Positions 1 through 64,000 of a stretch of DNA of 64,000 nt are shown here, one piece after another (positions within the stretch are counted from its first letter, which is position 1; each line of letters begins with the position of its first letter). The position numbers and the translations under genes are program-made. Source of the DNA: an uncultured Bacteroidales bacterium (lineage in GTDB: Bacteria; Bacteroidota; Bacteroidia; Bacteroidales; F082); NCBI GenBank assembly GCA_946185535.1, contig CAMHJX010000001.1, positions 124,001 through 188,000 of the forward strand, read 5' to 3'. Under the pieces are notes generated by a model. It did no database searches, was not told where the DNA came from, and saw only the letters and a program-made list of their open reading frames with translations.

Positions 1-562
1 TTTCAATAAACCATTTGTATCTTGAATCTGGATTCACTGCAAGGTGTGCGACAGCATGGTTATGCATCTCGGAAGTCATCATTCTTCCTGCTCCATTTTC
101 AAGCCAATCAAGAGTCATACGTAACACATTCATCGTTTCAATGTCAATCGTAGAAGACTTTAATCGATTGTTCAATTCTGACTTGTTCTCTTTCAATGCC
201 TTATTCAGCACATCATCCAATCCATCTATACTCCCCCGAACACCTCTCAAAAAATAATTGTCATTATTGACTGCAGCGATGTCGTTACCCAAAGCCTCAA
301 ATTCATTGGTCAAAAACATAATTGACCACAACTCTGAACGCGAAAAAGGATTGGTATTCTCTTCTTTCAAAGTCAACGCATAATCCTTTGCATCCTTAAC
401 TTTGGCGAAATCACCAGCTACAACCTTATCCTTGATGTAATCACGTGCTTTCACCATCAACTCCCTATTCGACTGATAATTGGCTATTTCATCCTCAATC
501 TGCGCGAAGGCCGAGAAGGCGGTCGACAGGAGGAGAGTTAGTATTAAGATTATTCGTTTCAT
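1..562 (-). CDS. Secreted protein of unknown function, 5' part only
   Basis: An open frame runs from an ATG at 562 to the window edge without a stop, giving about 187 residues; the C-terminus lies outside. It begins with a clear Sec signal peptide (MKRIILILTLLLSTAFSAFA, cleavage probably before Gln21). The rest is polar and probably helical, with many Lys, Glu and Asn, no cysteines and no motif I recognise. It is exported to the periplasm or beyond. It lies downstream of the glycogen genes on the same strand, but a 176-bp gap with a palindromic element separates them, so it is probably its own unit. No function is assigned. The gene call is secure from the signal peptide and continuous frame. 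Confidence 0.8.
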   Translation of the reverse strand, partial: MKRIILILTLLLSTAFSAFAQIEDEIANYQSNRELMVKARDYIKDKVVAGDFAKVKDAKDYALTLKEENTNPFSRSELWSIMFLTNEFEALGNDIAAVNNDNYFLRGVRGSIDGLDDVLNKALKENKSELNNRLKSSTIDIETMNVLRMTLDWLENGAGRMMTSEMHNHAVAHLAVNPDSRYKWFIE

Positions 563-615
563 AAGGATATTCATTTTATAAAAACTGACTGGGAAACACT
601 AACCTAACGCTACTT

Positions 616-703
616 CCGTCATGGCGGAGCTGCATCCGCCATCTCCTGCGCGGGAGAGAGTCCCTTTCGCATAGGAGATTGCGGGTCAAGCCCGCAATGA
701 CGG
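616..703. repeat. Three-way-junction palindromic element (REP-like)
   Basis: CCGTCAT (616-622) pairs exactly with ATGACGG (697-703) and encloses three further hairpins. ATGGCGGA (621-628) pairs with TCCGCCAT (635-642). ATCTCC plus TGCG (641-650) pairs with CGCA and GGAGAT (669-679, two-base bulge). ATTGCGGG (678-685) pairs with CCCGCAAT (691-698) around a TCAAG loop. The element fills most of the 563-738 gap. It resembles the GC-rich extragenic palindromes dispersed in many genomes; whether other copies exist cannot be seen here. It could also act as a 3' end for the glycogen genes. Confidence 0.75.
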
Positions 704-738
704 TTAAAGACTCAGTCTTGTGTTTCATAGCACTGATA

Positions 739-2025
739 TTATACCACCGACTCATAAACTGCTTTGATCTTCTTCGCGGCCAGTTCCCATTTAAGGCTAT
801 CCACTTCGTCCTTGCCTTCGTCCTTGAAGCAGTCGGCCAAGGGCTTGTAGTGGCAGAGGCCATAGATGGCGTCGGCCAAGCCGTTGATGTCCCAGAAGTC
901 GACCTTCAAGGCGTGCTTCACCACCTCCGAAACGCCCGACTGCTTGCTGATGACCACAGGCACGTTGAGACGCATGGCCTCCAACGGCACGATGCCGAAC
1001 GGCTCGGAGATGGACGGCATGACGAATACATCGGTCATGGCGAACATTTGGTCAACGGCCTCTCCCTTCAGGAAACCCGTGAAGTGGAAGTGACTGCCCA
1101 TGCCGAGTTGAGCCACACGGCGGATCATCTTCTCCAGCATGTCGCCCGTGCCCGCCATCACGAAATGGATGCTCGGGTCGACTTGATGGATCTTGTATGC
1201 CGCCTCGATGAAATATTCCGGTCCTTTCTGGTAGGTAATTCTGCCGAGGAAGGTCACCACCTTGGCATCCAAGCCACTGCGCTCGTACTCCGACTTGGGC
1301 TTGTCGTTAGGCTCGACGGCGTTGTGCACCGTGACGACCTTGTTCGGGTCGATACCGTATTTCTCAATGACGATGTTGCGCGTCAGGTTGCTCACCGTGA
1401 TCACGCGGTCGGCGGCTTCCATGCCACGTCGCTCGATGGCGTAAACATCCGTGTTGATGTTCTCGCCCGAGCGGTCAAACTCGGTGGCATGCATGTGGAC
1501 CACAAGCGGCTTGCCCGTGGTCTCCTTGGCGGCGATGCCTGCCGAATAGGTCAGCCAATCGTGGGCGTGGATGACGTCGAAGTCGTATTTCGTGGCCAAC
1601 GACGAGCCAATCAAGGCGTAGCGTGCCACCTCCTCCATCAGGTTCATGCCATATTTGCCCGAAAACTGGTAGTTGCGCGCAAACACCGAGCCGCTGCGGT
1701 TGAAGTTCTCCACCACATGACGGTCGTATTCCAGCACGTTGGCGAACTCCTCCGGCCCGACATACGGGATAATGTTGGACCCGATTTCCATGTATTGCAC
1801 ACGCTCCCAATAACTTCTGTCGGCCTCATGGTCGATGTCGATGGTCACGTCGCTGGCGTTGAGCAGACGGACGTTGCTTTCGTCCTCGTCGCCATAGGCA
1901 CGAGGCACCACAAACAGCACCTCAACACCGTTTTTGGCCAGGCCTTTGGTCATGCCGTAGCAAGCCGTTCCGAGGCCGCCAGTGATATGCGGGGGAAACT
2001 CCCACCCAAACATCAGGACTCTCAT
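739..2025 (-). CDS. Glycogen synthase-like glycosyltransferase (GT4/GT5 type)
   Basis: A 428-residue GT-B glycosyltransferase. The N-terminus has the glucan-synthase-like stretch FGWEFPPHITGGLGTACYG, where the GGLG loop binds the nucleotide sugar. HAHDWLT follows near residue 150, and the C-terminal donor-binding motif SEPFGIVPLEAM lies near residue 340. The predicted role is elongation of alpha-1,4-glucan in the cytoplasm. The start codon overlaps the stop of the debranching-enzyme gene (ATGA at 2022-2025), so the two are translationally coupled; the pairing is conserved in Bacteroidales glycogen loci. A GH57 amylase, the usual third member, is not seen in the gap behind it. The exact donor (ADP- or UDP-glucose) cannot be told from sequence. 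Confidence 0.88.
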   Translation of the reverse strand: MRVLMFGWEFPPHITGGLGTACYGMTKGLAKNGVEVLFVVPRAYGDEDESNVRLLNASDVTIDIDHEADRSYWERVQYMEIGSNIIPYVGPEEFANVLEYDRHVVENFNRSGSVFARNYQFSGKYGMNLMEEVARYALIGSSLATKYDFDVIHAHDWLTYSAGIAAKETTGKPLVVHMHATEFDRSGENINTDVYAIERRGMEAADRVITVSNLTRNIVIEKYGIDPNKVVTVHNAVEPNDKPKSEYERSGLDAKVVTFLGRITYQKGPEYFIEAAYKIHQVDPSIHFVMAGTGDMLEKMIRRVAQLGMGSHFHFTGFLKGEAVDQMFAMTDVFVMPSISEPFGIVPLEAMRLNVPVVISKQSGVSEVVKHALKVDFWDINGLADAIYGLCHYKPLADCFKDEGKDEVDSLKWELAAKKIKAVYESVV

Positions 2026-3989
2026 TTTGAGCCTCCTTTCTTGTTTAATTCCTTGATAAGATAATGGAGATAAAGCAAAGCGCCCACGCTCGTCGACTGG
2101 GAGATGCAGCCACGCGCCTCGAAGGGCGGGTTGCCGTCGTAAATCTCCGAAATCGTCCCGATGCCGTTCTCCTTGATGGCCACTTCAAAGCCTTCGTAAA
2201 GGTCCTCAAGATAAGGCAAAGAGGTCTTCCCGAACAGCTTCACAGACAAATCGGCATAAAACGCTATCAGCCAGGGGAACGCCGTGCCATTGTGGTAAGC
2301 CCTTTCGCGCTCCGAGTGGTTTCCAATGCTCACGCCTTTATAGTTTTCGTCGTTGGGCGAAAGTGAGCGTATGCCTCTTGGCGTCAGCAACTCGGAATGG
2401 GCAATATCGAAGGCGCGTTTTTGCATCGTTTCGGTCATCGGCGTGTAAGGCAAGGCCGCCGCAAGCATCATATTGGGGCGCACCTGCGCGTTGCACTCGT
2501 TACTATTCACGTAGTCATAGAAGCCATTGGTCGCCTTATTAATAAAGGTGTCGGCAAACGAGGCTTTCACCTTGTCGGCCAAATCTTTCCATTTCTTCAG
2601 CAATGCACTCTTCGGTTCAGCTGCTTCCAACAAATCAACTGCATAGCGTAAAGCATTATACCACAACGCATTGACCTCAATAGCAAGACCTGTTCTCGGT
2701 GTCCAAGGTTTGCCTTGGGCGAAGACGTTCATCCAAGTCAAGGCCAAATCGCGGTTGCCAGCATAGAGCAAGCCGTTGTCTAAGGTATGCACGTTGAAAT
2801 CGGTGCCCGCAATAAAACTCTCCAAGATGGTCGTCATCGGCTTCTTGTATTTCTTCCAGATGTCCTTCTTTTCCTTGCCGAGCATCTTCTCGTAGAGTTG
2901 CATCACATAGAAGAACCACAGCGGCGAGTCGACTGCCGTGAAATACAAGCTCTTCTGATAGTAACGGTGCGGGAAGAAGGGTCCTTGCATCCTTGAAACG
3001 AGGTAGTCCAACGCTGCGATGAAGGTCTTTTCGTCGCCTTGCGCCAACGTAATGCCAGGCAAGGCAAGGAACGTGTCGCGACTGCACGAGCCGAACCACG
3101 GGAAACCAGCCCAGAGCTTTGTGCCTTGTTCATCGCGGATGATGAACTGGTCGGCAGCCTTCAACAGGCAATCTTCGTAACTTGTTTGAGGCAGCAAACG
3201 TTTCACCTCGGCCTCGCATTGCCGCTTGATGGCCGCTGGATTTTCTTCCTGTAGGCTCACCGAAAGAATCACCGAGTCGCCTTGTTTCATCGTGAGTTCG
3301 AAGAAACCGGGGACAAACTGATCCTCGGCAGCCTCATAGCCGCGTTCTTGTTCACGGATGTAGAACATGTTGTAGTACCAATGCGGGATGTGCGTGTATT
3401 CCGCCGACCTGCTGAATTGCAGGAACAGCCGCGAATAGTCCTTATAGAGCTGCCACGACGCGCCGTTTTTCACCAATTCCGCTTTGCGGTTGGCCTCATG
3501 GTTCTCGTGCGTCAGCATGTGGACGTTACGGAAGGCCAAGAAAGGCAATATGCGAAGCGTGATGGGCACCACAGCTTCACGCAAGGTGTAGCGCACGAAG
3601 AGTCGGGCTTCGGTGGAAGAGAAAATCAGTTCCTTGTCGAGCACCACGTTGCCGATGCGGTAGGTGAGCTTCGGCATGGGGTCGGCGGTGAAGTCGCGAA
3701 GGTATTTGTGACCGCGTGGAGCGAAGATGCCATCGGGGTACATGTGTACGCCAAGGTGGAACTCCTCCTTGTTTTCAATAATGGTCTCATCAAGGCTCGA
3801 CAACAACACGTGGTTGTTATTGTCCAATTGTGGTTGAGGCACCACTAATAGTCCATGGTATTTCCGCGTATTACAGCCAATCACCGTGGTAGCGAGGAAG
3901 GCACCTAAAGCGTTGGAACGCAACACTTCACGGTTGAGCGTAAATTCCAGATTGACCAGTTTTCGTTTATCCCAAGAAATGTAACTCAT
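2022..3989 (-). CDS. Glycogen debranching enzyme (amylo-alpha-1,6-glucosidase family)
   Basis: 655 residues starting at ATG 3989 (MSYISWDKRK); an upstream in-frame extension is rejected because it would cover the promoter and has no family match. The N-terminal half is a GDE_N-type beta-sandwich domain (NTRKYHGLLV near residue 40). The C-terminal half is an (alpha/alpha)6 barrel with PWFGSCSRDTFLALPG near residue 300, which holds the catalytic acidic residues in this family, and HNGTAFPW near 580. The enzyme removes alpha-1,6 branch stubs from glycogen. It is the first gene of a two-gene unit with the glucan synthase. Identification is firm. Confidence 0.92.
   Translation of the reverse strand: MSYISWDKRKLVNLEFTLNREVLRSNALGAFLATTVIGCNTRKYHGLLVVPQPQLDNNNHVLLSSLDETIIENKEEFHLGVHMYPDGIFAPRGHKYLRDFTADPMPKLTYRIGNVVLDKELIFSSTEARLFVRYTLREAVVPITLRILPFLAFRNVHMLTHENHEANRKAELVKNGASWQLYKDYSRLFLQFSRSAEYTHIPHWYYNMFYIREQERGYEAAEDQFVPGFFELTMKQGDSVILSVSLQEENPAAIKRQCEAEVKRLLPQTSYEDCLLKAADQFIIRDEQGTKLWAGFPWFGSCSRDTFLALPGITLAQGDEKTFIAALDYLVSRMQGPFFPHRYYQKSLYFTAVDSPLWFFYVMQLYEKMLGKEKKDIWKKYKKPMTTILESFIAGTDFNVHTLDNGLLYAGNRDLALTWMNVFAQGKPWTPRTGLAIEVNALWYNALRYAVDLLEAAEPKSALLKKWKDLADKVKASFADTFINKATNGFYDYVNSNECNAQVRPNMMLAAALPYTPMTETMQKRAFDIAHSELLTPRGIRSLSPNDENYKGVSIGNHSERERAYHNGTAFPWLIAFYADLSVKLFGKTSLPYLEDLYEGFEVAIKENGIGTISEIYDGNPPFEARGCISQSTSVGALLYLHYLIKELNKKGGSK
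2032..2039 (-). promoter_or_regulatory. Strong Shine-Dalgarno for the glucan synthase gene
   Basis: Read on the minus strand, AAAGGAGG ends six bases before the ATG at 2025 and lies inside the last codons of the debranching gene. Such a full anti-16S match is unusual in this phylum and is not seen before the other genes here. It probably supports restart of translation at the ATGA overlap. Confidence 0.6.
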
Positions 3990-4025
3990 ATATATTTTTT
4001 CAAATTTTGCATAATAAACCGAGTA

Positions 4026-4054
4026 CAAAGATAATGTTTTTAGGTTTTCGCAAA
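4026..4054 (-). promoter_or_regulatory. Bacteroidota promoter for the glycogen genes
   Basis: On the minus strand TTTG (4054-4051) and TATCTTTG (4033-4026) are 17 bases apart and match the -33 TTTG and -7 TAnnTTTG boxes of Bacteroidota sigma-70 promoters. The -7 box lies 36 bases before the debranching ATG. It shares the 122-bp gap with the promoter of the peptidase on the other strand. Confidence 0.65.
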
Positions 4055-4072
4055 GAAAAAAACAACATTTTT

Positions 4073-4080
4073 TATCTTTG
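4073..4080 (+). promoter_or_regulatory. Bacteroidota -7 box for the M3 peptidase gene
   Basis: TATCTTTG followed by CAGC matches TAnnTTTG, 31 bases before the ATG at 4112. A weak -33 region (TTTTCG, ending at 4050) lies 22 bases upstream. The same TAnnTTTG-CNGC form appears before several genes in this window. Confidence 0.6.
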
Positions 4081-4111
4081 CAGCCTCGAAAACACACTAA
4101 ATTTCAATATA

Positions 4112-6241
4112 ATGACCAAAAAACTTATCAACATGATCGCATTAAGCGTCATCACATTGGCTTCTTGCACCTCGAAGCCCGAACAAAAAACCGAGGTGGT
4201 CAGCCCCAATCCCTTCCTCAGTGAGTACACGACACCTTTCCAAGTGCCGCCGTTCGGCCAAATCAAGAACGAGCATTACATGCCTGCCTTTGAAGCGGGT
4301 ATCGCCGAACAACAAGCTGAAGTTGACGCCATTGTCAACAATGCCGAAACACCGACCTTCGAGAACACCATTCTGCCTTTCGACAAGTCAGGCCAAACCT
4401 TGAATCGCGTGAGCAATGTGTTCTTCAACCTCAACGAATGCCTCACCAACGACGAGATGGTGGCCATCGCAGAACAGGTGTTGCCCATGCTCTCAAAACA
4501 CAGCGATGCCATCATGATGAACCCGAAACTCTTCGAGCGCATCGACTATGTGTTTCAGCACTGCGATGAGATGGGCCTTGATGACCAGCAGATTCGTGTG
4601 GTGAAGAAATACCACGAAGACTTCATGCGTCATGGCGCTGGTCTGCCCGCCGACAAACAAGCCGAGTTGAGCCAAATCAACGAACAACTCTCCACCTTGA
4701 GCCTGCAATTCGGCAACAACCTCCTGAAGGAAAACGCTGGCTACAAACTCGTCATTGAGAATGAAGCCGACCTTGCGGGTCTGCCACAGACCAGCATCGA
4801 TGCCGCCGCTGAACAGGCTAAGACTGACGGCATGGAAGGCAAGTGGGTGTTCACCCTCAGCAAGCCCAGCCTCATCCCCTTCCTGCAGTTTGCCGATAAC
4901 CGCGACCTGCGCGAACAGATGTACAAAGCCTACTACAACCGAGGCGACAACGGCAACGAGTACGACAACAAGCAACTCATCAACGAGATGTGCAAACTGC
5001 GCGTCCAGAAAGCCAAATTGTTTGGCTATGACAACTATGCCGACTACGTCCTTGCCGTCAACATGGCGCAAGACTCCAAGACCGTTGACAAGTTCCTCAT
5101 CGACATCTTTAACCCTGCGCAGCAACTTGCAAAAAAAGAACTCGCCGAAATGCAGGCCATTGCCAAAGCAGAAGGTGCTAACATCAAGCTGGAAGGCTGG
5201 GATTGGTGGTACTACGCCGAAAAACTCCGCAAGGCCAAATACGACTTCGACGAGAACTACATCAAGCCTTACCTCACCGTGGACAATGTCCGCAACGGCA
5301 TGTTCACTGCTGCCAACAAGTTGTACGGCATCACTTTCACCCAAAATACCAACCTGCCAGTGTATTATCCTGGTGTGGAAACTTACGAGGTAAAGGAAGC
5401 CAATGGCGATTTCCTCGGCATCCTCTACATGGACTATTTCCCGCGTGAATCGAAGAGCGGCGGTGCTTGGTGCACCAGCTTCCGCGAAAGCGGTCACGAC
5501 ATCAACGGTAAGAAGATTTATCCCGTCGTTTCTTTGGTGATGAACTTCACTCCTGCTTCGGGCGACACACCTGCCCTGCTCACTTGGGACGAAACCGAGA
5601 CCATGTGGCATGAGTTTGGTCACTCCTTGCACGCTTTCTTCTCCGACGGCCTCTACACCCGCACCTGCGGCAATGTGCCTCACGATTATGTGGAAATGCC
5701 TTCGCAAATCATGGAAAACTGGGTGGCTGAGCCCGAAGTCATTCGCATGTATGCCAAGCATTACAAGACCGGCGAAGTCATGCCAGACAGCCTCATCGCC
5801 AAGATTGAGAACAGTGCTTTGTTCAACCAAGGCTTCATGACCACTGAACTCATCGCCGCCTCCATCCTTGACATGAAGTATCACGAGCTCACTGAAGTCC
5901 AAGACCTTGACGTCGACGCTTTCGAGAAGCAGCAGATGGATGCCATCGGCCTGATGCCAGAGATCCTGCCACGCTATCGCAGCACCAACTTCAGCCACAT
6001 CTTCAACGGAGGCTATAGTGCTGGTTATTACGCTTATACATGGGCTGAAGTGCTGGACAAGGACGCCTTCAACTACTTCAAGAGTTCGGGTAACCTCTTC
6101 AATCCTGAGCTTGCAGCTTCGTTCCGCAAGAATTGCTTACAGGAATGCGGCAACGACGAAGGCATGGTGCAATACCGCAAGTTCCGCGGCCAAGATCCCG
6201 ATTATGAGCCTTATCTGAAGGCACGTGGTTTGAAACAATAA
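4112..6241 (+). CDS. M3 family oligopeptidase (Dcp/PrlC-like), lipoprotein
   Basis: 709 residues with the start placed at ATG 4112, 31 bases after a promoter box. Residues 1-17 are a lipoprotein signal ending in the lipobox LASC, so the enzyme is membrane-anchored on the outer side of the inner membrane or on the outer membrane. The zinc site HEFGH lies at residues 500-504, followed by the downstream Glu region (VEMPSQIMENW). Length and layout match peptidyl-dipeptidase Dcp and oligopeptidase A of family M3. It would trim short peptides in the periplasm. It is a single-gene unit, divergent from the glycogen genes, with a strong terminator. Whether it is a dipeptidyl carboxypeptidase or an endopeptidase is open. 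Confidence 0.93.
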   Translation: MTKKLINMIALSVITLASCTSKPEQKTEVVSPNPFLSEYTTPFQVPPFGQIKNEHYMPAFEAGIAEQQAEVDAIVNNAETPTFENTILPFDKSGQTLNRVSNVFFNLNECLTNDEMVAIAEQVLPMLSKHSDAIMMNPKLFERIDYVFQHCDEMGLDDQQIRVVKKYHEDFMRHGAGLPADKQAELSQINEQLSTLSLQFGNNLLKENAGYKLVIENEADLAGLPQTSIDAAAEQAKTDGMEGKWVFTLSKPSLIPFLQFADNRDLREQMYKAYYNRGDNGNEYDNKQLINEMCKLRVQKAKLFGYDNYADYVLAVNMAQDSKTVDKFLIDIFNPAQQLAKKELAEMQAIAKAEGANIKLEGWDWWYYAEKLRKAKYDFDENYIKPYLTVDNVRNGMFTAANKLYGITFTQNTNLPVYYPGVETYEVKEANGDFLGILYMDYFPRESKSGGAWCTSFRESGHDINGKKIYPVVSLVMNFTPASGDTPALLTWDETETMWHEFGHSLHAFFSDGLYTRTCGNVPHDYVEMPSQIMENWVAEPEVIRMYAKHYKTGEVMPDSLIAKIENSALFNQGFMTTELIAASILDMKYHELTEVQDLDVDAFEKQQMDAIGLMPEILPRYRSTNFSHIFNGGYSAGYYAYTWAEVLDKDAFNYFKSSGNLFNPELAASFRKNCLQECGNDEGMVQYRKFRGQDPDYEPYLKARGLKQ

Positions 6242-6286
6242 TGGTTGCAGGTCCACCATGACATGGTAGCACTATGCCTAAACGCA

Positions 6287-6326
6287 AACAATCCCGGTGA
6301 GGAAACCTCATCGGGATTGTTGTTTT
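6287..6326 (+). terminator. Strong intrinsic terminator after the M3 peptidase
   Basis: A 16-bp stem (6287-6302 with 6306-6321, one G-T pair, AAA loop) is followed by GTTTT. It sits between convergent genes and may also stop transcription coming from cpsB on the other strand, although the T-run on that side is poor. Confidence 0.85.
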
Positions 6327-6354
6327 AACAGAGGAAATAATAGACAAATTGAAA

Positions 6355-7083
6355 TCAGCCGACCAACTTCTTATTATTCTCAATCAGCTGTTCCAATCGC
6401 TCAATGTCTTTATTGCTCAAACGAATCTCAGGAAGGAAACGCTCATAATTACTTAATCTATGCATGTCGGAACCCACATAATCATACAAGCCCTCTTTTA
6501 GCAGGTAATGCGACTTGGCAACAGCAGTGCTTCCATAAGCACCTGCAAGAGACAGAATATTCAGTTGGAACTTGTACCTTTTGTCAATCCACTTGAAATA
6601 ATCATCTTTCCTGGCATATTCGTAGCGTTCGGGATGGGCAATGACGGGTTGGTAGTCAGCACACATAATCTCATAGAGCATATCAGAGACGCCATGTTCA
6701 CACATCAAATAGGAAGTTTCGCACAGCACATGAGTGCCTTCCTTGTCCAAGGTCAGAAAACCCTGTTTGAAATGCTCCAAAAACCGAGCATCCATCATAT
6801 ACTCAGCAGCAAGATGCAACTCAATGCCACATGCTTTGGCAGCTTCAGCCTTGAAGTCTTCAAACTTGGCAGTGATAGAAGTGCGGTCATTGTCAGGATA
6901 ATCCTTCATGAAATGGGGTGTCAGCACCATTTTCTTTATGCCATGTTCTTCTAGTTTCTTCAAGGCATGCAAGGATTTCTCTACGGTTGAAAAACCATCG
7001 TCAACACCAGGAAGAATGTGGCAATGCACATCGCATGCACCCTCAAAAATGCCTTGTGGCAGCTTTTTACGGAGACCAAACAT
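6355..7083 (-). CDS. cpsB: CpsB/YwqE-type tyrosine-protein phosphatase (PHP domain)
   Basis: 242 residues. The PHP metal-binding signature CDVHCHILPGVDDG is at 17-30 (His20 and His22), with further ligand regions HF (near 61), HPERYEYA (near 155) and SDMHR (near 211). These are the manganese-dependent phosphatases that dephosphorylate BY-kinases of capsule loci. The gene follows wzc by 8 bp, so it almost certainly acts on the tyrosine-rich tail of that kinase. It is the last gene of the wza-wzc-cpsB unit. The family is clear; the symbol is by homology to the Gram-positive gene. Confidence 0.92.
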   Translation of the reverse strand: MFGLRKKLPQGIFEGACDVHCHILPGVDDGFSTVEKSLHALKKLEEHGIKKMVLTPHFMKDYPDNDRTSITAKFEDFKAEAAKACGIELHLAAEYMMDARFLEHFKQGFLTLDKEGTHVLCETSYLMCEHGVSDMLYEIMCADYQPVIAHPERYEYARKDDYFKWIDKRYKFQLNILSLAGAYGSTAVAKSHYLLKEGLYDYVGSDMHRLSNYERFLPEIRLSNKDIERLEQLIENNKKLVG

Positions 7084-7091
7084 AACTTTTA

Positions 7092-9665
7092 TTAATCCTT
7101 ACCGTCATCACTCATCTTGCTCACATGCTTGCCAGAATGATGGTGGTGATGATGATGCTTCTTTTTGAATATACGTTGATACCACTTCTTCTTTTTCTTC
7201 TTCTGTTCTTCTTCATCACCATAACCGTAGCCATAGCCGTAGCCATATCCATATTGATGACCGTAGCCATATCCATAACCATATCCATAGCCATAACCAT
7301 AACCATAGCCATAACCATAATAACCGTATCCACGTCTCTTCTTATTCACGCCATTCAGGATTACGCAAATATTAGGATAGACCTTATCCTTGTAGAACTT
7401 ATCCACATCGAAAAGCAATCGCTTATCGGTCTTACCAGCTCTGAGTACCATGATAGTAGTATCAGCCACACGTTTCACAATATCCGAGTCGGCTACCATA
7501 CCCACAGGAACGTTATCCAGGAAGATATATTCATAACGTTTGCGCAATTCGGCCATCATATCTTCCAAACGCGTACTCATCAACAACTCGGCTGGATTTG
7601 GCGGCACGGGACCCGAAAAGATGACGTCAAGGCCTGGTGTATTGACATCGGAATGAATGATATCGTCAAGCGAATCAGTCTTACCGGACAGATAGTTGGA
7701 AACACCCGCTTTAGTAGAAACATTGAACACTTTGAACAAAGTACCTTTACGGATATCCAAGTCAACCAGCACTGTCTTTCTCTTTGCTAAAGCGAAACTG
7801 GTAGCCAAATTGGTAGATATAAACGTCTTTCCCGAAGAAACCATGAACGATGTGAACATGATGGCATGTGCTCCATCTTTTCTATCCTTCATATACTCCA
7901 AACTCGACCGAATAAGACGGAACGATTCGGAAAGTGAATCTCGACCATTCTCTCGCACTCTGATGGCATAACCTTCCATATCTTTTTCGAAAGGTACATC
8001 TCCAAGGAAGGGAACATTGGAAGACTTTTGCACATCCACTCTGTCGTGAATCGTCGTATCAAGCAAATTCTTAAGTACTAAAATGACAATTGGAACCGCC
8101 AATCCAATAAGGATGCCAATTAATGTAGATCTTCGCTCATCTGGTGCAACAGGAGTACTAATAGGCTGTGCATAGTCAATCACCTTACCCGTAGCTTCCA
8201 ATTGAGGACTTGTCATCAACAGTTCTTCACGTTTAGTCAGAAGCTGCAAGTAAAGATTTTCTTTGATGCCTTGCATACGCTCAACTGAGCCTAACTCCAA
8301 TTGGGCAACGGGAACACTCTGGATTTGGGAATTGGCAATGCTTCTGTCACGATTTGCTGCATCAATACGATCTTCCAAACCTTTGAGATTGGTTTCGAGA
8401 ACTGTAACAATGCTGGCATGAATACTCACTTGTTCCTCCATTAAATTCTGAGCCACTGGATTATTAATCGTACCGTCAGCCTTATATTTTTCAATTTTGA
8501 CCAAATTGTCATTATATTTGTGAATAATTGATGAAGCCTCGGCTGATACATTAACCGCACCTATGGGAATAATCTGGTCTGTATTGCTCTTGACAAAACT
8601 GAGCAGATAACGCACCATGTCAGCCTGAGCATCCAGTTTTTTTGCCTCTTCTGTCAAGGCTCTACTGTCAGCCATATAGGCCTGACCATAACTCTTCGTA
8701 TCGATAATATTATGACTACGTTTGAAATCGACAAACACTTTTTCATTCTCATTTATGTCGTTCATCAAATACTCGATACGTTCGTTGATAAAATTCTCAG
8801 TGAAGTCGAGCACGCGTTGTTGATCGTCAATAGACTCCTTATTATAGGTTTCCATGAGAGTATTAAGCACATCGGCAGCACGCAAAGGAGAGGTGTCGCT
8901 AACTGAAAGACGCAAAATTGAATTCCTTTCACTTTCTCTTCTCACGGAGATGCGTCCACGATAGTTTGCAGCCACTGCAGAAACAGGAAGATGGTTGACT
9001 GTGATGGTAACATCATAGAAGTCACCAAATCGCCATGTGGGTTTTACAACAAGTTTGCCAACTGGAGAAATCACTGTATCATTCAAGCGCACCGTCATAG
9101 CGGGAATATCACCACCAAAATCGTCAAGAATCACATGATCCTGATCGATCGGCTTCACACTGAAAGAAGCTCTTCCCTGCTCGTCCATTCCTAGAAAAGC
9201 GACCTCAATTGGCGACTCTTTGTAAAGATCCTTGTTACGCTTTGACACCTTAGTCTTATAAGAATAATAGACATTCAAATGTAATCCGCGCACCATACTT
9301 TCCATAAGCGACTGAGACTTCAAAACCATAATCTCATTGTTGATTGTGCTAACGATAGGCCCACCTCCAAGACTTCCCAAAGTTGAAGATGTACGAAGAG
9401 ACTCTGATCCACTGTTTGTCAAAGTAGTCTTAATCAAAATAGTAGCGCTACTCGCATAAATTCGTTCCTGTTGACTGACCTTGTAGTAAGCAATAACACC
9501 ACCAATCAAGGCGCAAAGCACAAACCAATGCAGGTGGCGCAATACAAGAAAGACCAAATCCTTGAATTTGAAACCACTATTGGCACTTTCATCAAAAAAA
9601 GAATTAAGGTCTTCTGGCCTCTTGTTCACATTGTTGGCATCGTTGAGATTGTTGTTAGTAGCCAT
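7092..9665 (-). CDS. wzc: Wzc-like polysaccharide co-polymerase and BY-kinase
   Basis: 857 residues from ATG 9665; a TTG two codons upstream is less likely. The order is: an N-terminal Wzz domain with a membrane segment at about 43-62; a long periplasmic coiled region; a GNVR-type segment (LELGSVERMQGIKENLYLQL); a second membrane segment near 530 (TLIGILIGLAVPIVILVL); then a cytoplasmic BY-kinase with Walker A MVSSGKTF, Walker A' VLVDLDIRKG and a Walker B-like IFLDNVPVG. The tail has (Gly-Tyr) repeats with 18 tyrosines at 779-816, six Lys, then seven His near 837-843. It sets polymer length and couples to Wza. It lies between wza and cpsB. The tail is unusually long and repetitive. Confidence 0.94.
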   Translation of the reverse strand: MATNNNLNDANNVNKRPEDLNSFFDESANSGFKFKDLVFLVLRHLHWFVLCALIGGVIAYYKVSQQERIYASSATILIKTTLTNSGSESLRTSSTLGSLGGGPIVSTINNEIMVLKSQSLMESMVRGLHLNVYYSYKTKVSKRNKDLYKESPIEVAFLGMDEQGRASFSVKPIDQDHVILDDFGGDIPAMTVRLNDTVISPVGKLVVKPTWRFGDFYDVTITVNHLPVSAVAANYRGRISVRRESERNSILRLSVSDTSPLRAADVLNTLMETYNKESIDDQQRVLDFTENFINERIEYLMNDINENEKVFVDFKRSHNIIDTKSYGQAYMADSRALTEEAKKLDAQADMVRYLLSFVKSNTDQIIPIGAVNVSAEASSIIHKYNDNLVKIEKYKADGTINNPVAQNLMEEQVSIHASIVTVLETNLKGLEDRIDAANRDRSIANSQIQSVPVAQLELGSVERMQGIKENLYLQLLTKREELLMTSPQLEATGKVIDYAQPISTPVAPDERRSTLIGILIGLAVPIVILVLKNLLDTTIHDRVDVQKSSNVPFLGDVPFEKDMEGYAIRVRENGRDSLSESFRLIRSSLEYMKDRKDGAHAIMFTSFMVSSGKTFISTNLATSFALAKRKTVLVDLDIRKGTLFKVFNVSTKAGVSNYLSGKTDSLDDIIHSDVNTPGLDVIFSGPVPPNPAELLMSTRLEDMMAELRKRYEYIFLDNVPVGMVADSDIVKRVADTTIMVLRAGKTDKRLLFDVDKFYKDKVYPNICVILNGVNKKRRGYGYYGYGYGYGYGYGYGYGYGYGHQYGYGYGYGYGYGDEEEQKKKKKKWYQRIFKKKHHHHHHHSGKHVSKMSDDGKD
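7218..7331 (-). repeat. In-frame Gly-Tyr coding repeat in the wzc tail
   Basis: 38 codons of alternating Gly and Tyr, interrupted once by His-Gln: two GY pairs, ten YG pairs, HQ, then six YG pairs. Synonymous codons vary (GGT/GGC/GGA, TAT/TAC), so the array is an old six-base repeat that has partly diverged, but it could still change length by slippage without a frameshift. The tyrosines are the expected autophosphorylation sites. Confidence 0.9.
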
Positions 9666-9722
9666 AACCAATTGTTATTAATATGACGGTGATAAATTCT
9701 ATCAAAAAATATTGTGCTAAAA

Positions 9723-10523
9723 TCACCAACTCCAATTTTCAAATAGTTTATAAAGTGTAACTACAGACACCACAGAGGTAACAAGTCCTGTGATCGATGA
9801 AATGAAACCAAGCACCGTGTTCAAATTGGCACTGAAGAATTTATATGGACGTTCTTCGGTAAAGATGATATCATTCTGCTGAAGCACATAAAACTCATCA
9901 TTGAAAACATCCGTGGAGCGAGGATCAAGATAATGTATTACCCGTTTGCCATTCACCTCTCGCATCACACCGATACGGTCACGTCGTGTATACCAATCCA
10001 GCCCACCAGCCATCGACAAAGCTTCAAGAAATGTGCAACGTTCATTGGTGACATTAATAACTTTACCACCTGAACTGCTTAAGAAAAAGACCTTAAAATT
10101 TAAAAAGCGCACAATAACCAATGGATCTTTAAGCTGCCCGTTACGAATAAGTTGAGATGCAATAGTGTCTTGCACCTGCAATCGGGTCAAACCTTCAACA
10201 TGAAGTTTTCCCAAAACAGGAAATTCAATATTTCCCTCAGAATCAACAAGATACCCAGAACCACCTATAGTAGTTCCCATTGTCAAACCCTGAACAGCAT
10301 TGAAAGGCTTGAGTAACTCATCATCTCTTCCTGCCGAACTACTCAACACATAAATTCTCAAATCATCGTAAGGGGCCACCGTGGCTTGCAATGTCTCGTT
10401 TATGGGCATACCAAATTTGGGCATGTCCTGTAAATAACGAACACTTTTTGGCGTGACACATGACGAAGTAGAAACTGCCAATAATACCAAGAGGAAATAA
10501 AGGGTAATTCTATATGTTTTCAT
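9723..10523 (-). CDS. wza: Wza-like outer-membrane polysaccharide export lipoprotein
   Basis: 266 residues from ATG 10523 (MKTYRITLYF); an upstream extension would remove the signal peptide and is rejected. The lipobox ends at Cys22 (STSSC). A Poly_export domain follows (APYDDLRIYVLSS), then a SLBB-like segment (INVTNERCTFLEALSMAGG). A hydrophobic stretch at the extreme C-terminus (VLGFISSITGLVTSVVSVV) may be the membrane-crossing helix of the pore. It forms the exit channel for capsule or exopolysaccharide with Wzc. It is the first gene of the unit, 58 bp before wzc, behind its own promoter. Confidence 0.93.
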   Translation of the reverse strand: MKTYRITLYFLLVLLAVSTSSCVTPKSVRYLQDMPKFGMPINETLQATVAPYDDLRIYVLSSSAGRDDELLKPFNAVQGLTMGTTIGGSGYLVDSEGNIEFPVLGKLHVEGLTRLQVQDTIASQLIRNGQLKDPLVIVRFLNFKVFFLSSSGGKVINVTNERCTFLEALSMAGGLDWYTRRDRIGVMREVNGKRVIHYLDPRSTDVFNDEFYVLQQNDIIFTEERPYKFFSANLNTVLGFISSITGLVTSVVSVVTLYKLFENWSW

Positions 10524-10554
10524 CACTATAAATATTTCTTTACTAATTAGCCTG

Positions 10555-10562
10555 CAAAAGTA
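10555..10562 (-). promoter_or_regulatory. Promoter -7 box for wza-wzc-cpsB
   Basis: The minus strand reads TACTTTTG followed by CAGGC, 31 bases before the wza start. The 13-base block GCCTGCAAAAGTA on the plus strand recurs exactly before wzm at 51921-51933. A T-rich -33 region lies near 10580-10584. Confidence 0.6.
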
Positions 10563-10607
10563 CAAATATTTTTCGGATAAAAAAGCATTTATATCACGGA
10601 AAAAATG

Positions 10608-11408
10608 CTAAAAAAAACAATTGAGCCTCACCATCAATCCTTTTACCATATTTTTGGTTGATTGCATGGCCTTTTCTTTATGCCATTCTACAACATGATC
10701 CGTCCAACGTTGAGGGTGAGTCGTCATCATTAATTGCTTAGGTAATTTCTCATTTTCGATAGCATCAATAACTTCATCGGTACGATGGAAAACCAGTCCT
10801 TGCTGAACCCATTCATCCTGATAGACAGGCACCTTGTCGCGCAAGCTCACATTGAAGCCATCCCACCGGCGACCTGTATCCGTAAGATAGAAAACTCTTG
10901 AAAAGTCAACATCAAAATACGGCTCACCGATGATGCCAAAATCATGATAGTCATATCGTTTCCACAAGTCACGCCCATCATATTTGCTGCGTGGTGCGCC
11001 ATGCATACAGATGGTTTTCACAGGATAGAACTGTCGAAAATAGGCCAGTTGCTTCTCAAAATGCTCGACGGCTCTGTCCGCATTGCCGCCACAAATGGTC
11101 ATGTCTTCGTAATGATAACCGATTTCGTGACCCATCTCAGCAATTTCCCTAATGATTTCAGATTTGTTACTTTGCTCAACGACTCGGAAATAATATGATG
11201 CTTTTATTTCTAACGAATGTTCGATTTTAGCCGTAGCGAGAGAGTTTTCAGCTTTCAAGTCCACATCGTGACGAAGGATAATGAACTTAACAGTATCCAG
11301 AAATTCTTTTTCCAAGCAGTATTGCTCAAATGTCAAAAAACGATAGCCGCCTGCTTTCAAGCTCTGAAGCAGTTCTGTGTATTTCTTCAATGTGAAATCT
11401 CTGCTCAT
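10608..11408 (-). CDS. NodB-like polysaccharide deacetylase family protein
   Basis: 266 residues with the deacetylase-type metal motif RHDVDL near 47-52, GHEIGYHYEDM near 92-102, which carries the paired histidines, and MHGAPRSKYDG near 133. No signal peptide is present, so it should act in the cytoplasm on a lipid-linked or nucleotide sugar, or on nascent glycan. Its start overlaps the stop of the DUF354 gene (11405-11408). It is the last gene of the large polysaccharide operon, just before the wza promoter. The substrate is unknown. Confidence 0.8.
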   Translation of the reverse strand: MSRDFTLKKYTELLQSLKAGGYRFLTFEQYCLEKEFLDTVKFIILRHDVDLKAENSLATAKIEHSLEIKASYYFRVVEQSNKSEIIREIAEMGHEIGYHYEDMTICGGNADRAVEHFEKQLAYFRQFYPVKTICMHGAPRSKYDGRDLWKRYDYHDFGIIGEPYFDVDFSRVFYLTDTGRRWDGFNVSLRDKVPVYQDEWVQQGLVFHRTDEVIDAIENEKLPKQLMMTTHPQRWTDHVVEWHKEKAMQSTKNMVKGLMVRLNCFF

Positions 11409-12490
11409 CTGAATTGGAATTGAAATTCAGGTTGTTCCACAAGAGTTCGCCTGCTTTGGGGATAGTTCTCAACAAACCATACCAAAAAACTGGTATAGTC
11501 AATCTTCTCGGAAAATAGGTGTTGTCGCCGTCGCTGCCACTCCCCTTTCAGATCAGGCATGGCCAGCAATTCTTCTATCTTGGCAAAGAAAGCCTCCTGT
11601 TGTTCAGGCAAAAACGAATAGCATAAACCATAGTTTTTTTCCAACTCATTGGGCACAGCCAAACGACCTGCAAAGCTATTGCACTTGACAGCAGGAGTGC
11701 CCAACACTGCAGCTTCAGATGTCATCGTCTGGCTATCGCCGACAAACAATGTGGCATAATACATCAACGAATGTGCCTTATCAGCCGATACCATGAGTTG
11801 ATATGGCTTGAATTCGTCATCAATGTTTCGCTCTGTTGTGATGAAGACCTTCCCACTAGCTGACAAGCGTTCCACTAGCCGGCGTTTGTTTTCGATGGAC
11901 AATCCCTCAGCACCAATATCATGATGTGCCTTGAAGGCATTGAACCTCAAAATGAAATAGGGTTCTCCTTTCTCAATGCCAGCATCGCGCAACACGCTCG
12001 GGTCAGGAGTGAAGCGGTTCGGATGGAGATAAGCCAACTCATGGTAGGCATCTACATAAACTGCTTTAGATGACTTTCGTTTGATGGCAGAAGGTGTCAA
12101 TATGGTGTCAGCAAAAGGATGTCCGAACTTGACAAACAGGGGCTCCACTTCGTCGTCGTCGTCATCCAAAATGACGCTTTTCATCCTGCTCAACCTGCTG
12201 ACATGAGGAATGTTAATTGACGAGCCAACGCCCAAATCGACATGATGTTTGCGGACCTGTTTGAGCAAACGTCGGTCAAAAACCAGCTGATCCAACCCTT
12301 TCTTTCCAATCGCATCGTCTTTCTTTCCGATGTTGACATACGGAATGCCATACAAATCGAGCAACTTCATCGCCGAAGGAATCTCCTTGACAACGACAAG
12401 CACTTCATGGCCCTTTTCAACCAGCATCTTATATGCATTCCGAAATAGATGCACATGGGCTGGATGGTTGATGTCAATCAAAATATTCAT
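11405..12490 (-). CDS. DUF354 family protein (GT-B / epimerase-like fold)
   Basis: 361 residues from ATG 12490 (MNILIDINHPAHVHLFRNA), chosen because it overlaps the stop of the preceding gene as ATGA and matches the family start. DUF354 proteins share the fold of MurG and UDP-GlcNAc 2-epimerase and occur in surface-glycan loci; the reaction is not established to my knowledge. A run of five aspartates (ILDDDDDEVEPLF, near 126) and FVGDSQTMTSEAAVLG near 275, which resembles a UDP-binding loop, are visible. It is coupled on both sides, to a FemAB-like gene and a deacetylase. It is probably a glycosyltransferase. Confidence 0.72.
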   Translation of the reverse strand: MNILIDINHPAHVHLFRNAYKMLVEKGHEVLVVVKEIPSAMKLLDLYGIPYVNIGKKDDAIGKKGLDQLVFDRRLLKQVRKHHVDLGVGSSINIPHVSRLSRMKSVILDDDDDEVEPLFVKFGHPFADTILTPSAIKRKSSKAVYVDAYHELAYLHPNRFTPDPSVLRDAGIEKGEPYFILRFNAFKAHHDIGAEGLSIENKRRLVERLSASGKVFITTERNIDDEFKPYQLMVSADKAHSLMYYATLFVGDSQTMTSEAAVLGTPAVKCNSFAGRLAVPNELEKNYGLCYSFLPEQQEAFFAKIEELLAMPDLKGEWQRRRQHLFSEKIDYTSFLVWFVENYPQSRRTLVEQPEFQFQFR

Positions 12491-13488
12491 GCCTTCTTCA
12501 AAATTCTTACGGCCATTTTTCCGATACTGAATAACAAACGGTTGCACACATGAACATAACGCCCGTATTCCACCAAATCACCACCGAATTTCAACTTAAA
12601 ATCACGGACTCCATAGCCTCCGTCATCAGGTTTACCTGCTCCCATGAAATCAAACCGAGGTATTCCCTCCCTCGCCGCATAGCTGACACCAGCATAATTG
12701 ACCATCACAGAAGGAGATAACGACTTATAGTTGTAATCGTCACCACAAGCCAACCATGCATATACTGCGCGATGTTCCAATTCCACACAAATCAAACCGC
12801 CAAGCAATTGTCCATCTGCGTTTTTAGCCAAGAAAAACCTGGATGATGGGACGTTTCTGAGCTTCTCAAAAAACTCGAATGGAAACAACGGCGTTTTGAC
12901 CTTTGTAGTATATAATTCCTCAAGCATTGAGTACAACTGCTTCAAATCCTCTGCATTTGGTTTTTCATCAATGACAACACCATTTTCCAATGCTTTCTTA
13001 ATGTTACGTCTCCTGTTCCTATCCAACTTGCTATTAACCAGCTCCATAGAAGACGTATCCACTTGGACATCATAATGTGGTTCATAGTCGAACCTCGATT
13101 GTTCGAAAACCGAGTGCCAACGACTATAGTCATTAAAATTACGGGTTTCAATGAATATGGCTTTTCTCTGAAGCTTCTTTATCAGAGCAGACAGCAGAAA
13201 AGAAAGTTCTTGATCAGTAATCTCATCCGACAATAAAGGCCCACCAACAATAATAGCCCTTCGGGAAAAAAACTGTTTGATTTTTCCTCCATCCTTTTGG
13301 ATATAGCCCGTAATTAACCCTTTTAGCTGCCCATCCGTCTCAACAGCGACTGCAAATGCCTCAAGAAAAGAGAGGTCTTCAAAAAACGTATACGCTTCTT
13401 GGGTTTGAAACCATGTTGACCATGGCGATTGTTTCACCAATCCCGACCACAATACCGGATCAATGTGTTCACCTTCAATGATTCTCAC
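12487..13488 (-). CDS. FemAB/BioF2-like acyl- or aminoacyltransferase
   Basis: 333 residues starting with GTG at 13488 (no ATG lies nearby in frame). Tandem GNAT-like halves of the FemAB type are suggested by NRRRNIKKALENGV near 155-170, a block typical of this group, GGLICVELEHRAVYAWLACG near 240-260, and FDFMGAGKPDDGGYGVRDFK near 290. Such enzymes attach amino acids or acyl groups to amino sugars or peptides. In this locus it may modify a lipid-linked sugar. It overlaps the GT4 gene by 14 bp and the DUF354 gene by 4 bp, so expression is coupled. The acyl donor (tRNA or CoA) is unknown. Confidence 0.78.
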   Translation of the reverse strand: MRIIEGEHIDPVLWSGLVKQSPWSTWFQTQEAYTFFEDLSFLEAFAVAVETDGQLKGLITGYIQKDGGKIKQFFSRRAIIVGGPLLSDEITDQELSFLLSALIKKLQRKAIFIETRNFNDYSRWHSVFEQSRFDYEPHYDVQVDTSSMELVNSKLDRNRRRNIKKALENGVVIDEKPNAEDLKQLYSMLEELYTTKVKTPLFPFEFFEKLRNVPSSRFFLAKNADGQLLGGLICVELEHRAVYAWLACGDDYNYKSLSPSVMVNYAGVSYAAREGIPRFDFMGAGKPDDGGYGVRDFKLKFGGDLVEYGRYVHVCNRLLFSIGKMAVRILKKA

Positions 13489-14410
13489 TTCTCAACACCC
13501 TTTCATATATCTCAATAAGTTGTTTTGCCACTTGACGATTATCAATGCCATCAGCAACGATTTTATCATGTCCTTTCGTTCTTCCTTCAAAAGACAGTGC
13601 TCTCCGCAGCAGATTTGCCAATTCTTCAGGTTCGCAAGTGTTAGCCACATAACAGCCTTCAACACCTGCCATCCTCTCCATAACATCCCCTACATCTACA
13701 CTCACAATAGGACATCCACAAGCCATGGCTTCCTTGATGACTTGAGGAGAGCCTTCCATGAATGAGGTCAACAGAAAGGCATCAGCGGCACACATGAGCA
13801 AGGTCACCTCTTCTCTCGTATAACCTTTCAGCTCAAGCAATTCAGTTTGGTCATCTTGCAATAAAGCGACCGCTTCTTTTGCCAACGGAGCATTTTTCAC
13901 TTCAACGTCAAAAGCACCGGCAAACAAAATGTATTTTCCATTTGCCTGTAGATTCATCTTTCGCCTTGCCTCAACTTTTTCTGTCAGCTGCGAGTCGGAC
14001 AAATCAATTCCACAAGGCAAAACAATGTAGTTTTTCTTAGGCCCCACTATTTCCATTGTCTTTCGAGAAACAAACACATTCCATGCAGACAAGCGAATGG
14101 CAAATTTTGAAAAACGCAAAACCTTTTTGTCGTTGATGTCAGAGCCATGATAAGTGGTCACGACAGGAACAAGACGTTGCAAGTTGGCTAAAAGTCCAGA
14201 CAGACCATAATGCGCATGAATGACATCAGGACAAAACTCTTTAATTTTCTGCTTCAACAAAGGCAAATTCTTCAAATACCCCTGTAAGCCTTTGCCTTGC
14301 AGTCCAAAGAAACTAGTTGTACATCCCCGCTTTTCAAGTGCCTCAACTTGCTCAACAATGAAAGGGGCAAAACGGCCTTTATTGAATGATGCGACAATAA
14401 GTATTCTCAT
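13475..14410 (-). CDS. GT4 family glycosyltransferase
   Basis: 311 residues, a short GT-B enzyme. The N-terminal domain has DVIHAHYGLSG near 65-75 and TTYHGSDIND near 87. The C-terminal domain has the retaining-GT4 donor motif FLLTSFMEGSPQVIKEAMACG near 215-235. It transfers an unknown sugar to the growing repeat unit at the cytoplasmic face. It is coupled to the membrane protein upstream (4-bp overlap) and to the FemAB-like gene downstream (14 bp). The specificity cannot be read from sequence. Confidence 0.9.
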   Translation of the reverse strand: MRILIVASFNKGRFAPFIVEQVEALEKRGCTTSFFGLQGKGLQGYLKNLPLLKQKIKEFCPDVIHAHYGLSGLLANLQRLVPVVTTYHGSDINDKKVLRFSKFAIRLSAWNVFVSRKTMEIVGPKKNYIVLPCGIDLSDSQLTEKVEARRKMNLQANGKYILFAGAFDVEVKNAPLAKEAVALLQDDQTELLELKGYTREEVTLLMCAADAFLLTSFMEGSPQVIKEAMACGCPIVSVDVGDVMERMAGVEGCYVANTCEPEELANLLRRALSFEGRTKGHDKIVADGIDNRQVAKQLIEIYERVLRSENH

Positions 14411-15801
14411 ACCAAACCTCTACCCGCCAATTTAATCCAAGTCCATAACATATTCGCTATACAAATCAACACTATCCAAATCATGTAAATTCGTTTGTGT
14501 TTATTGGTCACTTGGGTAACACCATAAGCTGCAAACAGCAATTCAAGAGCCAATACCGGGAAATGGAAACGCTCAGAGTGGGCAAAATTACTAAACACCA
14601 AAACCACCAAATAGCCACCCATGAGCGCTAAAGGAAGCACGTGGTTTCGCCACTCACGCCGTTTTACCAGCATAAACAACGCTAAGATGGTCAAACCAGA
14701 AAGAATATTTTTGATAAAATTCGCTCCATTCATCATCATCTGATTCTCTTGTTCAAAAATCTCCACCATTGTAGAAAAAGGAATGGTGAAAATCAAAGGA
14801 GCAAACACAGCAGCCGAAGCATATTGTGCAAATGTGTTAGTCTCAGCACGCCACTGATAACCAGATTCCTGATTGGCAGTTCTGTTCGCCCATAATTGAG
14901 CGCTCTCTTGAAACAACTCAACACCTACAGTCATAATCAACCAGACGGCAAAAACAATTGCCAAAACAGTCTTTTGCCAAGCTTGCAATTGTTTCTGCGA
15001 TCCGAGAACGAATGCGAGTCCCAACGAGGCAACCATCACTGCCGCCAAAGCAGTACGAAATGTCAACATTGCTGCCGCCGCCATCAATGGCAATATCAAA
15101 TTCTGTATCTTAAGCTTAGAAGAATGTAGTGCCGAATCTGCACGTTCAACAAATAAGATAATCAAGAACGACATCTCTGTCTCTTTCAACGTAACACCAC
15201 AATAAAACCAAGCATTTGGAATAAGCATATAAAAAATGGCTGCTATACGTCCCGCTGCGTCTCCAAAATTACGTTTGCCAATATTATATAGTAACATGCA
15301 TGTCAATGCATCAATAAAACACTTCGCAACACGACCAACCAATACATAAGGACCAAAAATCAAATACAATATCCCTAACCACCAACAATAACCAGTGTCA
15401 GAAAAATCAACATCATTTTGAATGGAATCCTGAAATTCCTCGTAGCCGTAGTCAGACCACAACCTCGCTATGCCATTGTACAGACCTTCATCACCCTTAT
15501 GATAAGCATGAGGCTCTCCCGTCTCACTAATATAAAAGTAATAAATAAAAATGACATAAACAAGACGGATAATCAATGCCGTAATGAATACCCTCCTCTG
15601 AAAAACATGCTCTGAATAGCGTTCCCAATTCATGGTCAACTTGCTGGAATACGTGAAAAAAATAATCACTGCAGCAAAGCCAAATATAACAAACTTTAAA
15701 GGAAGCATGTAGTCTATAAACAACACACTCACTAAGGCAATAGTAACGGCATAAGCCATTATAGCACGCCTCGAAAAATAGTTAGGAAAAAAGGTTAGCA
15801 T
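14407..15801 (-). CDS. Multispanning membrane protein, GT-C type glycosyltransferase or polymerase
   Basis: 464 residues with about 11-12 hydrophobic segments across the whole length. An acidic cluster after the third segment (HKGDEGLYNGIARLWSDYG, near 95) sits in the first outer loop, where GT-C enzymes such as the ArnT/PMT group keep catalytic acidic residues. SDTGYCWWLGILYLIFGPY follows. It would use a polyprenyl-phosphate sugar, or act as a Wzy-like polymerase, at the outer face of the inner membrane. It is the only such protein in the locus. Its start lies 41 bp after the GT32 gene and its end overlaps the GT4 gene. GT-C is preferred over Wzy because of the acidic loop. Confidence 0.65.
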   Translation of the reverse strand: MLTFFPNYFSRRAIMAYAVTIALVSVLFIDYMLPLKFVIFGFAAVIIFFTYSSKLTMNWERYSEHVFQRRVFITALIIRLVYVIFIYYFYISETGEPHAYHKGDEGLYNGIARLWSDYGYEEFQDSIQNDVDFSDTGYCWWLGILYLIFGPYVLVGRVAKCFIDALTCMLLYNIGKRNFGDAAGRIAAIFYMLIPNAWFYCGVTLKETEMSFLIILFVERADSALHSSKLKIQNLILPLMAAAAMLTFRTALAAVMVASLGLAFVLGSQKQLQAWQKTVLAIVFAVWLIMTVGVELFQESAQLWANRTANQESGYQWRAETNTFAQYASAAVFAPLIFTIPFSTMVEIFEQENQMMMNGANFIKNILSGLTILALFMLVKRREWRNHVLPLALMGGYLVVLVFSNFAHSERFHFPVLALELLFAAYGVTQVTNKHKRIYMIWIVLICIANMLWTWIKLAGRGLV

Positions 15802-15842
15802 AACAATGTATTCAATTTATGTGCAAAGCCCTCGGCTTCAAT

Positions 15843-16556
15843 TCATCCAATAATGCGCCTCTTAATTTTGATCAATCGAGTCATATTTTTTTGTCCAATA
15901 ATCCTACAAAGCCATCCTTGGTTTTTATTATCGTCCCAGGTACCCATAAAATGATGGTCACAATAGGTATTCTCAGTCAAGAAAAATTCTCCTGTGGTTT
16001 GCCGTGGACAGAAATAATCTGTCGGAAACACATGCAAATCCTTATAAATACGATATGTTCCATCCTGTACAAAACCCTTATCACGCATGATTCTTGAAAT
16101 ACGTATCGTATTTGTAGTCATATCAAGAGAACCATCACCATTAATAAAATGAGCGTCTTGGTATGAATCCAGTTGTTCCCTCACCCACTCGCCATGTGGC
16201 TCACTTGCCATAATACCAGTCACCGGAGGTTGACTCTTGCTGCCTTCATAACCAGTAAAAGCAGACAAATGCATCAAATCATCCAATGACTTTAGGATCT
16301 CCACATCCGTATCCATATAAACCCCTCCTTCGGTATAAAGAGCCCAAAGACGAACATAATCCGTCACAAATGCAAACTTTTTTGCCATGTAGGCTTCCTT
16401 GGTATATGGCACAGAATTCACATCAAAAACATCCTCATTCCACAATTTATACTCATAATCAGGCATAAACTTATGCCAAGATTCTATGCATTTCAAAGCC
16501 AGTTCAGGCATTTCGCCCTTTCCGAACCAACAATAATGTATTACTTTGGGAATCAT
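15843..16556 (-). CDS. GT32 (OCH1-like) glycosyltransferase
   Basis: 237 residues. It opens with [17 protein letters not shown] and has the GT32 core [20 protein letters not shown] near 65-85, which contains the DxD metal-binding motif, and a late HHFMGTW segment. These are cytoplasmic retaining transferases found in capsule and O-antigen loci, often adding galactose or mannose. The stop of wecB overlaps its ATG (16553-16556). The donor is unknown; the family is certain. Confidence 0.92.
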
Positions 16557-17701
16557 AACGCTAGAAAAAAGTTAACAATACGTTTACATGCCATGCCATC
16601 TCCATATGGATTAACCGCCTTGCTCATTTTTTCATATAAAGCGTTATCATCCAAAAGAGCAGAAACACCCCGCTCTATCCTTTGTCTATCGGCACCCACC
16701 AACAAAACTGTTCCTGCATCAACCGCCTCTGGTCTCTCCGTCGTATCGCGCATCACCAAAACAGGCTTACCCAACCCTGGAGCTTCCTCTTGTATTCCTC
16801 CACTATCGGTGAGAATCAAATATGACTTCTCCATCAAATAAACGAACTGAAGATACTGTAGAGGTTCTATCAAAAACACATTTGGGACATCATTACCTAT
16901 CACCTCCATGGCTGGTTTACGAACATTGGGGTTCAAATGCATAGGATAAATGAAATCCACATTAGGATAGTTTTCTGCCAATGACCTGATTGCATGACAA
17001 ATATTCATAAAACCTTCCCCGAAATTCTCCCTACGATGCCCAGTAATCAAGACCATACGCCTACTCAGATTCAATCGGTTAACATCATACCCCATCAACT
17101 TTATCTCACGTTTAGCCAAGTCCCTTAAATGAGAATTAGACGCAATCTCATTCACCACCCATTGAAGAGCATCTATTACGGTATTCCCTGTCACAAAAAC
17201 AGATTCTTCAACCACATTCTCCTTAAGTAGATTCGTTTTCGAGCACAATGTCGGAGCAAAGTTAAAAGAGGCAATACGACCTGTAATAGAACGATTCATC
17301 TCTTCCGGCCATGGACTATAAATATTTCTCGTACGCAACCCTGCCTCTACATGAGCCACTGGTATTTTTTGGTAGAACGCTGACAACGCTGCCGCCATTG
17401 AGGTTGTGGTATCGCCATGCACAAAAACCACATCTGGCACCGCTCTTTTCAATACATCCCGCATCCCCAGCAAAACACGACTTGTAACATCATACAAATC
17501 CTGATTTGGTTTCATGATGTTTAAATCATAATCTGGAATGATTTGAAACAAATCTAGCACCTGATCCAACATTTCTCTATGTTGACCTGTAACGCAAACC
17601 CTTGTTTCAAATCGGTCAGGGTGCTTTTTAAACTCATTGACCAACGGAGCCATTTTTATAGCTTCTGGTCGTGTTCCAAAAACAAGTAGTATTTTTTTCA
17701 T
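16553..17701 (-). CDS. wecB: UDP-N-acetylglucosamine 2-epimerase (non-hydrolysing)
   Basis: 382 residues. [13 protein letters not shown] at 9-21, [18 protein letters not shown] near 125, [10 protein letters not shown] near 220 and [19 protein letters not shown] near 295 are all signatures of the non-hydrolysing epimerases. It converts UDP-GlcNAc to UDP-ManNAc. The dehydrogenase WecC, which would oxidise this to ManNAcA, is not in the window, so ManNAc itself or a remote wecC must be assumed. Followed by the GT32 gene with a 4-bp overlap. Confidence 0.95.
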
Positions 17702-17747
17702 TCAATTGCCTAATTACTCCCTCCAAACAAACGCCATGTTTGCTTTA

Positions 17748-18716
17748 TTAAAGCATCTGACATAAAGTGTAATACAGTTTCGGAGACCAATCAATTACCC
17801 TTAGTTTATTTCTCACTCTTGGGGTGGTATTCTTCGGCTTCAATTCCAAAGGGAACACATCCAAACCGCTCACCAATGCAATTATATCTTTTTTTTTCTC
17901 TTCGACAGCGAACGACATGATTGCGAGAACGGTCAAGGAAATCATCGAAAAGCACCAGTGTTTCACCTTTTCAGAATGGGTTTGACTTGCGAAATCCTTT
18001 AAACTACTTATCAAATCCACCTGACCTTTTACTTTCTTTTGTTTGGCTTCCTCGGTCATACTATTCACCAAAGACCCACTACGCTGAAGGTAATAATAAC
18101 CTACAAAATCAACACTATCTATCCTATCAGCCATGCTGCACACCCTTGGAAGCCAATTTGTATCGTCAAAATAAGCCCCTTCCTTGAACATGATTCCCGT
18201 CTTCCTAAGGAACGACAACCTGTACACATAAGACCAGACAAAGCATCCGTAACCTAACCGATCATCCAAAAAAGCCTCACCATCCATAATTTGCTGCGAA
18301 TAATCAATTACAGTCCCTTTAGGCTTATTGATGATTTGATAGTCTTCACTCACCATGTCATAATTGAACCGCAACATGTCAAGAGACTCCTCGTCCATCA
18401 TCCCCAACAACTTTCCATAGATACTGGGATGGACATAATCATCAGGATCAACAAAACACAAATAGTCGCCCGTAGCCGCCTCAAGTCCTGTATTTCTAGC
18501 TCCAGCCAATCCCTTATTCGCATGAGATAACACTTTAATGTTCTTATGACAAGATGCATATTGCTCGGCAAGTTCCAAACTGTTGTCAGGACTGCCATCA
18601 TTGACCAAGATAATCTCATAATCCTCTTCGGACAAATCTTGATCCAACAAAGAATCCACACACTTGGGCAAATACTTCGCCGAATTATACATCGTCGTTA
18701 CAATACTCAATCTCAT
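17748..18716 (-). CDS. GT2 family glycosyltransferase
   Basis: 322 residues from ATG 18716 (MRLSIVTTMYN), chosen over an ATG six codons upstream because it forms an ATGA overlap with the epimerase gene (18713-18716) and gives the usual GT2 start. The GT-A domain shows EIILVNDGSPDNS near 38-50 and the metal motif VDPDDY near 93. The last 130 residues are less conserved and contain basic and hydrophobic stretches. It adds an unknown sugar to the repeat unit. Confidence 0.9.
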   Translation of the reverse strand: MRLSIVTTMYNSAKYLPKCVDSLLDQDLSEEDYEIILVNDGSPDNSLELAEQYASCHKNIKVLSHANKGLAGARNTGLEAATGDYLCFVDPDDYVHPSIYGKLLGMMDEESLDMLRFNYDMVSEDYQIINKPKGTVIDYSQQIMDGEAFLDDRLGYGCFVWSYVYRLSFLRKTGIMFKEGAYFDDTNWLPRVCSMADRIDSVDFVGYYYLQRSGSLVNSMTEEAKQKKVKGQVDLISSLKDFASQTHSEKVKHWCFSMISLTVLAIMSFAVEEKKKDIIALVSGLDVFPLELKPKNTTPRVRNKLRVIDWSPKLYYTLCQML

Positions 18717-19645
18717 CTCCGCTGTCTTTCCCATTCATACGTCAATTTTATTCCTTCGTCCAATTTGACGAAAGCATACGTCCCAATATATGAACTCAAT
18801 AATGTTGTATCCAACTCAAAATGCGAAACGTCCAATTTAGAGGCTTCCTTGTATTCCCATGAAAACGAAGGAATCATTTGCTTAATCTCGCCTAGAATCT
18901 GATTCACCGAAGCAACCTGTCCACTACCGACATTGATGACTTTTGAATGAACGCCACAGTCAACAAGTTGAAACATGACAGACACGAAATCCCGAACATA
19001 AATGTAATCCTTCTCGGCAGTCCCATCGCCCCACACAACAAATTGCTCATTTCCAAGTGCTTTAGCCAAAGCCACATTGACAAGCCCCTGTTTCATGGAA
19101 TAATGGTAAGGTCCGTATGGATTAGACAATCTCAACACCAAAGGCCTTAACCCATAAATTGCCGCATAGTGCATCAAATACTTTTCTATCGTCAATTTGA
19201 CAACTCCATAAGAGCTGATGGGATACGTGTTCTCATCTTCCTTATGTGCACCCTCAAAGCTATTGCCGTAAATGGCTCCGCCTGATGAAATATAGACAAT
19301 GTCGTAAACCCGATGTTCCAACATGCAATCCATCAGTTTTATTGTTGGAACAAGATTGGATTCGATGTCGAATCGGGCATTATTCGTTCCCAAAGGAATT
19401 GTTGTGCTCAAGGAATGAATCACCAGATCAATATCATTTTCCTCAAAAATGCTCTTCAGCAGCGATTCGTCAGAAAAATCACCAACATAAACTCTTTTTA
19501 TGCAATCGAACTTCAATCCAGAAGGATGTGTCATCATCCTATCCAAAACGATAACAGTAAACGATTGGGCGAACGTATCGTCAATCATCTTGATGATATT
19601 GGTTCCCAAAAAGCCGAAACCACCTAACAATAAAACCGTCTTCAT
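18713..19645 (-). CDS. NAD-dependent sugar epimerase/dehydratase (extended SDR)
   Basis: 310 residues with the Rossmann motif GGFGFLG at 8-14, a Ser region (YISSGGAIYG near 115) and the catalytic YxxxK in SYGVVKLT near 145. RLSNPYGPYHYSMKQG and WGDGTAEKDYIYVRD are typical of UDP-glucose 4-epimerase-like enzymes. It probably interconverts a UDP- or dTDP-hexose for this glycan. It is coupled to the downstream GT2 gene by ATGA and lies 13 bp after another GT2 gene. The substrate is not determined; a galactose or N-acetylgalactosamine 4-epimerase is the simplest guess. Confidence 0.88.
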   Translation of the reverse strand: MKTVLLLGGFGFLGTNIIKMIDDTFAQSFTVIVLDRMMTHPSGLKFDCIKRVYVGDFSDESLLKSIFEENDIDLVIHSLSTTIPLGTNNARFDIESNLVPTIKLMDCMLEHRVYDIVYISSGGAIYGNSFEGAHKEDENTYPISSYGVVKLTIEKYLMHYAAIYGLRPLVLRLSNPYGPYHYSMKQGLVNVALAKALGNEQFVVWGDGTAEKDYIYVRDFVSVMFQLVDCGVHSKVINVGSGQVASVNQILGEIKQMIPSFSWEYKEASKLDVSHFELDTTLLSSYIGTYAFVKLDEGIKLTYEWERQRR

Positions 19646-19658
19646 TTCCTTTCGTATT

Positions 19659-20513
19659 TTATTCCCATTTTTGGATGCCTAAACGTTTGTTCTTATTCTT
19701 TTCGATTTTGAACAGCACTCTTTCGATAAACCACACTATCTTATAGGCTATCCGATGCCTCCGTACACGCCGCATAAGATATATATCAGATGCATAATTG
19801 TCATAATCATGAAGAAAACCAGGTTCTATCAACTGGATTAAAACCGCCCTCTTCTCATGATTGATAAGGTCTCGGTTTTGTCCGCCATTCTCGCTAATTC
19901 CCGTCATGTCGAACAGGGTGACATCCATATCCACATATTTTGGTTTTTCACCGCCAAAAACAACGGCTTGAAGATACCATTTCCAGTCGGAGACAATCTT
20001 CAGGCTTTCATCATAATAGCCATATTTCTCAAACAAGTCGCGACGAATATAAGCGGGGTCATGGTTTAATGTCCCGGTATACATTCCCAACATGGTGATT
20101 TCCTGTCCTGCGAAGCATTTATCCACCAAACGGCGTCCATCGGGAAAACACTTCACCATATTCCCGTAAAGGATGGAAGGACTGCCTTTCTCTTTCAAGG
20201 TTTTCAACATTCGTTCAGTCACATCAGGTGCAGCAAGACAGTCGCCCGAGTTGAGGATCTGAATGTAATCTCCCGAAGCCATACGGATGCCTTTGTTCAT
20301 GGCATTATAGATGCCGGAATCCGGCTCTGAAACCCATTTCAGATGAGCAAAATCGCTTTCATGCACTTTGATAACATTGACGCTATCGTCGGTTGAGCCA
20401 CCGTCAATGACTATGTACTCAAACTCCTTGAAGGTTTGGGAAGCCACACTTTGCATAGTCTTTTCTAGACCAGTGGCATTGTTCCAGTTGATAGTGACAA
20501 TGGATAATTTCAT
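19659..20513 (-). CDS. GT2 family glycosyltransferase
   Basis: 284 residues. SIVTINWNNATGLEKTMQSV at the start, EYIVIDGGSTDDS near 32-44, SEPDSGIYNAMNKGI near 62 and the metal-binding region ILNSGD near 86. This is the WcaA/EpsE-like branch of GT2 often described as adding Glc, Gal or GlcNAc derivatives. A basic, hydrophobic C-terminus (RIAYKIVWFIERVLFKIEKN) suggests membrane association. It is flanked by the acetyltransferase gene (5 bp) and the epimerase gene (13 bp) in one transcript. Confidence 0.9.
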   Translation of the reverse strand: MKLSIVTINWNNATGLEKTMQSVASQTFKEFEYIVIDGGSTDDSVNVIKVHESDFAHLKWVSEPDSGIYNAMNKGIRMASGDYIQILNSGDCLAAPDVTERMLKTLKEKGSPSILYGNMVKCFPDGRRLVDKCFAGQEITMLGMYTGTLNHDPAYIRRDLFEKYGYYDESLKIVSDWKWYLQAVVFGGEKPKYVDMDVTLFDMTGISENGGQNRDLINHEKRAVLIQLIEPGFLHDYDNYASDIYLMRRVRRHRIAYKIVWFIERVLFKIEKNKNKRLGIQKWE

Positions 20514-20518
20514 TTCTG

Positions 20519-21166
20519 TTATTTCAAGAATGCTTCAACATCCCAAAAATTCCGTTCCACCTTTTTTACATCTTCCTCCGTTCCATTCCACCATTGCTTT
20601 TCGAGTAAAGCTTTAATTGTGGCCTCATCAAAACGGTATTTCACCACCTTGGCTGGCACACCCACTGCAACAGCGTAAGGAGGAATATCATCCACCACCA
20701 CCGCTCCGGCACCAATTACTGCACCATCGGCAATAGTAACTCCATCAAGAACAGTGACATTGGCGCCGATGAATACGTCGTTACCAATCATTGTTTGTTT
20801 TGCTTCAGATGCCTTATTTTTCTTACACAGCGTTGTTCCATTCTGCTTTGCCGCAGAATAGAACATTGGTGCCGTTGAGATGCCATTAGTCGGATGTATT
20901 CCCAATCCACAGCAAAAATTAGGACCTATCGAGCAAAACTTGCCAATCTCACAGTGGCGAACGGTACTATTCTTCGCAACATAAGAGTACTCGCCCAATC
21001 GCACATCATGCAAGAAAAAGGGCGGATAGACTTTTGCATTATCACCAAATTCAGTATTTGCCTTCTCCGAACGAACCAATGAATACCCAACAGTTTTCCC
21101 TTCAGGAATAATGGGTGTATTGAGCAGGTTCCCCAACAGCTTCTGTATGTGATACTTGAGTTTCAT
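20519..21166 (-). CDS. CatB-like hexapeptide-repeat acetyltransferase
   Basis: 215 residues from ATG 21166, which overlaps the upstream GT2 stop as ATGA; a TTG two codons earlier is rejected. The left-handed beta-helix repeats start near residue 60 (VAKNSTVRHCEIGKFCSIG) and continue at 128-170 (MIGNDVFIGANVTVLDGV). The loop with the CatB-type histidine is seen at GLGIHPTNGISTAP near 90. It ends with the family signature GVPAKVVKYRF. It O- or N-acetylates a sugar of the glycan with acetyl-CoA. Confidence 0.9.
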   Translation of the reverse strand: MKLKYHIQKLLGNLLNTPIIPEGKTVGYSLVRSEKANTEFGDNAKVYPPFFLHDVRLGEYSYVAKNSTVRHCEIGKFCSIGPNFCCGLGIHPTNGISTAPMFYSAAKQNGTTLCKKNKASEAKQTMIGNDVFIGANVTVLDGVTIADGAVIGAGAVVVDDIPPYAVAVGVPAKVVKYRFDEATIKALLEKQWWNGTEEDVKKVERNFWDVEAFLK

Positions 21167-22077
21167 CTCCAAAACAGAACAGTATCTTTTACCTTCTTAA
21201 TCAACGCATTTCTGCGTCTTTTGTTATACCAATGCCCTTGGTAAAAATCATAGATTACCCTAGTGGCTTTCTTATTGACAGACAAGGGGATTCTCTCCAC
21301 TTTCACATAATCCGTCGGAACTACGTCAAATTTTGTTGTCGTATAGCAATTTGTAGCCGAACCATCAAAACCGATGTTATTTGTCAAGGAACATCCAGGA
21401 TACAAAGTCAAAGCGTCTTGTCTTCTCATCACGGCATACCATTTCACAAACCACGTCCGCATCGTCCCTTCCCTATTCCTTTTCAGCTGTTTTGACAGAT
21501 AATCGCCACCATAGATGTCAAACAACTCCCACTTACCTTTCCAATAGTCAAAAAGCTCTTGAGCATCATCATTATATTGGTTCCAGGCCCTTTGCCAAGT
21601 AGCCCAACCTCCTCCTGGATAAGGAACCGGATAAAAAAACGTCTCAGGCAAACGCGACTTGTGTGGATACATATATGCCGAAACATGCATCACCTTCTCT
21701 TCATCGGCATACAACTCCAACGCCTCATTCATATATTTCAAGAATCCCACCGAAGTCACAACATCGTCTTCAAGCGTAATGACACGTCCATATTGATTCA
21801 CTATTTCAGTCACGGCACCAATAATGTTGTCTTTGAGGCCTATATTCTGCTCACGCTCCACCACATGCACTTCCTTGAACCCCATTGCGAAATGGGCCGC
21901 TTCCCTATTCTCCAAAACCCTTTGACGCTGCTCTTCTGTCGCATCAGGCTTTGCTCCATCACAATAAATGTAAAGCGCACTATCATGAGCCAAATCATTC
22001 ATGGCTAAGGCTTCCAATGTGCGATGAAGATGGTCGGGACGGTTATAGGAAAAAACAACGATAGGTGCGAGTTTCAT
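21163..22077 (-). CDS. GT2-like glycosyltransferase (GT-A, NRPDH group)
   Basis: 304 residues. The N-terminus PIVVFSYNRPDHLHRTLEAL and the metal motif ITLEDDVVTS near 100 mark a GT-A transferase group common in Bacteroidota capsule loci, sometimes mislabelled as a haemolysin-like protein. PYPGGGWATWQRAW near 150 is typical of the same group. The acceptor and donor are unknown. It is coupled to the acetyltransferase gene downstream and sits 19 bp after the ATP-grasp gene. Confidence 0.85.
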   Translation of the reverse strand: MKLAPIVVFSYNRPDHLHRTLEALAMNDLAHDSALYIYCDGAKPDATEEQRQRVLENREAAHFAMGFKEVHVVEREQNIGLKDNIIGAVTEIVNQYGRVITLEDDVVTSVGFLKYMNEALELYADEEKVMHVSAYMYPHKSRLPETFFYPVPYPGGGWATWQRAWNQYNDDAQELFDYWKGKWELFDIYGGDYLSKQLKRNREGTMRTWFVKWYAVMRRQDALTLYPGCSLTNNIGFDGSATNCYTTTKFDVVPTDYVKVERIPLSVNKKATRVIYDFYQGHWYNKRRRNALIKKVKDTVLFWR

Positions 22078-22095
22078 CTTAACATATTGTTGTCG

Positions 22096-23037
22096 TCAAT
22101 TCTTTGTATTATAATAGAATCGACACATATCCACCAGACACTCTGGATTGTAGTCAAATTCATAGCATCCAACAGGCGTAAACGTCAACTCTCCAAACAG
22201 CACCTTTCCATCAATGTCATATAAATCCACCCGAACATACTCGAAATCCTTACTCAATGTCTCCGCTACATATTTCATTTCATCAAAACAAGCGGGTTTA
22301 GGCAGTAATCTCCTGTTTTTGTGATACTCTGGTTTGACGCAATCTGTACGTTCCCAAAGCGTACTATATGTGTCAAAATTAACCGCCCCACTCTTAACAT
22401 CCCTATCACTCACAGTGTCAATATGATACACTTTACCATTAAAGCAATGCCATTTATAATCAATCAGTGACAATGATTCACCCAACATCGACAAATACTT
22501 TTCAACAATCAAGCGAGGTTTGATTTCAACATAGTGCCACTCTGCTGTTTTTAAACCGAAATCTTCACATGCAGCATACCATTTGGCAACTGTCTCACGC
22601 AGTTTGTCAATATCAAGGGCACTTTTGTCCCGGCAAATAAAATTCATTCCACAACCAGTCGTTAACTTAAGCACAAACTCATTGGGAAGTTCATCAAAGT
22701 TAATCTCATCAAAAGAATCATAGACCCCATAGCACTCATTCAAAATGCGCTCCAAACCTTTTTCTTTCACATAATCCCTAACTGCATATTTATCGGCACA
22801 GCGAATCCTTATCGACCGGGCAAACGGATCCTTTCTCGCTTTTAGGTTTATCGACATAAGGAGCTCGTTGAAATTTTTTGGATGCCTAAAATTAGGCAAA
22901 TCACCCTCATGGATGGCATACCAAAGTGACGCCATTATTTTAGGCGATTTGTAAAAAAACTTAGGAGGGCATCTGTTATAGAGTATCCTGTATAGAGCTC
23001 GTTTTTTGCGTTTAAAGAAAGACCTAAAACTATTCAT
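22096..23037 (-). CDS. TupA-like ATP-grasp protein
   Basis: 313 residues, matching the TupA-like ATP-grasp group named after a teichuronopeptide gene. ADKYAVRDYVKEKGLERIL near 75-95, EFVLKLTTGCGMNFIC near 125, the ATP-binding lysine region IVEKYLSML near 183, YKWHCFNGKVYHID near 195 and LFGELTFTPVGCYEFDYNP near the end, where the Mg-binding Glu is expected. ATP-grasp enzymes join a carboxylate to an amine, so it may add an amino acid or link uronic acids by amide. It overlaps capA by 8 bp, which points to joint action. Confidence 0.82.
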   Translation of the reverse strand: MNSFRSFFKRKKRALYRILYNRCPPKFFYKSPKIMASLWYAIHEGDLPNFRHPKNFNELLMSINLKARKDPFARSIRIRCADKYAVRDYVKEKGLERILNECYGVYDSFDEINFDELPNEFVLKLTTGCGMNFICRDKSALDIDKLRETVAKWYAACEDFGLKTAEWHYVEIKPRLIVEKYLSMLGESLSLIDYKWHCFNGKVYHIDTVSDRDVKSGAVNFDTYSTLWERTDCVKPEYHKNRRLLPKPACFDEMKYVAETLSKDFEYVRVDLYDIDGKVLFGELTFTPVGCYEFDYNPECLVDMCRFYYNTKN

Positions 23038-24184
23038 TTTCCAATAAATTGTTCATCACTTCTTGATGCGATTCACATTGAAAATAACTCTTAAACAACA
23101 ATTTCCTCTCTGGCGTCATGTACACTGGCAACAGTTTATTTGCCAGTTTGTTAGGGACAAAATGGCAATTCACCATTTTCAACAAAGGGCCATATTGATA
23201 TGGCTTTAGTGGACGCATGTATTTGTCCCTCACACTCTCAGTCATTTGCACCATAGCCTCTTCCAATCGTCCTGGGTCAGAAATAATGCCATTGAGTCTT
23301 TTCAACTTATCTTGAAAGACTTTCACTTGTTCATCATTCATCAATGTGATGCCTGTAATCTCGTTATTCTGAATATAGGGAATCAATTCAAAAGAAACAG
23401 AGTCATTGAATTGTAACTGCACCATGTACCCCTCGTTCCATGTACTATTCCTAACCCCTTTTTCATCAAACGAGAAATTACCTAGTCCATAGAAAACAGG
23501 GCATCCTTTATAAATCTCATATCCACTATAACAATGCTGGTGGTGATTTACCACTACAGTTGCGCCGACGTCAACAAAGAAACGATACATTTGTTGCATC
23601 CTTGGGGAGGGCAGTTGATACCCTTCGTGACCACCATGAATAATCACAATAACATTCTGTGTTTTTTGTTTGGCTTCAATAATACTATAATACAACGAGA
23701 TTGCATTAAGCGGGTTACATCCTCCTTTAGTGGAAGTAGCGATGGTAAACTCATGTTCACACGCATTTATGAATGCCACATTAACACCATTAATTGTTTT
23801 ATATAGGATTTTTTGGGAATCACACAGATTTATGCCAGCACCCACATGATCAAGATTTCGGCTCTCAATTAGTTCCAAACTCTCTTTCACAGCACTCTGC
23901 CCGAAATCAGCGAAATGATTGTTGGCCAACGTCACGGCATCAAAACCCATAGACCTAGCCAAATCCAAAACTTTATCATTATTGCGCAAAGCTTCACCAG
24001 CTTTTCTGATTGGCTTTGCGGAACAATCATTTGTGACTGAACATTCAAGATTGACCACGGAATAGTCCACAGCCTCAGTTAGTTGTCTTACTATGCTATG
24101 ACAACTACACAAATCTGCAAAGGACATTCTCGCAGTTCTGTCTTGTAGACACAAATCACCTGTTATGATAACTTTTGCTGACAT
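23030..24184 (-). CDS. CapA-family phosphoesterase-fold protein
   Basis: 384 residues of the PGA_cap family. KVIITGDLCLQ at 4-14, NLECSVT near 45, LANNHFADFGQSA near 88, VIIHGGHEGYQLPS near 155 and VVNHHQHCYSGYE near 185 carry the metal ligands of a calcineurin-like fold. CapA proteins are known from poly-gamma-glutamate capsules; in glycan loci the role is unclear. No signal peptide is visible, so a cytoplasmic role is likely. It overlaps the deacetylase gene by 22 bp and the ATP-grasp gene by 8 bp. Confidence 0.88.
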   Translation of the reverse strand: MSAKVIITGDLCLQDRTARMSFADLCSCHSIVRQLTEAVDYSVVNLECSVTNDCSAKPIRKAGEALRNNDKVLDLARSMGFDAVTLANNHFADFGQSAVKESLELIESRNLDHVGAGINLCDSQKILYKTINGVNVAFINACEHEFTIATSTKGGCNPLNAISLYYSIIEAKQKTQNVIVIIHGGHEGYQLPSPRMQQMYRFFVDVGATVVVNHHQHCYSGYEIYKGCPVFYGLGNFSFDEKGVRNSTWNEGYMVQLQFNDSVSFELIPYIQNNEITGITLMNDEQVKVFQDKLKRLNGIISDPGRLEEAMVQMTESVRDKYMRPLKPYQYGPLLKMVNCHFVPNKLANKLLPVYMTPERKLLFKSYFQCESHQEVMNNLLENE

Positions 24185-24927
24185 TTTCTATATAATGCTT
24201 CCAACAATTCGCGATGAATACAAGATGCATCATTATAATTCTTCTCTCCATCAACAAGTATTGGAGTCAAATTATATTGACGCAGCACTTCGTCTGTGTT
24301 CCGGTTATGCATTCCATATTTATATGTATAAAAAGGAACGTAGTGTTTGTTCGATGCAAACTTTTGAATACAAGCTTCCACATCCTTCCTAAAATCATCT
24401 AATGAAATCTCAGTAGCTGCCTCGTCATGGTTTACACCATGCAACGCGAATGTTACAAGATTGCTTTCTATCCTTTGTAGTTCGCTTTCTGAAATATATA
24501 ATTGTTCAGCATATCGTTTCTCAGTTTCCTTGTCCTCTATATGATACCATTTACGATATGGCAAACCACATGTTTTATTACTCAAACTCAACACATTAAG
24601 ACAAAGGGTAATTGGAATGTTCTTTTTTTCTAACCATTCCAAAACATTCAATTGACATTTTAACCCATCATCAGCTGTCAACACTGCATATTTTTTAATT
24701 CTTATCTTATCTTTCTTAATATGAGCGTGAGCTTCTTTCAATGATATGAATCTATAACCACTATTTAATAGCTGTTGTACTGACTCCATCAAAAAAGACA
24801 TTGGAATCCTATCAGGGTTATTCTCCTCAGTTTCACCCACTTCATGGAAGCAAAACACCCGTACTGGCTGTAAACGAAGGCGTAACAGCCTACGTTTTAA
24901 CTTTAAAACAATTTCCTTTATTTTCAT
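24163..24927 (-). CDS. Polysaccharide deacetylase-like protein (NodB fold)
   Basis: 254 residues. RVFCFHEVGE near 23, the catalytic TADDGLK near 85 and the metal-binding pair LHGVNHDEA near 163-170 mark a NodB-type hydrolase. There is no secretion signal; the N-terminus is highly basic. It would remove an N- or O-acyl group from a sugar before another group is added. A long overlap (22 bp) with capA, which in turn overlaps the ATP-grasp gene, suggests the three form one step series: deacylate, then ligate. Confidence 0.82.
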   Translation of the reverse strand: MKIKEIVLKLKRRLLRLRLQPVRVFCFHEVGETEENNPDRIPMSFLMESVQQLLNSGYRFISLKEAHAHIKKDKIRIKKYAVLTADDGLKCQLNVLEWLEKKNIPITLCLNVLSLSNKTCGLPYRKWYHIEDKETEKRYAEQLYISESELQRIESNLVTFALHGVNHDEAATEISLDDFRKDVEACIQKFASNKHYVPFYTYKYGMHNRNTDEVLRQYNLTPILVDGEKNYNDASCIHRELLEALYRKCQQKLS

Positions 24928-24936
24928 CTAAACCAA

Positions 24937-26001
24937 CTAGCAAATCATATCACCATCGCCTCCATGTATACGCAACGAGGCATCTACCTCAAACCTTGAA
25001 GGCACTGTCAATGAAACTTGTTCCACAAAATTTTTAGAAAACTGGCTTTTAACACCCATCCGACCCATAAAATCGAATAAGTTCTTGTCAAAAGTTTTGA
25101 ACTTGAAAACGTCTTTCAATTGTAAAACTTTTGTAGCCACAGATGCAAACACTTGTTCGCGAGCTGTTTCATTATAATACAAATACCAAGTTGAGCAAAC
25201 AGAATCCACAATCCTCAACACATAAAAACCACACATTTTGCCACCAGAGAAAACCTGAACCATACAGGTCTGAAGCTGATTGACACACTCACCAAACTCA
25301 CACCTTTCGGAATCTATCTCCTTATCACCTCCAGTAGGAACCACAAAAGGGTAACGCATCTGCCAATTCAGATAATCCTGCTTCCTTAAAAACAAATCCT
25401 TTTTGCTATGCTCAACAATAAACGAATAAGTCTCATCGTCTATCAAACTCACATACCGATTTGTATAATTGAAACCCGTCAAACTTTTCAAAGCTTTCTT
25501 TTTTGAAAGTGTCGATTGGACATTCTTCACCTTTGACTTGAAAGACTTGTCATTTCCACTTAACACGATAAAATAACGTGGATAGTAAGATATGATGGAA
25601 CCCTGTTTTTCATCCAAACGGCACGAAGCGGGCGATGAATCCAATGCTACATACTTATCCGCCACAGCATCCTTTATCATCCTCATCATCTTTCCTGACA
25701 CACCTTTTCCCCGATACTGAGCATCCATCCACTGCGTTGAGCCCCAGAAATATCGTCCTTCCACTATTGGCCGACACCACTCCTCGGCATAAGCTCCCGT
25801 ATAGCCAACGGATTCACCTTGTTCATTATAAACCACCACAAGAGCAGCATCGTCCAGTCGTGCATGAGGATTCTTAATAAACGCCAACGCTCTAGACCGA
25901 GAAACGACTTTGTCTGACAATCCGTTTTCGGCATTATGAATCAGCCACTGTTCAAGGTCTTCGATTGAGAACAATCGATATGTAAAATTTAAATCTGCCA
26001 T
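24937..26001 (-). CDS. GNAT family acetyltransferase
   Basis: 354 residues with the acetyl-CoA-binding loop QYRGKGVSGKMMRMIK near 108-123 and a preceding strand with TGAYAEEWCRPIVEGRYFWG. The remaining 200 residues form a second part that resembles GNAT_acetyltransf folds in glycan loci. It lies 9 bp upstream of the deacetylase and 3 bp after a GT2 gene, in the same transcript. The likely role is N-acylation of an amino sugar. Confidence 0.78.
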   Translation of the reverse strand: MADLNFTYRLFSIEDLEQWLIHNAENGLSDKVVSRSRALAFIKNPHARLDDAALVVVYNEQGESVGYTGAYAEEWCRPIVEGRYFWGSTQWMDAQYRGKGVSGKMMRMIKDAVADKYVALDSSPASCRLDEKQGSIISYYPRYFIVLSGNDKSFKSKVKNVQSTLSKKKALKSLTGFNYTNRYVSLIDDETYSFIVEHSKKDLFLRKQDYLNWQMRYPFVVPTGGDKEIDSERCEFGECVNQLQTCMVQVFSGGKMCGFYVLRIVDSVCSTWYLYYNETAREQVFASVATKVLQLKDVFKFKTFDKNLFDFMGRMGVKSQFSKNFVEQVSLTVPSRFEVDASLRIHGGDGDMIC

Positions 26002-26004
26002 ATT

Positions 26005-26916
26005 CTATTGTATCCAATTAGGTTGTTTTATCATGTTCGCTTTACGGCTGTTTTCTATGGAATGCCTCATCTTTCGGAGGTATTTCATCTTATACACTGC
26101 TAATTCTCTTTCGTTGGCATTACCTTTGAACAGACCTTTTAGATACCGCCGCATCCAGGTCATTCGCAAAGAATGATAATTGAAAGGGACATTCAAATCA
26201 AGAAGCAGCTCCAAATCATCAACGGCCGACTTTCTGGCCAGTTCACTACTCCAAGCCTTATATTCTCCCGACTGATGGTCATGAATAATTCGCGAATCAA
26301 GGCTGATACCCACCTTAATTCCATGATAACGAGCCCGATTCAAATAATCATCATCCTCTCCATAATGGAATATCAAAGGATCAAAGCCTCCTAATTCAGA
26401 CAAAGTTTTCCTAGGCAAAAGCCAAGCTGCTGCATTTACATAATTTGTTTGATAAATATCTTTTACCGTGCCACAATACAAATCACTCAAAATTCTCTTA
26501 GTATACACAGAGCCGCCGTACTCAAGCATCATGTTCAGCGATTGCTTATCTGGCGAAAGATGCATAGGACTCAAGATACCGTATTCAGGATGTCTTTGTG
26601 ATAGCGATACCAATTTGTTCAATGCATCTGCATCATCCAACCATGCATCTTGATTCAACAAGAACACGTAATCGCAACCATGTTCGTATGCATAGCGCAG
26701 ACCCAAGTTATTCCCCTTTCCAAAGCCCAGATTCTCCTTCGATTCAATCAGACGTATCTCAGGATAATGCTCTTTTATATACTCCACCGATCCGTCATTG
26801 GATGCATTGTCGACCACAATGGTCTGTAGTGGAATGGTCGACTCTCGCAGCGACGTAAAGCAACGATCGTACCATTGCTTGCCTCTATAAGTAACTACTA
26901 TTACAAACAATTTCAT
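26005..26916 (-). CDS. GT2 family glycosyltransferase (rhamnosyltransferase-like)
   Basis: 303 residues. FVIVVTYRGKQWYDRCFTSL, TIVVDNASNDGSVEYIKE near 33-50, ENLGFGKGNNLGLRYAY near 61 and FLLNQDAWLDD near 85 match the WbbL/rhamnosyltransferase-like branch. HYGEDDDYLNRARYHG near 185 contains the second acidic motif. A dTDP-rhamnose pathway (rml genes) is not in the window, so the sugar stays open. It overlaps the DUF616 gene by 4 bp. Confidence 0.9.
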   Translation of the reverse strand: MKLFVIVVTYRGKQWYDRCFTSLRESTIPLQTIVVDNASNDGSVEYIKEHYPEIRLIESKENLGFGKGNNLGLRYAYEHGCDYVFLLNQDAWLDDADALNKLVSLSQRHPEYGILSPMHLSPDKQSLNMMLEYGGSVYTKRILSDLYCGTVKDIYQTNYVNAAAWLLPRKTLSELGGFDPLIFHYGEDDDYLNRARYHGIKVGISLDSRIIHDHQSGEYKAWSSELARKSAVDDLELLLDLNVPFNYHSLRMTWMRRYLKGLFKGNANERELAVYKMKYLRKMRHSIENSRKANMIKQPNWIQ

Positions 26917-27767
26917 TTTTTAGTCAATAAATACTTGACCCTAAAAAACTGTCCTACAAGAAACGCCCACAATTGAGGGAACGGCATAGCATAAATCTTA
27001 TAATATGCATTCTTCACTACATCCATTTTAGCAGGAACTTTCCTGCAATAACGCATAAGCCATCCTTCATTCTTTCCAAATCTACAGAAATTGTGATATT
27101 CGTTCCTGTGGCTTACTAATTCAAAATGCTCCGAGTTTCTCACGCACTTCCCTTCGCCCAACATATAATGACACGGAACCTTTTGTTTCCACAAAACAAA
27201 ATTGAACGAAAGCTGGTCTCTTCTCGAATTGCCTTCAATACACTCCCACCAATAGGCATCAATGGCTGAAATCTTTTCATTATGCTTACGAAACAGAACA
27301 TTGGTTTCACATAAGCCATTATTCACTGGATAATTCTCTTTACGAATGCGGCCGCACCATTTCAGCACGACAGACTCGTGTTCAACCATCATGTGCATAA
27401 CGGCAAAAGCCTCATCATAAATGCAGTTCCGACTTGGATGGCACATGCTCGAAACTTCAACACCTTCCTCCAACAATCGCACAACACAATCGTACAAATA
27501 GTGGGTTTTGATCGAAACATTCATATCCATCCAAACTGAAGCTTCATATTCAGGCAACAAAGTCTCTGGATGCGTCTTGACGTACCGACAAATCCTAGTA
27601 TTGTTTTCATTATGATACTCGATGGGACGAATCTGCCACACACCAACTTGAGAATCGGCAATATCATTGGTGAACAGAACAAAGTCGAACCTATCGTCAA
27701 CTGTCAAAGGCTGAAGGATTGGGTCATATCCTCCCACCATGGCACTAAAAATCACATAGCGTTTCAT
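26913..27767 (-). CDS. DUF616 family glycosyltransferase-like protein
   Basis: 284 residues. RYVIFSAMVGGYDPILQP at the start, FVLFTNDIADSQVGVWQI near 29, RICRYVKTHPETLLPEYEAS near 58 and VWMDMNVSI near 78 match the DUF616 family, which includes plant and bacterial putative glycosyltransferases with a GT-A-like fold. A late RRDQLSFNFVLWKQ segment is also typical. It lies between wzt and a GT2 gene and overlaps the latter by 4 bp. The sugar is unknown. Confidence 0.8.
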   Translation of the reverse strand: MKRYVIFSAMVGGYDPILQPLTVDDRFDFVLFTNDIADSQVGVWQIRPIEYHNENNTRICRYVKTHPETLLPEYEASVWMDMNVSIKTHYLYDCVVRLLEEGVEVSSMCHPSRNCIYDEAFAVMHMMVEHESVVLKWCGRIRKENYPVNNGLCETNVLFRKHNEKISAIDAYWWECIEGNSRRDQLSFNFVLWKQKVPCHYMLGEGKCVRNSEHFELVSHRNEYHNFCRFGKNEGWLMRYCRKVPAKMDVVKNAYYKIYAMPFPQLWAFLVGQFFRVKYLLTKK

Positions 27768-27776
27768 TGATTTATC

Positions 27777-29072
27777 TTAAATCAATTCACTTTGACCTTT
27801 GAAATAGATACTACCGTTATAAGATGGCCAAAAAGCAAAAACGTCTTTTTTAACAGCATCAGCATAGTTAACGGAAAAAGCCAACACGTTGTGGACTACA
27901 TCAAAGTCCTTTAATCCCACATGGATATCTTTCAACCCGATATTGAAACCAACTCCATATTTACCTTTTGCCAAATCATGGTGCTCAATAACTGTTCTGC
28001 ACACAAACTCATCGCCGATTTTCACTTTCGAGATATCAATATAATCTGATATGTAGCAGCCCACACGAATATCCGATTGGTTGTTAAGCATGACTTCAAA
28101 CGTAAACTTGTCGACCGCCCTATTCTTGCGCATCTTGACTTCAAACTCCAAAGGTTGGTTGGATGCCACCTCGTTCACATCACCCATCATTTTAGCTGTA
28201 AGTAACTCGAGGTCTCTACTCGTGTATTCATAATTTCTATGCGCATCTGTAATATCAGCATAAGAACACAATACTGACAAATTGCTTCCTATATACTCAT
28301 TCACACACTCATCTGCCGTACCCATCATTTTCACACTACCCTTATCCAGAACCACACCAGAAACACATAATTGTCTGATACTAGCCATATTATGACTCAC
28401 AAACAGCACTGTCCTTCCTTCGCCTTTGCTCACATCCTGCATCTTGCCGATAGCCTTCTTTTGGAACTCAGCATCACCAACGGCAAGCACCTCGTCGACC
28501 ACAAGAATCTCGGGATCGAGATGGGCAGCCACAGCAAATCCAAGACGAACGGTCATACCACTTGAGTAACGTTTGACAGGAGTGTCGATATAACGCTCAC
28601 AACCCGAGAAATCAATGATTGCATCTATTTTACTATTGATTTCATGTTTGGTCATTCCAAGAATAGCACCATTCATATAAATGTTCTCTCGGCCCGTAAG
28701 CTCAGGATGGAAGCCTGTTCCCACTTCAAGCAACGAACCGATTCTACCTCTGGCTTTTATGGTACCCGTAGTTGGTCCAGTCACTTTGGAGAGCAGCTTC
28801 AAAAGCGTGCTCTTTCCTGCGCCATTCTTACCAATGATGCCCACCACATCGCCCTGTTCAACCTTGAAGTCGATGTCCTTCAAGGCCCAAACATATTCGC
28901 TATCGGCAGCTTTAGAACGGTCGTTCACCGATCCCACCTTCAAAAAGGGATCTTCCTTACCCAATACACTCATTTGCCACCATCTTTTCAGGTCGTTGCT
29001 CAATGTACCACTTGACACCAAACCCAAGCGGTATAGTTTGCTAATATTGTTGAATTCTATTGCTGTTGACAT
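27777..29072 (-). CDS. wzt: Wzt-like ABC transporter ATP-binding protein with C-terminal glycan-binding domain
   Basis: 431 residues. Walker A GIIGKNGAGKST near 78-89, signature region YSSGMTVRLGFAVA near 168, Walker B PEILVVDEVLAVGDAEF near 188, and H-loop FVSHNMAS near 225. After about residue 270 a Wzt_C-type beta-sandwich follows (LEFEVKMRKNRAVDKFTFEV), which in known systems recognises the finished non-reducing end of the polymer. With Wzm it exports undecaprenyl-linked polysaccharide across the inner membrane. The partner gene is unusually far away, 22 kb upstream. Confidence 0.95.
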   Translation of the reverse strand: MSTAIEFNNISKLYRLGLVSSGTLSNDLKRWWQMSVLGKEDPFLKVGSVNDRSKAADSEYVWALKDIDFKVEQGDVVGIIGKNGAGKSTLLKLLSKVTGPTTGTIKARGRIGSLLEVGTGFHPELTGRENIYMNGAILGMTKHEINSKIDAIIDFSGCERYIDTPVKRYSSGMTVRLGFAVAAHLDPEILVVDEVLAVGDAEFQKKAIGKMQDVSKGEGRTVLFVSHNMASIRQLCVSGVVLDKGSVKMMGTADECVNEYIGSNLSVLCSYADITDAHRNYEYTSRDLELLTAKMMGDVNEVASNQPLEFEVKMRKNRAVDKFTFEVMLNNQSDIRVGCYISDYIDISKVKIGDEFVCRTVIEHHDLAKGKYGVGFNIGLKDIHVGLKDFDVVHNVLAFSVNYADAVKKDVFAFWPSYNGSIYFKGQSELI

Positions 29073-29088
29073 ATAATCAGTCTTTATC

Positions 29089-30078
29089 TTAATATAGTTT
29101 CTTTAACACTTTATCTATTAAGCGAATCGCCTTTTTATCCTTCGTCATCGCCGTCTTTCTTAAATAGGAATGAACCCACTTGTCGACCTTTCGCTGCGGA
29201 TCATCCAATTGATAGGTAGTAAGGAACACCTTATCCCATATATCTAGTTTCCGCAACACCTTCATTGAATGGCGAGACAAACGCTCCACGATATAATCAT
29301 CCATATAGCACTTGGCCACATTGGTGTCTACTAGTTTCAGTAAATCGAAGCCATATTCATTCTCATGATAAAGGAACTCATCAGGAAGGGGCAATACTTG
29401 TTCACCTTTTTTTGTCTGTGTGTAGCTCCTGCTCAAAACTATCGAATGCCTATGATTCATTTCCCAATCCACAAACTGATAGAAACGTCGTTTTGAAGCC
29501 ACCCTGTGTTGATTCAAATAGGCAAAATGAAGCACCCTAAAATCATCAACATAATAGATTTGTTTTTCCTCTATCGGATAAGGAATACGCATGGAGTGCA
29601 TGTTGCGCACATAATTGCCATGCGGCTCTTTACCATCGTCATGGAAAAGCCAAGGATAATATGTGGTGGGTGACAGCCAATATTCCTTTTGGTCGGGACA
29701 AATCTCCGCCCATTTGAAACAAAACACATCGCCAGGAACGGAATTCATAATATGATTCCAGTCCACAGTTTCCCTAAAGTTGGCAGCCAACACCTCATCG
29801 GCATCCAAGCCCCAAAGCAACGTGTCGCGGCCAGCAGCTACCTCGCGAGCTTTAGCCACCAGCATGGCTTGCCGCTCCGCCTCATTGAATTCTGGATTCT
29901 TGTTGTCAATGAGAATCACTTTTTCATAAGATTTAGCTATCTCACGGCTGCCATCAGTCGACATCTGGTCGGCAATGATAATGTAATCTGCCCACAAAGA
30001 AGTGGTCTCTAAAAACGAACGCAGCACCCATGCCTCATTGCGAACCGGGGTCATGACTATATTAAGAGGTTTATTCAT
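29089..30078 (-). CDS. GT2-like glycosyltransferase
   Basis: 329 residues. NIVMTPVRNEAWVLRSFLET near the start, DYIIIADQMSTDGSREIA near 30-47 and LWGLDADEVLAANF near 88 carry GT-A nucleotide and metal motifs. FKWAEICPDQKEYW and a long C-terminal part with many aromatic residues follow. The group occurs in capsule clusters; the sugar is unknown. It overlaps the GT2 gene at 30071 by 8 bp and precedes wzt by 16 bp. Confidence 0.83.
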   Translation of the reverse strand: MNKPLNIVMTPVRNEAWVLRSFLETTSLWADYIIIADQMSTDGSREIAKSYEKVILIDNKNPEFNEAERQAMLVAKAREVAAGRDTLLWGLDADEVLAANFRETVDWNHIMNSVPGDVFCFKWAEICPDQKEYWLSPTTYYPWLFHDDGKEPHGNYVRNMHSMRIPYPIEEKQIYYVDDFRVLHFAYLNQHRVASKRRFYQFVDWEMNHRHSIVLSRSYTQTKKGEQVLPLPDEFLYHENEYGFDLLKLVDTNVAKCYMDDYIVERLSRHSMKVLRKLDIWDKVFLTTYQLDDPQRKVDKWVHSYLRKTAMTKDKKAIRLIDKVLKKLY

Positions 30079-31120
30079 GATGCTTACATTTTAAGGCAAT
30101 CCATAAGAACACACAACTAATGGGGCCAAACAAATAATGTGAATAACTCTTTTTTCTATAAATTTCTGTTTTTAAAGCTTTTTTATACTTTTTTGCCTTA
30201 ATCCAGTTCATTCTTTTTATCGCATAGATCAAACGGATATAAGTTCCCCTATCCTCCAATTCGTCTTCATTCCAATTACAATCATCTGGAAAGAGAACGT
30301 TCTGATTCCTTCTACAATTCACATACCAATCATTGTATCTCAACGCCTTTTCCAAATTATCACCTGAAGATGAAACACCAACTCCTACCCTATAAACACT
30401 TGCATACCCCTGATAGAACGCATATTTAGAGTATTTTGCAAGAATTGATTCAAGCATAATATCACCTGAAGCATATTTTGAATAGGGCTGAAGCACCTCT
30501 TTTCTATATACTACGGAAACCGTACGAGCAACAGGACCGTATTTTGCATCCTCAAACACATCACCCATCAAAACAAAATCTCCTTCAATTCTACCCGAAG
30601 AAAAATATGGGGGTTCTTGTGATAAGACTCCGTTAACGTTAAGCCATACATTGGTTCCTACAAAACCATACTCTTCATGTCCTTCCAAGAAATCCACCTG
30701 TTTCTGCAACTTCAATGGATCAGTCCAGTAGTCGTCGCCTTCGCAAAGGGCGATGTATTTCACGTTTGTCGTAAACCCTGCAAGATTCTTGGTCTTGGCT
30801 TTACCTATAGAATAGTGATTGTATTTCAGGAAGAGAACACAGAAATAGCAATTCTTGTTCTCTTTATGCTGTGCATATATGCGAAGATACTCATCGGTTT
30901 CCTCTGGCGTCGAAAGGCCAATTTCTCTCCTCTCGAAATTATCGTCAAAATATTTCTTTATTACTTCGGGTTCACCATCTGTACTGGCATCATCAATTAT
31001 AATGCACACGAACGGGAATGAGGTTTGCTGCATCACAAATCCGTTCATCGCATCTGTAATATAATTGACATGGTTGTAAGTCATGCATGTCACCTGAAGA
31101 AGAAACTGATTGGTATCCAT
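30071..31120 (-). CDS. GT2 family glycosyltransferase
   Basis: 349 residues. QVTCMTYNHVNYITDAMNGF at 9-28, FVCIIIDDASTDGEPEVIKK near 37-56 and ALCEGDDYWTDPLKLQKQV near 128 are standard for the bacterial GT2 group with an EGDDYW metal motif. The basic C-terminus ends in a hydrophobic helix (FGPISCVFLWIALKC), which may anchor it to the membrane. It follows pseI after a 96-bp gap that holds a possible internal promoter. Confidence 0.9.
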   Translation of the reverse strand: MDTNQFLLQVTCMTYNHVNYITDAMNGFVMQQTSFPFVCIIIDDASTDGEPEVIKKYFDDNFERREIGLSTPEETDEYLRIYAQHKENKNCYFCVLFLKYNHYSIGKAKTKNLAGFTTNVKYIALCEGDDYWTDPLKLQKQVDFLEGHEEYGFVGTNVWLNVNGVLSQEPPYFSSGRIEGDFVLMGDVFEDAKYGPVARTVSVVYRKEVLQPYSKYASGDIMLESILAKYSKYAFYQGYASVYRVGVGVSSSGDNLEKALRYNDWYVNCRRNQNVLFPDDCNWNEDELEDRGTYIRLIYAIKRMNWIKAKKYKKALKTEIYRKKSYSHYLFGPISCVFLWIALKCKHHE

Positions 31121-31198
31121 AGATCAAAAAAACATCAAACAAATGGAAAAGCTAATCCGAGGCCACTTTATTGATTTGCGAATAGCCTTTTATCACAG

Positions 31199-31206
31199 CA
31201 AATATA
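31199..31206 (-). promoter_or_regulatory. Possible internal promoter -7 box
   Basis: The minus strand reads TATATTTG in the gap between pseI and the GT2 gene, 79 bases before the GT2 ATG, with a T-rich stretch about 22 bases upstream. It fits TAnnTTTG, but this short motif also arises by chance in AT-rich DNA. It lies in the only sizeable gap in this part of the locus. Confidence 0.3.
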
Positions 31207-31216
31207 ACTCCAACTC

Positions 31217-32242
31217 TCATCTTTCCGATAAAACTTGTTCAATACAATCAAAACCGAAACGTTCACCTTTCATTAAACTACGGGCAGCCTTTTTCCCAAG
31301 GATTTCATTCAGATATTTGGGATGCAAGCCATATCCCGGTCTAACACTACGAACATTCCTTTCCGTAAAAACCTCTCCAGCTCTTACATCCTCTGCAACA
31401 TACAACGATCGGCAATAGTTTCTCCCTTTTATCTCGGAAGGATTGGTTGGATATTTCACTTCTCCCAAAGCATTTTCAACCTGACGAATACTATCCACCA
31501 TAACTTTAAATTCAGGTGCCTCCATTGAGAATGCACTATCTGGTCCACCTATCGAACGGTCAATAATAAAATGTTTCTCCACCACTTCAGCTCCCAAGGC
31601 TACCGCAGCCATTGGAACTACACAACCCTCGGTATGGTCGCTCAAGCCTACTTTTACGCCAAATCGCTGCTTCATATCAGGAATTGTCAACAAGTTGGCA
31701 TCTTCGATAGGAGCTGGATAGGCCGAGGTACATTTGAGCAGCGTAATATCTTCGCACCCTTCGCCACGAATCGTATCCAAGGCAAGACGGATATCTTCTT
31801 CCATGGCGATACCGGTGGAGAGGATGATTGGCTTATGCTTTTGAGCGATATATTTTATTAGTGGAATATCCGTGATTTCAAAACTGGCTATTTTATAAAT
31901 CGGGTTGCCAAGTTCTTCGAGGAAATCCACTGCCGATTTATCAAAAGGTGTAGAGAAGCAAACCAAGCCTTCTTCATGAGCCACACGGAACAAATCTTCG
32001 TGCCATTCCCAAGGGGTATAAGCCTTTTGATAAAGCGTGTAAAAAGTCTCTCCTTCCCAAAGACCCTTCCCCAAACGAAAATCAGGAGCGTCGCAATTAA
32101 GCGTTAATGTGTCAGCCGTATAGGTTTGCAATTTGACCGCATCAGCACCTGCTTCCTTTGCAGCCCTGATCGTATCCATAGCAATCTGCTTGCTGCCGTT
32201 ATGATTGGCTGAGAGTTCTGCTATGATAAATGTTTTGCTCAT
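31217..32242 (-). CDS. pseI: Pseudaminic acid synthase
   Basis: 341 residues of the NeuB family: AELSANHNGSKQIAMDTI at the start, VKLQTYTADTLTLNCDAPDF near 37, LWEGETFYTLYQKAYTPWEW near 61, then a C-terminal SAF (antifreeze-like) domain from about 285. The LWEG...AYTPWEWH block is characteristic of PseI rather than of sialic or legionaminic acid synthases. It condenses 6-deoxy-AltdiNAc with phosphoenolpyruvate to give pseudaminic acid. It is coupled by a 4-bp overlap to the PseH-like gene. Identification is strong. Confidence 0.93.
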   Translation of the reverse strand: MSKTFIIAELSANHNGSKQIAMDTIRAAKEAGADAVKLQTYTADTLTLNCDAPDFRLGKGLWEGETFYTLYQKAYTPWEWHEDLFRVAHEEGLVCFSTPFDKSAVDFLEELGNPIYKIASFEITDIPLIKYIAQKHKPIILSTGIAMEEDIRLALDTIRGEGCEDITLLKCTSAYPAPIEDANLLTIPDMKQRFGVKVGLSDHTEGCVVPMAAVALGAEVVEKHFIIDRSIGGPDSAFSMEAPEFKVMVDSIRQVENALGEVKYPTNPSEIKGRNYCRSLYVAEDVRAGEVFTERNVRSVRPGYGLHPKYLNEILGKKAARSLMKGERFGFDCIEQVLSER

Positions 32243-33249
32243 GATAATGTCAACAATAAGTACAAATAATCGTCATCCCGACCATGTTCTTGATAGCCCA
32301 ACTTCTCATGATATTTAATGGATCTAAGATTATCCAGTTTCACTTTAGCTGTAACGGCTTTGATACCATATTTTGATAAACCACGGAGGATTTGTTGTTC
32401 CCATTGTTCCGTTTGCCCTGTTCCATGTGTGGAAGGAGCTGCGATGATTCCCCTTTCCCACACACCATTCCCTTCATTGGTAAGATTGTAAGTGCCCACC
32501 AACATACCATTTTTAAATATGGCAAAATAGAGCCTATTTACATCATTTTTCAGTCTATCAACGAACTTGAAGTGACTCTCTTCGGAAATTAGATCAGGAT
32601 TCACCATCCAAAATCTCACACGGTCATCATTCCGCAACGCAAGGATTTCACGCAACTGTTCAATAGTGCAATCCGTATAATTAACAATCTGATAAGAGTC
32701 ATTTCTAAGAGAATGAATCACCACATCTTTATATTCACAATTAAAAACGCAATGCTCCTTAAGTGTCGCCTCCCGAGTGAAGCCATTTGTTTCCAACACA
32801 TCATAGAGTTGTGGACGCAAATCGAAAGCGTATGTGTAAACCTTATGCAAATTAAGGTCATTGAAAGCAACTTCTTTCAACATGGTCAAATAATTGGACC
32901 AATGAGCCGTAAAGCACTCTTTTTCAAGCCTAGTATCCATAATGAATGACACTTCAGCATTGTTATCAATCCAATTAATATGAACCAAACCGCCATAACC
33001 AACGCATATGTCTTTCTCCATGTAGGAGAAAAGAATCTGGTCTGGTTTAGGGTTATCGTACAATTTGGCAACCACATTGTCAAAATAACGTTGCTGGTCT
33101 TCTTCCGTTAGAGGGTAAGCCTGGCGCAAATGGTATATCTGTTCATTTCGCCACTTCATGATGGTGAAACGATCTTCGTAGCGAATCGGAACAATGGAAT
33201 AGTTGCCAAGATGTTGTTCTTGCTTTTTTAGACAAATGTATGATGGCAT
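32239..33249 (-). CDS. Two-domain GNAT acetyltransferase, PseH-like
   Basis: 336 residues forming two GNAT units of about 165 residues. Unit 1 (about 15-175) has MKWRNEQIYHLRQAYPLT and ends NGFTREATLKEHCVF. Unit 2 (about 180-336) has ALRNDDRVRFWMVNPDLIS, WERGIIAAPSTHGTGQTEQW and ends KLGYQEHGRDDDYL. PseH acetylates the 4-amino group of UDP-4-amino-4,6-dideoxy-AltNAc, and unit 2 resembles it. The usual PseH is a single domain of about 160-180 residues, so this is a fusion or internal duplication. It lies between pseF (5 bp) and pseI (overlap). Unit 1 may add a different acyl group. Confidence 0.8.
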   Translation of the reverse strand: MPSYICLKKQEQHLGNYSIVPIRYEDRFTIMKWRNEQIYHLRQAYPLTEEDQQRYFDNVVAKLYDNPKPDQILFSYMEKDICVGYGGLVHINWIDNNAEVSFIMDTRLEKECFTAHWSNYLTMLKEVAFNDLNLHKVYTYAFDLRPQLYDVLETNGFTREATLKEHCVFNCEYKDVVIHSLRNDSYQIVNYTDCTIEQLREILALRNDDRVRFWMVNPDLISEESHFKFVDRLKNDVNRLYFAIFKNGMLVGTYNLTNEGNGVWERGIIAAPSTHGTGQTEQWEQQILRGLSKYGIKAVTAKVKLDNLRSIKYHEKLGYQEHGRDDDYLYLLLTLS

Positions 33250-33254
33250 AAGCG

Positions 33255-33935
33255 TTATTTCTTGTACATGAGTTCGTACTTCATCTCAGCCAACTTCCAG
33301 TCGGTTTCAGTATCAACGTCTTGAATAGTAGTTTCATCGACCTCGATCCCTCCTATTTTGACTTTGCCCGTCAACCATTCTTTTGTTTTGTACCAATAAA
33401 ATGTACCCGTATCGTGATATTCTTTTGGCAAATCCTGACTACGACTATTCTCAAATTCAGGCCAATGACGAGTCATTGTTCCATCTTTTGCAAGATCGAG
33501 GCAACGCCAAATAGGATAAGAAAATTGAACTACTGGATAAACACAAGAAAAGTTAGACTGTTGCAATAGTTCGAAAGCCGAAACCACATCCTTGCTCTGC
33601 ACAAGAGGTGCCGTGGCATAGAAGCAGCAGAAATTGTCAAATTCTATACCTCGTTTTTGATATTCCGCAATCACTTCTTTTAATACATCTGCAGTGGTAG
33701 CATAATCACCAGCGGTTTCAGCGGATCGCATAAAAGGAACGTTTGCTCCATATTGGCGTGCAACCGTTGCGATTTCCTCATCGTCGGTTGAAACCATTAT
33801 TTCCTCAAACAGGCCTGTCTCTTGAGCAGTTTCTATAGAATATGCCAACATGGGCTTCCCCAAAAATGATTTCACATTCTTTCGTGGAATACGTTTACTT
33901 CCACCACGGGCAGGAATAATGCAAAGATTTTTCAT
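33255..33935 (-). CDS. pseF: Pseudaminic acid cytidylyltransferase
   Basis: 226 residues. IPARGGSKRIPRKNVKSFLG at 7-26 is the CTP-binding signature of CMP-sugar synthetases, with STDDEEIATVA near 49 and a QDVDTETDWKLAE block near 208. The repeated PSE-type features (FCCFYATAPLV near 102; YHDTGTFYWY near 173) separate it from NeuA. It makes CMP-pseudaminic acid, the donor for a glycosyltransferase. It overlaps the GT2 gene by 4 bp. Confidence 0.93.
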   Translation of the reverse strand: MKNLCIIPARGGSKRIPRKNVKSFLGKPMLAYSIETAQETGLFEEIMVSTDDEEIATVARQYGANVPFMRSAETAGDYATTADVLKEVIAEYQKRGIEFDNFCCFYATAPLVQSKDVVSAFELLQQSNFSCVYPVVQFSYPIWRCLDLAKDGTMTRHWPEFENSRSQDLPKEYHDTGTFYWYKTKEWLTGKVKIGGIEVDETTIQDVDTETDWKLAEMKYELMYKK

Positions 33936-35020
33936 TTGAATAATAAACGTTTTGCTTTCTTCAACAACCGTTTTGCTTTCTTCAACAACCGTTTTGCTTT
34001 CTTCAACAACCTTTGAACCAGACTCCCATTATGCAGTTTGTAATATTTATACAACCTCCCTACAGCAGGATATTTCCCTATCAGCTTATACGCACCATAA
34101 TTTCCATCATTTTCCATATAAACATTTGAAGGGAAATCACCAGCATTTTCCATGTATTTTTTATATACTTGCCGTATTAGATCAGCACGGTAGTCTTTCC
34201 TTCTAAACAACAGCAAATAGATTGTATTAAAGTAAAAAGTCATAAAAAAACGATAGCTGAATTCTTCCTTATAAATATCCGCAAGATGATACTTTCGATA
34301 ATTCTCCAACATCAGCAACTGCATGCGAAGTCTATCTGAGAATTTTCTGTCAGAAAAACTGCTATGAACAATGGATGAAGGATTGATTCGATACCACCAA
34401 AATGAAGACTTGTTATCAATAACAACAATCTGATTGGCAACCAAAAACATACACTGAACTATCGGATTATCCTCAAAAAAGACACCTTCAGGAAATTGAA
34501 ACTGATTCTCAATGACATAAGACCTCCTAAAAATGCTAGCAAATAACCGGCAACCGTAAGCTGCAATAGACCTTTTAACACTGTCTTGATTATCAAGATC
34601 AACCGTGTCATTGAATTGATACAACTGTTGTTCTGAATGCTCATCAAATCTCATGGTATATTTTGTGGTGACGATATCTATACCAGGCTTTAATGCATCC
34701 ACTAAAGATTGATAGAAGTCATACGAGACATAATCATCCGAATCCAAAAAACCCAAATATTCTCCGATTGCAGCCTTTATCCCAATATTTCTAACTGCCC
34801 CCAACATCCGATTCTCAGGAAGGTCGATGATTCGGATTCGTTCATCCTTTTGTCCCCATGACTTCAAGATTTCCAAGCTGTTGTCAGTTGATGCGTCATT
34901 AACACAGATGATTTCAATATCAGAAAGCGTCTGGTTGACTAAAGAATCCAAACACTGATCCAGATATTGGCTCACATTATAAACCGGCACAATTACACTG
35001 ACACTCGGAGTTTTCATCAT
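33932..35020 (-). CDS. GT2 family glycosyltransferase with repeat tail
   Basis: 362 residues. VSVIVPVYNVSQYLDQCLDS at 7-26, EIICVNDASTDNSLEI near 36 and LGFLDSDDYVSYDFYQ near 90 define the GT-A domain. The end consists of three copies of Leu-Leu-Lys-Lys-Ala-Lys-Arg and a final LLFK, a basic amphipathic helix likely to lie on the membrane. The tail is encoded by perfect 21-bp repeats. It is a candidate for the transferase acting near the pseudaminic acid, since it is embedded between pseC and pseF. Overlaps pseF by 4 bp. Confidence 0.9.
   Translation of the reverse strand: MMKTPSVSVIVPVYNVSQYLDQCLDSLVNQTLSDIEIICVNDASTDNSLEILKSWGQKDERIRIIDLPENRMLGAVRNIGIKAAIGEYLGFLDSDDYVSYDFYQSLVDALKPGIDIVTTKYTMRFDEHSEQQLYQFNDTVDLDNQDSVKRSIAAYGCRLFASIFRRSYVIENQFQFPEGVFFEDNPIVQCMFLVANQIVVIDNKSSFWWYRINPSSIVHSSFSDRKFSDRLRMQLLMLENYRKYHLADIYKEEFSYRFFMTFYFNTIYLLLFRRKDYRADLIRQVYKKYMENAGDFPSNVYMENDGNYGAYKLIGKYPAVGRLYKYYKLHNGSLVQRLLKKAKRLLKKAKRLLKKAKRLLFK
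33948..34010 (-). repeat. Three perfect 21-bp tandem repeats inside a glycosyltransferase gene
   Basis: The unit of 21 bp occurs at 33948-33968, 33969-33989 and 33990-34010 with no mismatch and encodes the heptapeptide LLKKAKR. Because 21 is a multiple of three, gain or loss keeps the frame and only changes the length of the basic C-terminal helix. The identity of the copies shows recent expansion. Confidence 0.95.
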
Positions 35021-35045
35021 TACCAGCAGTTAAACATAAAATAAG

Positions 35046-36242
35046 TTACTTCTTATAGTAACAGGCTATCTTCCTAACAGCAGCAATCACATCATTTACA
35101 TCTTCATCCGTCATCATAGGATACAGCGGAATGCTCATAATACCTTTATAGACTTCTTCTGCATTGGGACAAAGGCCTTTTTCGTACCCCATACGGCGAT
35201 AAAATGGGAACCAATATACAGGAACGTAATGAATCTGTGGTTGGATATTCTCGGCGCTCATAGCGTCAAAAAACTGACGACGTGTGCATGTTAACTTGTC
35301 AAGATCAAGTCGAATGATATAGAGATGACGACAAGTATCGGATTCTGGAATCTCTTTCTGGATGATGATGCCAGGGACATCGCGGAAAGCTTCATTATAC
35401 TTATTGACAATTTCCTGACGACGTTTCTTGAAATCTTCTATCTTCCCGAGCTGACTCAATAACATGGCTGCCTGAAAATCAGTCATACGGTAATTGAAAC
35501 CTAAACTAATTTGCTCATAGTACCACATCCCTTCATGAGGCGCTTCCTCCATCAATTCCTCGTCATGCGTAATACCATGAGTATGAGCCAAGATGAGTTT
35601 TTTGTATAACTCATCATTGTTGGTAGTGATGGCTCCCCCCTCGCCGCAAGTGATAGTCTTAACAGGGTGGAAACTAAAGCAAGTCATATCTGCAAGATTA
35701 CCTACATGGACACCATCATACTTTGTGCCTATGGCATGAGCTGCGTCTTCAATGAACACCAAGCCATACTCATTGCAAATCTCGCGAATTTCCTTGATCT
35801 TAACAGCCTGGCCCGTATAATCCACAGCAATCACAGCTTTTGTTCTTGAAGTGATGTGGTCACGAATGCTTTGCGGATCGATATTATAGGTCTCAAGATC
35901 AATATCAGCAAAAACAGGCTTGGCTCCACAATACACAGCACAATTGGCACTGGCGGCAAAGGTTAATGGAGTAGTGATAACTTCTTCACCTGGGCCGATA
36001 CCTGCCGCAATACAAGCACAATGAAGTGCTGCGGTACCATTACTGCACACAACAGCGTGTTTTGCACCCATGTACTCTGCTAGTCTCTTTTCTGCCTCGG
36101 CCACCTTGGGGCCGCAGGTGATAAAAGGACTCCGAAGCACTTCGGATACGGCCTTTATTTCATCTTCACCAACACATTGGCGGCCGTAGTAAATCTTATT
36201 GACACGGACGGGATTCCCGCCCATTATGGCTAGCTGTTCCAT
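35046..36242 (-). CDS. pseC: UDP-4-amino-4,6-dideoxy-AltNAc transaminase
   Basis: 398 residues of the DegT/DnrJ/EryC1/StrS fold. VCSNGTAALHCACIAAG near 75, ITTPLTFAASANCAVYCGA near 95, EDAAHAIGTKYDG near 170 and the PLP lysine in SFHPVKTITCGEGGA near 193-207 are all present. The sequence fits PseC, which aminates the 4-keto product of PseB. PseB itself is not present in the window. A decayed paralogue starts 79 bp upstream. It begins the pse block. Confidence 0.92.
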   Translation of the reverse strand: MEQLAIMGGNPVRVNKIYYGRQCVGEDEIKAVSEVLRSPFITCGPKVAEAEKRLAEYMGAKHAVVCSNGTAALHCACIAAGIGPGEEVITTPLTFAASANCAVYCGAKPVFADIDLETYNIDPQSIRDHITSRTKAVIAVDYTGQAVKIKEIREICNEYGLVFIEDAAHAIGTKYDGVHVGNLADMTCFSFHPVKTITCGEGGAITTNNDELYKKLILAHTHGITHDEELMEEAPHEGMWYYEQISLGFNYRMTDFQAAMLLSQLGKIEDFKKRRQEIVNKYNEAFRDVPGIIIQKEIPESDTCRHLYIIRLDLDKLTCTRRQFFDAMSAENIQPQIHYVPVYWFPFYRRMGYEKGLCPNAEEVYKGIMSIPLYPMMTDEDVNDVIAAVRKIACYYKK

Positions 36243-36320
36243 TTTATTTCAATAATTAATTTCGCTATAGTTTCACTTAAGACTGATTTTTCACCAATAG
36301 TGGGCGGAAGATGGCCTTCT

Positions 36321-36572
36321 TCCCAGAGTAATAGGAGTGGTGATTATTTTATCACTTGGCCTAATAACCACAGCCATCGCTCATAGATGTAAAGCCGCTG
36401 TGCCGTTACTCACCATATAGGCGTATCGGCATACAAGATACTCGGCAAACATTTTTTCGAATTGCCCGACAAGCGGACATTGGGACTTGTGGTCAGACTT
36501 CTAGGCTGAGATAACTGCCTGCACATCCTCATCGGTGATATGCTGATGACCAAAAGGGATTATATAATCCAT
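36321..36572 (-). pseudogene. Remnant of a second DegT-family aminotransferase
   Basis: From ATG 36572 a single frame reads MDYIIPFGHQHITDEDVQAV and later QFEKMFAEYL, MVSNGTAALHL and DKIITTPIT, which align in order with the first 100 residues of the neighbouring pseC product (YGRQ..EDEI.AV, SNGTAALH, VITTPLT). It is broken by TAG at codon 24 and TGA at codon 64, and a conserved Gly is changed to Cys at codon 32. No frameshift is needed. Homology stops at about codon 84, and the rest of the gene (some 300 codons) is missing. It is diverged from pseC in sequence, so it is a separate gene, not a recent duplicate. The remaining 36243-36320 shows nothing recognisable. Confidence 0.85.
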
Positions 36573-36596
36573 TGCTTGGATGTTTGTTGTTTTATT

Positions 36597-38396
36597 TTAT
36601 TCAATTTTCAAACCATATTTATTCATCCATAACATTATTGCATGAAGGGCAAATTTACGGTTAAACCACATATAGTCGCCATCTTTTCTGATGCCATCTG
36701 TTAGTGGTCCGAAGTCGGTACTGTAAATTCTTTCCAAGAAGTTTTTGTTCCATTCAACACTCTGCATATATGGATAAACGATCTGTTCATAAGGGACACT
36801 GCGACTATGATTCTTATTTCTATATGCGACTTCTTCCGGCATATTCAGAAACCTGTGACACATGTCTTTTTGTATTTTTTTGTCGATTTTCCATTTCTCA
36901 GGTAACGAAGATTGAAAATCAAGAAAATCTACTGAAGAAAAAGGAAGACAATATTGCATACCAGATAATGCACACGAATCGTTTGCCATAGAAGTATTTG
37001 AAAACTCTGAATACCAATTTGATAGCATTGTATCTATCGCTGCTGTCCATTTATTTGTTTTTAACGCCTCCTCAAATTCGCTAAACACGCCCTTATACAA
37101 ACGATCCCATATATGGGTTTCATAATCCTTTGACAAAAAGGAAGTAGTGAAATCTGGTATCGGATAAAGGCCGCCTTTCATTCCGATTTTCATGCCACCA
37201 TACCACAATCCAGGTCTTCCTGTCGAGTAAAGCAATGATTGCAATATTCTAAATCTATAGTTCAGTTTCTCTACACGTCCTTTAGGATGAACCCCTCTGT
37301 ATTTTTCCCAATCAACAAAACAACCATCAGGCAACACTTTTAATCCCTTGGCAAAATAACGGCCTCCTCCGCGATATAACCAACGACGGAAATTACGTGT
37401 TTTGTCATTCTGTTCAGAAAAACCTGAATCTAACAAACAAAACTCACCTATCATCGCCGTTGATCCTTTGTCCACTACAGTACCCAAATATGACCCTGAC
37501 AATACATGAGACGGGATTGATATTCCTAATGAATTCAATGTTACATTTAGAAGACTATGGTCAACATATTTTCTCCACTCCTCTGACCGAACATCTGGCG
37601 TAACATTTTTCAGATTAAAACCAAACGCATCCCTAAGTGTGTTAACGTCGTCATGTTCAAAATCAAAATTGCCCTTGTAATACATGTGCGCCGCTTGCAC
37701 ATTTTTAACATTCATTCTGTGCAATGCTCCCATAATGGCGGCACTGTCACTACCACCTGAGAGCCAAACGGCCACTTCATCGTTTTCAATATTGTTATTA
37801 ATTGAATCAACAAGCAAATCACCGTACCGTTCAATCGCTTTATCATAATTGGAGGGTATCATACAAGGTTCTATTCTCCAAAATACACCTTCGTGCCCCA
37901 CCCCAATGTAAGGGAGTACATGATGCAAGAAATGACCCGGAAGAACGGCTTTGCTGCCCTTAAAAAGGGGCAATGCAGCCATCACTTTGATATTGTTCAT
38001 TAGCATCATGTCGACTGCTTCTGCATCAAGTACCTTGGTATAATTAACCAGCTGCGCATCGTCAGTAGTATAGTGATGCTGTTCTCCATCAAAGAAATAA
38101 TAGAGATGGGATGCATAAGTGCGGTCGCGCCCCACATATATTTCACCGTTTTTCTTGTCTACCAATGCAAATGATCCATTGGTATAACGAGAAGGCGTCC
38201 AATTATTGCAACCACATTTGCAATAATCCAATGCTATATCTGCTGCAGCATCCGTTTTCTTCCATGATGTTTGGGTTACCACAAATACATTTTCATCCTC
38301 ATACTTTCTGACACTAAAATCATCCGTATTTATTGTGTACTCCAAAGCATTTTTCCCATTAGAGAAAGAGAGGGTAAATCCGTATAAAGTTCTCAT
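36597..38396 (-). CDS. Asparagine synthase-like amidotransferase, glutaminase cysteine missing
   Basis: 599 residues from ATG 38396 (MRTLYGFTLSF); an upstream GTG would add eight residues of no family value. The N-terminal 180 residues have the class-II amidotransferase outline (GSFALVDKKNGEIYVGRDR near 95), but the second residue is Arg, not the Cys nucleophile of AsnB. The C-terminal synthase domain has the PP-loop VWLSGGSDSAAI near 210. It should still form an acyl-adenylate and pass it to ammonia or to an amine substrate. It ends the carrier-protein module, 87 bp after the capsule-synthesis gene. An amide-forming step on the glycan is the likely role. Confidence 0.82.
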   Translation of the reverse strand: MRTLYGFTLSFSNGKNALEYTINTDDFSVRKYEDENVFVVTQTSWKKTDAAADIALDYCKCGCNNWTPSRYTNGSFALVDKKNGEIYVGRDRTYASHLYYFFDGEQHHYTTDDAQLVNYTKVLDAEAVDMMLMNNIKVMAALPLFKGSKAVLPGHFLHHVLPYIGVGHEGVFWRIEPCMIPSNYDKAIERYGDLLVDSINNNIENDEVAVWLSGGSDSAAIMGALHRMNVKNVQAAHMYYKGNFDFEHDDVNTLRDAFGFNLKNVTPDVRSEEWRKYVDHSLLNVTLNSLGISIPSHVLSGSYLGTVVDKGSTAMIGEFCLLDSGFSEQNDKTRNFRRWLYRGGGRYFAKGLKVLPDGCFVDWEKYRGVHPKGRVEKLNYRFRILQSLLYSTGRPGLWYGGMKIGMKGGLYPIPDFTTSFLSKDYETHIWDRLYKGVFSEFEEALKTNKWTAAIDTMLSNWYSEFSNTSMANDSCALSGMQYCLPFSSVDFLDFQSSLPEKWKIDKKIQKDMCHRFLNMPEEVAYRNKNHSRSVPYEQIVYPYMQSVEWNKNFLERIYSTDFGPLTDGIRKDGDYMWFNRKFALHAIMLWMNKYGLKIE

Positions 38397-38483
38397 TTTA
38401 GCCTGAATTTTAACGAACACTTAAACTCGCATCTACATATTTCTTGATATTTTCACGCATACAACAGAAACTTAATATATTTA

Positions 38484-40037
38484 TTATATCTGCTCAGCAA
38501 TTGCATCAACTATATTATTAATGCATTCTTCTTCATTAAGTCCAGTCTCTTTTTTATACACTCCTTTATAATAATATGCAAGTTTTGTATTCTTTCCGAC
38601 TGAAGCAAGATATGCCAACAAAGAATGCTCGTCATATCGATAATTCTCAATGAACTGATTCATATTCTTGGCAGATTCTTCATTCGTAATACGCAACACC
38701 CCTTTCGAATAATTCTCATACCATGCTAGTCCAAAAGCAATCACAGGTTTCTGACGCACCATTGCTTCCCAACCTACGGTACCAGTTATAGTACTTACTG
38801 CTTTGGCATGCTTAATCAACTCAAAAGTGTCCACTTCGGTAGGAATCAACCTAACACGATCATTTTTTACCAAATCATCATATAAATCACGCATGCGGCT
38901 CGTATGACCAATATGATATCTTATGAACTGATGAGGATGTTCCTTTACATATACCTTCCATGTTACCGGCAAATACTTCAATAGCAATTCCACACATAAT
39001 CTTTGGTCAACAAAAATGTCACCTCCTGGGTTTGAGGTTGCCTCTGGCTGATAATGCAAAAATAAAACAGCATAGTTTTCCTTGTAATCAGGTTGACTGC
39101 ACAACGAATCATACGCTTCCTTCAATTGTTTTTTATACTTGTTTATCTTCAGCAGCATACGCTCGTGCTGATAAATATTCCCCTCACTCTCCTCATATTT
39201 TTTATTTGGTTTCTTATCAGTGGCGCACAAACCTATAATATTTGTATCTGCCGGTTGCCCCAAAAGATAAGGGCGATAAACCGTCGAGAACTTTCTGATC
39301 CATCTCTTCACCATGAAAAAGCTACTTTCTGTAGCTTTTTGAGTTTTTGCGATTGAAGCCATATAAGCAGGAGCAGCCTCTTCATAATCTTTCTTCACAC
39401 AATCATAACGCTCCTTGATATCGCTTGGCAGTTTCTCAATAAGATTTTCTTTCTGCTCGAACGAATGCCAGTCTTGAACAAATCTATCTTCAATAGTATA
39501 AAACTGATTTTTAAATAAATAAAACCGCCCTGGAAATTGAGTGTGTTGCATGGTGAGATATGGAATATTACGCTCTATACATAACCAAAACAATACATAA
39601 TCATAAAAGCGATGAGGTATAGCCGTATTTATAACCAAATCAGGTTTAAACAGCTCAATAGCAGCCATCCACTTCTTTATCATGTTGCGATAATGACGTT
39701 GCCTTTCCATAAAGTTGAAACTGTGTAAATCCTGATCTTGACGGTCAAGCATTTTCATAGCTTGCAGTTCATGGTCAGCGTGGCGTTTCAAAAAATCCAC
39801 ATCAAGATAACAATCATTCGCTTTTTCTTCAATTTCTTTCGCGAAACGTCCTTTCCATCCGTCTGTGAAGCTTTGGTATATTATGCCAGGAAACTCTTTT
39901 GGTATCAAGACATCAGAATCGTCTTCTGGAGTATATCCCACCCAATACACAGGTTTGTACCCAAAAGATTTCTCCATCTCATGAGCCACTCCAATCCATG
40001 GTGTCACCCAACAATTAATATAAAAAGCATTTTTCAT
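38484..40037 (-). CDS. Capsule polysaccharide biosynthesis protein (KpsC/KpsS-like fold)
   Basis: 517 residues from ATG 40037 (MKNAFYINCWVTPWIG), which starts 2 bp after the ACP stop; an in-frame start ten codons earlier overlaps the ACP gene and is less likely. The C-terminal half has KVYVKEHPHQFIRYHIG near 390, a YDDLVKNDRVRLIPTE segment and TITGTVGWEAMVRQKPVIAF near 440, which match the capsule_synth domain of GT-B Kdo-type transferases. The N-terminal half is not recognised. It may add a sugar or phosphoglycan; an acidic-sugar transferase is a guess. It is well preserved and coupled to the ACP gene. Confidence 0.75.
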   Translation of the reverse strand: MKNAFYINCWVTPWIGVAHEMEKSFGYKPVYWVGYTPEDDSDVLIPKEFPGIIYQSFTDGWKGRFAKEIEEKANDCYLDVDFLKRHADHELQAMKMLDRQDQDLHSFNFMERQRHYRNMIKKWMAAIELFKPDLVINTAIPHRFYDYVLFWLCIERNIPYLTMQHTQFPGRFYLFKNQFYTIEDRFVQDWHSFEQKENLIEKLPSDIKERYDCVKKDYEEAAPAYMASIAKTQKATESSFFMVKRWIRKFSTVYRPYLLGQPADTNIIGLCATDKKPNKKYEESEGNIYQHERMLLKINKYKKQLKEAYDSLCSQPDYKENYAVLFLHYQPEATSNPGGDIFVDQRLCVELLLKYLPVTWKVYVKEHPHQFIRYHIGHTSRMRDLYDDLVKNDRVRLIPTEVDTFELIKHAKAVSTITGTVGWEAMVRQKPVIAFGLAWYENYSKGVLRITNEESAKNMNQFIENYRYDEHSLLAYLASVGKNTKLAYYYKGVYKKETGLNEEECINNIVDAIAEQI

Positions 40038-40038
40038 A

Positions 40039-40260
40039 CTAGTTTTCCATAAAATCGATAATATCACCTATTGTTTTGAATTCCAAGATCTGTTCTCCAG
40101 ACAATTTTTTGCCACATTCATCATCCATCAGTACTATTAAAGACAACTTCGACATCGAATCCCATGGCTCAAAATCTTCCAATATAACATTCTCCTGGAT
40201 TTCCTCTATTTCAACTTCAAATAAATCAGCAAGCAATTGCTTTTTTTCTTCTAATTCCAT
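40039..40260 (-). CDS. Acyl carrier protein
   Basis: 73 residues from ATG 40260 (MELEEKKQLLADLF). A four-helix carrier protein with the phosphopantetheine serine in EPWDSMSKLSLI near residue 35, acidic overall. It lies 19 bp after the SDR gene and 2 bp before the capsule-synthesis gene. It should carry an acyl group for reduction by the SDR and for transfer to a sugar. It is not the housekeeping AcpP, whose DSL motif and genetic context (fabF) differ. Confidence 0.9.
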   Translation of the reverse strand: MELEEKKQLLADLFEVEIEEIQENVILEDFEPWDSMSKLSLIVLMDDECGKKLSGEQILEFKTIGDIIDFMEN

Positions 40261-40279
40261 TTTGTTTGTATTTATACGT

Positions 40280-41029
40280 TTATACTGAGGCTCCCCCGTC
40301 AATTCTGACAGAGGTTCCCGTTATTGTTTTTGTCGCTTGGCTTAATAAAAAAGCTATAAGATTAGCCACTTCATAAGGTTCGGTTGGCCCAAGAGGCTGG
40401 TTCACAATCTCATCCGTACCTGAAAGCAGAGCCATTTCTCTTGCTTTTATACCCATAGGAGTTAACACTTCTCCTGGCATGATGGAATTAATTCGTATTC
40501 GCTTACTTGCCAATTCTAATGCCATACATCTAACGAAAGAATCAACAGCAGCCTTGGAGACGCAATATTCTGTTTTGGCCTTATAGCCTTTAATGCTGGA
40601 TATGGAAGACATAACCACGATACTACCTCCTTCACAAAAACATTTCTTCTTCGTGAGATGTTTGACTAATTCAACAAAAGAATAAAAATTTACATCCATG
40701 ATTTTTGAGAAGCCTTCTTTCTTTAATACATTAAGCGGCTTTCTGCTGCTTATCCCTGCACAATGGACAAGTCCATGTATCAAGGACTTTTTAAGTATCA
40801 CGTCGTCAGCAAATTCTTTCAGGGCAATTTCGTCCGTCAAATCAACTACATATTGTTCATGATTTTGACCGACCATTCCACTTCTGGTTTCCTCCAAACC
40901 ATTCTTGTCTATATCCAAGCAAATAACATTGGCGCCCAATTTGTCTAAAAGCAAACATGTCTCTCTTCCAATGCCAGAGCCAGCACCCGTTATTATAATA
41001 TTATTATTTCGTAAATCAATTATTTGCAT
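40280..41029 (-). CDS. Short-chain dehydrogenase, FabG-like 3-oxoacyl reductase
   Basis: 249 residues. NIIITGAGSGIGRETC near 10-25 is the NAD(P) loop, HCAGISS near 88 the NNAG-equivalent, MSSISS near 140 and EYCVSKAAV near 152-160 hold the catalytic Ser, Tyr and Lys, and PGEVLTPMG follows. The C-terminus TGTSVRIDGGASV is typical of FabG-type enzymes. It is placed directly before an ACP gene, so reduction of a 3-keto acyl group on that carrier is the most likely task; a sugar-ketone substrate is an alternative. Confidence 0.88.
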   Translation of the reverse strand: MQIIDLRNNNIIITGAGSGIGRETCLLLDKLGANVICLDIDKNGLEETRSGMVGQNHEQYVVDLTDEIALKEFADDVILKKSLIHGLVHCAGISSRKPLNVLKKEGFSKIMDVNFYSFVELVKHLTKKKCFCEGGSIVVMSSISSIKGYKAKTEYCVSKAAVDSFVRCMALELASKRIRINSIMPGEVLTPMGIKAREMALLSGTDEIVNQPLGPTEPYEVANLIAFLLSQATKTITGTSVRIDGGASV

Positions 41030-41031
41030 AC

Positions 41032-42051
41032 TTATACCACTGATTGCAAAAGCTCATTCTTACCAACATCATCAAGACATTGAAGAAAATCATGACCGCC
41101 AGGGAAATTTACTTCAATAAGCTCCGGGCCTGTTGGAGTAATTGCTATGTCCAATCCTGCGAACAAAACCTTCTTATTAAGACTTGCTACACGTAGAGCA
41201 AATTGCCTAACTTCATTAAACATAGGAATGTGGTATCCCACCATACACACATCCGTACCAGGATGGAAAACATGGAAATATCCTTTTTTGTCTCTCCCTG
41301 GACGATCTATCACGCCATAACTTAAATCAATGTTATATCCGACACCACCTGCTCCCCAATTATCAATGTCAGCATCGCTCTGACCGCAACGGAGAGCCAT
41401 TGTTACAATATCGGGACAACCATCTTTATTCACAATAATATATACGCGCACTGTGTTAAGAGATCTCGCATGAATAGCATTTAACTCCTCACAATTATTC
41501 AAGCTTTCCTCTATTATTACATTTCGACCTAAATAATCATCACAAAACGACTCACACTCTTGTCTAGAACTAAAAGTAAATTTGCTAATGCCATTCCCCT
41601 GATCTGATGATACAGGTTTTACAATAACTGTCTTATATTTCAACAAAAAACCAGCTACCTGTTCCCTGCTCTGACTCCCATCAAGGCACATCCAATTTCT
41701 TTTGATGAATTGACCATAATCCTCATACATGTTATTTTTCAAAGTATATCTCAAAAAAGTTGCCTTGTCAAACTTCTTAACCATTCGATAATACCTGCGA
41801 AAGGTCATGAATGTATTTCTTTCATGCCCATTCTTCTTGACAAAATCAAAGAGAGTATAGTCCCGAGAATGAGAGGCTCCATACCTTAAATTACACCATA
41901 CCATATCCAGAACAATCGCCCATTCGTGCCTTTTTGTTATTTGCGCCAGCTCTTTTGCCGTAATTTTCGCATATTTTAAAAAGGTGAAGAACCGTTTAAA
42001 AGAATACAATCTGTAATTGTATATTTGTTCGCCTCTTGATTGTCCCTTCAT
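41032..42051 (-). CDS. Sugar-transfer-associated ATP-grasp protein (second copy)
   Basis: 339 residues from ATG 42051 (MKGQSRGEQIYN), 7 bp after the previous gene; a longer frame reaching 42174 would overlap that gene by 116 bp and is rejected. ATP-grasp features: KTVIVKPVSSDQGNGISKF near 140, NVIIEESLNNCEELNAIHA near 175, SLNTVRVYIIV near 200 and LFAGLDIAITPTGPELIEVN near 300 with the metal-binding Glu and Asn. The ATPgrasp_ST group occurs in polysaccharide loci; the reaction has not been shown to my knowledge. It is expected to ligate a carboxylate to an amine or thiol. Confidence 0.83.
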   Translation of the reverse strand: MKGQSRGEQIYNYRLYSFKRFFTFLKYAKITAKELAQITKRHEWAIVLDMVWCNLRYGASHSRDYTLFDFVKKNGHERNTFMTFRRYYRMVKKFDKATFLRYTLKNNMYEDYGQFIKRNWMCLDGSQSREQVAGFLLKYKTVIVKPVSSDQGNGISKFTFSSRQECESFCDDYLGRNVIIEESLNNCEELNAIHARSLNTVRVYIIVNKDGCPDIVTMALRCGQSDADIDNWGAGGVGYNIDLSYGVIDRPGRDKKGYFHVFHPGTDVCMVGYHIPMFNEVRQFALRVASLNKKVLFAGLDIAITPTGPELIEVNFPGGHDFLQCLDDVGKNELLQSVV

Positions 42052-42058
42052 CAGATTA

Positions 42059-43198
42059 TTAAAGTCGAAGTAATTTTCTGAGAGTATAGCTATTATTAAC
42101 CACTTCTTCAATGACAGGTTGAGGATTTGTACCATAAAGCGGACCATTTGCAAGTTGATGCGAATCAACACCACTAAATGTAAGGTTCATCTCAACCAAC
42201 ACAGGATCACCTTCAACATCCACGGCAATATCCCAAGACATCAATCTTGTTATGCCCGAAAAACGAATTGCCATCTTTGAAACAAGTTCGGTACACCTCT
42301 CAAAGTTGGGGATTCTAATATCCGCAAACCTATATCCCTGGGGGCTAAATTCATATTTTTGCATTTTTTGATCATAAACCCGCCCTTTCAGGGTACCGTC
42401 TTCATTTATGCCACATGCCATACCACCACCTGTCAAATTATCAACCTTTGAGCCTTTCCTTCCCACTCTAATCAAAGGAGACAGAATCTGAACTTTACCG
42501 TCCCTAACCAAAGTCATAATTCTTATAGTATTCAAACTAGTATCATTTAACTTGTTTATCTCAGGATGTTGTTTGATGATGTCCTGACAAATATATTGTT
42601 CCCGAATAGAAACTAGAGAATTCAACAATTCTTGATCGGAAATATCTGTTTTAATAAACGAAACGCCTTCACCCCCTTGGGAAAAGCGAGTCTTCTTTAT
42701 AATAACCTCCTTACGAGTTTTGCATATCCTGACCACTTCTTCGTTCGAAATCGGTTCATATTTATCATTCAAAAAAAACTGGCCAACTTTTCTAAACAAA
42801 GTAGTCGGCTTTTTCATTTCAGGAAAATACAAATCATAGAAATTCTTGTCATCACATGGGGCTGAATGCTGTGGATTTGTATAATATTCATCGATAAATG
42901 TATAATAAAAATCAAATGGCATATAGAATTTGACCAAATCCTTATCATCTTCTATGGAATTGAAAACATCAAACCAACGAAAATCAATCAGATGAATATT
43001 TTTGCCCAAATAAGACCTCCAAAAATCTTTGATTTCCCTCATGAGAGAATTACCGACTTGTTTGACATTTCCGTTATCCAGAAAAGATTGTAATGCATGA
43101 TGAGAATAATTAATCCTTGGCTCAATTAATCTTACATAATATGCTTTCCTTTTAAGAAAACTATTATCATCTTCTCCTATGTTACGAATCAATCTCAT
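42059..43198 (-). CDS. Sugar-transfer-associated ATP-grasp protein (first copy)
   Basis: 379 residues. KEVIIKKTRFSQGGEGVSFI near 178, QYICQDIIKQHPEINKLNDT near 213, SLNTIRIMTLVRDGKVQILS near 235, GGGMACGINEDGTLKG near 270 and SWDIAVDVEGDPVLVEMNLT near 325. It shares the domain order of its downstream neighbour but little identity, so the two are old paralogues with different substrates. They sit between the two acyl carrier protein genes. An N-terminal region of about 130 residues with many aromatic residues is specific to this copy. Confidence 0.83.
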   Translation of the reverse strand: MRLIRNIGEDDNSFLKRKAYYVRLIEPRINYSHHALQSFLDNGNVKQVGNSLMREIKDFWRSYLGKNIHLIDFRWFDVFNSIEDDKDLVKFYMPFDFYYTFIDEYYTNPQHSAPCDDKNFYDLYFPEMKKPTTLFRKVGQFFLNDKYEPISNEEVVRICKTRKEVIIKKTRFSQGGEGVSFIKTDISDQELLNSLVSIREQYICQDIIKQHPEINKLNDTSLNTIRIMTLVRDGKVQILSPLIRVGRKGSKVDNLTGGGMACGINEDGTLKGRVYDQKMQKYEFSPQGYRFADIRIPNFERCTELVSKMAIRFSGITRLMSWDIAVDVEGDPVLVEMNLTFSGVDSHQLANGPLYGTNPQPVIEEVVNNSYTLRKLLRL

Positions 43199-43236
43199 TT
43201 TTATTAGGTTTAAAGAAAATAATTGCAGAAAACTAT

Positions 43237-43482
43237 TTATTGTTTATTCTCAATATTTTTTAATTTTGTTATCAAGTTACAAATATTCTCTGCTGAATTA
43301 AAGTTTTCCGGGTCAAGCTCATTTATTCGTATTTGCACATCAAAAACATCATCTATTTCTGAGATAATGGAAACAACATCGAAAGAATCGAGTATCCCAT
43401 TGTCAATCAGTTCTGTTTCATTCTCAAAATCCACATCAGGACGAATGTCCTTTAAAATAGCTAACAATTTCTCCATTGCCAT
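43237..43482 (-). CDS. Acyl carrier protein (DltC-like)
   Basis: 81 residues. The phosphopantetheine site is DNGILDSFDVVSIISEID near 26-43, with Ser33 as the expected attachment site; the GxLDS form resembles carrier proteins that partner adenylation domains, such as DltC. It lies 5 bp after a GNAT gene, which follows the adenylation gene. The expected chain is: adenylation enzyme loads this carrier, GNAT moves the group on. A second in-frame ATG two codons later is equally possible as start. Confidence 0.9.
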   Translation of the reverse strand: MAMEKLLAILKDIRPDVDFENETELIDNGILDSFDVVSIISEIDDVFDVQIRINELDPENFNSAENICNLITKLKNIENKQ

Positions 43483-43487
43483 TAAAA

Positions 43488-44297
43488 CTATAATTTTATC
43501 ATTGAAAGTGTTGACTTATTTAGAGGAATAAATCCTTTGCTGCGATACATATCCACTGCATTTTGGTTTTGACGCTGTACCCATAACATATATCGACTAT
43601 TATCTCCATTGATATGTCCCTGTTCTATATAGGCCTCCATCAAACCACGCCCCACTTTCTTTCCTCTCGCCTCAGATAAAACAACCACATGATTCAACCA
43701 ACAAACTCCTTGACGATTCTCAAACTGAAGAGCTCCTATCAAATCTCCATTCCCATCTCTTGCTACAAGTATTTGTTGCCCTCTAAACAGGTATTCACAT
43801 TTATCAAATGAAATATAATCTCCGCTCCATTTATCAAAACTATCATTAAACAACATCACTGCCCATTGTACTTCATGTAAAGTTTTGGCTAGTTTCACTG
43901 TAACATTGGGTAAGAAGGTCGATTCTGTAAAAGAAGAATACTTTGCAAAATACAGATCACGAACAAGGTTTTTACGGAAACCTAAATCCTCCAGCCATTG
44001 TACCTCTGCATTAGGAGCATGAGCACCTCGAAAAAGAATTTCCGACACAAGTTCCTCATCAGGAATATCTAGTCTTTCTTCAACATTATTTACATAATAA
44101 TACAAGCGGGAAAAACCATCCTTTTGCACCAAAAGAACTGCGTTGTCCAGACCACAAATGGAATAAATACGGTTATGGGTAATTAATTCAGCCACTTCAT
44201 ATTGAATATAATCGTTAGACAATCGTCCCTTGCGATTATATTTCTCAACCAAATCATTGTACTGCTCAACAGTCTCAATCTTTATTGGCCTTTTCAT
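43488..44297 (-). CDS. GNAT acyltransferase
   Basis: 269 residues. The N-terminal 120 residues are not recognised. The GNAT core is at about 130-269, with LNHVVVLSEARGKKVGRGLM near 198-217 as the CoA/pantetheine loop and QNQNAVDMYRSKGFIPLN near the end. It overlaps the adenylation gene by 23 bp and precedes the carrier-protein gene by 5 bp. It is therefore a candidate for transferring an acyl or aminoacyl group from phosphopantetheine to an amino sugar. The donor could also be free acetyl-CoA. Confidence 0.83.
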   Translation of the reverse strand: MKRPIKIETVEQYNDLVEKYNRKGRLSNDYIQYEVAELITHNRIYSICGLDNAVLLVQKDGFSRLYYYVNNVEERLDIPDEELVSEILFRGAHAPNAEVQWLEDLGFRKNLVRDLYFAKYSSFTESTFLPNVTVKLAKTLHEVQWAVMLFNDSFDKWSGDYISFDKCEYLFRGQQILVARDGNGDLIGALQFENRQGVCWLNHVVVLSEARGKKVGRGLMEAYIEQGHINGDNSRYMLWVQRQNQNAVDMYRSKGFIPLNKSTLSMIKL

Positions 44298-45807
44298 ATT
44301 GCTGCTTCAATGCTATACGATCAATCTTCCCATTGAAATTATACGGCATTTGAACTAAATGATTCAACACCTCTGGGAACATATATACTGGAATTCGTTC
44401 TTTCACAAGGTTGATGATGTCCATGGGCAGTCCATCAGCAGTAGTATAATAGAGCACCAATTTATCATTATGTTGGTCAAAAATACAAACCGCATTTGTT
44501 ACACCCTCGATGGCATTGACTGCCACCTCAATTTCACCAAGTTCAATGCGATTGCCTTTATGTTTTACTTGGAAGTCCTTGCGCGAAACAAATACTAAAT
44601 CGCCGTCTTCGTTTATGCGTACCAGGTCGCCTGTGCGGTATATTATATCGTTGAACAACGAATTAAGTGGGTTTTGTACAAAAACCTCGTCAGTCTTGGA
44701 ACGATTCCCATAATAACCTAAGGCTACTCCACTACCACGTACGCACAATTCCCCTACCTCTCCCACTTCTGCTTCAGTTCCATCCTCCTTAAGAACCAAA
44801 ATCTGCATATTACGACAGGCTCGTCCAATAGGGATATATTCATCATCAGAATAGGTGCGTGTAACCTCAAAATAAGAGCAATCAACAGTAATTTCCGTAG
44901 GGCCATAAAGGTTTACATATTGGACTTCTGGTAATTTCTCTTGCCAAAAGCGCAATTGTTTGGCAGGCATTGCTTCACCAGCAAAGGTGATAAGACGTAA
45001 ATGCTCTGGCTTAGCCACATCAAGAATACCACTGTTTCCTACCAATACAATAGCCGAAGTGGCCCACAAAATAGCAGTAATCTTCCTTTCATTTAACAAA
45101 GGAATCAGTTGTTTCGTGAAGGTAAAATACTTCTTCCCTATTACATTGAGCGTTGCTCCGCTCTTCAGACATATACAAACATCTTTCACTGAGCCATCAA
45201 AATAAAATGGTGTTTGGTTGCCCAATGCATCGGCATCAGTAAAATTAAAAGTACTGACAAGCCAATCCGCCAAATCAATCATACCACGTTGACTGACGAC
45301 CACCCCTTTAGGGATTCCCGTTGAACCACTAGTAAAAATGCAATATACTGGATCAAGGTCTATGATTTGTTTCCGTATTCCATACAATAATTGTTCATCA
45401 ACAGAGCGTTCTTTCACATCATTAAAAAGAAACCTTGGTTCAGCAAATTCTATTTCGTCAAGTAAACGAAGATCTGAATCAGTGGTTGCAATTGCTGCAA
45501 TAGGCTTACAAACATCCACAATAAGACGAACTCGCTCAAAAGGCATTTTACCATCAATAGGAACATAAAAATTACCGCTTTCCACTACACCCATCGCGCC
45601 AACCAATCCTTCAATACGACGATCAACAAACACCAGCACTGCATGCCTAATATTTTTATTGGTCGTCTGAGCAATGGCTGTACCTATACTTTCTGCTTGT
45701 TTCAGCCATTGATCAAAAGTAACGCAATGCTTATCGTCTGCCAAAGCAATCTTGTCTGGCAAACGCCGAGCAGTTTGCTCCAAATATTCAAGAATGTTGA
45801 CTATCAT
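44275..45807 (-). CDS. Stand-alone NRPS-type adenylation enzyme (DltA-like)
   Basis: 510 residues covering a full ANL adenylation domain. A3 FTSGSTGIPKGVVVSQRG near 162, A5 NLYGPTEITVDCSYFE near 300, A7 IYRTGDLVRINEDGDLVF near 385, A8 KHKGNRIELGEIEV near 410 and the catalytic A10 lysine in NFNGKIDRIAL near 490. It activates a carboxylic or amino acid as AMP ester and loads a carrier protein. GPTEITVD is typical of the amino-acid-activating branch, but the substrate pocket code was not assigned. It overlaps the KAS III gene by 20 bp and the GNAT gene by 23 bp. Confidence 0.92.
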   Translation of the reverse strand: MIVNILEYLEQTARRLPDKIALADDKHCVTFDQWLKQAESIGTAIAQTTNKNIRHAVLVFVDRRIEGLVGAMGVVESGNFYVPIDGKMPFERVRLIVDVCKPIAAIATTDSDLRLLDEIEFAEPRFLFNDVKERSVDEQLLYGIRKQIIDLDPVYCIFTSGSTGIPKGVVVSQRGMIDLADWLVSTFNFTDADALGNQTPFYFDGSVKDVCICLKSGATLNVIGKKYFTFTKQLIPLLNERKITAILWATSAIVLVGNSGILDVAKPEHLRLITFAGEAMPAKQLRFWQEKLPEVQYVNLYGPTEITVDCSYFEVTRTYSDDEYIPIGRACRNMQILVLKEDGTEAEVGEVGELCVRGSGVALGYYGNRSKTDEVFVQNPLNSLFNDIIYRTGDLVRINEDGDLVFVSRKDFQVKHKGNRIELGEIEVAVNAIEGVTNAVCIFDQHNDKLVLYYTTADGLPMDIINLVKERIPVYMFPEVLNHLVQMPYNFNGKIDRIALKQQYEKANKD

Positions 45808-46918
45808 TTTTCTTTTGGTATAACTGGTTGGGGTCAGTTATCAAGCCGTCTTCATAAAAAGAGTCATCCTCAAATATGGGAAGGATATCAGCTGTGTTTA
45901 TTTCGAAGGAAGTCACTCCGAGCGAGATACCTATCCCAAAACCACAAGCCATAACCTTTACACTCTTCTTTTCGCTGTCATTGCCATATCGATCACAAAG
46001 CGACACAATGGCCGATGCCCCAGAAGTGTTTCCATATCGGTCAAGCGATATGGGCATCTTTTCAAAATCAATCTTGGCCTTTTTTGCAATCTGTTTAAGT
46101 ATGTATAAGTTTGCTTGATGGAATGCAAAGCAATCATATTGGTCTGAGGTAGTTTGCGTCAATTCAAAAAAATCTTTAATAAGACGGGGCACGTCAAAAA
46201 TAGTAAAGGTAAACACTGATGTTCCCTGAATAAAACTATTCATCAATGTACGAGGGTTACCATCCTTACACATAACCACTTCTTCACTAGCATGGAGGTT
46301 CCTATACCCTCCCCCAGGAATAATCATATAACGGAAACCACTGCCATCACTGCGTATAAGCGCATTAATTTCATCAGAAGGGTTTCCCGTTTTTTCCAAC
46401 AGCATCACAGCGCCTGCCTCACCAAAAAGCATAGCAGAACTTCGATCCTCTGGATAAACGGATTTCCCTGCTGTATCACCCACAAACAACAAAGCCTTAC
46501 TAATATCACCACTGTTCATTATGGATGCGACTGTTTGCATTCCAACAACCAAGGAAGAGCAACCTAAACTAATATCATAACATACAGACTCCTTAGGGAT
46601 TCCAAGTCGGTATTGCAAAACAAACGCTGTGGATGGACGACGATAGTCTGGACTATGAGACGAAAAAATAAGTGCACCTATCTCTTCTGGCTTTATACCT
46701 TTATGAGCCATAAGTTCTGATGCTGCCCTAAACCCTAAATCACTACATGTTTGGTGCTCAAAGGTTCTACGAGAGGCATGAACACCTGTCATCTCAATAA
46801 ACTTCTCCACCTCTTCGTCGCCAAACAAAGATTTATAAGTCTCTGACTTTACTTCATTTTTGGGCACTGCACAAGCTACACCCGCGACCCTAATACTATT
46901 GAATTTGAAAAATGCCAT
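45788..46918 (-). CDS. Beta-ketoacyl-ACP synthase III homologue
   Basis: 376 residues of the thiolase fold with the complete KAS III triad: Cys120 in ISLGCSSLVVG, His267 in FAFHQANLYIL and Asn297 in YGNTSGASA. It condenses an acyl-CoA starter with malonyl-ACP, or transfers an acyl group as DpsC/CerJ-type relatives do. It is 40-50 residues longer than FabH, with an Asp/Glu-rich tail. It is not in a fatty-acid operon; it overlaps the adenylation gene. With the SDR and ACP genes it could make a short 3-hydroxyacyl group for the glycan. Confidence 0.9.
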   Translation of the reverse strand: MAFFKFNSIRVAGVACAVPKNEVKSETYKSLFGDEEVEKFIEMTGVHASRRTFEHQTCSDLGFRAASELMAHKGIKPEEIGALIFSSHSPDYRRPSTAFVLQYRLGIPKESVCYDISLGCSSLVVGMQTVASIMNSGDISKALLFVGDTAGKSVYPEDRSSAMLFGEAGAVMLLEKTGNPSDEINALIRSDGSGFRYMIIPGGGYRNLHASEEVVMCKDGNPRTLMNSFIQGTSVFTFTIFDVPRLIKDFFELTQTTSDQYDCFAFHQANLYILKQIAKKAKIDFEKMPISLDRYGNTSGASAIVSLCDRYGNDSEKKSVKVMACGFGIGISLGVTSFEINTADILPIFEDDSFYEDGLITDPNQLYQKKNDSQHS

Positions 46919-46926
46919 AAAAAGGC

Positions 46927-47544
46927 TTATTTATCTTGGTTTTTATTCTTTTTCCTATAAGCCAACCTTCGAATCACCTTATCAATTTCATAATCGCCAT
47001 TATTCTTATGGCTAAAATAATCTTTCGCTAAAAGTGCCGCAGCATATAAGTCGACGTATTTTCCATCATTGAAAACAGCCTCTCTAAATATACCTTCCTT
47101 TTGGCTAAACATAACAGGACTCATCTGCATAGATAACTTATGATCCACTCGACATGTGCCATAGACTCGATTGAGCCTCAATATTTCAAACGCCTGTTCA
47201 TAGATAAAAAGATAAGATTCAATCCACGCTAATCCATTCCGATAACGAGGGTCTGCAATAACTACTCCATGGAAGCAAGCACTATGATTGATTTTATCTA
47301 TATTTGACAAACTCACCCATCCTATTATTCGCTGTTCCTGATCATTAGTACAAACAGCCCAAAATCGATACGTTTCATGCACTCCCATACATCCATGTAC
47401 CCATTCTACAGCCTCCTCGTATGTAAAAGGATGATAGTGACCAACTATCAAGCTATTCAGTTCTTTATCATTCTTGCACTTGTAAATAAAGTCAATATCT
47501 CTCTCCTCAAAGTCTCTAAACGAAACTGTTTTTTTCATTTGCAT
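46927..47544 (-). CDS. GNAT acetyltransferase (RimJ/RimL type)
   Basis: 205 residues. VSFRDFEERDIDFIYKCKND at 7-26, IGWVSLSNIDKINHSACFHG near 72 and DPRYRNGLAWIESYLFIYEQ near 97, where the CoA-binding loop is expected, although the usual R/QxxGxG/A is weak. LRLNRVYGTCRVDHKLSMQM near 123 is a standard late block. It is placed between an aminotransferase-like gene and KAS III, so N-acetylation or acylation of the amino sugar made by the former is likely. Confidence 0.78.
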   Translation of the reverse strand: MQMKKTVSFRDFEERDIDFIYKCKNDKELNSLIVGHYHPFTYEEAVEWVHGCMGVHETYRFWAVCTNDQEQRIIGWVSLSNIDKINHSACFHGVVIADPRYRNGLAWIESYLFIYEQAFEILRLNRVYGTCRVDHKLSMQMSPVMFSQKEGIFREAVFNDGKYVDLYAAALLAKDYFSHKNNGDYEIDKVIRRLAYRKKNKNQDK

Positions 47545-47552
47545 AACATGTA

Positions 47553-48512
47553 TTAGTATTTAACAGTTTTAATCGTCTCAACAATTCTCCTCATGTCTTC
47601 TTTATGATAACGTTGATCTATGGGGATGAAGACTATGTGATCGGCCAAATCATACTCCCAGTCATCCTGCTCACACCATTCAAATACATTTGGCCAATAA
47701 GTGGCCACAAAAATCTTATTTTCAATCAGCTTCTGCTTAAGCGAACTATTATCTGTCATATATGGATACACCATAGGGGCACATTCCTCCGTTATATCAA
47801 AATGTATTCGATTTGTACTCCCTAATGCCGTATCCAACCAACTGTAATTCTCTCTTCTTCTGTTTCTTACATCTTCATAATCAATCCCCATCAGGATCGT
47901 TTCTGTTAATTTCGACATTTTCTTGATATCCTGATGGCGAAGTGTGCCTTCATTATTACGAAAATCCTGGTATCCAGTTTCTGCACTTAAATCAATTCTT
48001 TTCAACAGATGGGACATCCTCTCGCAAGAATAATCTTGCTCAAAATCTAACATCAAAAGGCTGGTAGTATATAAATAAGCGCCATCAGGAACCCCAAAAT
48101 ACTTTCTCGCAGAATAAAACGTGTCAACTCCTTTTATAGGTTCGGCATAAAAAGCCTGTGCATTGTCCACAATCAATTGTTTCCCATATTCCGAAGCCAA
48201 TCTTTTTACACATTCTTGTTTTAAACCGAAATAATTTGTGTAGAGGAAAGACTCCCCTTCCTTTAATTCAGGTAGTTTAACAGGTTCTAGATATTCATTG
48301 ATATGATAAAACTCGTAATCTATTCCCAACTTGTTGATTAGCTCCAACATGACATCACAAGTGTAATAGGGGATATACACCTTGCTGCAATTCTTGGAAC
48401 GTAATACATACTCAAAACAATTTATCGCTGTATTAAGGCGCAAGGCATTCTTGTGATAATGTTCGCCTTTGCGTAATTCCAATTCAAAATAGCCACCAAT
48501 TGCGTCTCTCAT
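47553..48512 (-). CDS. Short DegT-like PLP aminotransferase homologue
   Basis: 319 residues, shorter than the 370-400 usual for the DegT family. VYIPYYTCDVMLELINKLG near 45-63, the cofactor-binding IVDNAQAFY near 113 and the lysine of SARKYFGVPDGAYLYT near 133-148 match a small branch found in capsule loci of Bacteroidota. The N-terminal SNGTAAL-like loop is replaced by RLNTAINCFEYVLRS. The PLP lysine is kept, so catalysis is possible. Its target sugar is unknown. It lies in the carrier-protein module 38 bp after an ATP-grasp gene. Confidence 0.75.
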   Translation of the reverse strand: MRDAIGGYFELELRKGEHYHKNALRLNTAINCFEYVLRSKNCSKVYIPYYTCDVMLELINKLGIDYEFYHINEYLEPVKLPELKEGESFLYTNYFGLKQECVKRLASEYGKQLIVDNAQAFYAEPIKGVDTFYSARKYFGVPDGAYLYTTSLLMLDFEQDYSCERMSHLLKRIDLSAETGYQDFRNNEGTLRHQDIKKMSKLTETILMGIDYEDVRNRRRENYSWLDTALGSTNRIHFDITEECAPMVYPYMTDNSSLKQKLIENKIFVATYWPNVFEWCEQDDWEYDLADHIVFIPIDQRYHKEDMRRIVETIKTVKY

Positions 48513-48549
48513 AATTCGACTAATTATAAAAAGAATTATGTCAAGAACC

Positions 48550-49758
48550 TTAATCCACTATTACGTTTATGTACTTTTCGAAATTATAAGTCTTTTCCAT
48601 CATCTCTTCGTAAGATGAAAATTTCGAAATCATTGTTCCCATGGCCCCGTTTGAGCCCGAAAAAACAATCACTTCATCACCAGGTTTAAACCCTGTTTCA
48701 AACTCTATAAAATTGTTGCTTTTGTATTCCTCATCAATATCAATACGAACGAACCTGCCTGCTTTATTACTATGTACCATGTATGTGGACCAAAAGCCAT
48801 CCACCTCTTTTTGCCGCAAATCCGAGCAATCCATTCCTAACGCCGCTTTGATTGTATATTCAATCATATCCACACCTGTTGCGTATTTTGTAACTTCCGG
48901 AATACCATTCCCCCCGTTTCGGGGAGCCACTTCCATCAAATAAATATTATCATTCGAATCAATTCTTGCTTCGAGGTTATATGCAACAGTTTTCATGTCA
49001 AGAAGAGCCAATAATCTATTGATCTCATTAACAATTCTCAGTTGCATCATCTTTGATTTTGAATAAGGATAAGTTTCAGATATGGGCGCTAAAGGATTTC
49101 TAGAATTCATATCAAAATGGTCATCGCTAAACGCCCAAAAAGCCAACTTTCCATCCACTGAGAAAGCATCACCAGCTAAAGGAGCACCTATAGACTCCAC
49201 GCACTCTTCAACAATTATCCTTCCATCTCTTGTAAAACGCTTAGCTGCATCAAAACTTTCTTTCAATTCTTCTATTTTCGTTATTACAGAAACGCCTTTA
49301 CTTCCAGATGAATCGACTGGTTTGATGATTACTGGAAATCTCAACTGTTGGATTTTTTGGAATAAATCTTCGAAATCTGTAGAACTCACCGTGTTAGGGG
49401 TGCAGAAACCATGTTCTTTCAAAAACTTCCTAAATTTATACTTGTTACACAAGATATCAACAGATTTATATGGCGATGTGGGCAACCCCAACGACTCTGC
49501 CACATAGGCTGCAGTTGGAGCTGCGGGATCTGAGGCATAGCAAACAACGCCATCTATATCTAGAGTTTTTGCCAATTGCAGCACTTTATCTTTGTCGACG
49601 GTACTTATGTTGTGATACTCATCTGCAAATCTATGTCCCGGATTGTCAGGAAGATAATCACATGTAATCACATACAGACCCATCTCTTTAGCTTTCTTGA
49701 TAGATGGAACTTGTGCTAAAGACCCGCCTAACATTAAAACCCTTTTCTGTTTATTCAT
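48550..49758 (-). CDS. ATP-grasp ligase (carboxylate-amine ligase-like)
   Basis: 402 residues. A Rossmann-like preATP-grasp domain (MLGGSLAQVPSIKKAKEMGL at 9-28), then ATP-grasp with FPVIIKPVDSSGSKGVSVI near 139, IIVEECVESIGAPLAGDAF near 180 and NIYLMEVAPRNGGNGIPEVT near 270, which carries the Mg ligands. The C-terminal part resembles PurK/PylC-like proteins. It should join an amino acid or acyl carboxylate to an amine. It is coupled by 4 bp to the aminotransferase gene, so the new 4- or 3-amino sugar is a likely acceptor. Confidence 0.87.
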   Translation of the reverse strand: MNKQKRVLMLGGSLAQVPSIKKAKEMGLYVITCDYLPDNPGHRFADEYHNISTVDKDKVLQLAKTLDIDGVVCYASDPAAPTAAYVAESLGLPTSPYKSVDILCNKYKFRKFLKEHGFCTPNTVSSTDFEDLFQKIQQLRFPVIIKPVDSSGSKGVSVITKIEELKESFDAAKRFTRDGRIIVEECVESIGAPLAGDAFSVDGKLAFWAFSDDHFDMNSRNPLAPISETYPYSKSKMMQLRIVNEINRLLALLDMKTVAYNLEARIDSNDNIYLMEVAPRNGGNGIPEVTKYATGVDMIEYTIKAALGMDCSDLRQKEVDGFWSTYMVHSNKAGRFVRIDIDEEYKSNNFIEFETGFKPGDEVIVFSGSNGAMGTMISKFSSYEEMMEKTYNFEKYINVIVD

Positions 49759-50870
49759 GCTTCTCCAACAATTAGTTCGAGTATCCTTGACATATCCTCA
49801 TCACTCAGCTTGTGGTGCATAGGCAAGCAAATCACCTCATTCGCAATACGCGTCGCTATGGGCAAATTCTCTGGACTTGCACTCGGCAAACCACGATAGG
49901 TGCTGAAAGTGCTTATAAGCGGATAGAAATATCGTCTGCCTAAGATACCCTGTCTCTTCATCTTGAAATAGAGTTCGTCGCGTGTCATGCCGTATTGTTT
50001 CGCGTCAACAAAAATGGGGAAATAGCTGTAGTTATGCCTTACGCCAGGCATGTCGTCATAGAAACGGATGCCTTTAACTTCACGCAACGCTTCTCGATAG
50101 CGAATGGCCACTTGATGACGTTTTTCAATTGCTTCATCTACTTGTTTCAAATTCAGCAAACCGTATGCGGCACGCACCTCGTCCATTTTGCTGTTAATGC
50201 CAGGCGCAACGACTTCCGTTTCCCCTGCAAAGCCAAAGTTTTTCAAATAATCAATGCGTTTCTTGGTCTCGGCATCATGCATCACCAAGGCTCCTCCTTC
50301 CAAAGTGTTGTATACCTTGGTAGCGTGGAAACTAAGCGATGCCAAGTCACCCTGATCCAACACCGACTCTCCATCAACTTCCACGCCAAAGGCATGGGCG
50401 GCATCATAGATGACTTTCAGATTATACTTGTCAGCAATGGCCTGGATACGTTCCATATCGCAAGGTTTGCCATAGCAATGCACGGGCATGATGGCTGTAG
50501 TCTGGGGTGTAATGGCGGCTTCAATTCTATCAGGATCCATGCCACAAGTAGATTCCTCAATATCCACAAACACCGGTTTGCAGCCATTCCACCAAATGCT
50601 ATGCGTGGTGGCCACAAAACTATACGGCGTTGTAATCACCTCTCCTGTTATGCGCAAAGCCTGTAAAGCTGTTAGCAAAGGCAATGTTCCATTAGTGAAA
50701 AGGCTGATAAAAGGTACCTTAAGATACTCACAAAGTGCAGATTCCAATTGCATATGGAATTGACCATTGTTAGTAACCCATTTGCTGTCCCAGATCTCTT
50801 TCAAGAGTTTGTGAAACTCATCAAGGTCAGGCAACAACGGCGATGTAACTGTTATCTGTTTTTGATTCAT
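49755..50870 (-). CDS. DegT/DnrJ/EryC1/StrS sugar aminotransferase (VioA/FdtB-like)
   Basis: 371 residues. SLFTNGTLPLLTALQALRI near 56-74, TTPYSFVATTHSIWWNGCKP near 80, IYDAAHAFGVEVDGE near 155 and the PLP lysine in LSFHATKVYNTLEGGAL near 178-194. HNYSYFPIFVD and HHKLSDEDMSRI near the end are common in the VioA/FdtB branch, which aminates dTDP-4-keto-6-deoxy sugars. No dTDP-sugar synthesis genes (rmlA, rmlB) are visible, so the keto sugar comes from elsewhere. It is 38 bp after wzm and coupled to the ATP-grasp gene. Confidence 0.9.
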   Translation of the reverse strand: MNQKQITVTSPLLPDLDEFHKLLKEIWDSKWVTNNGQFHMQLESALCEYLKVPFISLFTNGTLPLLTALQALRITGEVITTPYSFVATTHSIWWNGCKPVFVDIEESTCGMDPDRIEAAITPQTTAIMPVHCYGKPCDMERIQAIADKYNLKVIYDAAHAFGVEVDGESVLDQGDLASLSFHATKVYNTLEGGALVMHDAETKKRIDYLKNFGFAGETEVVAPGINSKMDEVRAAYGLLNLKQVDEAIEKRHQVAIRYREALREVKGIRFYDDMPGVRHNYSYFPIFVDAKQYGMTRDELYFKMKRQGILGRRYFYPLISTFSTYRGLPSASPENLPIATRIANEVICLPMHHKLSDEDMSRILELIVGEA

Positions 50871-50908
50871 CTATTCCAAGCTATTTAATCCCGACTGGCA
50901 ACAGTCAA

Positions 50909-51787
50909 CTAGACCGTATCCATAAAGCTCTTCTGTACCTTGTTGAAAATCAAGATGCCGATAAATAGAATGACCACCATGAACACGAAACTATAGGCCA
51001 GCCAACCCCAACCGACAAACTCACCTGCCCCCAAGGCTCCATGTTTGAAGGTCTCGATTACAGGTGTCACTGGATTGAGACACATGATGTTAGCAAGGCT
51101 AATTCCAAATTTCTTTATTCCTGCCACCTGACTCAAAGGATAAACAATCGGAGTGGCATACATCCACAATGAGACAAAGAAGGAAAACAGAATCTGCAAG
51201 TCGCGATACTTGGTCGTCATTGAAGAGATGATAACACCGAAACCCAGAGCAAGTCCAGCCATTATCACCAACAAAAGTGGGAAAAGCAACAAATACCAAT
51301 TAGGAGTTGGTGCCTGCCCTATAATAAGGTAATAGATATAGACCAACACAAAGAGCCCCAGTTGTATACCAAATCGCACCAAATTACTAATAATTCCCGA
51401 AAGAGGCATAATCAACCTAGGGAAATACACCTTGCCAAAAATACCCGAATTAGCCACAAAAGTGTTGGAAGTTTTAGTGAGGCAATCGGAGAAATACTGC
51501 CACATGGCGACACCACCCAAATAGAACAAAGGTTGAGGGATACCATCGGTAGGGATGCCCGCAATACCTCCAAACACCACCATATACATGATAACCGTCA
51601 TGGCGGGTTGGATAATCCACCACAATGGGCCTAATATGGTTTGCTTGTATTGTACCGTGATCGTGCGCTTCACAAAAAGTGTCATCAAGTCACGATAGTC
51701 CCAAATTTCTTTCAAATTCACCTCAAAAAGCTTGTTTCGAGGCTTAATGACGGTGGTCCAATTTTCGTTTTCTGTTGTCTGACTCAT
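50909..51787 (-). CDS. wzm: Wzm-like ABC transporter permease
   Basis: 292 residues with six hydrophobic segments and the conserved region LFVKRTITVQYKQTILGPLW near 36-55. FGGIAGIPTDGIPQPLFYLG and NIMCLNPVTPVIETF are typical of polysaccharide exporters of the ABC-2 type. It forms the channel that moves undecaprenyl-linked glycan across the inner membrane with Wzt. It is the first gene of the long polysaccharide operon behind a clear promoter; its wzt partner is 22 kb downstream. Confidence 0.94.
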   Translation of the reverse strand: MSQTTENENWTTVIKPRNKLFEVNLKEIWDYRDLMTLFVKRTITVQYKQTILGPLWWIIQPAMTVIMYMVVFGGIAGIPTDGIPQPLFYLGGVAMWQYFSDCLTKTSNTFVANSGIFGKVYFPRLIMPLSGIISNLVRFGIQLGLFVLVYIYYLIIGQAPTPNWYLLLFPLLLVIMAGLALGFGVIISSMTTKYRDLQILFSFFVSLWMYATPIVYPLSQVAGIKKFGISLANIMCLNPVTPVIETFKHGALGAGEFVGWGWLAYSFVFMVVILFIGILIFNKVQKSFMDTV

Positions 51788-51925
51788 TTCAAAAAAGGTA
51801 AAGCTTCGCCACTTGACTCACATCAAGAAAGCATAACTATTTATAATTAAGTCACTTATCTCACTCAAAAGATGGCGACATTTTAGTACGTAATCATAGG
51901 CATAATATGCCCTAACTACAGCCTG

Positions 51926-51933
51926 CAAAAGTA
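51926..51933 (-). promoter_or_regulatory. Promoter -7 box for wzm and the polysaccharide operon
   Basis: The minus strand reads TACTTTTG followed by CAGGC in the 183-bp gap before wzm; T-rich DNA at 51951-51954 could be the -33 element. The block GCCTGCAAAAGTA is identical to that before wza. The 138-base leader between this box and the wzm ATG holds no clear hairpin terminator or reading frame that I can see. Confidence 0.6.
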
Positions 51934-51970
51934 TAGATTTTTTTTCAATAAAAGAACAACTATATTTTTT

Positions 51971-53092
51971 TTATTTTGACCTCTTTCCCTTAAAGAGAAT
52001 ATTGCCTATTATTCTCCAAAAGTAGTTCCAGTCAGTACGGAAGGGGTGTTCCAAATACGCCTCAAGATAACGCGTCTCGCTCTCCTGAATCTCATCAAGG
52101 GTTTCGGGCATATCGACATAAAATGGAGGAAGAAGCCCTGGCTTAGTCTTGATTCTAAGCTCTTGTAAATCTTTACTATACAAATTAAAATACTGTTGGC
52201 TAAGTGGCCTCACTCCCACTATTTTCATCTGCCCTTTTAACAAATTAATGACCATCGGCAATTCATCGAGCCAGGTCTTTCTTAGGAACCGTCCCCATTC
52301 GGTCACCCGATAGTCGTCATAGAATTTGCCGCCCACATCCAAGTCGTTGTTCTCATAGATATAGGTCTGCAGGTATTCCGAATAGGCATACATCGTCCTG
52401 AACTTGAAGACATTAAAAAGCTTACCGTCTTTCCCGAATCTTCTCAACCGAATCAGGGCGCCATAAGTATGTTGGTCCTTACTAGGCAAACGCTTTTTTT
52501 GGGCGATTACACAATACCGGTCGTGGATATACTGTTCACCGACCACCTCGAAACCGCAATAATACAACCTGCCTAGCACTTCCGGCCTTGGGAAAACCTT
52601 TCTCACTTTTCGCGTGCAGAAATAATAGAATCGGCGGGTCAATCCGACCTTGGGACAAACTCTATGCCACAGGAAATCAAAGAAATAGATAAAATAGGCA
52701 ATTATCTTAGGATACCTGCTGAAAATCTGGGCTCTCCGTTTCTGTGATGTATCAAAAGCGCATACAAAATAACCATCTTGCTTTAATTTGGCGTTGGCAC
52801 TACGCAAGTAACTATTCAGATGACGAACGGCATTCAGATGTTCTTTAGCAAAAAGCACTTCGGCTTCTCCATCAGGCACTGCCCAAGTCTTATCAGCAAA
52901 ATCGTTGAGCCATTGCGAACGCTCGGTACCCCGTGGCGTTTGGGCCACTTCAATCAACTCACGAAGCTGTTCGGGAGCATGGTCAAACTCAAACATCGGG
53001 GCATGCTGGGTCTCGGTCACGGCAAGATACTCCATTACCTCGTCGTAATTGTCACGAGCAATCATATTGCTGATAATTGACCTAAAACCCAT
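51971..53092 (-). CDS. Initiating sugar transferase with unusual N-terminal domain
   Basis: 373 residues from ATG 53092 (MGFRSIISNM); a TTG three codons upstream is rejected. The C-terminal 160 residues are a bacterial sugar transferase (WbaP/WcaJ type): FNVFKFRTMYAYSE near 225, WGRFLRKTWLDELPMVINLL near 270 and MKIVGVRPLSQQYF near 295. It attaches the first sugar phosphate to undecaprenyl phosphate. The N-terminal 200 residues are not the usual membrane bundle; only one hydrophobic hairpin is seen (YPKIIAYFIYFFDFLWH near 125), preceded by a region that resembles the end of a SAM-methyltransferase fold (LNSYLRSANAKLKQDGYFV). Upstream of the wzm promoter, 13 bp after the wbpE-like gene. Confidence 0.88.
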   Translation of the reverse strand: MGFRSIISNMIARDNYDEVMEYLAVTETQHAPMFEFDHAPEQLRELIEVAQTPRGTERSQWLNDFADKTWAVPDGEAEVLFAKEHLNAVRHLNSYLRSANAKLKQDGYFVCAFDTSQKRRAQIFSRYPKIIAYFIYFFDFLWHRVCPKVGLTRRFYYFCTRKVRKVFPRPEVLGRLYYCGFEVVGEQYIHDRYCVIAQKKRLPSKDQHTYGALIRLRRFGKDGKLFNVFKFRTMYAYSEYLQTYIYENNDLDVGGKFYDDYRVTEWGRFLRKTWLDELPMVINLLKGQMKIVGVRPLSQQYFNLYSKDLQELRIKTKPGLLPPFYVDMPETLDEIQESETRYLEAYLEHPFRTDWNYFWRIIGNILFKGKRSK

Positions 53093-53105
53093 TTCTGTCA
53101 ACAGT

Positions 53106-54239
53106 TTACTTCTTCAAAAACTGACGCACGGCATCGCAAATCGAGTCTTGATCCGCTTCAGAGAGATAAGGATGTATCGGCAACGAGATGACTGTATCAG
53201 CCAATTTGTCGGATATCGGGCAACGGTTGTCGTCAAGGTTCAGATAGTTGAACGCTGTCTGACGGTGCATCGGGATTGGATAATAGATGGCAGTAGGTAT
53301 ATCAAGTGCCTTCAACGCAGCTTGCAAGCCAGACCTAACCTCCTTATCCTTTACCTGTAACGTATATTGAGCCCAGCTGGAATAGAAGCCTTCAGGCACT
53401 ATTGGGGTCTTCACCACACCCTTCAGTTTCTCAGAATAACGAGCTGCCACTTTGTTGACATCAACCAATTCATATTCCTTGAAAGCTTTGAGCTTCACCA
53501 AAAGGATAGCCGCCTGGATGCTGTCCAAGCGGGAGTTCATACCGATGCGAACATTGTCGTAACGGTCGCTGCCCTTGCCATGAATGTGGTAAGACTCCAT
53601 CAATCCTGCCCACTCGTCGTTGTCGGTAAACACCGCTCCTCCATCGCCGTAGCAGCCCACCGGTTTGGCAGGGAAGAACGAGGTGGTGGAGATGTCACCA
53701 AAGGTGCAAGCCTTGCGGTCGCCGATTCGGCCTCCAAAGCCTTGCGCTCCATCTTCAAGGACATAAAGCTTGTGTTTGTCGGCTACCTTTCGGATGGTCT
53801 TGAAATCGGCAGGCAGACCGAACAAATCAACAGCGATAACGACGCGAGGTATAAGTTTGCCAGCCTTTTTGGTCTGTTCAATCTTGCACTCAAGGTCAGC
53901 TACATCCATGTTGAAAGTGTCTTTGTCAACATCAACGAAAACAGGTGTTGCACCTTGCATGGCAATCACTTCCGCTGATGCAAAGAAAGTGAAACTGGGA
54001 ACAAAGACAGCATCGCCAGGCTTCACATCCCACACCTTCAATGCAAGGAGCAAGGCATCTGTACCGCTATTGCAAGCCACGCAATGCTTTACGCCAACGT
54101 AATCGGCGAAAGCTATTTCCATCTCCTTGATTTTCGGGCCCATGACATAGGCGCTGGAGGAGACCACATCAAGGATGGCCTTATCCATTTCGTCCTTGAG
54201 GACATTATATTGAGTTTTTAAATCTCTAAATTGCATCAT
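53106..54239 (-). CDS. UDP-sugar 3-aminotransferase, WbpE/PorR-like
   Basis: 377 residues. FRDLKTQYNVLKDEMDKAI at the start, ACNSGTDALLLALKVWDV near 53-70, VPSFTFFASAEVIAMQGATP near 79, EDGAQGFGG near 163 and the PLP lysine in SFFPAKPVGCYGDGGAVF near 186. The FRDLK start, SGTDAL and FFPAKPLGCYGDGG type blocks are typical of WbpE/WlbC, which aminates the 3-keto UDP-GlcNAcA. In Porphyromonas the related PorR serves A-LPS. The dehydrogenases WbpA and WbpB are not in the window. Followed by the sugar transferase; preceded by the wbpD-like gene. Confidence 0.9.
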   Translation of the reverse strand: MMQFRDLKTQYNVLKDEMDKAILDVVSSSAYVMGPKIKEMEIAFADYVGVKHCVACNSGTDALLLALKVWDVKPGDAVFVPSFTFFASAEVIAMQGATPVFVDVDKDTFNMDVADLECKIEQTKKAGKLIPRVVIAVDLFGLPADFKTIRKVADKHKLYVLEDGAQGFGGRIGDRKACTFGDISTTSFFPAKPVGCYGDGGAVFTDNDEWAGLMESYHIHGKGSDRYDNVRIGMNSRLDSIQAAILLVKLKAFKEYELVDVNKVAARYSEKLKGVVKTPIVPEGFYSSWAQYTLQVKDKEVRSGLQAALKALDIPTAIYYPIPMHRQTAFNYLNLDDNRCPISDKLADTVISLPIHPYLSEADQDSICDAVRQFLKK

Positions 54240-54250
54240 CAGTTGGTCAG

Positions 54251-54820
54251 TTATAAGTTGTTCAGTTGTTCAGTTAAACAACCATTATTCTCTTCATATC
54301 GGCGACCACATTCGCATTGCAGGGATGAGTCGAGGCGTTTGCCGCATTCGCACACCCAGCCTATCTGTCGAGCAGGCACACCTGCCATCAAAGCATACGG
54401 TTTCACGTCCTTGGTCACCACGGCTCCGGCAGCAATGAGAGCGCTTTTGCCCACGGTGTGGCCGCAGACCACAGTGCAGTTGGCACCCAAAGAAGCGCCT
54501 TCGCAAATCTTGGTTTTGGCATAAACGCCATGTACGGGAAAATGTGCACGCGGCGTGGTTACATTGGTGAACACACAACTAGGTCCGCAAAACACATTAT
54601 CCTCAATCTCAACACCTTCATATATTGACACATTGTTTTGCACGCGAACGCCATTGCCAATCTTCACATTGTTGCCCACGTTCACATTTTGGCCAAAAGA
54701 ACAGCCTTCGCCAATAACAGCGCCTGATTGGATGTGACAAAAATGCCAAATCTTAGTTCCTTTTCCGATGCTCACGTTGTCGTCAACGTAACTGCTTTCA
54801 TGTATGTAGTAGTCGTTCAT
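54251..54820 (-). CDS. UDP-sugar 3-N-acetyltransferase, WbpD-like
   Basis: 189 residues. Left-handed beta-helix repeats from residue 12 to about 140 ([39 protein letters not shown]), with [13 protein letters not shown] near 85 and the signature [11 protein letters not shown] at 147-157. The C-terminus has two Cys-x-Cys pairs (CECG ... CECG) that look like a zinc ribbon. WbpD acetylates the 3-amino group made by WbpE to give UDP-GlcNAc(3NAc)A. It is 11 bp before the WbpE-like gene, matching that pathway order. Confidence 0.9.
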
Positions 54821-54845
54821 TTTTTAACTCTTCATAATAACAAAT

Positions 54846-54895
54846 AGGTCCTTCGATGCTTCGGCTGTGCTCAGCAACCGCAAGCTCAGGGACCT
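54846..54895. repeat. Small inverted repeat between lutA and the wbpD-like gene
   Basis: AGGTCC (54846-54851) is complementary to GGACCT (54890-54895), and the inner GCTCAGC...CAAGCTCAGG text repeats within the loop. It lies in the 81-bp gap and resembles a short dispersed palindrome. It could also serve as a weak 3' end of the lutA transcript. Confidence 0.4.
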
Positions 54896-54901
54896 CACTT
54901 C

Positions 54902-55624
54902 TCATTCCCACCCCGAGGCCAACACATCGGCGATATGAATCACCTTGATGGGCAAGCCTTCCTTCTCAATGTACGCTTTCTGATGCATCAAACATGTCAT
55001 GTCGGTAGAAACGATATACTCTGCACCAGTATTCAATGCATTTTTCACCTTATGGCTTGCCATGCCCATGGCCAATGTCTCATTGTTGACCTCCAGTGAG
55101 AAATCAGCACCGCAGCACATGTCGGTCTGCTTCATCTCCACCAATTCAAGACCTCTCACCTTTGATAGCAACTGTCGCGCCTCCTTGCCGAGTCCCAAGC
55201 CCCTCAAAGCACTACAGCTGTCATGGAAAGTCACCTTATAGGGAAACTCCGCACCGAAATCGTCGAAATACACCTTGTTGACCAAAAAATCGGTCAATTC
55301 GTAGACATTAGCCACCATGCGCTTGAAATTCAAGTGATTGGCGGTATTGAAAAACAACTCGGGATAGCGTTTTTTGATGTAATGCACACACGCCGCCGAA
55401 GGTGCCACTACCGGACCATCGTAAGAAAAATCGTTGAGAAACTTGTCACCCAATTCCTTCGCTTCCTCAGTAAAGCCAGCATTATAGGCAAAGCGCCCGC
55501 AGCAGGTCTGCTCAGGATTGTACTCCACCTCAACGCCCGTACGCTCCAACAGTTTCATGGTATGGGCAGCCACAGTGGGGAAAAACTGGTCGATGATGCA
55601 GGGGACAAACAGTTCAACTTTCAT
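54902..55624 (-). CDS. lutA: LutA-family (Fe-S)-binding protein
   Basis: 240 residues with two CCG domains: QTCCGRFAYNAGFTEE near 38-53 and DMCCGADFSLEVNNET near 177-192, plus HDSCSALRGLG near 134. These cysteines bind iron-sulfur centres in LutA/GlpC/HdrB-type proteins. LutA works with LutB and LutC in L-lactate oxidation, but neither partner gene is here. It is a single gene with its own promoter, between aroA and the wbpD-like gene. Confidence 0.9.
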   Translation of the reverse strand: MKVELFVPCIIDQFFPTVAAHTMKLLERTGVEVEYNPEQTCCGRFAYNAGFTEEAKELGDKFLNDFSYDGPVVAPSAACVHYIKKRYPELFFNTANHLNFKRMVANVYELTDFLVNKVYFDDFGAEFPYKVTFHDSCSALRGLGLGKEARQLLSKVRGLELVEMKQTDMCCGADFSLEVNNETLAMGMASHKVKNALNTGAEYIVSTDMTCLMHQKAYIEKEGLPIKVIHIADVLASGWE

Positions 55625-55646
55625 GACATAGTATGCAAAAATCGCG

Positions 55647-55654
55647 CAAAAGTA
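55647..55654 (-). promoter_or_regulatory. Promoter -7 box for lutA
   Basis: The minus strand reads TACTTTTG followed by CGCG, 22 bases before the lutA ATG. The -33 region is only weakly recognisable (CCTTAG near 55670-55675). It fits the TAnnTTTG consensus seen elsewhere in the window. Confidence 0.5.
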
Positions 55655-55701
55655 CGGATTTTCTTAATACTAAGGCCAATAATTCTTAAAAACTAGTGTT
55701 T

Positions 55702-56889
55702 TTACCTCATTAACTGGCAAAAAGAGGCATCTTTCCAAAACTTGGGATACGATTTTTCCACCATTTCGGGATGGTCGAAATGGACAGGACCAATGAGCAT
55801 CGAAAGCGGTGCCAAAGCCATCACAATGCGATGGTCGTTGTGGGAACAAAACCGTATTGGCCGACTGCCTAATTTCGACAATTCCTCCTGCATCGCCTCC
55901 ACTCTATCTGATTCCTTAAGATGCAGATTTTCAAGACCTAAAAACCCAGCTTCAACACCCAATCCCGCACAAGTGGCCGCCATGGTGGGATAGAGGTCGG
56001 GATGGGCTGAGAAATCGAAACACACGGGCTGTTTTTCAAAAGGGATTTTTTGCAGGACAACGGCGTCTTTTTCAACAAAAGTGCCAACTCCCAATTGCTT
56101 CATCCAAGCCACAATGACCACATCACCTTGAAGCGACGACAGAGACAAGCCTCGCAGCCTTATCTCGCATTCCTCACTCAATGCTGCTATTTCATACCAA
56201 TAGGAAGCTGCGCTCCAATCTGCCTCAATCTCAAAATCCATTGAATGATAATGTTTTGGAGATACTTTTATCATCCTATCATTTTGCTCAATTGCCGCAC
56301 CGAAATGCCGCATCATAGTCAAGGTCATTTCGAGGTAAGGCAAGGAGGTGAGTTCACCAACCAGTTCCATTTCAATACCTTGTGGCCACATCGGTGCAGC
56401 CAAAAGCAACGATGAGGCGAACTGACTGCTTTGACTCATGTCGATAATGACTTTCCCGCCTGAAATTGGCTTCCCAATGATTCGTAATGGCAAGCATCCT
56501 TTTTTTTCAACACATTGAATATCAGCTCCTAATTTTCTCAAAGCGTCAACAAGCGGTGCAATGGGACGCTGTTTCATACGTTCCGTACCCGTCAGAAGCC
56601 ACTCGCCTTCGTGACAAGCCAAATAAGTAGTCAGGAAACGCGCTGCCGTGCCGCAGTCAGCAATGTCGACAACAAATGGACTGCCTCCTATAGATTCCAA
56701 CTCGCCCACATGCCAGCGCAGGAATGACATAGGAGGTAGTCCTTGCAGCACTTCCTTGAAAATGCAAGTATCTTTTGAATCCGAAAGATTCTGGAAATCC
56801 AGAGCAAATCCACCATACGCTGCAATCATCAAGGCGCGGTTGCTTTCGCTTTTGCTGGCGGGTAAAGTGATATCGCACTGAAGTCTCAT
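55702..56889 (-). CDS. aroA: 3-phosphoshikimate 1-carboxyvinyltransferase (EPSP synthase)
   Basis: 395 residues from ATG 56889, which overlaps the aroB stop (ATGA); the GTG two codons earlier is less likely. LPASKSESNRALMIAAYGG near 9-27, DCGTAARFLTTY near 80, the SQSSQFASSLLLAAP substrate region near 155, LKESDRVEAMQEELSKLG near 325 and HNDHRIVMALAPLSM near 352 are all EPSP synthase blocks. It is slightly shorter than the 425-450 of enterobacterial AroA, as usual in Bacteroidota. Shikimate pathway, cytoplasm. Confidence 0.96.
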   Translation of the reverse strand: MRLQCDITLPASKSESNRALMIAAYGGFALDFQNLSDSKDTCIFKEVLQGLPPMSFLRWHVGELESIGGSPFVVDIADCGTAARFLTTYLACHEGEWLLTGTERMKQRPIAPLVDALRKLGADIQCVEKKGCLPLRIIGKPISGGKVIIDMSQSSQFASSLLLAAPMWPQGIEMELVGELTSLPYLEMTLTMMRHFGAAIEQNDRMIKVSPKHYHSMDFEIEADWSAASYWYEIAALSEECEIRLRGLSLSSLQGDVVIVAWMKQLGVGTFVEKDAVVLQKIPFEKQPVCFDFSAHPDLYPTMAATCAGLGVEAGFLGLENLHLKESDRVEAMQEELSKLGSRPIRFCSHNDHRIVMALAPLSMLIGPVHFDHPEMVEKSYPKFWKDASFCQLMR

Positions 56890-57887
56890 TGGCACGACAA
56901 TTTTATCACATATTGCAAAGCCATTTTCACCCTTTCAGGTTCGACTTCCACATCCCAAACAGGTTTACCTACCGCCTCAAGCAAAACAAATTGCGGTTTT
57001 TCACCTTTATTTTTCTTGTCATGGACGAGATAACCCAATATCGGCTCAATATCAACTTCCGAAAGCGAAATTTCCGCTTCCGAAAGCAACATAGGCAACT
57101 TTTCCTCGAAATCCTTCAGAACTTGTTCATCGAGGCCACATTGTTTCACAGACAGCCATAATGCCCCTGCCATACCCAGCGCCACCGCCTCACCATGAAG
57201 CAATGGATAATCCGTTGTTAGACAATGGCTTTCGATGGCATGACCAAGGGTGTGGCCGAAGTTCAGGATCTTTCGAAAGCCAGCTTCGTAAGGGTCTTGG
57301 GCAACAATTCCGCGTTTGATTTCACCTGCACGCAAAACGTAATCCTGATAATTTTCGATACTGGTTTCCAACAACTTTGCATCAGCGACAAAGCCGTATT
57401 TCAGCATTTCGGACAAACCAGAGAGAAGTTCCCTGGTTGGCAGAGTTTCCAAAAAAAACGGGTCAATAATCACTTCTTCAGCCTCTGCGAAAGTGCCAAT
57501 TTGGTTTTTCGCCCCACCGAAATCGATGCCCGTCTTCCCTCCTATCGCCGCATCGACCATACCAAGCAAAGTCGTCGGTACATTGATGAACTTGATGCCG
57601 CGCTTGTAGGTGGAAGCCGCAAAGCCGCCCAAGTCGGTAATCACACCGCCTCCGAGGTTGACTAACAAGGCGTTGCGGTCGGCGTAATGCCGCATCAAGG
57701 TCTTCCAGATACGTTGTACGGTTTGCAGGGTTTTGTGCTTCTCGCCAGGTTTTATCACGATTTCGACCGCGTTTTTGCAGCCAAGCCAATATTCGGTTTC
57801 GGGCAGCCAAAACGGAGCCACGTTCTCATCGGTGAGGATGAAGACTTTCGAGGCTTCTGCGACAATTTGTTTCAGCTTATCGTTCAT
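56886..57887 (-). CDS. aroB: 3-dehydroquinate synthase
   Basis: 333 residues from ATG 57887, which overlaps the upstream lipoprotein stop as ATGA; the TTG two codons before is rejected. PGEKHKTLQTVQRIW near 46, NLGGGVITDLGGFAASTYKR near 77, NVPTTLLGMVDAAIGGKTGI near 102, NQIGTF near 126 and LNFGHTLGHAIESH near 215 carry the NAD and zinc sites. Converts DAHP to 3-dehydroquinate. It is in a coupled unit tsaE-lipoprotein-aroB-aroA. Confidence 0.96.
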   Translation of the reverse strand: MNDKLKQIVAEASKVFILTDENVAPFWLPETEYWLGCKNAVEIVIKPGEKHKTLQTVQRIWKTLMRHYADRNALLVNLGGGVITDLGGFAASTYKRGIKFINVPTTLLGMVDAAIGGKTGIDFGGAKNQIGTFAEAEEVIIDPFFLETLPTRELLSGLSEMLKYGFVADAKLLETSIENYQDYVLRAGEIKRGIVAQDPYEAGFRKILNFGHTLGHAIESHCLTTDYPLLHGEAVALGMAGALWLSVKQCGLDEQVLKDFEEKLPMLLSEAEISLSEVDIEPILGYLVHDKKNKGEKPQFVLLEAVGKPVWDVEVEPERVKMALQYVIKLSCQ

Positions 57888-58399
57888 TTCCAACCAATTA
57901 AATACGGATAAAGTAATCCATAAACAGAACTTGATTCCTTATCGCCATTCCAATTCAAAATCTCACCTTTGCCATTGCAAACCAGCCGTACAGGAACATA
58001 ATTAACTCGTTTATAATCCCTTAGCAACTTCTTACACTCATTATTGATGAACATCCTATCAAAGAAGCCTCGGCGTGATGCCTTGTTGAACAAAAACAAG
58101 TTTTCGTTAAGCCCATTCAGCCTCATGACCTCCTCCAACTCGCCGACGCAAACGATTACAATTGCCTTTGTATCAGATGCCTTACTAAGAAATGGTTTCA
58201 AATTCCTTTCAAAATCAGATTGACCAGCACCGCACCATGAAGTCATAAAATAGAGAATGGTCGTGTCATGGGCAGCTATCACCTCGGCAACCTTATGCCG
58301 ATCGTATGTCGTAGAAGTTTGGTTTCCCGTGGAATTACACGAGACCCATCCTAACGCCAAAATTGCTGCACAAAACAAAGACAATCTTCTCATAATCAT
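57884..58399 (-). CDS. Lipoprotein with a thioredoxin-like segment and a single active-site Cys
   Basis: 171 residues from ATG 58399, which overlaps the tsaE stop by 4 bp. A lipoprotein signal ends at Cys21 (ALGWVSC). A thioredoxin-like beginning follows (TTILYFMTSWCGAGQSDFER near 46-65), but the pattern is WCGAGQ, so the second redox cysteine is missing. KAIVIVCVGELEEVMRLNG and VPVRLVCNGKGEIL fit the later strands of the fold. It is probably a periplasmic or outer-membrane thioredoxin-like protein without disulfide reductase activity. Function unknown. Confidence 0.72.
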   Translation of the reverse strand: MIMRRLSLFCAAILALGWVSCNSTGNQTSTTYDRHKVAEVIAAHDTTILYFMTSWCGAGQSDFERNLKPFLSKASDTKAIVIVCVGELEEVMRLNGLNENLFLFNKASRRGFFDRMFINNECKKLLRDYKRVNYVPVRLVCNGKGEILNWNGDKESSSVYGLLYPYLIGWK

Positions 58400-58833
58400 T
58401 CGTTTACGATTTCACAGCAAATCAATCGTTCATCATCGGTTGCGTCGTGCTTGATGTCAACGCGAATGTATTTTTCGGGAAGCAACGGTTCGATCATCTC
58501 GGGCCATTCGATGAGGCAGAGGTTGCCGCTGTCGAAATAGTTCTCATAGCCTATGTCGTAGGCCTCTTCCAATTTCTTAATACGATAAAAATCAAAGTGA
58601 TAGACCGATTCTCCTTCCTCGGTGACATACTCATTGACAATGGCGAAAGTCGGGCTGTTCACCTCATCGGTGACACCCATTTTGTGGCACAGATTCTTGA
58701 TTAGTGTGGTTTTGCCTGCGCCCATTGAGCCGTAGAATGCGATGATGTCGGCTTGATCACGCAGAGAAATCAAGCAATCGGAGACTTCTGAGAGTTGCTC
58801 TACACCGCTAATATGGAATTCTTTGGAATTCAT
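58396..58833 (-). CDS. tsaE: tRNA threonylcarbamoyladenosine biosynthesis protein TsaE
   Basis: 145 residues from ATG 58833; a longer upstream frame would run across the promoter and a repeat, so it is rejected. Walker A FYGSMGAGKTTLIKNLCHKM near 34-53, VNSPTFAIVNEY near 60 and the characteristic HFDFYRIKKLEEAYDIG near 78-94 and LCLIEWPEMIEPLLP near 105 define TsaE. This ATPase helps make the t6A base at position 37 of tRNAs. First gene of the unit with aroB and aroA. Confidence 0.95.
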   Translation of the reverse strand: MNSKEFHISGVEQLSEVSDCLISLRDQADIIAFYGSMGAGKTTLIKNLCHKMGVTDEVNSPTFAIVNEYVTEEGESVYHFDFYRIKKLEEAYDIGYENYFDSGNLCLIEWPEMIEPLLPEKYIRVDIKHDATDDERLICCEIVNE

Positions 58834-58852
58834 TTCTTTGGAATTTGCGCTG

Positions 58853-58860
58853 CAAAGATA
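58853..58860 (-). promoter_or_regulatory. Promoter -7 box for tsaE-aroB-aroA
   Basis: The minus strand reads TATCTTTG followed by CAGC, 19 bases before the tsaE ATG. It has the same sequence as the boxes at 4 kb. The -33 position falls in a T/A-rich stretch near 58875. Confidence 0.55.
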
Positions 58861-58872
58861 ATACTTTTTTAA

Positions 58873-59000
58873 AGATTCCCTTCGGGAATGGAAGACGGTT
58901 TGTTTTGTAAACCGCGTCGGCTTGTGGAGCCTACGCATAGTAAGCCCTACTTGCTGCCGCTGGAAACGTGTTAAAGATACTCCATTCCCGAAGGGAATCT
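58873..59000. repeat. 20-bp perfect inverted repeat with nested hairpins
   Basis: 58873-58892 and 58981-59000 are perfect reverse complements over 20 bp. Each arm contains its own small palindrome (ATTCCC/GGGAAT around TTC or GAA). The spacer has another hairpin (CGGTTT 58896-58901 with AAACCG 58909-58914). It fills the 173-bp gap between porX and tsaE. It resembles a dispersed palindromic element or a minimal inverted-repeat transposon remnant, and may end the porX transcript. Confidence 0.75.
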
Positions 59001-59006
59001 CATCTT

Positions 59007-60560
59007 TTACTTCGCCGTGAGATGCGTCACCGGAATCAGCATTTCGTTCATGGAGATGCCTCCGTGCTGGAAGGTGTTGCGGTAATAACTCACGTAATAG
59101 TTGTAGTTGTTCGGGTAAGCAAAGAAGTCGCTTTCACCAGCAAAGACATAGGTCGTGCTTAGGTTGACCTTCGGCAAGAATATCTTCTCGGGGTCTTTCA
59201 CCTCGAAGACTTCTTTGGGGTTGTATTTCAAGTTCTTGCCGTACTTGTAGCGCAAGTTGGTGTTGACCTCACGGTCGCCAAGGATGCGGACGGGCTTTTC
59301 AACATAGGTGGAGCCATGGTCGGTGGTGATAATCATATCGCAGCCCTTCTCCGCGATGAAACGCATCATATCAAAGAGGCTGGAATGTTCGAACCACGAG
59401 TACATCAGTGAACGGTAGGCTTCCTCGTCATCGGCCAGTTCACGGATGATTTCCATCTCAGTACGAGCGTGTGAAAGCATGTCAACGAAGTTGTAAACAA
59501 TGACATTCAGCTTGTTAGGCATCAGGTTGGCCATCTGTTCGTAGAGTTTCTTGCCCGCTTGCAGGTTCAACACCTTATTATAAGAATACTTGATGTTCTT
59601 GCCGAAACGCTTCAGTTGCTCGCCCAAAAGTTCACCTTCAAACTGGTTCTTGGTGCCTTCGTCTTCCTCATCGACCCACCATTTCGGGTAGCGGCGGCGA
59701 ATTTCAAGGGGCATCAGTCCAGCAAAGAGGGAATTACGAGCATACTGGGTAGTGGTAGGCAGAATGCTGTAATAGATATCATCGGCCTCAACGCGGAAAT
59801 AGGTCTCAATCAGCGGCTGGATGGCCTTCCATTGGTCGTAGCGCAAATTATCAATGACAATGAGGAAGAGTGGTTTGTCGCTGTCATCGAGGCGCGGGAT
59901 TACCTTGTCGCGCACTACGGTATGCGACATGACGGGTTTCTCCGACTTACCTTGGATCCAGTCCACATAATTGCGCTCGATGTAACGTGTAAACTGCGTG
60001 TTGGCTTCCTGCTTCTGGTCGGCGAGGATGCCCTTGATGCCTTCGTCAGTGGATTTTTGAAGTTCCAACTCCCAGCGCACCAAGTTCTTATAGAGGTCCA
60101 CCCACTCATCGAAGTTGAGGTTGTTGTTGAGGTCCATGCTGATTTTCCGGAACTCCTGCTGGTAACTCATCGTTGATTTCTCATCGCGGAGTTTCTTGTT
60201 CTCGAGGTTACGTTTCAGCGAAAGCAAGATTTGGTTCGGGTTAACAGGCTTGATGAGGTAATCCGCTATGTTTGACCCAATTGCATCTTCCATGATTCGT
60301 TCCTCCTCGCTCTTGGTAATCATCACCACGGGGAGGTTGGGATACTCTCGCTTGATGACTTCGAGGGCCTCGATGCCTGAAATACCCGGCATCTGTTCGT
60401 CGAGGAATACGATATCAAAATGGCGTTGGCGCACGAGGTCGATGGCATCGGAGCCGTTGTTGGCAGTAACTACTTCATAGCCTTTTTGTTCCAAAAACAT
60501 GATATGGGGCTTCAGGAGATCAATCTCATCATCTGCCCAGAGGATTGTCGTTTTGTCCAT
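59007..60560 (-). CDS. porX: PorX-type response regulator with PglZ domain
   Basis: 517 residues. The receiver domain is at 1-120 with ILWADDEIDLL, the phosphorylated Asp54 in IVFLDEQMPG, Thr in MITKSEEE near 81 and KPVNP near 104. A helical linker follows, then a PglZ/alkaline-phosphatase-like domain from about 215: LFLIVIDNLRYDQWKAI, LPTTTQYARNSLFAGLMP near 265 with the nucleophilic Thr, and MIITTDHGSTYVEKP near 400. PorX with the sensor kinase PorY controls the type IX secretion system in Porphyromonas and relatives. Length and order match PorX closely. Upstream of tsaE. Confidence 0.94.
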   Translation of the reverse strand: MDKTTILWADDEIDLLKPHIMFLEQKGYEVVTANNGSDAIDLVRQRHFDIVFLDEQMPGISGIEALEVIKREYPNLPVVMITKSEEERIMEDAIGSNIADYLIKPVNPNQILLSLKRNLENKKLRDEKSTMSYQQEFRKISMDLNNNLNFDEWVDLYKNLVRWELELQKSTDEGIKGILADQKQEANTQFTRYIERNYVDWIQGKSEKPVMSHTVVRDKVIPRLDDSDKPLFLIVIDNLRYDQWKAIQPLIETYFRVEADDIYYSILPTTTQYARNSLFAGLMPLEIRRRYPKWWVDEEDEGTKNQFEGELLGEQLKRFGKNIKYSYNKVLNLQAGKKLYEQMANLMPNKLNVIVYNFVDMLSHARTEMEIIRELADDEEAYRSLMYSWFEHSSLFDMMRFIAEKGCDMIITTDHGSTYVEKPVRILGDREVNTNLRYKYGKNLKYNPKEVFEVKDPEKIFLPKVNLSTTYVFAGESDFFAYPNNYNYYVSYYRNTFQHGGISMNEMLIPVTHLTAK

Positions 60561-60630
60561 AGTTTAAGTGTTTATGGGTATGAAACGCGAAAACAAGGGT
60601 TTTGTTTTAAAGACTTGAAAAAAAATGCAC

Positions 60631-60638
60631 TACCTTTG
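60631..60638 (+). promoter_or_regulatory. Promoter -7 box for the HD-domain gene
   Basis: TACCTTTG followed by CGGC lies 18 bases before the ATG at 60657. T-rich text at 60601-60608 could hold the -33 box. It fits the same consensus as the other promoters here. Confidence 0.5.
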
Positions 60639-60656
60639 CGGCAAAATTAGCGGCAC

Positions 60657-61895
60657 ATGACAAACGCATCCAACAAAAAGAAAATCTTCAACGACCCCAT
60701 TTACGGCTTCGTCAGCATCCCTGATGAGTTGCATTTCGACATCATCGAGCATCCTTATTTCCAACGACTTAGGCGCATCAAGCAGGTCAGCATGACCAAT
60801 TTGGTGTATCCTGGAGCCAACCACACCCGTTTTGCCCACAGCCTTGGTGCCATGCATCTGATGCGACGCGCCATACAACTGTTGCGTGGCAAGGGCTATG
60901 AGATTACGGATGAGGAACTGGAAGCCGCTTCCATTGCAATCCTGCTCCACGACAGTGGTCACGGACCGTTTTCTCACACTTTGGAGAACAGCATTGTTCA
61001 TGGCATCTCACACGAGGAACTCTCGTTGAAGGTGATGCAGAAGTTCAATGCCATCCATGAAAATCGTTTGGACATGGCCATCGAGATCTTTACTGGAAAG
61101 TATTACAAAGGTTTTCTTACCAAACTCATTTCCAGTCAGTTGGATGTCGACCGCATCGACTATCTGAAGCGTGACAGTTTCTTCACCGGTGTGGCCGAGG
61201 GCAGTGTGAATGCGGAGCGTCTCTTAGAGATGATGGAAGTCGTCGGTAACGAGTTGGCCATTGAAGCCAAGGGCATCTATTCGGTGGAGAGCTTCATCGT
61301 GGCGCGCCGCATCATGTATTGGCAGGTGTATATGCACAAGGCTGTTTTGAGCGCCGAGTATATGTTGCGCAACATCCTGAAACGCGCCAAGATGCTCAGC
61401 CAGGAGCGCGACTTGTTTGCCACCCCTGCCCTGTCGTTCTTCCTCAAGAACCAACACCCTTTCGACGACGGCCACGACCCCGATTTCGTGCTGGACAAGT
61501 TCTGCCAACTAGATGACTACGATGTAATGACGGCAGTAAAAGCCTGGTGCGACGATGAAGACCGCGTCCTTTCCGAACTTTGCAGGCGACTGACGGACAG
61601 ACATTTGTTCAAAATCGAGATGCGTGAAGGCGCGTTCGAATCAGACTATATCGACGACATTCGGAACAAGATTGCTAGACTGTATGGTTGGTCGTTGGAG
61701 GAGGCAGATTTCATGCTGTTGCAGGGCGTTTCTTCCAACCACGCCTACCATCCCAAGAAGCCGGCCATCAACATTTTATACAAGGATGGCACAATGAAAG
61801 ACATCAGCGAGGCCTCCGACCAACTGAATATTTCGGTGCTCTCGCAGCCCGTGGTGAAGCATTTTATTTGCTATCCAAAGGAGTTGGTGCAATAA
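60657..61895 (+). CDS. HD-domain phosphohydrolase (SAMHD1/dGTPase-like)
   Basis: 412 residues. The HD site is spread as NHTRFAHSLGAMHL near 55-68, ILLHDSGHGPFSHTLE near 96-111 and LDVDRIDYLKRDSFFTG near 160-176, giving the H...HD...D metal set of dNTP triphosphohydrolase-like proteins. FNDPIYGFVSIPD at 11-23 is the common start of this group. Substrate may be dNTPs or other phosphates; it is cytoplasmic. It is divergent from porX and convergent with the next gene, 9 bp away. Confidence 0.9.
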   Translation: MTNASNKKKIFNDPIYGFVSIPDELHFDIIEHPYFQRLRRIKQVSMTNLVYPGANHTRFAHSLGAMHLMRRAIQLLRGKGYEITDEELEAASIAILLHDSGHGPFSHTLENSIVHGISHEELSLKVMQKFNAIHENRLDMAIEIFTGKYYKGFLTKLISSQLDVDRIDYLKRDSFFTGVAEGSVNAERLLEMMEVVGNELAIEAKGIYSVESFIVARRIMYWQVYMHKAVLSAEYMLRNILKRAKMLSQERDLFATPALSFFLKNQHPFDDGHDPDFVLDKFCQLDDYDVMTAVKAWCDDEDRVLSELCRRLTDRHLFKIEMREGAFESDYIDDIRNKIARLYGWSLEEADFMLLQGVSSNHAYHPKKPAINILYKDGTMKDISEASDQLNISVLSQPVVKHFICYPKELVQ

Positions 61896-61904
61896 GAGAT
61901 TACA

Positions 61905-62990
61905 CTATCTCCTCAACAAAGAACCTTTCTTATATTTATAAGATTTTGCCTGGTTTATAAAGCTTGTTGGTTTCGACTTGTCAGGAACAGATGTAATTCT
62001 TCTAAGATAAGCCTTTTCGACATAATCTTGGGCATATTCATTTTCATAAACAAAAGCATCTGCATTTTGTTCCACAATCTGAAGCACAAAAGCCCGTCCA
62101 TCTTCCCTATTCATATACAAAATGGAAGTCTCAAAATCAAAAGAATAAGTGTATCTCATCACAATAACAGTATCAGGACAAACAATGTAGTTGTCATCCA
62201 TCCAAATTGTATCAATAGCACTATCTCGAATTTCACCCAATCCGTCTTCCCTGAAAACCAATTGGATACCGTTGTCAATGTCGTATGGATTGAAATTGAG
62301 TGTCTCCAAGGAAGCAGCAATCGGATTGCCAGCATAATCAATGTTGTAGTAATCAATTTGTTCGACACCCCATACTCCAAAGAAAGGGTTCTCTGGCATA
62401 TCAACAGTAACAATAGCAGTATAACTGGCTTGAGAGCCGTCTTCAGCAGTCACCGTGTAGGTTACAGGTTGGGTGAAGTCAATGGACACACCCGAGACTG
62501 GGTCAATACTTGCTCCCATAGATACTGTAATGGTGGGCACCAAAGCTGAGACATCAGTACCCATCGGAACTGTGACTTTTATTTCTTTCGTGCTTTCATC
62601 AATGGTAGCATTAAGATCTAAAGAAGCAAACCTAAACGATAGGATTCTTTTCTCGCTACTCTTAGCCTTAACAATGACAATAGCTGAATAAACAGCTTGC
62701 GAGCCATCTTCGGCAGTTACCGTATAGGAAACTGGCTGAGTGAAGTCCTTAGGTTCACCCGAAGCAGGATTAACCGTTGCTTTATCGGAAGCCGAAATGA
62801 CCGGTACTAAATTCGTCACATCAGTACCAGAAGGCATTATTGCAACGATATTCTTGTCATCAATTGATGCCTCGATGTTAGGAGAAACGAACTTAAATGA
62901 AAGGATGTCTTTTTCACTGCTTTTTTTCTGGCAACTTGACAATGCCATCAATATGGTCAAAATGACGATGGAAATACTTACTTTTTTCAT
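61905..62990 (-). CDS. Surface lipoprotein with two DUF5018-type repeats
   Basis: 361 residues from ATG 62990. A lipobox follows the signal (LMALSSC, Cys20). Two beta-rich repeats of about 85 residues come next, at about 25-110 (ILSFKFVSP ... YTVTAEDGSQAVYSAIV) and 112-200 (ILSFRFASL ... YTVTAEDGSQASYTAIV). The C-terminal 160 residues (NPFFGVWGVEQIDYYNIDYA) form another domain like those of Bacteroidota outer-surface proteins. It is probably exposed at the surface and binds a glycan or partner protein; no catalytic motif is seen. Start is well placed after the -7 box at 63021. Confidence 0.85.
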   Translation of the reverse strand: MKKVSISIVILTILMALSSCQKKSSEKDILSFKFVSPNIEASIDDKNIVAIMPSGTDVTNLVPVISASDKATVNPASGEPKDFTQPVSYTVTAEDGSQAVYSAIVIVKAKSSEKRILSFRFASLDLNATIDESTKEIKVTVPMGTDVSALVPTITVSMGASIDPVSGVSIDFTQPVTYTVTAEDGSQASYTAIVTVDMPENPFFGVWGVEQIDYYNIDYAGNPIAASLETLNFNPYDIDNGIQLVFREDGLGEIRDSAIDTIWMDDNYIVCPDTVIVMRYTYSFDFETSILYMNREDGRAFVLQIVEQNADAFVYENEYAQDYVEKAYLRRITSVPDKSKPTSFINQAKSYKYKKGSLLRR

Positions 62991-63020
62991 GGCGTTATTG
63001 TTTTGAATTTGTTTCTGCTG

Positions 63021-63028
63021 CAAATATA
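63021..63028 (-). promoter_or_regulatory. Promoter -7 box for the DUF5018 lipoprotein
   Basis: The minus strand reads TATATTTG followed by CAGC, 30 bases before the ATG at 62990. It fits TAnnTTTG-CNGC. The preceding gene ends at 63052, so this is a separate promoter. Confidence 0.55.
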
Positions 63029-63051
63029 ATGATATTTGATAATCTAGCACT

Positions 63052-63513
63052 TTAATACTTTTTCTCATTCATTGCCTTAGCTCTACGCTTCGAGTCTTCC
63101 ATCACCTCCAAAGCTTGCTGCTGCAAAAAACGTTCCTCATCCGTTTCAGGCTCCAGCGTGATGCCGTGTGGGCGGGAATGGTGGTTTTCATCCAAATAGG
63201 AGAAAGTGGCGAAGCCATCAGCGGCGATTTTTTCGGGTTCGCGGCTGCGGTACATTTTCGTGTAAACGGTCAAGGTGCTGCGACCCACGGAGATGACTTT
63301 GCTCTCGAAGGTAACGATGTCGCCCGCGAAAATCGGGAACTTGAAATCGATGCCATGGAGCACAAGCAGGACGGTGTCTTTCGTATCAACATACTGCGCC
63401 ACAGCGAAATAAGAACTCTCCAAGAAATACTCGGAGCAACGACCTGCAAAAAAAGTCTGGTGGTGGTTGAGGTCGGCGAGTTTGATCAGTCTTTGGGAAT
63501 AGGTTGCTTTCAT
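63052..63513 (-). CDS. Hotdog-fold acyl-CoA thioesterase
   Basis: 153 residues of the YciA/BACH-type thioesterase group. LADLNHHQTFFAGRCSEYFL at 12-31 holds the conserved active-site region (here HHQT replaces NHxG), VLLVLHGIDFKFPIFAGDIV near 48 and the strand SVGRSTLTVYTKMY near 75. It hydrolyses acyl-CoA in the cytoplasm; substrates of this group range from acetyl- to long-chain acyl-CoA. The ATG lies at the edge of a heptamer repeat tract. Confidence 0.85.
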   Translation of the reverse strand: MKATYSQRLIKLADLNHHQTFFAGRCSEYFLESSYFAVAQYVDTKDTVLLVLHGIDFKFPIFAGDIVTFESKVISVGRSTLTVYTKMYRSREPEKIAADGFATFSYLDENHHSRPHGITLEPETDEERFLQQQALEVMEDSKRRAKAMNEKKY

Positions 63514-63576
63514 ATTTCAAGATTCAAGATTCAAAATTCAAGATTCAAAATTCAAGATTCAAAATTTAAAATTCAA
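63514..63576. repeat. Heptamer tandem repeat (ATTCAAR) next to a start codon
   Basis: About nine seven-base units, ATTCAAG and ATTCAAA in mixed order with one ATTTAAA, lie directly upstream of the thioesterase ATG. Such A/T-rich heptamers can vary in number by slippage. Because the tract is outside the coding frame, copy change would alter promoter spacing or the leader, not the protein. Confidence 0.85.
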
Positions 63577-63594
63577 TGATTCTAGATTGGCATT

Positions 63595-63658
63595 CAGCTG
63601 TCAGCCGTCAGCTTACAGCTTGGTTAAATCGGAGCTGATAGCTGACTGCTGACAGCTG
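63595..63658 (-). terminator. Long imperfect hairpin between two minus-strand genes
   Basis: 63595-63620 and 63633-63658 are reverse complements at 23 of 26 positions with a 12-base loop. The hairpin lies after the stop of the metallo-beta-lactamase-fold gene... that is, between its upstream neighbour's tract and its own 3' end at 63663, so it sits just downstream of that gene on the minus strand. No T-run is visible, so it may be a stabilising 3' hairpin or a dispersed palindrome rather than an intrinsic terminator. Confidence 0.5.
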
Positions 63659-63662
63659 ATAG

Positions 63663-64000
63663 CTATATCTTTATTTTCAGTCCGTCATAGGCAAGCATCA
63701 TGCCGTCGGGGAGTTCACGGTTGACTTCAGCGGCGAGGCCCATGCTGTGGCTGCAATGCGTGAACCAGGTCCTCTTCGCTCCCACCCTTCGGGAAATTTC
63801 AATCGCCTCATCCAAAGTGAGATGCGAATAGTGTTTATTCTTTTGCAAAGCCTCAATAACCAGATATTCAACACCTTGCAGTTTTTCAATCGCTTCTTCG
63901 GATATCTCACTCAGGTCGGTGACATAGGCGAAATTGCCAACGCGGAAGGCATAACAAGTCAAGGTGTAATGCTTCAGTTTGATGGGGATGAAATGCAAAT
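63663..64000 (-). CDS. Metallo-beta-lactamase-fold hydrolase (PhnP-like), C-terminal part
   Basis: About 112 residues; the frame is open to the window edge, so the N-terminal part with the main HxHxDH motif is missing. Visible are YVTDLSEISEEAIEKL (Asp metal ligand), VEYLVIEALQ, HYSHLTLDEAIEISRRVGA with conserved His, and WFTHCSHSMG with the last metal-binding His. This is the pattern of PhnP-like phosphodiesterases common in Bacteroidota. An apparent start at 63998 is TTG inside the gene and should not be used. Confidence 0.82.
   Translation of the reverse strand, partial: LHFIPIKLKHYTLTCYAFRVGNFAYVTDLSEISEEAIEKLQGVEYLVIEALQKNKHYSHLTLDEAIEISRRVGAKRTWFTHCSHSMGLAAEVNRELPDGMMLAYDGLKIKI

Follow-up and report, generated by a model that had tools for sequence, protein, structure and literature searches.

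A conserved carrier-protein gene core in Bacteroidota polysaccharide loci and its possible role in building an amino-acid-derived glycan side group

Introduction

Gut Bacteroidota alter their surface glycans in dealing with phages, immunity and neighbours. In the window analysed here (the whole 64,000-nt stretch of DNA), genes for an adenylation enzyme (A), a beta-ketoacyl-ACP synthase III-like enzyme (KAS III) and two carrier proteins lie among polysaccharide genes. What could such a set contribute to a surface glycan? A preliminary description proposed that a carrier-protein module, with two ACPs and a stand-alone A, may build an acyl or aminoacyl group for a surface glycan, possibly ligating it to an amino sugar. 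Our analysis agrees with that outline; A looks amino-acid specific, and an amino sugar is the probable acceptor. New here are the identification of a conserved core, the range of loci that share it and the exchange of a GNAT for a formyltransferase.

Results

The cassette lies inside a Wzm/Wzt polysaccharide locus

All 14 predicted ORFs were present on the minus strand between 36597 and 50870, where the preliminary description had placed them (Table 1). Their products matched the Pfam families DegT, ATP-grasp, GNAT, ACP_syn_III, AMP-binding, GNAT and PP-binding, and further ATPgrasp_ST (twice), SDR, PP-binding, Capsule_synth and, in part, Asn_synthase. From the DegT gene to the capsule gene, the gaps between adjacent ORFs range from -116 to +38 nt. 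The -116 overlap vanishes if ATPgrasp_ST ligase 2 is given a later start, and A overlaps KAS III by 20 nt. The proposal of one transcript gained no support, as promoter-like matches (59 versus 52.1, sd 6.7, in shuffled sequence) and terminator-like matches (11 versus 10.4, sd 3.8) were at chance level. The cassette sits inside a Wzm/Wzt polysaccharide locus, and the pseudaminic acid genes nearby scored over the cut-offs of TIGR03588, TIGR03584 and TIGR03586.

Table 1. Features of the cassette and its surroundings, by position in the window
Feature	Position	Strand	Role	Basis or remark
Wzt-type ATPase with Wzt_C	27777..29072	-	export context	PF00005, PF14524
PseC, PseF, PseH-like fusion, PseI (pseudaminic acid) and GT2	31217..36242	-	glycan context	
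AsnB-like protein	36597..38420	-	neighbour outside core	partial Asn_synthase match
Capsule_synth protein	38484..40037	-	neighbour outside core	PF05159; start = inner Met
ACP2	40039..40260	-	core	PF00550; WDSMSKL motif; start = inner Met
FabG-like SDR	40280..41029	-	core	TGAGSGIG glycine motif, YxxxK
ATPgrasp_ST ligase 2	41032..42174	-	accessory	PF14397, 110.7 bits; start uncertain, probably near 42051
ATPgrasp_ST ligase 1	42059..43198	-	accessory	PF14397, 130.5 bits
ACP1, DltC-like carrier	43237..43482	-	core	PF00550; DSFDVVSI motif; DltC models below cut-off
GNAT2, two-part N-acetyltransferase	43488..44297	-	core, A-ACP1 slot	Pfam GNAT, residues 162-256
A, stand-alone amino-acid adenylation enzyme (DltA/NRPS type)	44275..45807	-	core	TIGR01733 over cut-off
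KAS III	45788..46918	-	core	PF08541/PF08545
GNAT1	46927..47544	-	proposed release enzyme to sugar amine	PF13302, weak PseH
'Short aminotransferase'	47553..48512	-	accessory	0 families
Ligase-type ATP-grasp	48550..49758	-	accessory	Pfam ATP-grasp
DegT sugar aminotransferase	49755..50870	-	accessory; proposed maker of acceptor amine	closest solved structure 2po3, taken to be DesI
Wzm-type ABC permease	50909..51787	-	export context	PF01061; NF050109 below cut-off

A smaller core recurs in several Bacteroidota families

What is conserved of the 14-gene 'module' is a smaller set of genes within a polysaccharide locus. This core comprises a transferase slot, KAS III, A, GNAT2, ACP1, an ATPgrasp_ST and/or an SDR, and ACP2. 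We found it again in 27 other complete loci (28 including the window) from several Bacteroidota families, and thus the gene set is beyond chance. Odoribacter laneus YIT 12061 and Butyricimonas sp. Marseille-P3923 carry the cassette, and in the recurrent loci sugar-nucleotide and glycosyltransferase genes surround the core. A, the slot gene and ACP1 were contiguous in all 28 complete loci, and KAS was located one to three genes from A in each of them. When loci were retrieved by KAS, A was present in 18/18 with enough flank; when they were retrieved by A, KAS was present in all ten with readable neighbours (L016 and nine others, one of these nine being the L025 genome again). The KAS/SDR/ACP2 arm and the A/ACP1 arm were never apart in the 28 complete loci, whichever way these were retrieved. 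The sequences of L023 and L024 are incomplete, as is that of L054, which stops after A. The KAS scan used two short peptide patterns from our own alignment and is biased to close relatives. The other scans scored three candidates per genome at strict E-values, so the locus frequencies are lower bounds.

Gene recurrence was counted at 35% identity over 70% among 30 other loci. The capsule and AsnB-like genes, which had been included in the module, recurred in 0/30, and we rejected the full 14-gene set as a single unit. A full amidotransferase function of the AsnB-like protein gained no support either, given its partial domain match and the lack, by eye, of a Cys after the start Met. Three further proposed module parts accompany the core in some loci only: DegT in 7/30 (relatives of 65-80% in L028, L031, L032, L054 and L055), and the ligase-type ATP-grasp (36-40% relatives) and 'short aminotransferase' (51-55%) in 3/30 each, namely L028, L031 and L032. 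The label of the last is unconfirmed because the protein had no Pfam or NCBIfam match at E 0.001. Of the several amide-forming ligases proposed earlier, both ATPgrasp_ST proteins exceed the Pfam gathering score of 31.4 bits, but they are an optional add-on found in 9/28 loci, with as many as eight tandem copies in one genome. The ATPgrasp_ST profile had no PDB match at E 0.1.

A looks specific for an amino acid

A scored 327.2 bits against the NCBIfam amino-acid-adenylation model (cut-off 317.4), and its top PDB match was the linear gramicidin synthase LgrA; an ordinary NRPS was considered and set aside. The enzyme retains D204 and K494, equivalent to Asp235/Lys517, the pair expected of amino-acid A domains, and all cassette A enzymes retain this pair. 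These results suggest, at the level of sequence, that A is amino-acid specific. The pocket prediction suggested in the preliminary description yielded a code, DGKLTALVDK (alignment, read by hand), but this code points to no amino acid. The same alignment gives DVWHFSLVDK for E. coli EntF, which we take to be the Ser code, and 5/10 positions are shared; the Lys at 239 presumably resembles a Glu code. As the two likenesses point different ways, we claim no substrate. The cassette pockets fall into few classes, of the DGKLTALVDK, DAKLMSLSVK and DIFFWALLDK types. ACP1 identity was 59-86% in 19 class-1 loci and 36-43% in eight class-2 loci.

Could these genes instead carry out a Dlt-like D-alanylation of a surface polymer, the fatty-acid genes being unrelated neighbours? 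A and ACP1 do score with the DltA and DltC models, at 287 and 32.8 bits, below the equivalog cut-offs of 559.85 and 52.35 bits. However, the window A has Ala where D-Ala pockets have Cys, a residue that we take to mark D-Ala specificity and that is found in the unrelated L019 enzyme. Additionally, no DltB or DltD family match (Pfam or NCBIfam) was found among the 42 window proteins scanned, a part of the window's genes, and KAS is present in every complete locus. We have set this reading aside as very improbable, on the pocket Ala and the constant KAS.

The slot between A and ACP1 holds a GNAT or a formyltransferase

The slot contains a GNAT in 24/28 loci and a formyltransferase in four (L020, L037, L051 and L056), the latter from two families that are 24-34% alike. 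Well-supported branches of the A tree force four such changes; L054 was placed in the GNAT2 group of this tree although its slot lies beyond the sequence end. Pfam confirmed seven of the 24 GNAT slots (the window, L052, L053, L055, L057, L058 and L059), and the remainder were assigned by BLAST and our own profile. The GNAT label of L036, a profile seed, reflects 24-28% similarity to Pfam GNATs, with no Pfam match. The formyltransferase loci retain KAS (4/4), a second ACP (4/4, weak in L051) and mostly the SDR (3/4; absent from L051). In L051 and L052 the second ACP scored slightly under the 30 bits that our label requires, and it was identified by BLAST and its Ser motif. Thus, the KAS arm appears to be independent of the N-cap. 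From sequence, the slot enzyme seems to cap an amine, most simply that of an ACP1-bound amino acid, and this suggests that the KAS/SDR/ACP2 arm works on the other end.

The slot swap bears on a different order of steps, in which KAS III and the SDR would convert acetyl-CoA to 3-hydroxybutyryl-ACP2, GNAT2 would use this to acylate the amine of aminoacyl-ACP1, and the N-(3-hydroxybutyryl)-aminoacyl group would then pass to the sugar. KAS III enzymes commonly begin from acetyl-CoA, and GNAT2, lying between A and ACP1, could take acyl-ACP2. Among known glycan groups is N-[(R)-3-hydroxybutyryl]-L-alanyl, attached to 4-amino-4,6-dideoxyglucose (PMC3210612). However, a formyltransferase in place of GNAT2 (4/28 loci) would leave the retained KAS arm idle, and we regard this order as unlikely, though the most serious of the alternatives.

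The L020 formyltransferase raises another reading. Its closest PDB matches were sugar N-formyltransferases (5vys, 1.4e-15), with the formylation domain of linear gramicidin synthase behind them (6e-11), and the slot enzyme might therefore act on a sugar amine. The loci would then make two independent groups, an aminoacyl group (perhaps N-capped) from A/ACP1 and a hydroxyacyl group from KAS/SDR/ACP2, for different positions or sugars. Two carriers are present, and L016, L037 and L051 each have two hexapeptide acyltransferase-like genes, but the constant pairing of the two arms makes it improbable.

The window's KAS arm retains its catalytic residues

The closest solved structures to KAS III were 4efi and 3gwa, and relatives 56-89% identical occur in 21 loci (L016, L020-L039). 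Cys120, His267 and Asn297 are kept, and the triad is present in all 37 KAS copies of our alignment, which covers the window and 29 further loci. A FabD-like malonyl-transferase gene is found in 3/28 loci (L020, L036 and L059); together with the triad, this suggests a decarboxylative extension. The window cassette has no malonyl loader, and a FabD-like gene is located elsewhere in the genome. The window SDR has its Ser-Tyr-Lys and glycine motif; in seven loci one of paired SDRs has Phe instead of the catalytic Tyr, which makes the redox steps uncertain. ACP2 relatives (47-62%) occur in 15/30 other loci, and L028 and L031 showed no second ACP. Both ACP serines are present in the window; with the KAS III triad, the Asp/Lys pair of A and the SDR motifs, this confirms the intact catalytic residues reported earlier.

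Aryl polyene and flexirubin clusters also contain ACPs, KAS and SDR enzymes. A pigment or lipid cluster of this type within a glycan locus is conceivable, since such clusters exist in Bacteroidota (PMC3992019). However, the loci contain sugar aminotransferase, VioB-like, PGT or glycosyltransferase-like genes and just one or two KAS copies, and we set this reading aside as hardly credible.

Relatives of the cassette point to an amino sugar

Many relatives have a VioB/PglD-like acyltransferase at the GNAT1 position, and L025 has a 76% relative of GNAT1 there. The L027 transferase-slot protein, the one tested, was closest to VioB (7txp), and the L029 aminotransferase was closest to 1o61/4ztc. These matches suggest that the end product is placed on an amino sugar.

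Discussion

Starting from what was observed, namely the genes, their intact residues, the conserved core, the slot swap and the sugar-gene context, we have proposed a model in which we infer every chemical step, substrate, product and their order. We believe it quite likely that these loci provide a carrier-built amino-acid side group for an amino sugar. That they do so by coupling the activation of an amino acid on a carrier protein to a single extension step of the type II fatty-acid kind is an evenly balanced proposition, and the particular order given here falls slightly short of that.

In the first part of our model, A would adenylate an alpha-amino acid and load it on ACP1. GNAT2 would N-acetylate the bound amino acid, whereas in sister loci the formyltransferase would N-formylate it. 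KAS III would then join the capped aminoacyl thioester with malonyl-ACP2, and once the SDR had reduced the keto group, ACP2 would bear an N-acyl gamma-amino-beta-hydroxy acyl chain. In the second part, GNAT1 (a VioB/PglD-like enzyme in many relatives) may transfer this chain to a nucleotide-linked amino sugar, at the amine, the DegT aminotransferase having produced this sugar. In some strains the ATPgrasp_ST ligases could add more units through amide or ester bonds, and the glycan would be exported via Wzm/Wzt.

A bolder form of the model, which we offer as speculation, is an in-trans hybrid of stand-alone NRPS and polyketide parts. It would build a statine-like gamma-amino-beta-hydroxy acid with a capped amine on carrier proteins and attach it to an amino sugar of the surface glycan; gene swaps would exchange acetyl and formyl caps, and arrays of one to eight ATP-grasp ligases would lengthen the group into a peptide-like antenna.

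An amino-acid side group on a surface sugar would be an unusual means of coat variation, available to many gut and other Bacteroidota. If the model is true, a modular cassette whose cap, carrier substrate and ligases can be exchanged would offer a new way of generating antigenic variety, and the marker set A, slot, ACP1 and KAS would predict such glycans in genomes.

Known relatives account for parts of the cassette; in searches of open-licence PMC papers we recognised none describing the whole. In LgrA, an A domain loads an amino acid on a carrier, where it is N-formylated. This formylation-adenylation-carrier enzyme matched both A (as top match) and the L020 formyltransferase (as a lesser one), but it is a single multidomain NRPS that makes a peptide, whereas the cassette has stand-alone parts in a glycan locus. 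Stand-alone activating enzymes with ACPs also occur in the Campylobacter flagellin glycan locus and among the Vibrio cholerae O1 tetronate genes. A paralogous seryl-tRNA-synthetase/ACP system is predicted to attach an amino acid to an amino sugar of the surface (PMC2922099); there, too, an ACP-borne amino acid is proposed to reach a sugar amine, but the activating enzyme differs and the passages cited name no KAS. Qui4N and Qui3N carry N-acetyl-D-alanyl, N-acetylglycyl and N-(3-hydroxybutyryl)-L-alanyl groups, which resemble the proposed product in being amine-capped amino acids on a 4- or 3-amino sugar; the cited part of that source (PMC3210612) gives structures alone, with no such gene set.

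The Flavobacterium psychrophilum O-antigen R group (wfpC-G, pglE/F) is a 3,5-dihydroxyhexanoyl group on Qui2NAc4NR, and a PglD homologue is predicted to move it to the 4-amine of UDP-Qui2NAc4NH2 (PMC6519341). As in that pathway, the glycan locus here has an ACP, a KAS and a ketoacyl reductase of its own. The PglD-like transferase and 4-aminotransferase of F. psychrophilum have candidate counterparts in relatives of the cassette (the VioB-like L027 protein and the L029 aminotransferase), whereas the window has GNAT1 in place of the transferase and a DesI-like DegT in place of the aminotransferase. Unlike the cassette, the F. psychrophilum pathway, as given in the passages cited, names no A, second carrier or N-cap enzyme, and its group is a plain dihydroxy acid where that of the cassette is proposed to be derived from an amino acid (PMC6519341).

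The window locus and the conserved core

The minus strand of the window carries a large polysaccharide locus that runs from 54.8 to about 6.4 kb and encodes Wzm/Wzt-type exporters, glycosyltransferases, a PGT and enzymes for pseudaminic acid. Two fused GNAT domains stand in the place of PseH, scoring 90.7 bits, just below the PseH cut-off of 93.1; an NCBIfam scan that covered 30 window proteins found no PseG and no PseB match over its cut-off. The 14 genes that the preliminary description had joined in a carrier-protein module are all present, on one strand and tightly packed, and it is plausible that they form one transcript. Pfam and NCBIfam back most of their labels, but the 'short aminotransferase' has no family match and the AsnB-like enzyme only a partial Asn_synthase match.

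GNAT2, the acetyltransferase between the amino-acid adenylation enzyme (A) and the DltC-like carrier (ACP1), matched in 2 of 119 relatives' genomes, source genome counted. A single-sequence search with A in 395 genomes of the phylum gave one long orthologue (45%) besides the source genome's own, and six further genomes with 29-34% matches only. KAS III, A, GNAT2, ACP1 and SDR adjoin in the first two relatives. Scanning the GTDB genome collection with a KAS III alignment yielded 20 loci, and an A profile run against 393 genomes of the order matched 11, source genome counted. A was present in 18/18 KAS-retrieved loci with enough flank and KAS in 10/10 readable A-retrieved loci, one of these apparently the L025 genome again (L numbers denote locus stretches). 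Thus, the association of A with KAS stands from both retrieval directions. BLAST found no KAS in L018 and L019, the two of seven more distant A matches that were read further.

Family profiles placed A, one intervening 'slot' gene and ACP1 consecutively in each of the 28 complete loci, a set that counts the window but leaves out the truncated L023, L024 and L054. KAS lies one gene from A in 19 loci and three genes away in 9. Within the stretches at hand, SDR occurs in 27, an MBL-fold protein in 18 (the window is without one), DegT aminotransferase in 18, PGT in 14, ATPgrasp_ST in 9 and a FabD-like malonyl-transferase in 3. At 35% identity over 70%, a threshold that misses distant members, the window's capsule-synthesis and AsnB-like genes, once counted as module parts, have counterparts in none of the 30 other loci, whereas its DegT recurs in 7 of the 30, and its ligase-type ATP-grasp and 'short aminotransferase' in 3 each. 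In sum, the earlier observation is confirmed, with a smaller and more general module.

Class 1 loci, L036 excepted, have KAS immediately before A; class 2 loci (L051-L053, L055-L059) have it after ACP1. The L036 cassette is a mosaic, its A 82% and its KAS only 58% identical to the window's, which suggests exchange of single genes. L059 includes an aminoglycoside 3-N-acetyltransferase-family protein.

By alignment, the A pockets read DGKLTALVDK or DIFFWALLDK, each with small changes among loci, DAKLMSLSVK (L016, L035, L037) and DNLFIALVDK (L051). The same method gave DVWHFSLVDK, the Ser code, for E. coli EntF. The Asp and Lys residues that bind an alpha-amino acid are conserved in every cassette A enzyme.

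Coordinates of the features discussed
Feature	Location	Remarks
14 genes	window 36597-50870	minus strand
Fused GNAT domains	window 32239-33249	PseH place
Mosaic cassette	L036:5596-13633	second KAS, ACP and SDR between
Acetyltransferase-family protein	L059:15336-16196	PF02522
~364-aa protein	L021:8588-9679	in place of VioB-like transferase
~364-aa protein	L022:8752-9861	no Pfam match
~364-aa protein	L036:4505-5599	no Pfam match
Phe-for-Tyr SDR-like	L020:13723-14424	adjoins SDR with Tyr and Lys
Phe-for-Tyr SDR-like	L025:4502-5185	same
Phe-for-Tyr SDR-like	L026:13654-14361	same
Phe-for-Tyr SDR-like	L027:13636-14412	same
Phe-for-Tyr SDR-like	L029:13665-14348	same
Phe-for-Tyr SDR-like	L032:13876-14547	same
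Phe-for-Tyr SDR-like	L036:11351-12046	same
ATPgrasp_ST tandem	L028:13904-21109	directly after ACP1; six complete, one cut
C15 locus	L061:3766-12879 and L062:2698-7512	first PGT, two CitE/HpcH-like, MaoC-like (labels by eye), KAS III, ACP; next 459-aa A-like enzyme, SDRs, ACP, VioB-like; last SDR, VioB-like, KAS, ACP, FabD-like, ATPgrasp_ST
Second cassette	L039:4745-9193	ACP, SDRs, 459-aa A-like enzyme, ACP, another KAS

The slot enzyme and the KAS arm

A two-part GNAT occupies the slot in 24 of the 28 loci; the other four (L020, L037, L051, L056) have a formyltransferase there. These four enzymes fall into two pairs, with identities of about 46% and 49% within the pairs and 24-34% between them, and by eye keep the formyltransferase motif residues Asn-His and Asp. 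A tree built from 30 A enzymes, which L054 entered as GNAT with its slot unseen, requires four changes of the slot label; this is the minimum forced by well-supported branches, the 5-95% bootstrap range, and the maximum possible with four formyltransferase rows. As shuffled labels average 3.9, the formyltransferases are scattered as chance would place them.

An amine is common to acetyl- and formyl-transfer, so capping of an amine is the most likely role of the slot enzyme. We prefer aminoacyl-ACP1 as the bearer of this amine, for three reasons: the slot gene is flanked by the loader and carrier genes in every locus; where a PglD/VioB-like transferase is encoded, the sugar amine is already provided with an enzyme; and linear gramicidin synthase likewise combines amino-acid loading and capping on the carrier in a single protein. 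The closest PDB matches of the L020 formyltransferase are sugar formyltransferases, which counts against this assignment.

Cys-His-Asn is intact in 37/37 KAS copies. Conceivably, GNAT2 transfers a 3-hydroxybutyryl group made by the KAS arm to the amine, and a group bearing 3-hydroxybutyryl on Qui4N is described in known glycans (PMC3210612); however, KAS and a second ACP (4/4) and SDR (3/4) stay where a formyltransferase fills the slot. This argues that the KAS arm does not serve cap-making, and speaks for malonyl extension of the capped aminoacyl thioester instead.

In seven loci, one member of an SDR pair carries Phe in place of the catalytic Tyr, and its glycine motif is altered; the remaining aligned SDRs, including the window's, keep Tyr and Lys. 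The Phe-for-Tyr family is perhaps a non-catalytic partner.

Acceptor, further units and model

Many class 1 loci encode a hexapeptide-type protein upstream of KAS; comparison of one of these, from L027, gave VioB (7txp) as its nearest match. In the window and L025 this position is taken by GNAT1; in L021, L022 and L036 it is taken by an uncharacterised ~364-aa protein, with no Pfam match for either of the two copies tested. Among solved structures, the aminotransferase of L029 most resembles 1o61 and 4ztc (PglE), and the window DegT most resembles 2po3 (DesI). The predicted role of a PglD homologue in F. psychrophilum is to transfer an acyl group, built on an ACP, to UDP-Qui2NAc4NH2 (PMC6519341). 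Together, these matches and this prediction make a 4-amino-6-deoxy sugar nucleotide the probable acceptor.

In eight loci ATPgrasp_ST lies downstream of ACP1, immediately adjacent in the window, L021, L022, L028, L033, L034 and L038 and after two intervening genes in L031. An SDR pair immediately behind an ACP is absent from all eight but occurs in 14 of the remaining 20. Copies number from one to eight in tandem (eight in G850, the L028 genome); those in L028 are 38-44% identical to the window's ST1.

We infer the chemistry and step order as follows. The slot enzyme would cap the amine of the amino acid borne on ACP1, a malonyl unit would extend the capped thioester via the KAS arm, and ATPgrasp_ST ligases may add further units to the side group.

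Contig C15 of the source genome carries another carrier-protein glycan locus, whose 459-aa A-like enzyme resembles at its start the second A of L017. The genome holding L017 has a second cassette (L039) beside the first, with a 459-aa A-like enzyme that is without the amino-acid Asp. Searches of open-licence PMC papers brought up no recognisable description of the cassette. The cassette is a variant of ACP-built glycan side-group pathways, distinguished by its predicted amino-acid loading and exchangeable N-cap.
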